Assembly (NCBI GenBank): GCA_029820995.1
Contig: JALGUG010000048.1
Coordinates: forward strand, 1 to 32,340
Reading direction: 5' to 3'
From: Candidatus Zipacnadia bacterium
Lineage (GTDB): Bacteria > Armatimonadota > Zipacnadia > JALGUG01
DNA length: 32,340 nucleotides
How positions within the stretch are numbered: position 1 is the first letter of the stretch; each line of letters starts with the position of its first letter. Shown here piece after piece: positions 1 to 32,340 of the stretch. A program made the position numbers and the translations under genes. Below the pieces are notes generated by a model that worked only from the letters and a program-made list of their open reading frames with translations, did no database searches and was not told where the DNA came from.

Positions 1-1
1 C

Positions 2-196
2 CTCGAATCGCTGAAGGGCAAGCCGGTCAACGAGACCCACATCAACCTGAACGACGGGACGAATGAGGGCCTGCGGCACCTGGAGCTGCCCGTGTTCTCG
101 GTGCAGTACCACCCTGAGGCCTCCCCCGGGCCGCACGATGCGGATTACTTGTTTGATGAGTTCGTGCACAACATGGAGCGGTACGAGGGGACGTAA
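2..196 (+). CDS. carA: Carbamoyl-phosphate synthase small subunit, C-terminal fragment
   Basis: This is the last 64 codons of CarA, open at the left edge and ending at TAA 194-196. CarA is the glutamine amidotransferase subunit that hydrolyses glutamine and passes ammonia to CarB for carbamoyl phosphate synthesis. The visible peptide contains [13 protein letters not shown], the class I glutamine amidotransferase motif supplying the catalytic His and Glu, followed by the usual C-terminal helix. The start and the nucleophilic Cys lie outside the window. carB follows, but only after an unusually long 415-base gap. Confidence 0.95.
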
Positions 197-611
197 TGCC
201 AGCACAGGACCGATGACTGTGAGGTCGGAGCAGAAGAGCGTCACGGCTCTGAAGAGCCGTGCCATACGGCAAGGAGTGCGGAAGGGGCCTCGGGCATGGA
301 GGGCGCGTCTCGCCACCGCGGGCGGCCGAGGTGCGCGCGGATGCGGACTTCGTACGGCTCGCTATTGTTGGCGCTGCCGACAAGTCGCGGGACATGGGCT
401 GGACCAAGCTGGACGACCTTGTGCAGTGGGCCGAGAATCTGTAGGGGCGGTCTCCCGTGGGCCGGATACTGCGAGCCGCTGGCGTACGCTCGCGGCTGTC
501 GTATTCGGCCCCTCCTCAGGGCAAAGCCGACGGCGCAAGAGGGAGCAGCCCCCTGCAACAGCAGGCCAGGGACAATCGCGGCCCGGCGGTAGGCGCTGCA
601 AGGAGACGACC
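197..611. other. carA-carB intergenic region with palindromes and a possible gene remnant
   Basis: This 415-base stretch separates carA from carB, which are normally tightly spaced. It holds a perfect 8-bp hairpin with a TGAA loop at 242-261 and a second palindrome around 474-497 (AGCCGC/GCGGCT arms). Between them, about 325-444 reads as a coding-like segment ending in a TAG. It has GC-rich third positions and the C-terminal peptide [14 protein letters not shown], but no credible start of its own, so it may be the 3' remnant of a lost gene. I do not recognise it. A ribosome binding site (AGGAG, 601-605) for carB closes the region. Confidence 0.5.
242..261. repeat. Perfect hairpin after carA
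   Basis: CACGGCTC at 242-249 and GAGCCGTG at 254-261 form an 8-bp stem with a TGAA loop. No T-run follows, so it is more likely a dispersed palindromic repeat or an mRNA-processing or stability element between carA and carB than an intrinsic terminator. Confidence 0.6.
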
Positions 612-3600
612 ATGCCGAAGCGGACGGACATCGAGAAGGTCTTGATCATTGGGTCGGGGCCGATCATCATCGGGCAGGCCTGTGAGTTCGACTACTCGGG
701 GACTCAGGCGTGCAAGGCGCTGCGCGAGGAAGGCTACAAGGTCATTCTGGTCAACTCGAACCCGGCCACAATCATGACCGATCCCGAGATGGCCGACGTC
801 ACGTATGTCGAGCCGATCACGGTGGAGAGCATCGAGCGCATTATCATCCGCGAACACCCGGATGTGATCCTGCCGACGCTGGGCGGGCAGACCGGCCTGA
901 ATACCGCGTTGGAGCTGGCCGAGCGGGGCGTGCTCTCGCGGCACAATGTGGAGATGATTGGGGCCAGCCGGCTGGCGATTAGGAAGGCGGAGGACCGGGA
1001 GCTGTTCAAGGACGCCATGCTCGCCGCGGGCTTGGAACTGCCGCTGAGCGACTTCGCTCACAACACGCGCTCCGCGCTTCGCATCGCGGAGGAAATCGGT
1101 TATCCGCTGATTATTCGGCCCTCCTCGACGCTGGGCGGAACGGGCGGCGGAGTGGTCTACAACCGCCAGGAATTGGAGGAGGCGGTGGGCCGGGGCCTGG
1201 AAGCCAGTCCGATGAACGAAGTGCTGGTGGAGCAATCGGTCATCGGCTGGAAGGAGTACGAACTCGAGGTGATGCGCGACCGCCGCGAGAACGTGGTGAT
1301 CGTGTGCTCCATTGAGAATTTCGACCCGATGGGCATTCACACGGGCGATTCGATCACTGTAGCCCCGGCGCAGACGCTGACGGATAAGGAATACCAGGTG
1401 ATGCGCGACGCGGCGATCAAGATCATGCGGGCCATTGGAGTGGATACCGGCGGCAGCAATATTCAGTTCGCGGTCCATCCGGAGACTGGTCGGATGGTCG
1501 TGATCGAGATGAACCCGCGCGTGTCGCGGAGCTCGGCGCTGGCCTCCAAGGCGACGGGGTTTCCGATTGCCAAGATTGCGGCGAAGCTGGCCATCGGCTA
1601 CACGCTGGACGAGATCCCGAACGACATCACCAAGGAGACGCCGGCCTGCTTCGAGCCGACCATTGATTACTGTGTGGTGAAGATCCCGCGGTGGGCGTTC
1701 GAGAAGTTCCCGGGTGCGGACCCGACGCTGCAGACGCAAATGAAGAGCGTGGGGGAGACGATGGCGATCGGGCGGACCTTCAAGGAGGCGCTGCAGAAGG
1801 GGATTCGGTCGCTGGAGATTGGGCGCTTCGGGCTGGGAGCCGACGGCAAGGGCAGCCACTACGACCGCATGCCGCGGGATGAGCTGATGCGCCAGATGCG
1901 GCACCCTCACCCGGATCGGCTGTTTCAACTGCGCAGCGCCATGCGCATCGGTGTCTCGGTGGAGGAGCTGTACGAGCGCACGGGCATTGATCCCTGGTTT
2001 CTGCGGAACATGGAAGAGATCGTGCGGATGCAGGACGTGCTGGCGACGTATAGTGGCCCTGGGAGCAGCAACGGCCGCCCGCCGGTGACGGCGGAGCTGA
2101 TTCGACAGGCGAAGCGGATGGGTTTCTCGGACCGGCAGCTCGCGGTGCTGTGCGACTCGACGGAGGCGCAGATGCGAGAGTTCCGCAAGAAGTGCGGAAT
2201 TGAGCCGGTGCTGAAGCTGGTGGACACGTGCGCGGCGGAGTTCGAGGCCTATACACCGTATTACTACTCGACGTACGAGGAGGAGGACGAGTTTCGTCCG
2301 CCGGAGAGGCGGAACATCATGATCCTGGGCAGCGGACCGAATCGAATCGGCCAGGGCATCGAATTCGACTACTGCTGCGTTCACGCCGCGTTTGCGCTGC
2401 GCGAGGCGGGGTACGAGACGATCATGGTGAACTCGAACCCCGAGACGGTCAGTACGGATTATGATACTTCCGACAAGCTGTACTTCGAGCCGTTGACGCG
2501 CGAAGATGTGCTCAACATCATCGAAAAGGAACACCCGGACGGTGTGATCGTGCAATTCGGGGGGCAAACGCCGCTCAATCTGGCGGAGGATCTGCACGAA
2601 GCAGGCGCGCGGATCATTGGCACGTCGCCGGCGAGCATTGAGCGCGCCGAGGACCGGCGCTACTTCAAGGAGCTGCTGCAGCGGCTGGGGCTGCGGCAGC
2701 CGGCGAACGATACCGCGGTGTCCGTGGAAGGGGCTCAGGAGGCGGCCAACCGGATCGGCTACCCGGTCGTGGTGCGCCCGTCGTTCGTGCTGGGCGGCCG
2801 AGCGATGGAGATCTGCTACGACGACGATGATCTGGTCGGCTACATGACGGCGGCCGTGGAGGCCTCGCCGGAGCGTCCGGTGCTGATTGACAAGTTTCTT
2901 CAGGACGCAATTGAGATTGATGTGGACGCGCTGGCCGACGGACAGCGGTGCGTCATTGGCGGGATCATGGAGCACGTTGAGGAGGCGGGCATTCACTCCG
3001 GCGACAGCGCCTGTGTGCTGCCGGCCTTCAGCCTGGCGGAGGACGAACTGGAGAACATCCGCAAACACACGGAGGCACTGGCGGCGGAGCTGGAGGTCGT
3101 GGGGCTGATCAATATTCAGTACGCTATTCGGGACGACCAGCTCTACGTGCTGGAGGTCAACCCGCGAGCCTCTCGCACCGTGCCCTTCGTGAGCAAGGCA
3201 ATCGGGGTCCCATTGGCCAAGCTGGCGGCGCTGGTGATGGCGGGGGCGAGTCTGGAGGAACTGGGGTTCACGCAGGCGCTGGACATCGAGCATGTGGCCG
3301 TCAAGTGCCCGGTATTCCCCTTCTCGAAGTTCAGCGGCATTGATACCCTCCTCGGGCCGGAGATGAAGTCTACCGGGGAGGTCATGGGCATTGACTCGAA
3401 CTTCGGTGGCGCGTTCGCCAAGGCCTATCTGGCGGCCGGACACGAGTTGCCGATCCGGGGCACAGTGTTCGTCAGTGTAAAGAACCGCGACAAGCGGAAC
3501 ATGATTTTCCTGGCAAAGCGCATGCAGGACCTGGGGTTCCGGATTGTGGCGACGGAGGGCACGTCCCGGGTTTTGAGGCGGAACGGAATTGACGCCGAAC

Positions 3601-3902
3601 TGATCTACCGGGTGTCCGATCCCCGGGGTCACAACGCGATTGACATGATCCGGGACGGCGAGATTGAATTGATCATCAACACGCCGCGGGGGCGCGCCGA
3701 ACACAAGGACCAGGTGCGGATTCGCCGGGAGGCCGTGCTGTACAACGTTCCGGTCATCACCACACTCTCGGGGGCCTTCGCCGCCGTGCGGGGTATCGAG
3801 GCCTTGCAGCGCGGGAGCATTGCGGTGAAGTCCCTGCAGGAGTATCATGCGGCCATTGTGGGCGCGATGAGTGCACAGCGAGCGCGCGCGCGCAAAAGTT
3901 GA
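612..3902 (+). CDS. carB: Carbamoyl-phosphate synthase large subunit
   Basis: CarB makes carbamoyl phosphate from bicarbonate, ammonia (from CarA) and two ATP, feeding both pyrimidine and arginine synthesis. The 1096-residue product has the expected duplicated architecture. The N-terminal half begins with [19 protein letters not shown] and contains an ATP-grasp domain with [12 protein letters not shown]. The second half opens with [20 protein letters not shown] and has [15 protein letters not shown]-terminal MGS-like allosteric domain follows (from about residue 940). The ATG at 612 is preceded by AGGAG at 601-605 and matches the family N-terminus, whereas the frame is open further upstream only by chance. 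The stop codon overlaps a strong promoter for pyrF. Length is close to the usual 1070 or so. Confidence 0.98.
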
Positions 3903-3928
3903 CAGCGGCCGACGGGCGCATGTATAAT
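3899..3928 (+). promoter_or_regulatory. Near-consensus sigma70-type promoter for pyrF
   Basis: TTGACA (3899-3904) and TATAAT (3923-3928) are both perfect consensus hexamers separated by 18 bp. The -35 box overlaps the carB stop codon. The expected transcription start is near 3935, giving a short leader before pyrF. This would let pyrF and downstream genes be transcribed independently of carAB. Confidence 0.8.
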
Positions 3929-3990
3929 CGCCGCTCCAGGGCCTGGGCAGTGAGGGGAGAGCGGGAGTCCTGCAGCACTTTGCCGACCGT

Positions 3991-4851
3991 TTGCTGACCG
4001 CCTGCCAAGAGCGCAACTCCCGCGTTGTGGTCGGCCTCGACCCCCGTTGGGACCAACTGCCGCCGTCGCTGCAGCGAGAGCCAGCTCCGCAAGCCTTCGA
4101 GCGGTTTTGCTGGGGCATTATCGAGGCCGTCCGGAAGGTGGCTGTGGCGGTGAAGCCGCAGAGCGCCTTCTTTGAACGGTACGGTTCCGCCGGCGTGGCG
4201 GCCTTTGAGCGCGTGTGTCGGGTGGCTCGCGAGGCGGGCCTAATTGTTATCGGGGATGTGAAGCGGGGCGACATCGGCTCGACGGCGGAGGCGTACGCTG
4301 AGGGGCTGCTGGGGGCCGAGTCGCCGGTGGACGCGATCACGGTCAACCCGTATCTCGGCTTTGACGCTGTGGAGCCATTCATCGAGGTGGCGGCGCGAAA
4401 CGGCAAGGGCGTGTTCGTGCTGGTGCGGACCTCGAACCCGTCAGCGCGGGATGTGCAGGACCTGGAGAGCGGGGGCGAGCCGCTGTATCTGCACGTGGGC
4501 CGACTGGTGCGGGAGTGGGGGCGGGAGTATGTAGGAGACAGGGGGTACTCGCACGTTGGCGCCGTAGTGGGGGCGACGTATCCGGAGGAGGCCGGCAGGC
4601 TGCGTGCCGAGCTGCCGGGCGTGCCGTTTTTGGTGCCGGGGTACGGGGCGCAAGGGGCGGGGGCGGCGGACGTGGCGCCGGCCTTCGATGCTGAGGGGCT
4701 CGGAGCAGTGGTCAACTCGTCACGAGGTATCATCTTTGCGTATCAGCAGGAGCGGTACGCGGCTCGCCCGGGCCCGGCCGACCTTGTGGGTGCGGCCCGG
4801 GCCGCGGCGGAGGACATGCGGAGGGAGATCCAAGCGGTGCTGGGGGCGTAG
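3991..4851 (+). CDS. pyrF: Orotidine 5'-phosphate decarboxylase (type 2)
   Basis: PyrF decarboxylates OMP to UMP, the last step of UMP synthesis. The protein is about 286 residues, the length of the larger, Mycobacterium-type (PyrF type 2) family. Visible motifs are VVVGLDPRWD near the N-terminus, VKPQSAFFERYG, and the catalytic DVKRGD block (Lys about 91) followed by IGSTAEAYAEGLL. The first conventional start is TTG 3991, but that omits the family-conserved FADRLL sequence, whose codons lie in frame just upstream. A good Shine-Dalgarno (GAGGGGA, 3952-3958) sits about 10 bases before an in-frame CTG at 3970, so the true start may be CTG 3970. An in-frame TAA at 3925 bounds the extension. Transcribed from the promoter at 3899-3928. 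Confidence 0.93.
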   Translation: MLTACQERNSRVVVGLDPRWDQLPPSLQREPAPQAFERFCWGIIEAVRKVAVAVKPQSAFFERYGSAGVAAFERVCRVAREAGLIVIGDVKRGDIGSTAEAYAEGLLGAESPVDAITVNPYLGFDAVEPFIEVAARNGKGVFVLVRTSNPSARDVQDLESGGEPLYLHVGRLVREWGREYVGDRGYSHVGAVVGATYPEEAGRLRAELPGVPFLVPGYGAQGAGAADVAPAFDAEGLGAVVNSSRGIIFAYQQERYAARPGPADLVGAARAAAEDMRREIQAVLGA

Positions 4852-4964
4852 GCCAAGGCCCAGGGCAGGGCGACCGTGAGCAGGTTGCCCGTACGGCGGG
4901 ATCCCACGGGTGAAGTCGCTCCCACACGATAGGAACACGGCAAGGGCGGGGCAGAGGAGAAGCC

Positions 4965-6113
4965 ATGGGGCTGGAGGGCCGCAGCCTGGTCTCCGTCTGG
5001 GACCTGACCTGTGGCGAGATTCGGGGACTATTGGAGCAGGCGGGCGAGTTCGCCGCGGCAGGCGGTGGGGGTCTGGGCGCCGGGCGGATTTTGGCCACGC
5101 TCTTTTACGAGCCGAGCACGCGCACGCGGTTGAGCTTCGAGTCCGCGATGCTGCGCCTGGGCGGGCAGACGCTGGGCTTTGCGGAGGCGGCCAGCAGCTC
5201 CGTGGCCAAGGGGGAAAGCATCGCGGACACGGTGCGCATGGTGGGAGCCTACAGCGACATTGTCGTGCAGCGGCACCCATGGGAGGGGGCGGCCAAGGTT
5301 GCGGCCGACGCGGCCAGTGTGCCGGTCGTCAATGCCGGCGATGGCGGACACGAGCACCCGACGCAGACTTTGACCGATCTGTTCGCGCTGCAGCGGCGTC
5401 ATGGCCGGCTGGGCGGGCTGACGGTCGGCCTGTGCGGCGACCTGAAGTATGGCCGCACGGTGCACTCGCTGGCGCCGGTGCTGGCGCGATTCGGCTCCCG
5501 ATGCGTGTGCATCGCTCCCCCGGAGTTGGCAATGCCGGAGCGGTTCATGGCCGAAGTGGAGGAGCTGTCGGGCCAGCGGCCGCAGGAGACGGCGGACCTG
5601 GCGGCAGCCCTGCCGGAGTTGGATTGCCTGTACATGACGCGGATCCAGAAGGAGCGCTTCCCCGACAAGTCCGCCTACGAGCGCCTGAAGGGCAGCTACG
5701 TCGTGGACCGGGCTCTGCTGGACCGCGCGCCGGAGCATCTGAGCATACTCCACCCGCTGCCGCGAGTGGACGAGATTGCGCCCGAGGTGGATGCCGACCC
5801 TCGCGCGGCGTACTTTGAGCAGGCCGCCGGAGGGGTCTTCGTGCGAATGGCCCTGATAGCGGCGCTGCTGGGGCTGGTTGACTGGCCTGATGCGTCCGAA
5901 GAGCGGGAACCGGCCCAGATCGCCCGGGAGCAACGGCGGAGAAGACCGCAGGCGGACGTCGGAGCGTGCGACAACTTGAAGTGCGTCACCCACCACGAGC
6001 CCGGCCTGGCTCCCGACTACCTCATTGTCTCCGATGATCCGCCGCTGCTGGTTTGCGAGTACTGCGAATGGGAGAAGCGGCCGCTCCCGCTTTCGTTGGA
6101 GTCGGAAGGCTAG
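4965..6113 (+). CDS. pyrB: Aspartate carbamoyltransferase fused to a PyrI-type zinc domain
   Basis: PyrB condenses carbamoyl phosphate with aspartate, the committed step of pyrimidine synthesis. Residues 1 to about 307 are a complete catalytic chain, with the carbamoyl phosphate loop FYEPSTRTRLSFE (about 47-59), HPTQTLTDL and HPLPRVDEI. Unusually it continues after a charged linker (about 310-334) into CDNLKC...CEYC, i.e. Cys 335, 340, 364 and 367. This C-x4-C...C-x2-C spacing and the VTHHEP context match the zinc domain of the regulatory chain PyrI. The PyrI N-terminal nucleotide-binding domain is absent, so the tail probably mediates assembly rather than CTP/ATP control. ATG 4965 follows AGAGGAGA. 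A 113-base gap with a GC-rich palindrome precedes it. Confidence 0.95.
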   Translation: MGLEGRSLVSVWDLTCGEIRGLLEQAGEFAAAGGGGLGAGRILATLFYEPSTRTRLSFESAMLRLGGQTLGFAEAASSSVAKGESIADTVRMVGAYSDIVVQRHPWEGAAKVAADAASVPVVNAGDGGHEHPTQTLTDLFALQRRHGRLGGLTVGLCGDLKYGRTVHSLAPVLARFGSRCVCIAPPELAMPERFMAEVEELSGQRPQETADLAAALPELDCLYMTRIQKERFPDKSAYERLKGSYVVDRALLDRAPEHLSILHPLPRVDEIAPEVDADPRAAYFEQAAGGVFVRMALIAALLGLVDWPDASEEREPAQIAREQRRRRPQADVGACDNLKCVTHHEPGLAPDYLIVSDDPPLLVCEYCEWEKRPLPLSLESEG

Positions 6114-6118
6114 AGCCG

Positions 6119-6179
6119 CTTTCATGACCCGACGAGCACGCTGGTCGCGCCGGAAGGTGCTCCTACGGGGTTATGAAAG
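6119..6179. repeat. 61-bp imperfect palindrome between pyrB and argG
   Basis: The outer arms CTTTCAT (6119-6125) and ATGAAAG (6173-6179) extend inward through a G-T wobble and ACCC/GGGT pairs. A second stem GAGCAC/GTGCTC (6134-6139, 6157-6162) lies inside. Together they form a long two-part hairpin with no T-run. It could be a small mobile palindromic element or an mRNA structure controlling argG. The terminal GGTTATGAAAG also occurs at about 26606-26616. Confidence 0.55.
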
Positions 6180-6236
6180 GGATTCTGGCGCATACCTGAC
6201 CAAGAGCGCGCCGGCGGCGCGAAGGAGGAGAGCGTA

Positions 6237-7430
6237 GTGACCTACGAACTCGCGAAGTGCGAAAAGGTGGCCCTCGCCTATTCGGGCGGTCTGGACTCAG
6301 CGCTGTGCATCAAGCTGCTGTTTGACCGGTACGGCGCCAAAGAAGTGCATGCGGTGACGGTGAATGTGGGGCTGAGCGAGGAGGAGCTGGAGGAGTGCCG
6401 CGCCAAGGCGGAGCTGCTGGGCGTGCCCTGGTACTTAATTGATGCGGAGCAGGAGTTCGCCGACGACTGGATCGCCAAGGCGATCCGCGCGAACTCCAAC
6501 TATGAGGGCTATCCGGTCTCGACCTCGATGACGCGGCAGCTTATCGCTCAGAAGGTGGCCCTGTGGGCCGTTGAGCACGGCTGCGATGCATTATGCGAGG
6601 GCTCGACCGGCAAGGGCAACGACCAGTACCGGATGCACAATGTGTTCACGATGTTCGCGCCGGACTGCACGGTGATTGTGCCCGTGCGGGACTTCGACTT
6701 CACGCGTGACGAGGAGAAGAAGCTGTCCAAGGAGTACGGGATTCCGTATCGTGAGGGCATTGGTGATGACCGCACCATGTGGTGCCGCTCCATCGGCAGC
6801 GGCGAAGTAGACAACCTGCAGATGCGCATTCCGCAAGAGGATTACATCTGGTACAAGTTTCCGGAGAATGCGCCCGACGAAACGACCAGGATCGAGATCG
6901 AGTTTCGCGAGGGCCTGCCGGTCAAGTGCGACGACCAGGAGGGCATCGCGGCGATCGTCCACTACCTCAACCGCGTGGGCGGCGAGAACGCGATCGGCAA
7001 GATTGACATGTTCGAGGATGGAATGATGTCGCTCAAGTCGCGCGAGGCCTACGAGGCTCCGGCGGCGACGATCATCCTCAAGCTCCACCAGGACCTGGAG
7101 CAGATGTGCCTGACGAAGGAAGAGGTGCAGTTTAAGCCCCTGGTGGACCAAAAGTGGGCCTACTTGGTGTACCACGGAGCATGGTTCCATCCGCTCAAGA
7201 ACAACCTCGACGCGTTCATCGAGCGGTCGCAGTGGGCGGTGAACGGTCGTTACGTCGTCGAGTTGTATAAGGGCAACATTGACATCGTATCACGGGAGTC
7301 GGACTCGACGCTGTTCAGCCGGGACATTCGCTCCCTGGCGACCAAGGGCTTCGACCAGCGGGATTCGGGGCCGGCCGTCAAGATTCACGGGATTCAGTAC
7401 CAGATCCTGGCGCAGAGGGGCCTGCAATGA
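6237..7430 (+). CDS. argG: Argininosuccinate synthase
   Basis: ArgG ligates citrulline and aspartate using ATP to give argininosuccinate, the penultimate arginine step. The 397-residue protein starts AYSGGLDSALCIK, the PP-loop ATP pyrophosphatase motif, and carries the characteristic EGSTGKGNDQYR block near residue 120. The GTG start at 6237 sits behind a strong AAGGAGGAGAG ribosome binding site. Its stop overlaps the argH start by 4 bases (ATGA), indicating translational coupling. Placement within a pyrimidine cluster links the two users of carbamoyl phosphate. Confidence 0.97.
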   Translation: MTYELAKCEKVALAYSGGLDSALCIKLLFDRYGAKEVHAVTVNVGLSEEELEECRAKAELLGVPWYLIDAEQEFADDWIAKAIRANSNYEGYPVSTSMTRQLIAQKVALWAVEHGCDALCEGSTGKGNDQYRMHNVFTMFAPDCTVIVPVRDFDFTRDEEKKLSKEYGIPYREGIGDDRTMWCRSIGSGEVDNLQMRIPQEDYIWYKFPENAPDETTRIEIEFREGLPVKCDDQEGIAAIVHYLNRVGGENAIGKIDMFEDGMMSLKSREAYEAPAATIILKLHQDLEQMCLTKEEVQFKPLVDQKWAYLVYHGAWFHPLKNNLDAFIERSQWAVNGRYVVELYKGNIDIVSRESDSTLFSRDIRSLATKGFDQRDSGPAVKIHGIQYQILAQRGLQ

Positions 7431-8929
7431 AGCAGCTCTGGGGCGGACGATTCGACAGCGACCCCGCGTCGCTGGCGATGAACTATGCCGAGTCGATCGA
7501 GGCGGACAGCCGGATGGTCGCCGAGGACATTTGGGGCAGCGAGGCGCACGCGATTATGCTGGCGCGCCAGGAGATCATCACCGAGGAAGAGCTGCGGCAG
7601 ATCCTCAAGTATCTGGAGCTGGCGAGAGAGGAATTTGCGCAGGGCACGCGGACGCTCAAGCGCGAGCTTGAGGACGTGCATATGAATGTGGAGACCGTGC
7701 TGATCGAGGGCGCGGGCAAGGAGTACGGCGGCAAGCTGCACACGGCGCGGTCGCGGAACGATCAGGTGATCGTGGACAGCAAGCTTCATCTGCGCACCAG
7801 GCTGCTGGATGTGGCCGATGCGCTGGCGCAACTGCGGGGCGTTCTGTTGGAGCGGGCCACGAATCATACCGAAGATGTGATGCCCGGCTATACCCATACT
7901 CAGCACGCTCAGCCGATCACTGTGGGCTTTTGGCTGAGCGCCTATGCGTCAGCTCTGGCCCGCGATCACGAGCGTCTGCAGGGAGCCTTCAATCGAGCCA
8001 ATACCTCGCCCCTAGGCGCTTGTGCGCTGGCGGGAACGTCCTTTCCTACGGACCGGCGGTTGGTGGCCAAGCTGCTGGGCTTCGACCGCGTGCACGAGCA
8101 CGCCCTGGACCTGATCGGCGCCCGGGACTTCGTGGCGGAGGCCCTCAGCGCGATGGCGATCCTGATGTCCACGCTGTCGAAGTTGGCCCAGGAGACGGTG
8201 CTGTACTCGACATACGAGTTCCGCATGGTGGAGCTGGATGATGCCTTTGCGTTCGGCAGCTCAATCATGCCGCAAAAGAAGAATGCCTGCCTCGCGGAGT
8301 TGGCCCGGGCCCGGGCCGGGAACGTGTTCGGGCGCCTGATGCAGGTGCTGACCATGATCAAGGGCACACCGATCGGCTACAACCGCGATGTCCAAGAGGA
8401 CAAGCCGCCGCTGTGGGAGGCGCTGGACTGCACCGAGGCGACCGTGCTGGTGCTGGCCGGCGTGGTCTCGACGCTCGAGTTGAAGCTCGAGCGGATGCGG
8501 GAATTGGCGGGGGCCAACTTCTCCACGGCCACCGAACTGGCGAACTGTCTGGTGCGGGACCATGGTCGGCCCTTCCGCGAGAGCCATGAAATCGTGGGCA
8601 ACATCGTGGGGCAGCTCTGCAAAGAGGGCAAGAACTTCAACGATGTAGAGCGCACGGGCGAGCTGCTGCGCGAGCACGGCATTGAACTGGCGCGCGATGA
8701 GTTGGCCGCGGTGGTTGATCCGGAGCGGGTGGTCCGGGCGCAGCGCAGCCTGGGTTCGACCAATCCCCGCGAAGTCCAACGGATGATTGCCGACCTCTCA
8801 CGAACCCTGGATCGTGACGCCAATTGGTCTGCCGCCGCGCGTCAGCGCATTGCGGCGGCGCAAACTCACACGCGGGAGATTGTGCAGAGAATCATTGAGG
8901 GCGGCTCTCTGGCCGAGTGCCGCCTTTGA
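7427..8929 (+). CDS. argH: Argininosuccinate lyase
   Basis: ArgH splits argininosuccinate into arginine and fumarate. The 500-residue protein opens with KQLWGGRF and contains the lyase landmarks HTARSRNDQV, MPGYTHTQHAQP (catalytic-base region) and the fumarase-superfamily signature GSSIMPQKKN, where the usual following Pro-Asp is Ala-Cys. It is about 40 residues longer than the E. coli protein, mostly at the C-terminal end. It overlaps argG by 4 bases and is followed after 22 bases by pyrK. Confidence 0.97.
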   Translation: MKQLWGGRFDSDPASLAMNYAESIEADSRMVAEDIWGSEAHAIMLARQEIITEEELRQILKYLELAREEFAQGTRTLKRELEDVHMNVETVLIEGAGKEYGGKLHTARSRNDQVIVDSKLHLRTRLLDVADALAQLRGVLLERATNHTEDVMPGYTHTQHAQPITVGFWLSAYASALARDHERLQGAFNRANTSPLGACALAGTSFPTDRRLVAKLLGFDRVHEHALDLIGARDFVAEALSAMAILMSTLSKLAQETVLYSTYEFRMVELDDAFAFGSSIMPQKKNACLAELARARAGNVFGRLMQVLTMIKGTPIGYNRDVQEDKPPLWEALDCTEATVLVLAGVVSTLELKLERMRELAGANFSTATELANCLVRDHGRPFRESHEIVGNIVGQLCKEGKNFNDVERTGELLREHGIELARDELAAVVDPERVVRAQRSLGSTNPREVQRMIADLSRTLDRDANWSAAARQRIAAAQTHTREIVQRIIEGGSLAECRL

Positions 8930-8951
8930 AAGACGCAGCGGAAGGCGCAAG

Positions 8952-9618
8952 GTGTTTCACACCGCCGTCCGGATCCTAGAGCACAAGGGCGTGGCGCCGG
9001 GCTATGTGAGGATGGGCCTGGACGCGCCCGAAGTGGCAAGAACGATTGCGCCGCTGCTGTGCCGCCCCTTCAGCGTGGCCGCGGCTGACCCGGCAGACGG
9101 GACGATTGACCTGATCTTCCGGACAGTGGGACGGGGGACCGCTCTTCTGGCGGCCATGGAGCCGGGCCAGAGGCTGGAACTCACGGGCCCACTGGGCCAC
9201 GGCTTCGATTTGCCGCCGCGGCGGAGGACCGTCCGAGGCGTTCATCGGGGCCCAAACGGCGGACCTGCTCCTGGGCATTGAGGAGTTCGAGCGAGACACA
9301 GACAAACTTCACCCCGCCACGGACGACGGCTCTGCCGGGCACCACGGCTTGCCGACGGAGCTGCTGAAGGACCGCCTGGCGCGGGACACGGAGTGCGAGG
9401 TGTATGCCTGCGGGCCTCACGAGCTCTTGCGAGCGGTCGCCGACCTGACGGCCGAGCACAACGTGCCTTGCCAGGTTTGTCTGGAGAGCCAAATGGGCTG
9501 CGGATTGGGCGCCTGCCTGGGATGCGTCATTGCGGCACCGGCCGAGGGCGACGGCATCGAGTACGTTCGAGTGTGCACCGAGGGTCCAGTCTTCGATGCG
9601 CGACGAGTCGTGTGGTAA
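8952..9618 (+). pseudogene. pyrK: Dihydroorotate dehydrogenase electron-transfer subunit, frameshifted with an apparent internal deletion
   Basis: PyrK carries FAD and a [2Fe-2S] cluster and passes electrons from PyrD to NAD+. The sequence from GTG 8952 (GGAAGG upstream) reads VFHTAVRILEHKGVAPGYVR through RPFSVAA to LTGPLGHGFDLPP, the FAD-binding half, and stops at 9281. The C-terminal half is in another frame, from about 9235: AFIGAQTADLLLGIEEF, YACGPHELLRAVADL, then the iron-sulfur segment CGLGACLGC and VCTEGPVFDA, ending at 9618. Compared with PyrK proteins, the glycine-rich VGGGxGxxPL segment between the halves (about 25-30 residues) is missing, and the frame changes at the same place (about 9228-9238). 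This implies a deletion of 3n+2 bases. Either the gene is broken or the assembly lost bases; all flanking motifs are well preserved. Confidence 0.8.
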
Positions 9619-9623
9619 CGACC

Positions 9624-10568
9624 ATGTGTGCGTCCCATTCTGACCTCGACCTCACGGCTCAACTGGGCCCGCTGCGACTGCCCAATCCGGTCATCGCGGC
9701 CTCCGGTACGTTCGGCTATGGCGCGGAGTATGAGGACTTCGTGGATCCTTCGGCGCTTGGCGCCGTCTGCGTCAAAGGCATCACGCTGGAGCCGCGTCCG
9801 GGGAATCCGCCGCCCCGGATCTGCGAGACCCCGGCGGGAATGCTGAATGCCATTGGACTGCAAAACCCAGGGGTCGAGGTCTTTCTGGAAGAGAAGCTGC
9901 CGCCGTTGCGGGATGGGGGGGCGCGGGTCATCGTCAACATCAACGGCACCACACAGGAGGAGTATGCGGTGCTGGCTGAACGCGTATCGGGGGCGGAGGG
10001 TGTGGTGGCGCTTGAACTGAACGCTTCGTGCCCCAATGTCCGGGAGGGTGGGATGCACTTCGGCACCCGGGGGGACCTGCTGGGGGCGCTGACGGCCCGG
10101 GTGCGGCAGGCGACCGACCTGCCCTTGATCGTGAAGCTCTCGCCGAATGTGACCGACATCGTGGGGCTGTCTCGCGTGGCGCTCCAGGCCGGCGCGGACG
10201 TGCTGAGCCTGATCAACACGCTGCTGGGGATGGCGGTGAACCCGCAGACGCGGCGCCCGCGCCTGGCAAGCCTAACAGGCGGGCTGTCGGGGCCGGCGAT
10301 CAAGCCCGTGGCGGTTCGCATGGTGTACGAGGTGGCGCACGCTCTCAAGGCGCCGATCATCGGCATGGGCGGCATCATGACCGGGCTAGACGCCGTGGAG
10401 TTCCTTCTCGCCGGGGCGAGCGCGGTCGGAGTCGGAACGGCGAGCTTCGTGAACCCTCGGGCTTGCCTGAACGTGTTGGAGGACTTGCGCAGTTACCTGC
10501 AGCAGCAGAACGTGGCCGGCGTGAGCGAGCTGGTCGGCGGGATGCGGCTCCCCGGTGATGCGGACTGA
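9624..10568 (+). CDS. pyrD: Dihydroorotate dehydrogenase, catalytic subunit (class 1B)
   Basis: PyrD oxidises dihydroorotate to orotate with FMN. The 314-residue protein matches the class 1B catalytic chain that normally pairs with PyrK: PNPVIAASGTFGYG at the N-terminus, the active-site block ELNASCPNVREGG (the Cys as catalytic base is typical of class 1), VKLSPNVTDI, and the FMN phosphate region GMGGIMTGLDAVEFLLAGAS. ATG 9624 lies five bases after the pyrK stop, so the two are co-transcribed. Because pyrK looks disrupted here, the physiological electron acceptor of this PyrD is uncertain. Confidence 0.96.
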   Translation: MCASHSDLDLTAQLGPLRLPNPVIAASGTFGYGAEYEDFVDPSALGAVCVKGITLEPRPGNPPPRICETPAGMLNAIGLQNPGVEVFLEEKLPPLRDGGARVIVNINGTTQEEYAVLAERVSGAEGVVALELNASCPNVREGGMHFGTRGDLLGALTARVRQATDLPLIVKLSPNVTDIVGLSRVALQAGADVLSLINTLLGMAVNPQTRRPRLASLTGGLSGPAIKPVAVRMVYEVAHALKAPIIGMGGIMTGLDAVEFLLAGASAVGVGTASFVNPRACLNVLEDLRSYLQQQNVAGVSELVGGMRLPGDAD

Positions 10569-10583
10569 GCTGGGGAGCCGAAG

Positions 10584-10862
10584 GTGGTGCGGCAGATGAC
10601 GCTCGAACAGCGTCTCAGGGACCTGCAGGCGCGTCTGGGCAAGGCAATCCTGGTGCGCGGCGTGCACGCGCCGGAGCCTGAGTTCCGGGGCCGGATCATT
10701 GAGCGACCGCGCCATATTGTGATCGAGTACCGGGACGACAATCCGGGATACTTCTGGGATCAGGACCTGCTGGCGGAATTGGTGGAATATCTCGAACAGG
10801 GCCGCGTCAATGTGACGCTGCTGGAGAACGACTTGGAGGACGAAGGGGACTGGGAGATCTGA
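10584..10862 (+). CDS. Small conserved-looking protein downstream of pyrD, function unknown
   Basis: I do not recognise this 92-residue acidic protein. It begins with an amphipathic segment (TLEQRLRDLQARLG), continues with an alternating beta-type stretch (GRIIERPRHIVIEYRD) and ends with the acidic tail ENDLEDEGDWEI. It has no signal peptide or membrane segment. The GTG at 10584 is placed by GGGGAG at 10573-10578; an in-frame ATG at 10596 is the alternative. It lies 15 bases after pyrD and is probably the last gene of the pyrimidine operon. Confidence 0.75.
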   Translation: MVRQMTLEQRLRDLQARLGKAILVRGVHAPEPEFRGRIIERPRHIVIEYRDDNPGYFWDQDLLAELVEYLEQGRVNVTLLENDLEDEGDWEI

Positions 10863-10940
10863 GGTGTTGTCGAGCAGGAGTATGCTTAACGTGGTTCGTG
10901 CCTCCCGGCTGCTTGCCAGGGGTGCGGGTAGCGACCGTGG

Positions 10941-10969
10941 TTGACACTGTAGCATCGCTCTGCTATGAT
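10941..10969 (+). promoter_or_regulatory. Extended -10 consensus promoter for the small ORF and tRNA-Met
   Basis: TTGACA (10941-10946), a 17-bp spacer, and TATGAT (10964-10969), with TGC immediately before the -10 giving an extended -10 element. The start is predicted near 10974-10978, so the Shine-Dalgarno GGAGG (10976-10980) lies at the very 5' end of the message. Its strength suits a tRNA operon. Confidence 0.8.
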
Positions 10970-10989
10970 GATCATGGAGGTCAGCCGGC

Positions 10990-11160
10990 ATGAGGAAGAT
11001 TGATTATGCTGCGCTTGAGGCGCTGTCGACGGAGAAGCTGGAGGCCCTCGAAGAGCAGCTCGCGATGAACTTGAAGCGTGAAGAGCAAGAGCGGCGGCGT
11101 AAGCTGGAGGAGCAGGCACGGAAATCGCGCAAGAAGCGCAAGATGCAGAGGTCCAAGTAG
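10990..11160 (+). CDS. 56-residue basic coiled-coil protein upstream of tRNA-Met
   Basis: A short ORF of 56 codons (ATG 10990, TAG 11158-11160) directly behind a strong promoter and GGAGG at optimal spacing. The product is highly charged: an acidic, leucine-spaced first half (LEALSTEKLEALEEQLAMNL) that looks like a coiled coil, then a basic C-terminus (KSRKKRKMQRSK) suited to RNA or ribosome contact. I cannot assign a family. The promoter, ribosome binding site and heptad-like pattern argue it is translated. It shares its transcript with the tRNA 22 bases downstream. Confidence 0.6.
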   Translation: MRKIDYAALEALSTEKLEALEEQLAMNLKREEQERRRKLEEQARKSRKKRKMQRSK

Positions 11161-11182
11161 CCGCTGAGGCGGCGGATCTTGT

Positions 11183-11259
11183 GGCGGCGTAGCTCAGATG
11201 GTGAGAGCGTGCGGTTCATACCCGCAGTGTCGGCGGTTCGAGTCCGCCCGCCGCTACCA
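11183..11259 (+). tRNA. tRNA-Met (CAU), elongator type
   Basis: A 77-base cloverleaf with the 3' CCA encoded. The acceptor stem is GGCGGCG/CGCCGCT with G1-U72, the D arm GCTC/GAGC, anticodon stem TGCGG/CCGCA with loop TTCATAC (anticodon CAT), variable loop GTGTC, T arm GGCGG/CCGCC and discriminator A. It lacks the three consecutive G-C pairs in the anticodon stem and the C1-A72 mismatch of initiator tRNA, so elongator Met is preferred. A tRNA-Ile with lysidine-modified CAU cannot be fully excluded. Confidence 0.92.
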
Positions 11260-11307
11260 CTCGCGCGGACAGCCCTGCCCATCTCGGGTTTTCCCGGCGG
11301 CGGGGCG

Positions 11308-11337
11308 ACGACTCTTGCGTATGCGAGGGTCGTTTTT
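11308..11337 (+). terminator. Intrinsic terminator after tRNA-Met
   Basis: An 11-bp stem (ACGACTCTTGC against GCGAGGGTCGT, including two G-T pairs) with loop GTAT, followed immediately by a run of five T at 11333-11337. It ends the small ORF/tRNA transcript and separates it from accB. Confidence 0.8.
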
Positions 11338-11373
11338 GCTGAGGCAGCAGGCCTGGCTGCGTAGGTGTCCCCA

Positions 11374-11808
11374 ATGAAGTCGGACACGCCCGACGACATC
11401 CGCGCCTTGGCGCGGTTCATGCAGGAGCACGATCTGGAGGAAGCGGAGCTCCGGCAGAACGGCGTTCGGATCCATCTGCGCAGGGGGAACGCGAGCCCGG
11501 AGCGGAGCGCGGAGGTCCGCGCGGCCGAGGGGACGGTCGCGGGGGACGAGATCCCGCCGGGAACGGTGGCGCTGTTGAGCCCGATGACCGGGATCTTCTA
11601 CCGTTCGCCGGCACCCGACCGGCCGCCGTTCGTTGTGGAGGGCGATATCGCCAACGAGGGGGACACGGTCGGGCTAATTGAAGCGATGAAGGTGTTTAAC
11701 GAGATCCTCGCCGAGGTGTCAGGCCGCGTGGTGAAGATCTTGGTCGCCAACGAAGCACATGTCGAGGAGAACGAGCCGTTGATGTATCTGGAGCCGATTG
11801 AACCGTGA
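11374..11808 (+). CDS. accB: Biotin carboxyl carrier protein of acetyl-CoA carboxylase
   Basis: AccB carries the biotin that shuttles CO2 between biotin carboxylase and carboxyltransferase in malonyl-CoA synthesis. The 144-residue protein has the BCCP layout: an N-terminal helix (DDIRALARFMQEHDLEEAEL), a variable linker, and a C-terminal biotinyl domain from about residue 65 with LSPMTGIFY and the biotinylation site EAMKVFNEI (Lys about 106). ATG 11374 is used; an in-frame GTG at 11365 is possible and no strong Shine-Dalgarno decides between them. The usual partner accC is not adjacent; hom and thrC follow instead. Confidence 0.93.
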   Translation: MKSDTPDDIRALARFMQEHDLEEAELRQNGVRIHLRRGNASPERSAEVRAAEGTVAGDEIPPGTVALLSPMTGIFYRSPAPDRPPFVVEGDIANEGDTVGLIEAMKVFNEILAEVSGRVVKILVANEAHVEENEPLMYLEPIEP

Positions 11809-11841
11809 AGGAGAGGTCGCCGGGAAGCGGCGAGTTGGGAT

Positions 11842-13131
11842 ATGAGCGTGGGTCAGGTTGGCGTGGGCATCGTAGGAGCGGGCATTGTCGGCTGCGGGGC
11901 GTACCGCTGTCTGACGACTAATCCCCACGCCATTGAGCGTCGAGCAGGCGGACCTGTTCGCGTGGTACAAGTGGCCGATATTGATTGGGCGCGCGAACGG
12001 GAGGTAGATATTCCCGCCGAGCTGCGGACGGAAGACGCCTTCGCGCTGACGCGCAACCCCGAGGTACACGTTGTAATCGAGGCGGTCGGAGGCACGACGG
12101 TTGCCCGCGACGTGATCCGGTCGGCCATCGAGCACGGCAAGAGTGTGGTCACGCCGAATAAGGAACTGATCGCTCGGCACGGCGCTGAGCTCCTGGACGC
12201 AGCCCGTGAGGCCGAGGTTGACCTGGAGTTCGAGGGCAGTGTGGGCGGCGTGATCCCGATCGTGCGGTCATTGAAGGAAAGCCTGGTCGCGACCCAGATC
12301 AACGCGCTGTACGGCATTCTGAACGGCACGACAAACTACATCCTCACGCGCATGAGCCGGGAGGAAGTGCCGTTCGAGGAGGCGCTCGCAGAAGCGCAGG
12401 CCAAGGGGTACGCCGAACAGGACCCCAGCGCCGATATTGAAGGCCACGACGCGGCGAACAAGATCGCGATCCTGGCGGCAATCGCCTTTGGGCGGCGGGT
12501 GACCATTGATGAGGCGTACCGCGAGGGGATCTCCAAGATTGCGCCGGCGGACATCCGCTATGCGCGCGATCTGGGCTACGTAATCAAGCTGCTCGCCATC
12601 GCCAAGCGCGGCGACAACCAGATCGAGCTGCGCGTGCATCCGGCGCTGATCAGGCTGGACCATCCACTGGCGGCCGTGAACGATGTCTACAATGCCGTGT
12701 TTGTGGAGGGCGTGGAGTCGGGTAACGTGATGCTGTACGGGCGGGGAGCCGGCTCACTGCCGACCGGCACGGCTGTGGCCGGCGATGTGGTTGACTGCGC
12801 CCGCAATATTTTCAGGGGGAGCCCGGGCCGAGTGCCCTGCACGTGCCAGGGCGAGGCGGTGGTCCGGCCGATCGAGGAGATCGAAGCACCGAACTACATT
12901 CGGATGCGGGTAAAGGATCGCCCCGGCGTAATGGGCGCCATTGCGACGCTGTTCGGTGCGGAGCAGGTGAGTCTGGAGTCCGTGGTGCAAGAGGGGAGCT
13001 TTGGGGAGGAAGCCGAGATCGTATGGGTCACGCACCGCGTGAAGGAGTCGGCTCTGCGCGCGGCGTTGCGCCGCATCAGCGAGCTGGATGTCGTTGTTCG
13101 GGTCGAGAACTGCATTCGAGCTGAGGCCTAG
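11842..13131 (+). CDS. hom: Homoserine dehydrogenase with C-terminal ACT domain
   Basis: Hom reduces aspartate semialdehyde to homoserine for threonine and methionine. The 429-residue protein has an N-terminal NAD(P) fold (GAGIVG at about 12-17), the catalytic domain with NGTTNYILTRM and the signature GYAEQDPSADIEGHDAANK, and a C-terminal ACT domain from about residue 350 (YIRMRVKDRPGVMGAIATLF) that usually mediates threonine feedback inhibition. thrC starts 3 bases after the stop, forming an operon. No separate thrB lies between them. Confidence 0.96.
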   Translation: MSVGQVGVGIVGAGIVGCGAYRCLTTNPHAIERRAGGPVRVVQVADIDWAREREVDIPAELRTEDAFALTRNPEVHVVIEAVGGTTVARDVIRSAIEHGKSVVTPNKELIARHGAELLDAAREAEVDLEFEGSVGGVIPIVRSLKESLVATQINALYGILNGTTNYILTRMSREEVPFEEALAEAQAKGYAEQDPSADIEGHDAANKIAILAAIAFGRRVTIDEAYREGISKIAPADIRYARDLGYVIKLLAIAKRGDNQIELRVHPALIRLDHPLAAVNDVYNAVFVEGVESGNVMLYGRGAGSLPTGTAVAGDVVDCARNIFRGSPGRVPCTCQGEAVVRPIEEIEAPNYIRMRVKDRPGVMGAIATLFGAEQVSLESVVQEGSFGEEAEIVWVTHRVKESALRAALRRISELDVVVRVENCIRAEA

Positions 13132-13134
13132 CTC

Positions 13135-14220
13135 ATGGACGCGACCAGTCGGCTCGACACGCAGAACTGGCGGGGCATCATCGCCGAATACGAGGCGTAC
13201 TTGCCGGTGTCCGAGGCAACACCGCGGATCACGCTGCGCGAAGGCGGGACCCGGCTGATCGAGGCGCCCCGTCTGGCACGGTCGCTGGGACCGCGAGTGA
13301 AGTTGTACCTCAAGCACGAGGGGCTTAACCCGACGGCCTCCTTCAAGGATCGCGGCATGACGCTGGCGGTCTCGAAGGCTGTGGAGGAGGGCGCCCAGTG
13401 CGTGATGTGCGCTTCGACCGGCAATACCTCCGCCTCTGCCGCGGCGTACAGCGCCCGAGCCGGCCTGCGCTGCATTGTGCTGATTCCGGAGGGCAATATC
13501 GCGCTAGGCAAACTGGCCCAGGCCCTGATTCACGGAGCAGTCGTTCAGCCCATCGAGGGCGACTTCGACGCCTGCCTGGACCTGGTGCGAGCGTTGACCT
13601 CGCAGTACAAGATCGCTCTGGTCAACTCGCTGAATCCGTACCGCATCGAGGGCCAGAAGACTGCGGCGTTCGAGATTTGCGACGTCCTGGGAGGGCCGCC
13701 GGACTACCACGCACTTCCAGTGGGCAATTCGGGGAACATCACCGCGTACTGGTGGGGGTACCGCGAGTACCACGAACGCGGCATCACCGACCGGCGCCCA
13801 GTGATGCTTGGCTTTCAGGCAGCGGGGGCGGCTCCGCTGGTCCACGGGCACCGGATTGAGCACCCCGAGACGATCGCGACGGCGATCCGCATTGGCAATC
13901 CCGCCCGCTGGAAAGACGCGGAGGCGGCGCTTCAGGAATCGAAGGGCCTGGTCGAAGCCGTGACGGACGAGGAGATTCTGCGCGCCTACCAGCGACTGGC
14001 CCGCGAGGAAGGTCTGTTTGTCGAGCCGGCCTCCGCGGCAGGATTGGCCGGTTTGCAGAAGTTGGCCGACCGGGGGTTCTTCGGCGACCGCGAGGTCACT
14101 GTGGTCTGCACGGTGACCGGGCATGGGCTGAAGGACCCTCAGACAGCCGTCTCGTTGGTTGAGCCTCAGGCGCCTTGTGCAGCCGATTTGGGGGCCGTCG
14201 TCGAGCGCCTGCAGCTTTGA
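13135..14220 (+). CDS. thrC: Threonine synthase
   Basis: ThrC converts O-phosphohomoserine to threonine with PLP. The 361-residue protein has the short-type threonine synthase layout, with the PLP lysine in [11 protein letters not shown] (Lys about 71), the [14 protein letters not shown] phosphate and substrate region, and [13 protein letters not shown] for cofactor phosphate binding. ATG 13135 is 3 bases after hom. The substrate requires homoserine kinase, which is not recognisable in this window. Confidence 0.96.
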
Positions 14221-14252
14221 AGTCTACTCCCTGAGCCCCGGGTGTGCCCGTT

Positions 14253-15149
14253 ATGCCTCTGCCACCAGCACTGGTTTCCACCGATCTCCCCGGCGCGGAT
14301 GCGAAGCGGTCGGGGAAAGTCCGCGATGTCTACGAGTACGGCGACAGGCTGCTCATCGTGGCCACGGATCGTCTCTCGACCTTCGATGTCGTCCTGCCCA
14401 CCGGGATTCCCGGCAAGGGGAAGATCCTAACCGCCTTGTCACTGTATTGGTTTGACAAGACGAGACATCTAGCGCCGAATCATCTGATTACCACCGATCT
14501 GTCTGAGTATCCCTTCGATACGACACTCTACGAGGAGCAGCTCGAGGGCCGCAGCATGCTCTGCCGACGGGCCACGGTGCTGCCCGTCGAGTGTGTGGTG
14601 CGTGGCTATCTAGCCGGCTCGGCCTGGAAGGCGTACCAGAAGGACGGCGAGTACTGCGGCATCAACCTGCCTCCGGGCCTGGTGGAATCGGCGAAATTGC
14701 CGGAGCCGGTGTTCACACCGACGACGAAGGCGGCGCACGGGCACGACGTGCCGATTACGATGGAGCGGATGGCCTATTTCGTCGGCGGAACACGGGCGGA
14801 GTTGATGCGAGAACTGTCCCTGACCATCTACGGCTTCGCTGCCGCTCACGTCGAAGAGCGGGGCTTCATACTGTGCGACACGAAGTTTGAGTTCGGCATG
14901 ATCGGCGACGAGCTGATGCTGGTGGATGAGATCTTGACGCCCGACGCCTCGCGCTACTGGGACAAGGAGAAGTACGAACCGGGACGGTCGCAGGAGGCTT
15001 TCGACAAGCAGTACGTGCGCGACTATCTGGAAGCAACCGGCTGGGACAAGGAGCCGCCCGCGCCGGCCTTGCCGGATGAGGTGGTCAAGAGGACGATCGA
15101 GATCTATCGGGCTGCGGAGGAGCGAATCACCGGTTCCACGTCGGTCTGA
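14253..15149 (+). CDS. purC: Phosphoribosylaminoimidazole-succinocarboxamide (SAICAR) synthase
   Basis: PurC joins CAIR and aspartate using ATP in purine synthesis. The protein of about 298 residues carries the family motifs GKVRDVYEYGDRLLIVATDR, VECVVRGYLAGSAWK near the middle and LCDTKFEFG plus LVDEILTPDASRYW toward the C-terminus. ATG 14253 is chosen; an in-frame GTG at 14244 is an alternative, and neither has a strong ribosome binding site. It follows thrC by 32 bases and precedes the mutase-fold gene. Confidence 0.95.
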   Translation: MPLPPALVSTDLPGADAKRSGKVRDVYEYGDRLLIVATDRLSTFDVVLPTGIPGKGKILTALSLYWFDKTRHLAPNHLITTDLSEYPFDTTLYEEQLEGRSMLCRRATVLPVECVVRGYLAGSAWKAYQKDGEYCGINLPPGLVESAKLPEPVFTPTTKAAHGHDVPITMERMAYFVGGTRAELMRELSLTIYGFAAAHVEERGFILCDTKFEFGMIGDELMLVDEILTPDASRYWDKEKYEPGRSQEAFDKQYVRDYLEATGWDKEPPAPALPDEVVKRTIEIYRAAEERITGSTSV

Positions 15150-15177
15150 GCGGCCCGGACGGCAGCGACAACGCGTT

Positions 15178-16350
15178 GTGAAGACGGTTCTGCTCGCCAT
15201 TGACGGCTTAGCTTCCGGCCCCGAGCCGGGTCTCGCGGGACAGACGCTGCTGGACGCCGCCGAGACGCCCAACTTAGATCGCCTGGCCCAGCAGGGCTGC
15301 CTGGGCGAAGTGGAGGTGCTGCCGAGCGGTCTGCCGCGGCGCTGTGACGCCGGGTTCTTTTGCTTGTTGGGTCTGCCGCCGGAGACTTACACGAACATCG
15401 GGCCTTTAGAGGCCCTGGGTGCGGGAGTGAGCCTGGCTCCGCGCGATACGGCCTACATCTGTCAGCTCGTCAGTAGCGACGGCCACGGGATCACCGAGCC
15501 GTACGCAGGCGGGGTCGAGACCAGCGAGGCCCATCGCCTAATGGCTGTGCTGGAGGAGAAGCTGGAGGAGACTTGGTTCCGCTTCTACCCCGGCGAGCGT
15601 GAGAGGCAGCTCTTGGTGTGGACGAATGGGCCGCCGGACCTGCTCTGCACCGAGCCGAATGCGGCGGCGGGGCGCGAGGTTGACGAGGCGGTTCCGCAGG
15701 GGGAAGCGGCGCACATTCTGCGGCGGCTCATTTGGGACTCGATCGAGCTGTTGGACGAGCACGATGTGAATCGTCGGCGACGCGATCGGGGCCTTCCACC
15801 AGCGAACATGGTGTGGCCATGGGGACCGGGGCGGCGTCCGGCACTGGAGGAGCGCGTGAGGCCGGTGGTGGGACCTGTGGCCGTGGTAGGCGCCAACTTC
15901 GCTCGCGGGGCGGCGCTGTTGGCGGGAGCTCGGGTTCCCAGCGTGCCCGGTGCGACCGGATGGTGGGACACCAGCTTCCGGGCGAAGTCTGCGACGGCGA
16001 TTGCGGCCGCTACGGCGACCGACGCGGTGGTGGTGCATGTGGCCTGTCTGGGGGCGCCCTATGGCGGAGGACTGGCCGATCGCGTGGAGCGTCTGGAGGC
16101 GCTGGACAATGAGCTTGTGGGCCGGTTGGCGGCCCACTTTGAGGACGCCGAGGAACGAACCCGGCTCGTCTGCGTTAGTACTCTTGGCGGCTCGCCGGAG
16201 GGCGAGCCAAGCGGTACAGCGCCTTTTATTGCAGTTCCCTCCTTTGACCGCGGCGACCGGCGAGCCGAGATCTTCTCGGAGGCCGCCGCGGCGAGCACTG
16301 GTTTGCAGCTCGACTCTGCCGCAGAGTTTCGCCGGCGGTTCGTACAGTGA
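15178..16350 (+). CDS. Degenerate ApgM-type phosphoglycerate mutase homologue, probable pseudoenzyme
   Basis: The 390-residue product follows the fold and order of archaeal-type cofactor-independent phosphoglycerate mutase (alkaline phosphatase superfamily): VLLAIDGL at the start, TPNLDRLAQQGCLGEV, a GPLEALGAGVSL block and a C-terminal domain. The metal and nucleophile positions are mostly gone. The usual GSD nucleophile motif reads RCD (Cys about 56), the DxxGH motif reads LGAPYGG, and the DHxTP motif is replaced by TLGGSP. Only Asp9 remains. GTG 15178 starts a typical MKTVLLAIDG. It is probably not a working mutase. ApgM relatives near hom/thrC have been proposed as homoserine kinases, which this location recalls, but lost ligands argue against catalysis of that type. 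Confidence 0.75.
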   Translation: MKTVLLAIDGLASGPEPGLAGQTLLDAAETPNLDRLAQQGCLGEVEVLPSGLPRRCDAGFFCLLGLPPETYTNIGPLEALGAGVSLAPRDTAYICQLVSSDGHGITEPYAGGVETSEAHRLMAVLEEKLEETWFRFYPGERERQLLVWTNGPPDLLCTEPNAAAGREVDEAVPQGEAAHILRRLIWDSIELLDEHDVNRRRRDRGLPPANMVWPWGPGRRPALEERVRPVVGPVAVVGANFARGAALLAGARVPSVPGATGWWDTSFRAKSATAIAAATATDAVVVHVACLGAPYGGGLADRVERLEALDNELVGRLAAHFEDAEERTRLVCVSTLGGSPEGEPSGTAPFIAVPSFDRGDRRAEIFSEAAAASTGLQLDSAAEFRRRFVQ

Positions 16351-16356
16351 CGCGTG

Positions 16357-17790
16357 ATGCCCTCGGACCTGGTCGCCGTCATGCGCGAAACCACGGCGCG
16401 GTACGGTCTGCTGGCGCCGGGCGAAAGCGTGGTCGTCGCGGTGTCCGGCGGGCCGGATTCCGTGGCGCTGGTGCACGCGCTGGCGCGACAGGTGCCGGAC
16501 TGGCACCTGAGCCTGCACGTGGCTCACCTCAACCACGGCCTCCGAGGTGCCGAGAGCGATGGTGAGGAGGCATACGTACGCAGGCTGGCGCGCAGACTAG
16601 AACTACCTTGCACTACGGAGCGCGTGGACGTGGGCGCGGAGGCAAAGCGTCGGAGGGTATCCGTAGAAGTGGCGGCGCGCGAAGTGCGTTATGAGTTCTT
16701 GGAGCGCGTGCAGGCACAGACGGGGGCGAGCAAAGTCGCGTTGGCCCACACCGCCAGTGACCGGGCCGAGACGTTGCTGATGAATCTGATGCGGGGTGCG
16801 GGGCTGGAGGGGCTGGCGGGCATGCCACCGCAGCGGGGTGTCTTTGTGCGCCCGCTGTATAATGCCTTTCGGGCCGACACGGTGGCCTACTGCCGACGGC
16901 ACCGGCTGCGACCGCGAGAGGACAGCTCGAATCGCAGCCTGGACTTCACGCGCAATCGCGTCCGCCTGGAGCTCTTGCCCTTGATGGCCCAGATCGTGGA
17001 GCACGATGTCGTTCCCGGACTGGTGCGAGCCAGCGATTTGCTGGCGGCGGATGGGGAGCTGCTGCAGAGGATTACCACGGAGCGCTTCTATCCGCGCGCC
17101 GCGGGGTCGAGCGACGGGGCGCCGGAGCTGAGCCTGGATGCTCTCGAGGCTCTGCACGTGGCAGCCGCGCGGCGCGTGATTCGGATGGCGTACAAGCATG
17201 TCTGCGGCACGACCGAGGGCCTGAGTGCGGACCAGGTGGAGCGAGTGCTGGACCTGGCGCGGCGGGGGCGTACAGGGGGGCAGGTCGTGCTTCCCGGCGG
17301 GTGCGAGGTCACCCGTGGTTACCGGACGTTGGCCTTTGCCCGGACGGACAGCGAGGCGGGGGGCCAGCCGGCCGAGGCTTGCGAGGTGGAACTGGCGGTG
17401 CCCGGCCGGACCAGGATCGAGTGGGCCGGGCTCGAGCTGGAAGCCGCCTTACATCGCAGGAAAGAGGTGGGGGAGTGGCCGCAGACGGGGTCCGAGGCCC
17501 TGCTGGATGCAGACATTGCCGGCACGCGGTTGACGGCGCGTCCGGTGCGGGCTGGAGATCGGTTTCAGCCGCTGGGCCTGGCGGGGACGAAAAAGTTGCA
17601 GGACTTCTTGGTGGACGAAAAGGTTCCACGGTCCGCGCGTCAAAGAATGGTCTTGGTCACGCGGCCCGACGGGATCGTGCTGTGGCTTGTGGGGCATCGG
17701 CTGGATCACCGGGCGCGAGTGCGGCCGGAGACTGAGCGGGTACTGTGGCTCAGGGCGCGGCCTTGCGGCGATGGCACACAACGGCAGTAA
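16357..17790 (+). CDS. tilS: tRNA(Ile)-lysidine synthetase
   Basis: TilS attaches lysine to C34 of the CAU-anticodon tRNA-Ile so that it reads AUA. The 477-residue protein has the N-type ATP pyrophosphatase P-loop SGGPDS (about 30-35), LNHGLRGAESDGEE and HTASDRAETLLMNLMRGAG, then the middle domain and a C-terminal TilS domain (FQPLGLAGTKKLQDFLVD). An in-frame GTG at 16354 is an equally possible start. Its 3' end overlaps the next gene by 20 bases. The tilS-ftsH-folK grouping resembles that of other bacteria. Confidence 0.95.
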   Translation: MPSDLVAVMRETTARYGLLAPGESVVVAVSGGPDSVALVHALARQVPDWHLSLHVAHLNHGLRGAESDGEEAYVRRLARRLELPCTTERVDVGAEAKRRRVSVEVAAREVRYEFLERVQAQTGASKVALAHTASDRAETLLMNLMRGAGLEGLAGMPPQRGVFVRPLYNAFRADTVAYCRRHRLRPREDSSNRSLDFTRNRVRLELLPLMAQIVEHDVVPGLVRASDLLAADGELLQRITTERFYPRAAGSSDGAPELSLDALEALHVAAARRVIRMAYKHVCGTTEGLSADQVERVLDLARRGRTGGQVVLPGGCEVTRGYRTLAFARTDSEAGGQPAEACEVELAVPGRTRIEWAGLELEAALHRRKEVGEWPQTGSEALLDADIAGTRLTARPVRAGDRFQPLGLAGTKKLQDFLVDEKVPRSARQRMVLVTRPDGIVLWLVGHRLDHRARVRPETERVLWLRARPCGDGTQRQ

Positions 17791-18346
17791 TGAGACCGAC
17801 AAGCCGGAGAACGCCCAGGCGAGACAGCGTGCTCAGGAACACGTAGTTTGGCCCTGGGCGCTGCTCTTGCTCGGGGCGATAATACTGGCTCTGTGGTTTG
17901 CGCCGCGGGATGTGTTCCGGCGCCTGAAGACACAGCATCTGAGCTACTCCGAGCTGCGGGTTGGAATCGCGGGCGAACAGATTGACCGTGTGACGGTCAT
18001 CGGCGGGCGGAAGATCACCGGCCGGTTCGTGGGAAGCGGGCGAGGCTTTGAATGTATGGTGCCGCGCGACGAGGACAACGTAGCTCAGAGTCTGCGAGCA
18101 CTGCAGCCCGGTCTGATCGTGACTGAGTTGAGGCGTGATCCGGCCCAGATCTGGCTGCAGGTGGGAGCAGCGATACTGGGGATCGCGGTCGCGGTCCTGG
18201 TGTTGCGATCCTTGCGCGGCGCACAGGGGTCAGGGGAGCCGGCGCCGGGAGAGGCCTTCAGTCGGATGGTCGAACAGGAGGAGAGGCGCCGTTGTGGTCA
18301 GGAGAAGAACACGAGCGAAACGGGCAGCATGCGTCAGGAGAGATAG
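17771..18346 (+). CDS. FtsH N-terminal membrane-domain paralogue lacking ATPase and protease
   Basis: A 191-residue protein with the layout of the FtsH N-terminus only: TM1 at about 25-44, an FtsH_ext-like periplasmic domain (HLSYSELRVGIAGEQIDRVTV), and TM2 at about 127-146, then a charged tail that ends where the AAA+ module would begin. ATG 17771 lies inside tilS (20-base overlap), and ftsH follows within about 70 bases. The tail is ordinary hydrophilic sequence with no AAA+ remnant, so this looks like a maintained short protein, possibly an assembly partner or adaptor of FtsH hexamers, rather than a simple truncation. The family assignment rests on topology and the YSEL motif. Confidence 0.8.
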   Translation: MAHNGSNETDKPENAQARQRAQEHVVWPWALLLLGAIILALWFAPRDVFRRLKTQHLSYSELRVGIAGEQIDRVTVIGGRKITGRFVGSGRGFECMVPRDEDNVAQSLRALQPGLIVTELRRDPAQIWLQVGAAILGIAVAVLVLRSLRGAQGSGEPAPGEAFSRMVEQEERRRCGQEKNTSETGSMRQER

Positions 18347-18413
18347 ATGCGGATTCTGGGAGCAAGCGTTGTAAGCTCAAGCGTAGCCGAGGGGCAGGAG
18401 GGAGGTGATAGCC

Positions 18414-20378
18414 GTGGGACGGACCAGTAGCAGCACCCTTGTTTTTGTATTGATCGTCCTGCTAATGCTGTGGGGCGCGTACATGGTGCCGCGTGTCACC
18501 GATGCGCACCGCACCACGAAGCGTGTAATCTATAGCGAGCTGCTGCGCCAGGTAGCGGAACATCGCGTCGAGTCCATGGAGATTGTGCGCGGGACCGACG
18601 TGCGCGGTGTCTACCGACGGGAGGGCGAGGACGAGGAGCAATTGAAGTTTCGCTGCACGGTCCCGGCCGGGCAGGAGCATGCTGCCGACCGGTTCTTGCG
18701 GCTTGACCCGACTCTGGACATCGAGGTGCGCGAGAGCTCCGTCGGGGAGAAAATCTTCCAGTATGCCGGCACCCTGATGATCCCGCTGGCGATCATCCTG
18801 TTCTTCTATCTGCTCATGATGCGCCAGATGCAGAGTACGGGGAGTCAGGCGCTCTCCTTCGGGCGGAGCCGGGCGAGAATGGTGTCCGATACCTTCGAAA
18901 AGGTGACCTTCGCGGACGTGGCCGGCATGGATGAGGTGAAGGAAGAGCTTCAGGAGGTCGTGGACTTCCTCAAGGATCCCGCGAAGTTCCGCAATCTGGG
19001 CGCCAAGATTCCTCGCGGCGTGCTACTGCTGGGTCCGCCCGGATGCGGCAAGACTCTGCTGGCGCGGGCCGTGGCGGGGGAGGCCGGTGTGTCGTTCTTC
19101 TACATCAGCGGCTCTGATTTCGTGGAGATGTTCGTGGGAGTGGGCGCCTCACGGGTCCGCGATTTGTTCGAGCAGGCGAAACATAATCTACCGGCGATCG
19201 TGTTCATTGACGAGATTGATGCCGTGGGCCGGCAGCGGGGCTACGGCATCGGCGGCGGACACGACGAGCGTGAGCAGACACTGAACGCTCTGCTGGTCGA
19301 GATGGACGGGTTCGATCCGAACGCCGATGTCATACTGCTGGCTGCGACGAACCGTCCGGACATTCTCGATCCCGCGCTGCTGCGGCCCGGCCGATTCGAC
19401 CGCCGCGTGGTGGTTCACAATCCTGACGTCGGGGAGCGCAAGGCCATTCTCGACCTGTACGTGCGCGAGAAGCCGATTGCCGAAGACGTGGATGTGGACG
19501 TGCTGACGCGCCGCACGCCGGGGTTCTCGGGAGCCGACATCGAGAATTTGGTCAACGAGGCCGCGCTGCTGGCGGCACGCAAGGACAAGACCGTCATCGA
19601 GATGGAGGACTTCAACGAGTCGGTGGAGCGTATCGTGGCGGGGCCGGAGCGCAAGAGCCGCATCATCGGCGACAAGGAACGCCGAATCCTGGCCTATCAC
19701 GAGGGCGGACACGCTCTGGTCAGCAGCATGCTGCCGGGCCTTGATCGCACGTACAAGGTCACGATCCTTCCCCGCGGGATGGCTCTGGGATACACGATTC
19801 GCCTGCCGGAGGAGGATCGTTATCTGATGAGCCGCACCGAAATGCTCAACACTCTGGCCTACATTCTCGGCGGCCGCGTCGCCGAGGAGGTCGTGTTCAA
19901 CGAGATCACGACCGGCGCCCAAGACGACCTGGAGAAGGCGACGGAACTGGCCCGGGAAATGATCTGCGAGTACGGGATGAGCGAGCGGCTGGGGCCGATC
20001 ACGTTCGGGAAGAAGCATGGGCCGGTGTTTCTGGCGCGGGACCTCGTTGAGGAGCGGAACTACAGCGAGGCGATTGCCAAGGAGATTGACGACGAGCTCC
20101 GGCGGATCGTGGAGAGCTCGCACGAGAAGGCTCGAGAGATCATCACTAGCAATCGGGACAAGCTCGAGCGTTTGGCGGAGGTTCTGCTGGAGAAGGAAAC
20201 AGTGGAGCAGGAGGAGGTCGCGGCCATCGTTGCCGGACGCGAGTACCCCGAGGTGACCGGCACAGGCGGTGCCGAGCAGCCGGCGAGGGATGCCGGGAGT
20301 TCGGACGCCGAGCCCGAGCCCCAAACCCCGGGTCTGCCGGCCATGCCCCCAGGGCTGCCGGACGGACAAACCGGATAG
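18414..20378 (+). CDS. ftsH: ATP-dependent zinc metalloprotease FtsH
   Basis: FtsH is the membrane-anchored AAA+ protease that degrades misfolded and regulatory membrane proteins. The roughly 654-residue protein has TM1 (about 7-26), a periplasmic segment, TM2 (about 116-135), the AAA+ domain with Walker A GPPGCGKT (207-214), Walker [16 protein letters not shown], the second region of homology [20 protein letters not shown], and the M41 protease domain with zinc motif HEGGH (429-433; Gly in the usual Ala position) and [15 protein letters not shown] 18414 is favoured over GTG 18405 because AGGAGGGAGGTGA (18397-18408) lies 5 bases before it. The Pro-rich C-terminal tail is typical. Confidence 0.97.
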
Positions 20379-20393
20379 CGTTGCTGATCCAAG

Positions 20394-21263
20394 ATGAGCG
20401 CATCAGTGCAGAATTCCCAGGCGGTAGAATCGCGGCGACTGCGCATGCTCGGAGACTATGTGGGTGCGGAGGAGCAGGCCCGCCGGGGGCTGGCGTCGGT
20501 GCCTGGGTCGTCCGAGCTGCGGGTGCAGTTGGCCCTGGCGCTAAAGTGCCAGGAACGCCTCGACGAGGCCCGGGAGGCATTGCAAGCGGCTTCGTCGCTT
20601 CCTTGGAGCGACACTCAGGAGTTGTGCCAGCTTGCGGAGTTGCTGCTGATGATGGAGCAGCGTGTCGACGCCCTGGCGCTGCTCCGCGCAGGCGCGGCGG
20701 AGCAGCCGAACGATTGGCCCCTTGTCCAGCAACTGGCGCCACTACTCTTGGAGGACGACGCGCACGCCGAACTACTCAAGCTGTTGGAGCCCCACGCAGC
20801 CCGGGCAGCTAGCAACCCGGCCCTCCTGGAGAACCTGATCGCGGCGTACGAGGGCACGGGCGCGTACGATCGTGCGGTGGAGTATGCTCGCCGTTGGGTG
20901 ATGGTTGCGCCGCTGGATCCGTATGCTCACTTCAAGCTGGCTGAACTTGAGCAGCGCCAGGGACAAATGGGCGTCGCGATGGGACGCTATCGTCTCGTTT
21001 GCGAACTGGCCCAGGGCGACGAGGGCCTGCGCGAGGCGGCCGAGCAGAGCATGGAGTCGCTGGACCTGGCGCAGCTCCAACAGATCGCCGCGCTGGCGGC
21101 CGCGAACGTCGTGTTCCGCACACATCTGCGCCGGGACCGCGAGGCCGCGCTGGAGGAACACGGGTTCCAGCTCACAGACGACGGGCTTGCGGTTCTCAGT
21201 ACCGTGGACCTGGACAAGCTCTCCATGGTCCCCGGCTCGGCAGACAAGCGCATGTCGCACTAG
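20394..21263 (+). CDS. Tetratricopeptide repeat protein
   Basis: A 289-residue soluble protein built of helical TPR-type repeats from about residue 12 to 215, recognisable in GDYVGAEEQARRGLASVPGS, LALALKCQERLDEAREALQA and LENLIAAYEGTGAYDRAVEY. The last 60 or so residues differ: FRTHLRRDREAALEEHGFQLT followed by DDGLAVLSTVDLDKL. That tail resembles the short helical tails seen in LigA/Nif11-like families, but the match is weak. No signal peptide is visible. It sits 15 bases after ftsH and 12 before folK, so it is likely co-transcribed; the partner it scaffolds is unknown. Confidence 0.85.
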   Translation: MSASVQNSQAVESRRLRMLGDYVGAEEQARRGLASVPGSSELRVQLALALKCQERLDEAREALQAASSLPWSDTQELCQLAELLLMMEQRVDALALLRAGAAEQPNDWPLVQQLAPLLLEDDAHAELLKLLEPHAARAASNPALLENLIAAYEGTGAYDRAVEYARRWVMVAPLDPYAHFKLAELEQRQGQMGVAMGRYRLVCELAQGDEGLREAAEQSMESLDLAQLQQIAALAAANVVFRTHLRRDREAALEEHGFQLTDDGLAVLSTVDLDKLSMVPGSADKRMSH

Positions 21264-21275
21264 GCCGCAGCGGGC

Positions 21276-21791
21276 ATGGTCCTGTCATTCTTGGGACTCG
21301 GCTCCAATCTCGGCGATCGCCTCCGCTACTTGCAGCGGGCCTATCTGGCGCTGCGCGGCGCGGACGGGCTTTGCGATCTTCGACCCTCTCCAGTGTACGA
21401 GACGGCGCCGGTGGGCCTGACTAGTCAGCCCGCTTTCCTCAATATGGTGCTAGAGCTTCAGACGTCGCATTCGCCGGAAGAACTCCTTCGGGTGGCGCTC
21501 GAGATTGAGCGGCGCTTGGGACGCCGACGCACCGTGCGCTGGGGTCCGCGCGTCATTGACATTGATGTCCTGTGGTACGGCGGGCGGGAGGTGCACGGTC
21601 CGGAGCTTACCGTGCCGCATCCACGCTTGCTGGAACGGCCCTTCGTCCTGGTGCCGCTCGCGGACCTGGCTCCGGAGCTGCCGGTGACGCCGCATCGGAC
21701 GGCCCGGGAGTTGGCAGAGGTAACGCCGGACCTGCGGATGGTTGCTGAACCGGCGGAGTTCCTGCGGACTCTCCCGGAGGTGGACCAGTGA
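21276..21791 (+). CDS. folK: 2-amino-4-hydroxy-6-hydroxymethyldihydropteridine pyrophosphokinase
   Basis: FolK transfers pyrophosphate from ATP to hydroxymethyldihydropterin in folate synthesis. The 171-residue protein shows the HPPK features FLGLGSNLGDR at the N-terminus, SPVYETAPVG, FLNMVLELQT, ERRLGRRRTVRWGPRVIDID (the R-W-G-PR-DID core) and VPHPRLLERPFVLVPLADL. ATG 21276 gives the normal length. Its stop overlaps the start of the next gene by 4 bases. Confidence 0.96.
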   Translation: MVLSFLGLGSNLGDRLRYLQRAYLALRGADGLCDLRPSPVYETAPVGLTSQPAFLNMVLELQTSHSPEELLRVALEIERRLGRRRTVRWGPRVIDIDVLWYGGREVHGPELTVPHPRLLERPFVLVPLADLAPELPVTPHRTARELAEVTPDLRMVAEPAEFLRTLPEVDQ

Positions 21792-22987
21792 GGCTGTTCC
21801 AATACGAAGTGAAGACGCCCGAGGGACAGACGCTCCGGGGCCAGATCCAGGGCCAGAACGAGGAGGCGGCAGCGGCCCAGCTCCATGCCCAGGGCTATTG
21901 GGTCGCTCGCCTGACGCCGCTGGCGACCGCGGAGGTCGCCGCTCCCCGGCGCAGCCTGCTTCACCTGTTCTTCCCTCCGGTTCGGCTGAAGGACATTGCC
22001 GCCGCCTTCCGCGAGCTGGCCACGATGGTCAATTCGGGAATGACGCTGATCCGATCGGTGGATGTCTTGGAGCGGAACACGACCAATCCGCACCTGCGCC
22101 AAGCGCTGCGGAGCGTGCAAGCGGAGATTGAGCACGGTGGGGCGCTGTCGGAGGCGATGCGGAAGCATCCGTCCGTGTTCTCGGACCTCGCGGTCGGGAT
22201 GATCGCCGCCGGCGAGCAGTCGGGCAAGCTGGACGAGCTGCTGACGACGCTCGCTGAGTATGTCGAGGACGAGCTCGAGATCCAGCACATGATCCGGCGC
22301 GAAACCTTCTACGCCAAGATTCTGTTTGCGGCGATCTGTCTGATCCCGCTGGCAGCCGTGTTCTTCATCGCCTCGCTAAGCATGTCGTCCATGAGCAGCT
22401 TCACTCTGGCGGCGACCCTAGTGGCGGTCGGAGGCTTGGGCGCGCTAGGTCTGTTGGTGGCAGGGGTCGTGCTCGTGCGCGCGTACAGCCAGAGCCGAAC
22501 GGGCAAGCGTTGGATAGACAACCTGAAGCTGCGGCTGCCAATTCTGGGCAAAATCACCCAGCGGTTCACGCTGGCCCGTTTCTCGCGGGCGCTGTCGGCG
22601 CTGTACTCGGCTGGGATCCCCATTATCCACGCTCTGCCGATTGCGGGGCGGGCCTCGGGCAACGAGGTCGTCGCTGATGCCGGCGTCGCGGCCTCCCAGG
22701 AGCTGCAACAGGGGCGCGACAGCAAGGTCCACGCTGCTCTGGCCCGCACGCGCCTCTTCCCGGACATGGTCGTTCAGATGATTAGCACCGGCGAGGAGAC
22801 CGGTAACCTGGATGGCATGCTGGACAAGGTCGCCGAGTACTACAAGGCGGAGGCGATTACCGCAACCAAGCAGATCGGGCAGGCGATTATTCCGCTGGTG
22901 GTCTTGATTGGTGCCGTTGTCGTTGCTATCCTACTAATCACGTTCTACACGGGCCTGTATAGCGGAGTGAGTGCTTTGGCTCGGTGA
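21788..22987 (+). CDS. Type II secretion/type IV pilus inner-membrane platform protein, GspF/PilC family
   Basis: The 399-residue protein starts with the family N-terminal domain (YEVKTPEGQTLRGQIQGQNEE...LHAQGYWVARLTP) and contains two copies of the T2SSF domain (about 70-190 and 275-395), each followed by a hydrophobic segment (for example LFAAICLIPLAAVFFIASLS and PLVVLIGAVVVAILLITFYT). The second copy includes MVVQMISTGEETGNL, a hallmark of the family. GTG 21788 has GGAGG (21776-21780) at good spacing. No ATPase, pilin or other secretion genes are adjacent, so the system it serves is encoded elsewhere. Confidence 0.93.
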   Translation: MRLFQYEVKTPEGQTLRGQIQGQNEEAAAAQLHAQGYWVARLTPLATAEVAAPRRSLLHLFFPPVRLKDIAAAFRELATMVNSGMTLIRSVDVLERNTTNPHLRQALRSVQAEIEHGGALSEAMRKHPSVFSDLAVGMIAAGEQSGKLDELLTTLAEYVEDELEIQHMIRRETFYAKILFAAICLIPLAAVFFIASLSMSSMSSFTLAATLVAVGGLGALGLLVAGVVLVRAYSQSRTGKRWIDNLKLRLPILGKITQRFTLARFSRALSALYSAGIPIIHALPIAGRASGNEVVADAGVAASQELQQGRDSKVHAALARTRLFPDMVVQMISTGEETGNLDGMLDKVAEYYKAEAITATKQIGQAIIPLVVLIGAVVVAILLITFYTGLYSGVSALAR

Positions 22988-23018
22988 GTGGGCCCGCACA
23001 GTTGAGCCAGGGACCACA

Positions 23019-24086
23019 ATGCGGCTGCCGCCGGCGGAGGATTTCGACCCGTACCGGGTTCTGGGCGTGCCGGTGGGCGCGACGGAACGGGAGATCAAGC
23101 GGCGCTACCGCCATCTGGTGCGCCGCTTCCATCCGGACGTGTCCGGCTCGGCCGCCGAGGCGCACGAGCGGTTCGTTCGGATTGCTCAGGCGTACCAGAT
23201 TCTGTCAGATCCGCAGCGCCGGGCGGCATACGACCGGCGAGCCGGGCTGGAGGTACGGGTGTCGGAGGCAGAGACGCCCGTTTGGGACCGCCGGGAACGG
23301 GTTCCCCAACTGCTGGCCGAAGCACGAGAGCTGGTTGCTGCGCGGCGTCTGCGGCGAGCCAAGCAATTGTGCGTCCGAGCGCTTGAGCTGGATCCGCTCA
23401 ATGCGGAGGCCTATGAGGTTCTGGGCGACGTGTTCTTCGTCGGAGGTCAGCGCGAGGTCGCGCGGGACATGTATGAGGAGGCCAAACGCCTTGGCGTGCG
23501 GCCGCGGCGAGCGGAGCACAGGACGGAGCGACCGTTGGACCAAAGCGAGGAGGAGATCCCCGACCTTGCGCCTGTCTCGATCCGCTGGATACTGGTCGTC
23601 GGCGGGGCCGCCTGTGTGCTCGTGAGCCTGTTCGTATTCCGCGCGATGCCCGAGCGCCCGGTGCCCCTCGGCTTCTCATGGCCGCCGATCGTTACGGGCC
23701 TCGTAGACGGCTTTGTCCTGGGGATTACTCTCGCCGCCGCAGGAGCCCTCGGCTCCTTCGACGACGAGTTGGTCGCCGAGAGCCTGGGCCTCGGCGAGCA
23801 CGAGCTGCCGCTGGGACTGCTGCTGGGGACCTCGGGGTTGCTTTCGCCGCTGCTGGCCTTGTCGGCCTACGGCATTCACGCTATCATGCAGGGAGGCGTC
23901 TCGCGACCGGTGTTGCTCGCATTCGGATGCACCTTCGCCGTAGGCGGGGCACTGCTCGTGGCGGGCCGCGACCAGGCGAGTGTGGCGCACATGGTCTGGC
24001 CGGGCCTCAATGTGATCTTCATCAGCCTTCTCGTGGGCTGGGCCATTGGGAGCATCTGGCGGCCCACGGTTTGGTGGCAGCGTTGA
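23019..24086 (+). CDS. J-domain/TPR protein with C-terminal membrane domain
   Basis: A 355-residue protein of mixed architecture. Residues 8-70 form a J domain with the HPD motif (RRFHPDVSG, 38-40), which stimulates DnaK ATPase. A short linker leads to a TPR-like helical pair (about 110-150: LCVRALELDPLNAEAYEVLG). From about residue 190 there are five hydrophobic segments consistent with an integral membrane domain. ATG 23019 is used. It ends just before panC, whose start is 14 bases downstream. The layout suggests a membrane-tethered co-chaperone. I know no named family for it. Confidence 0.9.
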   Translation: MRLPPAEDFDPYRVLGVPVGATEREIKRRYRHLVRRFHPDVSGSAAEAHERFVRIAQAYQILSDPQRRAAYDRRAGLEVRVSEAETPVWDRRERVPQLLAEARELVAARRLRRAKQLCVRALELDPLNAEAYEVLGDVFFVGGQREVARDMYEEAKRLGVRPRRAEHRTERPLDQSEEEIPDLAPVSIRWILVVGGAACVLVSLFVFRAMPERPVPLGFSWPPIVTGLVDGFVLGITLAAAGALGSFDDELVAESLGLGEHELPLGLLLGTSGLLSPLLALSAYGIHAIMQGGVSRPVLLAFGCTFAVGGALLVAGRDQASVAHMVWPGLNVIFISLLVGWAIGSIWRPTVWWQR

Positions 24087-24099
24087 CGGAGGGAAGAGA

Positions 24100-24957
24100 T
24101 TGCAGGTCTTGCGCACGGTGGCCGAGGTCCGCGCTCTGGTGGCCCGAGCCCGCAATGCCGGCCGGATTGTCGGGCTGGTGCCGACGATGGGCGCGCTCCA
24201 CGAGGGGCATCAGTCGCTGATCCGACGAGCGGCGGCGGAGTGCGACCTGGTTGTGGTCAGCGTGTTCGTCAACCCCACGCAGTTCGGCCCCCAAGAGGAT
24301 TTCGACCGCTACCCGCGAAACGTGGAGCGGGACGCCGAGCTGGCGGCCGAAGCGGGTGCCGACGCGGTGTTCGCGCCCGGCGTGGGCGAAATGTACCCCG
24401 AAGGCTACCAGACGTACGTCACCGTCGAGCGAGTGACCGCCGGGCTGTGCGGGGCGCATCGGCCCGGTCACTTTCGGGGCGTGGCGACGGTTGTTCTGAA
24501 GCTGTTCAACATTTGCCGGCCGCACCGCGCGTATTTTGGTGAGAAGGATTTCCAGCAACTGGTGGTGATCCGCCGTCTGGTGTCAGACCTGAACGTGGAC
24601 CTGGAAGTTGTCGGCTGTGAGACGGTGCGGGAGCCGGACGGCCTCGCGCTAAGTTCGCGCAATCAATACTTGACCGATGAGGAGCGGCGCGTCGCCCCGT
24701 TGATCTATCGCGCTCTGAGGCGAGCGGCTGAAGGCCTGCGGAGCGGACAGCTCTTCCACTTCTCCCCGGAGCAGATCGTGCGCGGCGCCCTGGGCCGGGA
24801 GCCGCGGATGAAGGTAGAGTACGTTGAGTTCGTGGATCCGGTGGCGCTGGAGCCCAAGGATCCCTGCCAACTGCCCGTCGTGATTGCGGTGGCGGTACAC
24901 CTGGGTCAGACGCGGTTGATTGACCACGTGATTATCGAGGGACGTGAAGATGCTTAG
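24100..24957 (+). CDS. panC: Pantothenate synthetase
   Basis: PanC condenses pantoate with beta-alanine using ATP to form pantothenate. The 285-residue protein shows PTMGALHEGHQSLI (HxGH at about 34-37), VVSVFVNPTQFGPQEDF, FGEKDFQQLVVIRR and the SSRN motif that completes the nucleotidyltransferase site. The TTG at 24100 gives the typical N-terminus MQVLRTVAEVR and has GGAGGGAAG at 24088-24096. panD overlaps its 3' end by 8 bases. Confidence 0.96.
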   Translation: MQVLRTVAEVRALVARARNAGRIVGLVPTMGALHEGHQSLIRRAAAECDLVVVSVFVNPTQFGPQEDFDRYPRNVERDAELAAEAGADAVFAPGVGEMYPEGYQTYVTVERVTAGLCGAHRPGHFRGVATVVLKLFNICRPHRAYFGEKDFQQLVVIRRLVSDLNVDLEVVGCETVREPDGLALSSRNQYLTDEERRVAPLIYRALRRAAEGLRSGQLFHFSPEQIVRGALGREPRMKVEYVEFVDPVALEPKDPCQLPVVIAVAVHLGQTRLIDHVIIEGREDA

Positions 24958-25312
24958 GTTCATGGCGAAGTCCAAGATCCACGGGCTGCGCATTACGGCG
25001 ACTGAGCTTAACTATGCGGGCAGCCTGACGCTCGATCAGGACCTGATGGAGGTGGCCGATCTGCTGCCGGGTGAGCGCGTGCAGATCGTGAACCTCAACA
25101 ACGGCTCCCGGATCGAGACATACATGATCATCGGCGAACGAGGCTCGGGGGTAGCGTGCCTCAATGGGCCGGCGGCTCGTGCCGCGGTCGTGGGCGATCG
25201 GGTGCACGTGATCTGCTATTGCCTGGTCTCGGAGCAAGAGGCTCGCGAGTGGCAGATGAAGGTAATCACCGTGGATGACGCCAACCGGCCGCTGAAAGCC
25301 TCCGGAGCATAG
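24950..25312 (+). CDS. panD: Aspartate 1-decarboxylase precursor
   Basis: PanD decarboxylates aspartate to beta-alanine, the second substrate of PanC. It is made as a pro-enzyme that self-cleaves between Gly24 and Ser25 to give a pyruvoyl group. The sequence NYAGSLTLDQ places Gly-Ser exactly at 24-25 when ATG 24950 is the start, and MLRFMAKSKIHGLRIT is the usual N-terminus. An upstream in-frame GTG at 24944 would shift this numbering. The 120-residue length is standard. It overlaps panC and is followed closely by nadC. Confidence 0.97.
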   Translation: MLRFMAKSKIHGLRITATELNYAGSLTLDQDLMEVADLLPGERVQIVNLNNGSRIETYMIIGERGSGVACLNGPAARAAVVGDRVHVICYCLVSEQEAREWQMKVITVDDANRPLKASGA

Positions 25313-25316
25313 CATC

Positions 25317-26171
25317 GTGGCATTGACACCGCCCCCCATCACGGACATTCGCGAGACCGTGCGGCGCGCTCTGGCCGAGGACGTCGGCCCCGGCGATGTT
25401 ACGACATTGGCCACGGTGCCCCTGACCCGGCAGGCGGAGGGGGCGATCTGCGCACGTGAAGCGGGCGTTGTCTGTGGGCTGCCCGTGGCGCGCGAGGTCT
25501 TCCGGCAGGTAGACGATAGCATGGCCTTCAAATCGCTCGTACGGGACGGCACTGAAGTGGCCGCCGACACGACCGTGGCCGAGGTCCGAGGGGCAGCCAC
25601 CTCGGTGCTGACTGCGGAACGGACGGCGCTGAATTTCCTGCAGCACCTGAGCGGCATCGCAACGCTGACGCGGCAGTTTGTGGGGGCGCTGGGTGAGGCT
25701 CAGGCGCGAATTGTGGATACGCGAAAGACTGCACCCGGATTGCGCGTTCTGGAGAAATATGCCGTGCGGGCGGGTGGAGGGACCAATCATCGTCAGGGGC
25801 TGTACGACGGAGTGTTGCTGAAGGACAATCACCTGGCGGTGGCCGGAGGCATCGAGGCAGCGGTACAGGCGGCTCGCGCCGCGGTGCCGCACACACTACG
25901 GATCGAGGTCGAGGTCACAACGCTGGATGAGCTGCGCGAGGCCCTGGAGGCGCGCGCCGATGCCATCTTGTTGGATAACATGTCGCTGGAGGAAATGCGG
26001 CGCGCCGTCGAGCTAACGGCCGGGCGGGCCCTGCTGGAGGCCTCGGGGCGCATGAGTCTGGAACGCGTTCGGGAGGTCGCCCGGACTGGCGTGGACCTCA
26101 TCTCCGTCGGGGCACTGACCCATTCCGCGCCGGCGCTCGATCTCAGCCTGGAGATCCGTCGCACATGGTGA
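25317..26171 (+). CDS. nadC: Nicotinate-nucleotide pyrophosphorylase (quinolinate phosphoribosyltransferase)
   Basis: NadC makes nicotinate mononucleotide from quinolinate and PRPP in de novo NAD synthesis. The 284-residue protein has the N-terminal EDVGPGDVTT motif, the TERTALNFLQHLSGIAT helix, the substrate-binding TRKTAPGLRVLEKYAV and GGGTNHR block, LKDNH, and the C-terminal barrel with EVEVTTLDEL, ILLDNMS and VDLISVGALTHS. GTG 25317 lies 4 bases after panD. This clusters pantothenate and NAD synthesis. Confidence 0.96.
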   Translation: MALTPPPITDIRETVRRALAEDVGPGDVTTLATVPLTRQAEGAICAREAGVVCGLPVAREVFRQVDDSMAFKSLVRDGTEVAADTTVAEVRGAATSVLTAERTALNFLQHLSGIATLTRQFVGALGEAQARIVDTRKTAPGLRVLEKYAVRAGGGTNHRQGLYDGVLLKDNHLAVAGGIEAAVQAARAAVPHTLRIEVEVTTLDELREALEARADAILLDNMSLEEMRRAVELTAGRALLEASGRMSLERVREVARTGVDLISVGALTHSAPALDLSLEIRRTW

Positions 26172-26226
26172 CCCTGCGCCGCGGGCCCGCCGGCGGTTCT
26201 CGACACGCCCGGGGAGAGATAACTCC

Positions 26227-26481
26227 ATGCGTCAGACCCTGTTGGGCATCGTGGTGGGCCTGTTTGTTCTGTTCCTGGGCACGGAGATCGTGACCTTCGT
26301 GTTCCATGACTGGCTGGGCCTCTGGCCCAACATGACCCAAACCGACGCGCTCCTCGCTTTGATCATCATCCTGCTGAGCGTGGCCCTCTGCCGCCTGCGC
26401 CCGATAGCCAATGCTGCCGCGCCGCCGTCTGACAAGCCCAAGGTCGCTTTCCCGAAGCCGGCCGCGCGGCGCAAGCGCTGA
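26227..26481 (+). CDS. Small two-TM membrane protein, function unknown
   Basis: An 84-residue protein with two hydrophobic helices, about 4-26 (LLGIVVGLFVLFLGTEIVTF) and 41-57 (ALLALIIILLSVALCRL), and a basic, Pro/Ala-rich C-terminal tail (KPKVAFPKPAARRKR). ATG 26227 is preceded by GGGGAGAG at 26210-26217. It is the last plus-strand gene before the convergent minus-strand cassette. No family recognised. Confidence 0.75.
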   Translation: MRQTLLGIVVGLFVLFLGTEIVTFVFHDWLGLWPNMTQTDALLALIIILLSVALCRLRPIANAAAPPSDKPKVAFPKPAARRKR

Positions 26482-26500
26482 ACAATCGTGCCGCCGAGCC

Positions 26501-26527
26501 GGAGGCAGTCGCCCATAACTGCGCTCC
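26501..26527. terminator. Hairpin between convergent genes (possible bidirectional stop signal)
   Basis: GGAGGCAGT (26501-26509) pairs with ACTGC-G-CTCC (26518-26527) as a 9-bp stem with one bulged base and an 8-base loop. It lies in the 139-base gap between the small membrane gene and the end of the minus-strand ATPase. No T-run follows on either strand, so terminator activity is uncertain. Confidence 0.35.
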
Positions 26528-26620
26528 TATCATCAACGGCCACCCCTGTACGACCGCCTTCACACGCGAATACAATGGCCCGCCTTCTACGCGATGGTCG
26601 TCGAGGTTATGAAAGCATCT

Positions 26621-29600
26621 CTACTCGATTCGCACTACCTCGTCCGGGTCCGGGCCGTCTTCACCCTCGACCCATTCGTCTAGCAGCTCTTCCAGTTCGC
26701 GACGAGTGAGCATCCGCCCGGCAAGCCTCTGGTGTAGCTCGGCCAGACTGCGACGCGGCACGGGTCGCTCGGCGAGCGCCCGGCGAATGTGCGTCGCCGC
26801 CCCCTCGCTGAGCAGCAGCAGGAGTTCGCGTCCACTGGGCGTCTCGGGAAGAGCAACGAGGCGCCTGAGGCGCGCGCGGACGTCGCCCGGCTCGGCCAAG
26901 CTGTCAGCGTATTTGAGCAGCAGCTCCTGGCGCTGCGGCGCTCGCAGTGCCCGAGCGTACTCAGCCAGGCCCTGCTCGACCATCGCAGCCAGCTCGGCGG
27001 GAGGCACTCGCTCGGGACCCTCCGCGCTGCGCAGGCCACACCGGGGGCAGATCGGGGTCTCCAGCAGGACTCTCTCCAGGTCCGTCTCCGGACATCGCTT
27101 AGCGAGCTCCGCCTCCACAGCCTCGGCCACGCGAGCAGCCGAATGCCGGACCTCGATGCCGGTCTCGGCCAGCGCCTCCAGAGCGCGAAAGGCGGGCGAG
27201 GCCTTGATCTGCTCATACCCTTCGAACTGTGCGCCATGGTGACAGCGGGCGTGCCACGCGAGATACTGCCGGCGGTAGGCGGTCAGGAAGCTTTGGGCCA
27301 GGCGGCGAGCCGTGGCGGCCTCGGTGACCGTTCGCTCTCCCTGGGCCACGAAGTCAAGGAACTTCTGCCGCGCCTTGTCCAGGGCCGCCGGCAGGCCCTC
27401 GGCGAGCCGTTGGTCTGAAGCATAGCGGTAAGCGGCCACGATCTCGTCGGCGCGGTGCTGGAGGAAGTCGCTCAAGCGGTCCAAATTGCGCAGCAAGAGC
27501 TTAATTCGGGGGGCCCCCGCCCGGACGTCGAGGTAGGGAGCCGCTTTCTCCAGAAAGGCGGCCAGACCGCTGGCCGTCGTCTTGTGCTCGTCGGCGTGGC
27601 TGTACAGGCGCTCTAATTGCGACAACAGATCGCGCGATTCCGACCAGGTGTCTGCGGTCTGGTCGAGTGCCTCCCACAACTCCTCGAGCCGATGGCGTAA
27701 CTCGGCCACCCTTTGGAGCTGTGTGCGCTTCTGCTCGCGTAGCGCGGTCCAGATACTCTCCTGGGTGGGCGCGTCGGGGTGGAGCACGGGCATGTCCAGG
27801 AACCAGCGGGAGGCGCGACTGAGCAGTTGCCACTGCTCGTACGACAACAACGGGGCCCGCGCCACGTACTGGACGTGGGCAGCCAGCGGCGTAGGAATCT
27901 CCGGGAGGACCAGCGGCTGCTGCCGGGCGTCCAGCGGCATCAGGTGCCCGAGACGCAGCAGGGCCGCCACGATCAGCTCAAACTGATCGGGCAGCAGGCC
28001 GTACTCGGATTTGGCGAAGTACTGGGCCAGGTCAGCACAGGAGATCGGCCGGCCTCGCTGAGTCAGGGGGCCGGGATCGCGCTGGCGGATGCGGTCGAGC
28101 ACCGCACCTACGACGCCGCCTTCTGTGGCGTGGAGCAGGTATGACCCACCGCGACCAGTGGCCAACCCGAGGGGAACCATCACGGCCTCGATGAGCTGCG
28201 CCAGCGGCGAGGTGACCTCCACCTGTACCTCAGCCGGCCGGACAAACTCCCGGACCAGCAGGTCTACACCATCCTCGTCGGTCAAGGGGCGCCGGGGGGC
28301 GATGGCCTGGAACAGAGGGTAGACCTCCTGCAACATCGTCTCGGCCAGGCGTCGCAGGGCTGCCTCCCAGTCGCCCCGGAGGGCCGTCAAGTCGTCTGTG
28401 GAGAGCAGCGGGCCCGAGGCGCCCAGCACCTCGCCCTCGTAGTAGGCCGCCTCGACCACCGCCCGAGCCGCGCGTTCGCGCGCCGCTTGCTCCTCTTGCA
28501 GTCGCGTCAGCAGCGGGCGCGACCGGGGGTCCTCCCGGAGCGCGGGCTCTTCAAGCAGTAGCCGGTACGAGGCGTAGTCCTTCAGGGCATCCAGCTCCGC
28601 CGGGGCAAGCTGACGGGGCACCCACGCGGCCAGGCCGGCGGACCACCGCGTCGGCGGCAGCCCGGCACACAGCTCGCGCCAGCGACGCGCTTGAGGTGCC
28701 TGACGACCGAGCCTGCCGATGTACAGGCGTGCCGTCTGGAGCGCCTCCACATCCGAGATGGCGGCGACAGCACCCGTTAGCTCCGCAGCATCCAACCCCG
28801 TCAGGTCCGCGAGGCGCACGCCGATGACCCGCGGGGAGTTGCACCAGTCCACTTCGGCCAGCGCTTCGGCCCGAAACCGGGCCAGCGGGAATGACGGCTC
28901 GGTACAGGCGGCAATCGCTTCGTCCACAATCAGCGGATCGTCGTCGGACATCACGGATTTCTGGGCGTGAATGCGTCGCCGAACCTGTTCCGCGACATGC
29001 GAGGCGACGTCCACCACGTAGACGTCGTCTTCCGGCCGGTCGGCGCGGTGCAAGACGTCCAGATAGCTTCCCTGCAGTCGGAACGTCTCCAGCACGCGCC
29101 GCGCGCGGGCGACCGGGTCCTGGTCATCGGCCTCCCCCTGCCGATAGGTTGCCTCGGCCAGCAGCCGGACCGGAACATCAATCCCGGCCAGGCGCAAAAC
29201 GATGAGCGCCTCGACCAGGCGCAGGCCGAAGGCCGCCTCCTCGGCCAGGAGGCGTTCCACGTGTTTGGTGTAGTAGTCGTGGACCTGCGTCACGTACGCC
29301 GCCGTTTCACTGCGTCGGGCCATTTCCACCGCGAAATGCTGAAACAGCACGTCCAGGCCCACAAGTTGGCGGGCATCTTGATCCAGCAATCCCGGCAAGC
29401 CGTCCTCGGGCCGCCCGCCGACTCTCGTGAGCACAAAATCCACCAGGCTGCGGGTTTGAGAGAAGACACGGCTCGCCGAGGCCTCCAGACACGCCAGGCT
29501 CAGAGGATGCAGCGGATATGATTCAGCCAGCGACTCGGGCCGGAGCTCGGTCTCGGGGAAGGCCGCGCCATAGACTTCCAGCGTCTCGGCCACGGCTTGC

Positions 29601-30649
29601 TGCAGTGCCTCCTGGGACACGGGGCGCACGATCCGCTCGCGCAGTACGCGCCGCATTTGGTGGATGGACAGAGACAGGCGGGTGTTGTACCGGTCGCGAA
29701 TTTCATTGAGCGCGACGCTCTCGATCTCGCCGATGCTCTCCAGCTCCTGCTGCAGCGTCCCCACGACCCACAGGGGAGCGATCTTGCTGCGCTGACCCAG
29801 GAAGTGCAGGAAGGCGCAGTCGTTGCGCGCGGCCTTCGCCTCCATCGCCGCCAGGAACATGGCCAGATCATCGAGCAGCCAGACCACTCCGCCGAAATTG
29901 TGCTGTCGGATCACCTCCAGCAGTCGGGCCAGCCGCTCGATGCGGGATTGCCGGAAGTCCAGCGGATAGCCCAGCTCGCGCACCAGCTTGCGGCCCGCCC
30001 GCACCGCCTGCTCCGGCGAGGAATCCCGCAGCGTCTCCCACGTCGTCCCGGCCCCGAAGTCCTGCTCCAGGAGCGCGGCAAGCGGCTCGGCATAACGCGG
30101 CGCCACATGGCGGTCAATCAGCTCCAGAGCGTACGATTCCTCGGAGAGCGGCACATTCAAGCCATACTTGGGCCGTCGCAGCTCCTCCTCGGTCAGGTCG
30201 AAGACAATGTCCTCCAGATGTTCCCGCGATCCGCGATGCTCATCCAAGGGCACTGGGACGACTACGAGCGGCGGTACGGCGCGAAGCAGGCCGCGCACGT
30301 GTTGGTACTCGGGGTGGGCCGGCAGGAAGTAGTCCCAGGCGGCGTCGTACTCCGCCAGCAGTGCGATGACGCTCAGGAAATGGGTTTTGCCGGCGCCGTG
30401 AGGGCCCTGGATCAGAAAGCCGGTGCCCCGTGCCTCCTGCCCGGCCAGACTGCTGAGCACGGCATCCAGAGTAGCCTTGTTGCCCTCCGGCGCCACGACA
30501 TATTGAGCCAACAGGTCGTGCAGCGCCGCAGCAGCTCCAGCCAGCGGCGCCTGGGGGCTGCGGTCGAGCTCTCGGCGCAGAGCCTCCAACTGCGCCAGCG
30601 AGACCACCGTCGGCACTTGCGCTAGTTGGATAACCTCGCCGATCCTCAT
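26621..30649 (-). CDS. Large P-loop ATPase, DUF6079/PglY/BrxC-like (BREX/Pgl defence type)
   Basis: A 1342-residue protein. The N-terminus (MRIGEVIQLAQVPTVVSL, then YVVAPEGNKATLDAVL) precedes Walker A GPHGAGKT at 82-89 and Walker B VVWLLDD at 255-261. The pattern of a short recognition stretch, then ATP-binding QGPHGAGKTHF, then a very long helical region, matches DUF6079/PglY and BrxC ATPases of BREX and Pgl phage-defence systems. A CPRCG zinc-finger half lies in the C-terminal third, and the C-terminus ends in an acidic helix. ATG 30649 has AGAGG at a good distance; GTG 30685 would add 12 residues. It is downstream of the small partner gene, with a 57-base gap. No methyltransferase, PglZ or Lon protease is nearby. 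The family call is from motifs and length, not from a database search. Confidence 0.75.
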   Translation of the reverse strand: MRIGEVIQLAQVPTVVSLAQLEALRRELDRSPQAPLAGAAAALHDLLAQYVVAPEGNKATLDAVLSSLAGQEARGTGFLIQGPHGAGKTHFLSVIALLAEYDAAWDYFLPAHPEYQHVRGLLRAVPPLVVVPVPLDEHRGSREHLEDIVFDLTEEELRRPKYGLNVPLSEESYALELIDRHVAPRYAEPLAALLEQDFGAGTTWETLRDSSPEQAVRAGRKLVRELGYPLDFRQSRIERLARLLEVIRQHNFGGVVWLLDDLAMFLAAMEAKAARNDCAFLHFLGQRSKIAPLWVVGTLQQELESIGEIESVALNEIRDRYNTRLSLSIHQMRRVLRERIVRPVSQEALQQAVAETLEVYGAAFPETELRPESLAESYPLHPLSLACLEASASRVFSQTRSLVDFVLTRVGGRPEDGLPGLLDQDARQLVGLDVLFQHFAVEMARRSETAAYVTQVHDYYTKHVERLLAEEAAFGLRLVEALIVLRLAGIDVPVRLLAEATYRQGEADDQDPVARARRVLETFRLQGSYLDVLHRADRPEDDVYVVDVASHVAEQVRRRIHAQKSVMSDDDPLIVDEAIAACTEPSFPLARFRAEALAEVDWCNSPRVIGVRLADLTGLDAAELTGAVAAISDVEALQTARLYIGRLGRQAPQARRWRELCAGLPPTRWSAGLAAWVPRQLAPAELDALKDYASYRLLLEEPALREDPRSRPLLTRLQEEQAARERAARAVVEAAYYEGEVLGASGPLLSTDDLTALRGDWEAALRRLAETMLQEVYPLFQAIAPRRPLTDEDGVDLLVREFVRPAEVQVEVTSPLAQLIEAVMVPLGLATGRGGSYLLHATEGGVVGAVLDRIRQRDPGPLTQRGRPISCADLAQYFAKSEYGLLPDQFELIVAALLRLGHLMPLDARQQPLVLPEIPTPLAAHVQYVARAPLLSYEQWQLLSRASRWFLDMPVLHPDAPTQESIWTALREQKRTQLQRVAELRHRLEELWEALDQTADTWSESRDLLSQLERLYSHADEHKTTASGLAAFLEKAAPYLDVRAGAPRIKLLLRNLDRLSDFLQHRADEIVAAYRYASDQRLAEGLPAALDKARQKFLDFVAQGERTVTEAATARRLAQSFLTAYRRQYLAWHARCHHGAQFEGYEQIKASPAFRALEALAETGIEVRHSAARVAEAVEAELAKRCPETDLERVLLETPICPRCGLRSAEGPERVPPAELAAMVEQGLAEYARALRAPQRQELLLKYADSLAEPGDVRARLRRLVALPETPSGRELLLLLSEGAATHIRRALAERPVPRRSLAELHQRLAGRMLTRRELEELLDEWVEGEDGPDPDEVVRIE

Positions 30650-30706
30650 CCGTTCAACCTCTTGCGGGGCCCTTCGGGTGTCCACTTGCGGGCGCTTCGG
30701 GCCGCG

Positions 30707-31558
30707 CTACAATTGCCCCAGGATCACAGTCACGGCCTCCGTGGTGTCGCGGCAGGCCAGCTCGACGAAGCCGCCGGCCGCATCCGGAGTGGCGACCAGG
30801 CCGTGTTCTCGGCACTCGCGCAGCAGCAGTTGGAGCCGCATTCGCGACAGCAGGAACAGTCGTGCCAGGTCGCCATTCGCCAGGCGGTCTGCGGGCCAGC
30901 GGCGGTCCGAGCGCGGGCAGGCGGCGTAGAGGCAATAGGCCAGCGCCGGCCATTCCACGGTCCGGCCCGCCGGGAAGTAGCCCAGGCATCGCACGCCTTG
31001 ACTGACAACCCAGGTCGCATCGAGCGCTTCGCCCGCCCGGAGCGTGCGCAAGGCCAGTTGCGTAGAGGCCCGACGTCGCAGCCCCCATTGCCGCTGCGCA
31101 TAGCGCGCCAGCGCAGCGTGCGTGACGACCTGATCGGTCTCGAACAGTTGCCCGGACCGCTCGACCGCGAATTGTCGGCGCGTTGTGCCCTTCGGCGCAG
31201 CGTTCAGCACAAAGTACGGGAAGAACACGTCGCCCATGATGGCCAGCAGCAGCGGCTCTCGGCGACTGGTGGCATAGAGAAGCAGGTGCCGGCGGGCCGC
31301 CTCGTCCGGGAGCGCCGACAGCAGCTCGTGCAGCGGCGTTGGGACCAGCTCGCGCTTCGATTCCGGGAATAGCCGTCGCACCACGGCCCAGGCAATGCGC
31401 TCGCGCTGCCGCGGCGTCGCAGTCGCCAGGCGGCCGCGGATCGCGTCCAGAAGCTCCGTCCTAGTCTCAAGCTCCCGGCTCATCCGCACTGCGGCCAGGG
31501 CTATATCCGCCTCCAGCCCCACGGTGATCGCCTTGTGTCGCCGCTCTCGCTGCGCCAT
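30707..31558 (-). CDS. Unknown helical protein, first gene of the BREX-like cassette (tentatively BrxA/DUF1819-like)
   Basis: A 283-residue, mostly helical protein, rich in Arg and Leu. It has no signal peptide or membrane segment. The central part (about 74-180: LHELLSALPDEAARRHLLLYATSRREPLL... through FETDQVVTHAALARYAQRQW and RRRASTQLALRTLRAGEALD) has the layout I associate with BrxA (DUF1819), the small NusB-like DNA-binding partner in BREX loci: a short fold followed by a winged-helix-like segment. This is a pattern judgement with limited confidence. ATG 31558 is chosen because the sequence upstream reads like leader DNA and overlaps the trp promoter region. The ATPase follows after 57 bases, so the pair is one operon. 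Confidence 0.6.
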   Translation of the reverse strand: MAQRERRHKAITVGLEADIALAAVRMSRELETRTELLDAIRGRLATATPRQRERIAWAVVRRLFPESKRELVPTPLHELLSALPDEAARRHLLLYATSRREPLLLAIMGDVFFPYFVLNAAPKGTTRRQFAVERSGQLFETDQVVTHAALARYAQRQWGLRRRASTQLALRTLRAGEALDATWVVSQGVRCLGYFPAGRTVEWPALAYCLYAACPRSDRRWPADRLANGDLARLFLLSRMRLQLLLRECREHGLVATPDAAGGFVELACRDTTEAVTVILGQL

Positions 31559-31635
31559 CGGTCTTTGCGATCGCTCCCAGCCGTGGACAGTCTCCCCAGG
31601 TCCGAGCTGTTGAGCCGAGGTGCGCCAGATTCCCC

Positions 31636-31665
31636 TTGACTCGCGCCCGGCTCGCAGACTATACT
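31636..31665 (+). promoter_or_regulatory. trp operon promoter
   Basis: TTGACT (31636-31641), 18-bp spacer and TATACT (31660-31665): five of six matches at the -35 and at the -10. The predicted start is near 31672, just before the leader-peptide ribosome binding site. It fires away from the divergent minus-strand cassette. Confidence 0.75.
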
Positions 31666-31686
31666 CGCGCGTGTTGGAGGGTCGAG

Positions 31687-31746
31687 ATGTTACCTGCCGT
31701 GTGTTGTGAGTTCTTTGCTTGGCGATGGTGGCGTGGCGCCCCATGA
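31687..31746 (+). CDS. trpL: trp leader peptide
   Basis: A 19-codon ORF with GGAGGG (31676-31681) at ideal spacing before ATG 31687, ending at TGA 31744-31746. It encodes MLPAVCCEFFAWRWWRGAP, with Trp codons at 31720, 31726 and 31729, so three of four consecutive codons from 31720 are Trp. A ribosome starved for charged tRNA-Trp would stall here and alter folding of the downstream leader. The position between the trp promoter and trpE, the codon content and the ribosome binding site together define it as a trp attenuator leader. Confidence 0.85.
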   Translation: MLPAVCCEFFAWRWWRGAP

Positions 31747-31806
31747 GGGGAGCGTCGGCCACCGGTGTTGTGTTCTCTAAGGTAGTTCAGTAACAGATTC
31801 CACCGG
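31727..31806 (+). promoter_or_regulatory. Proposed pause (1:2) and antiterminator (2:3) pairings of the trp attenuator
   Basis: GGTGGC (31727-31732), which overlaps the Trp codons, can pair with GCCACC (31758-31763). The same downstream region (CCGGTG, 31762-31767) can instead pair with CACCGG (31801-31806), which overlaps the 5' arm of the following terminator. A ribosome stalled at the Trp codons would block the first pairing and favour the second. Confidence 0.6.
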
Positions 31807-31847
31807 CCGCAGGCGAGTTCCTCTCAGCCCGCGGCCGTATTGTTTGT
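31804..31847 (+). terminator. trp attenuator terminator hairpin
   Basis: CGGCCGC (31804-31810) pairs with GCGGCCG (31831-31837), with extra inner GGC/GCC pairs, followed by TATTGTTTGT. The 5' arm overlaps the antiterminator pairing, giving mutually exclusive structures. Confidence 0.6.
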
Positions 31848-31860
31848 ATCGTCGTGACGA

Positions 31861-31900
31861 AGCGGCCGCAGGCCCAGAGCCTCCGGCCGCTGTTGTGTTT
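31861..31900 (+). terminator. Second leader hairpin, terminator-like
   Basis: AGCGGCCG (31861-31868) pairs perfectly with CGGCCGCT (31884-31891), with an inner AGGC/GCCT stem and loop CCAGA, followed by GTTGTGTTT. Its 5' arm repeats that of the first hairpin (CGGCCGCAGGC), suggesting a duplicated terminator. Confidence 0.5.
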
Positions 31901-31986
31901 AGGTCGGTATGATGCAGGGATCCACATGCTTCTCGGCGGCTCCTATAGGTTCAAGTACCTTCGACGCTGGAACGGGCTTCTCCTTT

Positions 31987-32004
31987 CGTGCGGCGGCACG
32001 TTTT
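31987..32004 (+). terminator. Third small hairpin plus T-run in the trp leader
   Basis: CGTGC (31987-31991), loop GGCG, GCACG (31996-32000), then TTTT. The stem is short and may not terminate alone. It lies 64 bases before the trpE start. Confidence 0.35.
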
Positions 32005-32067
32005 GTCCGCCGGGCCGGAGAAGGCCGGTCTCGGAGCGAATTGGCATAAGCTAAGAAGGGGGAGACC

Positions 32068-32340
32068 ATGTACACTCCCGACCGAACTCTGTTCCGCGAA
32101 CGCGCCCAACAAGGCAACCTCGTGCCCGTGTACCGCGAGATACTTGCGGACCTCGAGACGCCGGTGTCCGCCTTCTTGAAGATCCGCGGCGGAGCTGAGA
32201 ACGCGTTCCTGCTGGAGAGTGTGGCGGGCGGCGAGAACGTGGCGCGGTTTTCGTACCTGGCGGCGCAGCCGCGCCAGGTCTTTTTCACCAAGGGCCACAC
32301 GGTGACCATCCGCAACGATGAAGCCGAGACGACCCGAGAG
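32068..32340 (+). CDS. trpE: Anthranilate synthase component I, N-terminal fragment
   Basis: The first 91 codons of TrpE, running off the right edge. TrpE with TrpG converts chorismate to anthranilate, the first step of tryptophan synthesis. ATG 32068 is preceded by AAGAAGGGGGAGA. The peptide shows the component I N-terminus: LVPVYREILADLETPVSAFL, then FLLESVAGGENVARFSYLA, in which the LLES motif is the tryptophan-binding site used for feedback inhibition. Expression appears to be controlled by the leader peptide and hairpins at 31687-32004. Confidence 0.95.
   Translation, partial: MYTPDRTLFRERAQQGNLVPVYREILADLETPVSAFLKIRGGAENAFLLESVAGGENVARFSYLAAQPRQVFFTKGHTVTIRNDEAETTRE

What the first reader, a model, noticed from the sequence alone, without database searches (positions are those of the whole stretch)
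26621..31558. Candidate minimal BREX-like two-gene cassette
A helical 283-residue protein and a 1342-residue P-loop ATPase (Walker A GPHGAGKT, Walker B VVWLLDD, C-terminal CPRCG) form the only minus-strand operon here, wedged between the nadC operon and the trp operon. The ATPase resembles DUF6079/PglY/BrxC, and the small protein tentatively resembles BrxA, yet no PglX methylase, PglZ or BrxL/Lon gene is adjacent. A two-gene version without a self/non-self methylase would be a new arrangement: a stand-alone effector, a chromatin-type ATPase or a degenerate defence island.
Basis: inference. Interest (0 to 1): 0.75.

Follow-up and report, generated by a model that had tools for sequence, protein, structure and literature searches.

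The report
Vertically inherited BREX-like ATPase with regulator
The two genes are a distant relative of the phage-defence protein BrxC and a BrxA-like partner, but the big gene is a near-universal, single-copy gene passed down vertically in a whole bacterial class and has lost catalytic residues that BREX defence uses, so it looks more like a chromosomal protein related to a defence part than like a small defence system.

Summary
The pair is real: a 1342-aa DUF6079/BrxC-type ORC-like AAA+ protein (26621-30649, -) preceded by a 283-aa BrxA-like protein (30707-31558, -). The ATPase's nearest solved relative by sequence profile and by fold is BrxC. The host is a MAG of class Candidatus Zipacnadia (Armatimonadota). 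The 'minimal BREX defence cassette' reading fails on distribution: the ATPase is in 41 of 46 Zipacnadia genomes, one copy each, its tree follows RpoB (r = 0.87), it is under purifying selection, and no relative was found on phages, plasmids or viral contigs. PglZ, BrxB, BrxL and a true PglX were not detected in the own genome; real BREX loci are sporadic in the class, and one genome carries both. The BrxA-like gene is in 8 of 46, always directly upstream; the same pair, divergent from trpE as in the window, recurs in another family of the phylum. Zipacnadia keep the ATP-binding lysine, but 32 of 33 have lost the Walker-B glutamate and 31 of 33 the BrxC arginine finger. Best reading: an ATP-gated DNA-binding scaffold plus its brake, inherited as a chromosomal factor. 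Its cellular role is inferred, not shown.

The parts
26621..30649 (-). DUF6079/BrxC-type ORC-like AAA+ protein, 1342 aa from ATG (in-frame GTG at 30685 would give 1354 aa)
   Evidence: Pfam DUF6079 73.7 bits, cut-off 23; PADLOC BrxC 4.9e-14; profile hit to BrxC structures 2.6e-7; Foldseek to BrxC 6.9e-10; 41/46 class genomes
30383..30406 (-). Walker A GPHGAGKT (K100 in the 1354-aa numbering)
   Evidence: lysine conserved in every Zipacnadia and outgroup row that covers it
29867..29887 (-). Walker B VVWLLDD; D273 replaces the catalytic glutamate (BrxC-Aci E269)
   Evidence: D in 31 of 33 Zipacnadia rows, G in 1, E in 1; E in 18 of 19 outgroup rows; mapped through the alignment to 9zn5/9zll
29690..29692 (-). 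R332, equivalent of BrxC-Aci arginine finger R330; kept here but lost in 31 of 33 Zipacnadia rows
27101..27805 (-). C-terminal helical (coiled-coil) arm, aa about 961-1195
   Evidence: long helices in the AF2 model, pLDDT 86 overall
27038..27049 (-). CxxC knuckle (C1213, C1216), with conserved C1198 nearby
   Evidence: conserved in the class and outgroups
30707..31558 (-). BrxA-like helical/HTH protein, 283 aa, directly upstream of the ATPase
   Evidence: Pfam BrxA 0.0016 for the window protein and hits in 8 of 14 relatives, best 4.4e-6; family profile also hits BrxA in BREX loci of the phylum; 8/8 class copies adjacent to the ATPase
31658..31685 (-). candidate promoter of the pair (TCGACC-N16-TATAGT), overlapping a + strand candidate at 31636-31665 facing trpE
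   Evidence: consensus scan only, 3 found vs 0.5 expected in the 6.1-kb region scanned

Best explanation
A vertically inherited BrxC-type ORC-like AAA+ protein with, in this lineage, its BrxA-like regulator. It most likely works as an ATP-gated DNA-binding scaffold: ATP binding (P-loop kept) lets it load on DNA, dimers are held by the C-terminal arm, and the BrxA-like protein releases or limits it, as BrxA does to BrxC. In Zipacnadia the hydrolysis and subunit-contact residues have changed while a class-specific conserved surface appeared, so it is most likely a chromosomal (non-restricting) DNA-associated factor and not a stand-alone phage-restriction system. Shown: homology, fold, distribution, vertical descent, residue changes, pairing. 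Inferred: DNA binding, ATP gating, the brake, the chromosomal role.
For: Homology and fold. One copy in 41/46 class genomes, 19/22 of the good ones. Tree congruent with RpoB: r 0.865, 0 of 2000 permutations as high, 21 of 30 splits shared. dN/dS 0.12-0.34, RpoB 0.06-0.18. Walker-B Glu and Arg finger lost in most, P-loop kept. Class-specific conserved residues (e.g. D243-F244-R245-Q246, R867, R869, D870) where outgroups vary. No PglZ, BrxB or BrxL hit and no PglX over cut-off in the own genome. No relatives in viral contigs, plasmids or phages. Same trpE-divergent pair in G101, family f31. Literature PMC13326643: BrxC binds DNA ATP-dependently without needing hydrolysis; BrxA binds BrxC and lowers its DNA binding; mutants disrupting the R330 (C-C) contact nearly abolish restriction.
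Against: No experiment; host uncultured. The chromosomal function is argued from inheritance and residue changes only; some immune genes are also old and vertical. The window protein itself still has the Arg finger, and Glu-to-Asp can leave slow hydrolysis. PF08665 also missed PglZ in class genomes that carry PglX and BrxL, so its absence is not proof. The genome is a MAG of 95% completeness in 481 contigs.
Confidence: 0.55

Rival explanations
1. A stand-alone, vertically kept immune system: the ATPase (with the BrxA-like protein in some lineages) blocks replication of incoming DNA without a self-marking methylase.
For: The closest characterised relatives are all defence proteins; BREX acts by blocking phage replication (PMC13326643).
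Against: Near-universal, single copy and RpoB-congruent in the class; catalytic Glu and Arg finger lost in most members, and R330 disruption nearly abolishes BREX restriction; no self/non-self discriminator; no BREX-component neighbours in the class loci examined.
Confidence: 0.2
2. The ATPase is the core of a dispersed BREX-like system whose methylase and nuclease lie elsewhere in the genome.
For: Generic methylase domains with weak PglX similarity exist in most class genomes; in family f23 a related ATPase sits beside PglZ, PglX-like and BrxA-like genes.
Against: No PglZ, BrxB or BrxL hit in the own genome, and each is found in few class genomes (PglZ 2, BrxB 2, BrxL 8 of 46); PglX over 100 bits in 4 of 46, best 27 bits in the own genome. 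G002 carries a separate BREX locus as well as this gene.
Confidence: 0.1
3. A decaying relic of a BREX locus with no function left.
For: Partner genes absent; catalytic residues changed; BrxA-like gene missing in most class genomes.
Against: Full-length open frames in most relatives; dN/dS 0.12-0.34; Walker A lysine and CxxC kept; Zipacnadia-specific conserved surface.
Confidence: 0.03

Closest known systems
BrxC/PglY (DUF6079) of BREX systems
   Same: N-terminal ORC-like AAA+ domain, mixed middle region, long helical C-terminal arm; only solved relative by sequence profile and top fold hits 9zll, 9zdx
   Different: Remote (window protein 49 bits against the best PADLOC BrxC model, canonical BrxC in G275 743 bits); separate clade; no PglZ/PglX/BrxB; Glu to Asp in Walker B; vertical single-copy inheritance
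BrxA (PF08849)
   Same: Size, full-length collinear alignment, place directly upstream of the BrxC-type gene, BrxA Pfam hits in 8 of 14 relatives
   Different: Window protein is below the Pfam cut-off (18.6 vs 23 bits) and hits no PADLOC BrxA model
BREX-related BR systems (DUF499) and the HerA/FtsK BRC system with DUF6079 (PMC12839542)
   Same: Use a BrxC-like ATPase; the BRC system also a BrxA-like module
   Different: They carry PglZ or a nuclease, helicase and MTase, or HerA; no methylase, PglZ or BrxB lies next to this pair
ORC/Cdc6 and DnaA initiators
   Same: Next fold hits after BrxC, e.g. 7jpo 1.1e-4, DnaA 2z4r 6.8e-3
   Different: Low TM-scores and no sequence-level match

Membership tests
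BREX system | BrxC-type ATPase present | tested here: met
BREX system | PglZ present | tested here: not met
   no PF08665 hit in the own genome, 2 other class genomes with a hit; sensitivity caveat: also silent in some class genomes with PglX and BrxL
BREX system | PglX/BrxX methylase present | tested here: not met
   own genome best 27 bits against a cut-off of 500, generic MTase motif
BREX system | BrxB present | tested here: not met
   no PF08747 hit in the own genome
BREX system | BrxL or replacing helicase in the operon | tested here: not met
   no TIGR02688 hit in the own genome; no other gene in the operon; replacement helicases elsewhere not searched
BREX system | BrxA-like protein present | tested here: met
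   BrxA-like by family profile, below cut-off for the window protein alone
BREX system | site-specific methylation of the host and phage restriction | not testable with these tools
   needs experiments
BrxC/DUF6079 protein family | curated family score | tested here: met
   PF19557 73.7 bits over cut-off 23; NCBIfam BREX_BrxC 45 bits, under its 400-bit cut-off
BrxC/DUF6079 protein family | active AAA+ site: Walker A Lys, Walker B Glu, Arg finger | tested here: inconclusive
   Lys and Arg finger present in the window protein, Glu replaced by Asp; most class members lack both Glu and Arg
BrxC/DUF6079 protein family | wHTH and alpha+beta domains, coiled-coil C-terminus | tested here: inconclusive
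   model matches BrxC over about 570 alignment columns of solved N-terminal constructs and shows a long helical arm; the later domains could not be compared, since no solved full-length BrxC was among the hits
BrxA family (PF08849) | score over the curated cut-off | tested here: not met
   18.6 vs 23 bits for the window protein; 8 of 14 relatives hit at E<=0.1, best 4.4e-6
BrxA family (PF08849) | tandem HTH/wHTH fold | tested here: inconclusive
   AF2 model pLDDT 49, Foldseek without significant hit

The most novel reading that the evidence does not exclude
The BrxC-type ATPase with its BrxA-like partner is an old chromosomal DNA-binding module of Armatimonadota (a bacterial ORC/Cdc6-like chromosome factor), either domesticated from BREX or representing the housekeeping stock from which BREX drew BrxC and BrxA; in Zipacnadia it became a non-hydrolysing, ATP-locked clamp needed for normal chromosome biology.
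Probability: 0.2. Interest if true: 0.85.

Novelty: new variant of a known kind. Interest (0 to 1): 0.6.

Why it matters
In the literature searched here BrxC is described as a part of multi-gene phage-defence systems, and unassigned hits were discarded in the main survey. A class-wide, vertically inherited BrxC-type protein without BREX partners and with altered catalytic residues suggests that this scaffold has a life outside restriction. It offers a natural separation-of-function series (Glu and Arg kept in G002, Asp and Arg in the window, Asp without Arg in most others) for testing what ATP hydrolysis and subunit contact do in BrxC, and it bears on whether defence ATPases come from, or turn into, chromosomal ORC-like factors.

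Tried and rejected
First profile A2 was too diverse for the genome scan; A3 worked. AF2 of the small protein was poor and its fold search empty. PHROGs gave nothing. Considered and rejected: recent horizontal island (codon usage native, RpoB-congruent tree, no mobile-element relatives); hidden BREX partners in the own genome; relic; unlinked divergent BrxA-like copies in the class genomes that lack it (none found). Rfam found no trp leader RNA family between the pair and trpE. A conserved functional neighbour class-wide was looked for and not found; neighbours change between families. In the family tree the canonical BREX rows have long branches and do not form one clade, so the exact root between BREX BrxC and this clade is not settled.

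Full report
Observation. Both genes are present at the stated coordinates on the minus strand. The ATPase is 1342 aa from the ATG at 30649, the start favoured by homologues, or 1354 aa from a GTG; residue numbers below follow the 1354-aa frame. The small gene is 283 aa. The window is one whole contig (G000:C386). The other genes examined are housekeeping genes on the + strand (carbamoyl-phosphate synthase large chain, aspartate carbamoyltransferase, ArgG, ArgH, PyrD, homoserine dehydrogenase, a PLP enzyme, TilS, FtsH, NadC), and trpE begins at 32068.

What the large protein is. Pfam DUF6079 matches at 73.7 bits (cut-off 23), PADLOC BrxC at 4.9e-14, NCBIfam BrxC only sub-threshold. A profile of 29 relatives finds just two PDB sequences, both Acinetobacter BrxC constructs, E 2.6e-7. 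An AF2 model of residues 44-1241 (pLDDT 86) has BrxC structures as its best fold matches (6.9e-10), then human and yeast ORC chains, archaeal ORC and DnaA. So it is a BrxC-type ORC-like AAA+ protein, but remote from canonical BrxC.

What the small protein is. The window protein scores 18.6 bits against Pfam BrxA (cut-off 23), but 8 of 14 relatives match, best 4.4e-6. A profile of the family also finds BrxA-like proteins inside BREX or BREX-like loci of the phylum (G071 1e-11, G275 2e-5, G002 1e-4 in a small protein set), where G275 is a clear BREX locus by PADLOC (BrxA, BrxB, BrxC). A profile alignment is collinear over the full length though weak. The structure prediction failed. 'BrxA-like' is well supported; formal membership is not met for this sequence alone.

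Host. Named relatives are Candidatus Zipacnadia / WS1 MAGs of Armatimonadota; the genome search calls these genomes the same class as the window's genome.

Distribution. The ATPase profile hits 41 of 46 class genomes, one gene each apart from contig-split copies and one weak extra hit in G002. In the wider phylum strong matches occur in many families and are absent from others. No relative was found in viral contigs, plasmids or phages. Against RpoB, patristic distances correlate at 0.865, no permutation of 2000 came near, 21 of 30 splits are shared, and families f2, f5, f6 and f8 are each one group in the ATPase tree. dN/dS between close pairs is 0.12-0.34 against 0.06-0.18 for RpoB. This is the pattern of a core gene.

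BREX partners. In the own genome there is no hit for PglZ, BrxB or BrxL, and PglX is at best 27 bits, a generic methylase motif. In the class, strong PglX and BrxL hits are sporadic, the usual pattern of a defence system. G002 has a BREX-type locus (BrxC, PglZ, PglX) on another contig and still carries the vertical ATPase. Caveat: the PglZ model was silent in several class genomes that have PglX and BrxL, so absence of PglZ alone is not proof.

The pair. The BrxA-like gene is in 8 of 46 class genomes and in all 8 lies directly upstream of the ATPase on the same strand; the families are f1 (own), f5 and f10. The same pair occurs in family f31 outside the class (G076, G101). In G101 it is divergent from trpE as in the window (trpE 4299-5951 minus, small gene from 6126 plus). 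trpE or trpG lies within the fetched stretch in six of about 61 loci, in five families; a naive binomial gives 2e-5, which ignores shared ancestry, so it is read as evidence for an old location and not for function. Most class members have the ATPase alone, so the partner was probably present early and lost repeatedly; repeated gain is not excluded.

Residues. By alignment to BrxC, D273 sits at the catalytic Walker-B glutamate (E269) and R332 at arginine finger R330. Of 33 Zipacnadia rows, 31 have D, one G and one E at the first site, and 31 of 33 lack the arginine; the Walker A lysine is kept wherever covered. Of 19 outgroup rows, 18 have E and all 19 R. In the tree, G002 (E, R) branches first in the class and the window (D, R) next to G027 before the rest, which suggests stepwise loss, with moderate support. 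In the same proteins, residues such as D243-F244-R245-Q246, R867, R869 and D870 are near-invariant in Zipacnadia and variable outside: this points to a change of function, not decay.

Mechanism. For Acinetobacter BrxC (PMC13326643): DNA binding needs ATP but not hydrolysis; the Walker-B mutant stabilises the ATP-bound N-terminal dimer; a R330 mutant blocks N-terminal self-association; disruption of that contact nearly abolishes restriction; BrxA binds BrxC and lowers its DNA binding. By analogy the pair is an ATP-gated DNA-binding scaffold and its brake, without the methylase and nuclease arms. With near-universal vertical inheritance, a chromosomal role is the most likely reading. That role, the DNA binding and the brake are inferred.

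Known or new. A 2026 survey of BREX diversity (PMC12839542) equates BrxC with DUF6079 and describes it in multi-gene systems, discarding a small unassigned fraction of hits; a search of that paper's text for lone or solitary forms found no such description, and paper searches for lone BrxC or for BREX in Armatimonadota found none. Only open-licence papers were searchable. I rate it a new variant of a known kind.

Noticed in passing
window 4965-6113 (+): Aspartate carbamoyltransferase-type protein with a PyrI_C metal-binding domain match at its C-terminus: catalytic and regulatory-chain parts in one chain.
   Followed up: no
window 11183-11256 (+): The only Rfam gathering-level hit in the window is a tRNA.
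   Followed up: no
window 31559-32067: About 500-nt divergent intergenic stretch between the BrxA-like gene and trpE with overlapping promoter-like sites and terminator-like hairpins on the + strand before trpE; a trp leader was considered but no Rfam family matched.
   Followed up: partly
L199 (G002:C13): BREX-type locus (BrxC, PglZ, PglX) in a Zipacnadia genome that also holds the vertical ATPase.
   Followed up: yes
L056 (G055) 5632-11901: A lineage of the same ATPase clade sits directly beside a PglXI-like methylase, a possible methylase + BrxC-type two-gene arrangement.
   Followed up: partly
L060, L061, L206 (family f23): BREX-like loci with a related ATPase and PglZ, a PglXI-type methylase (L060, L206) and, in L061 (G071), a BrxA-like gene.
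   Followed up: partly
L193 and L205 (G261:C1): In a one-contig genome the ATPase is split between places about 1 Mb apart on opposite strands (3531081-3534203 + and 2537679-2538557 -); rearrangement or assembly effect.
   Followed up: no
L071, L072 (G088, G050, family f15): BrxA-like gene present without any detected ATPase of this clade.
   Followed up: no
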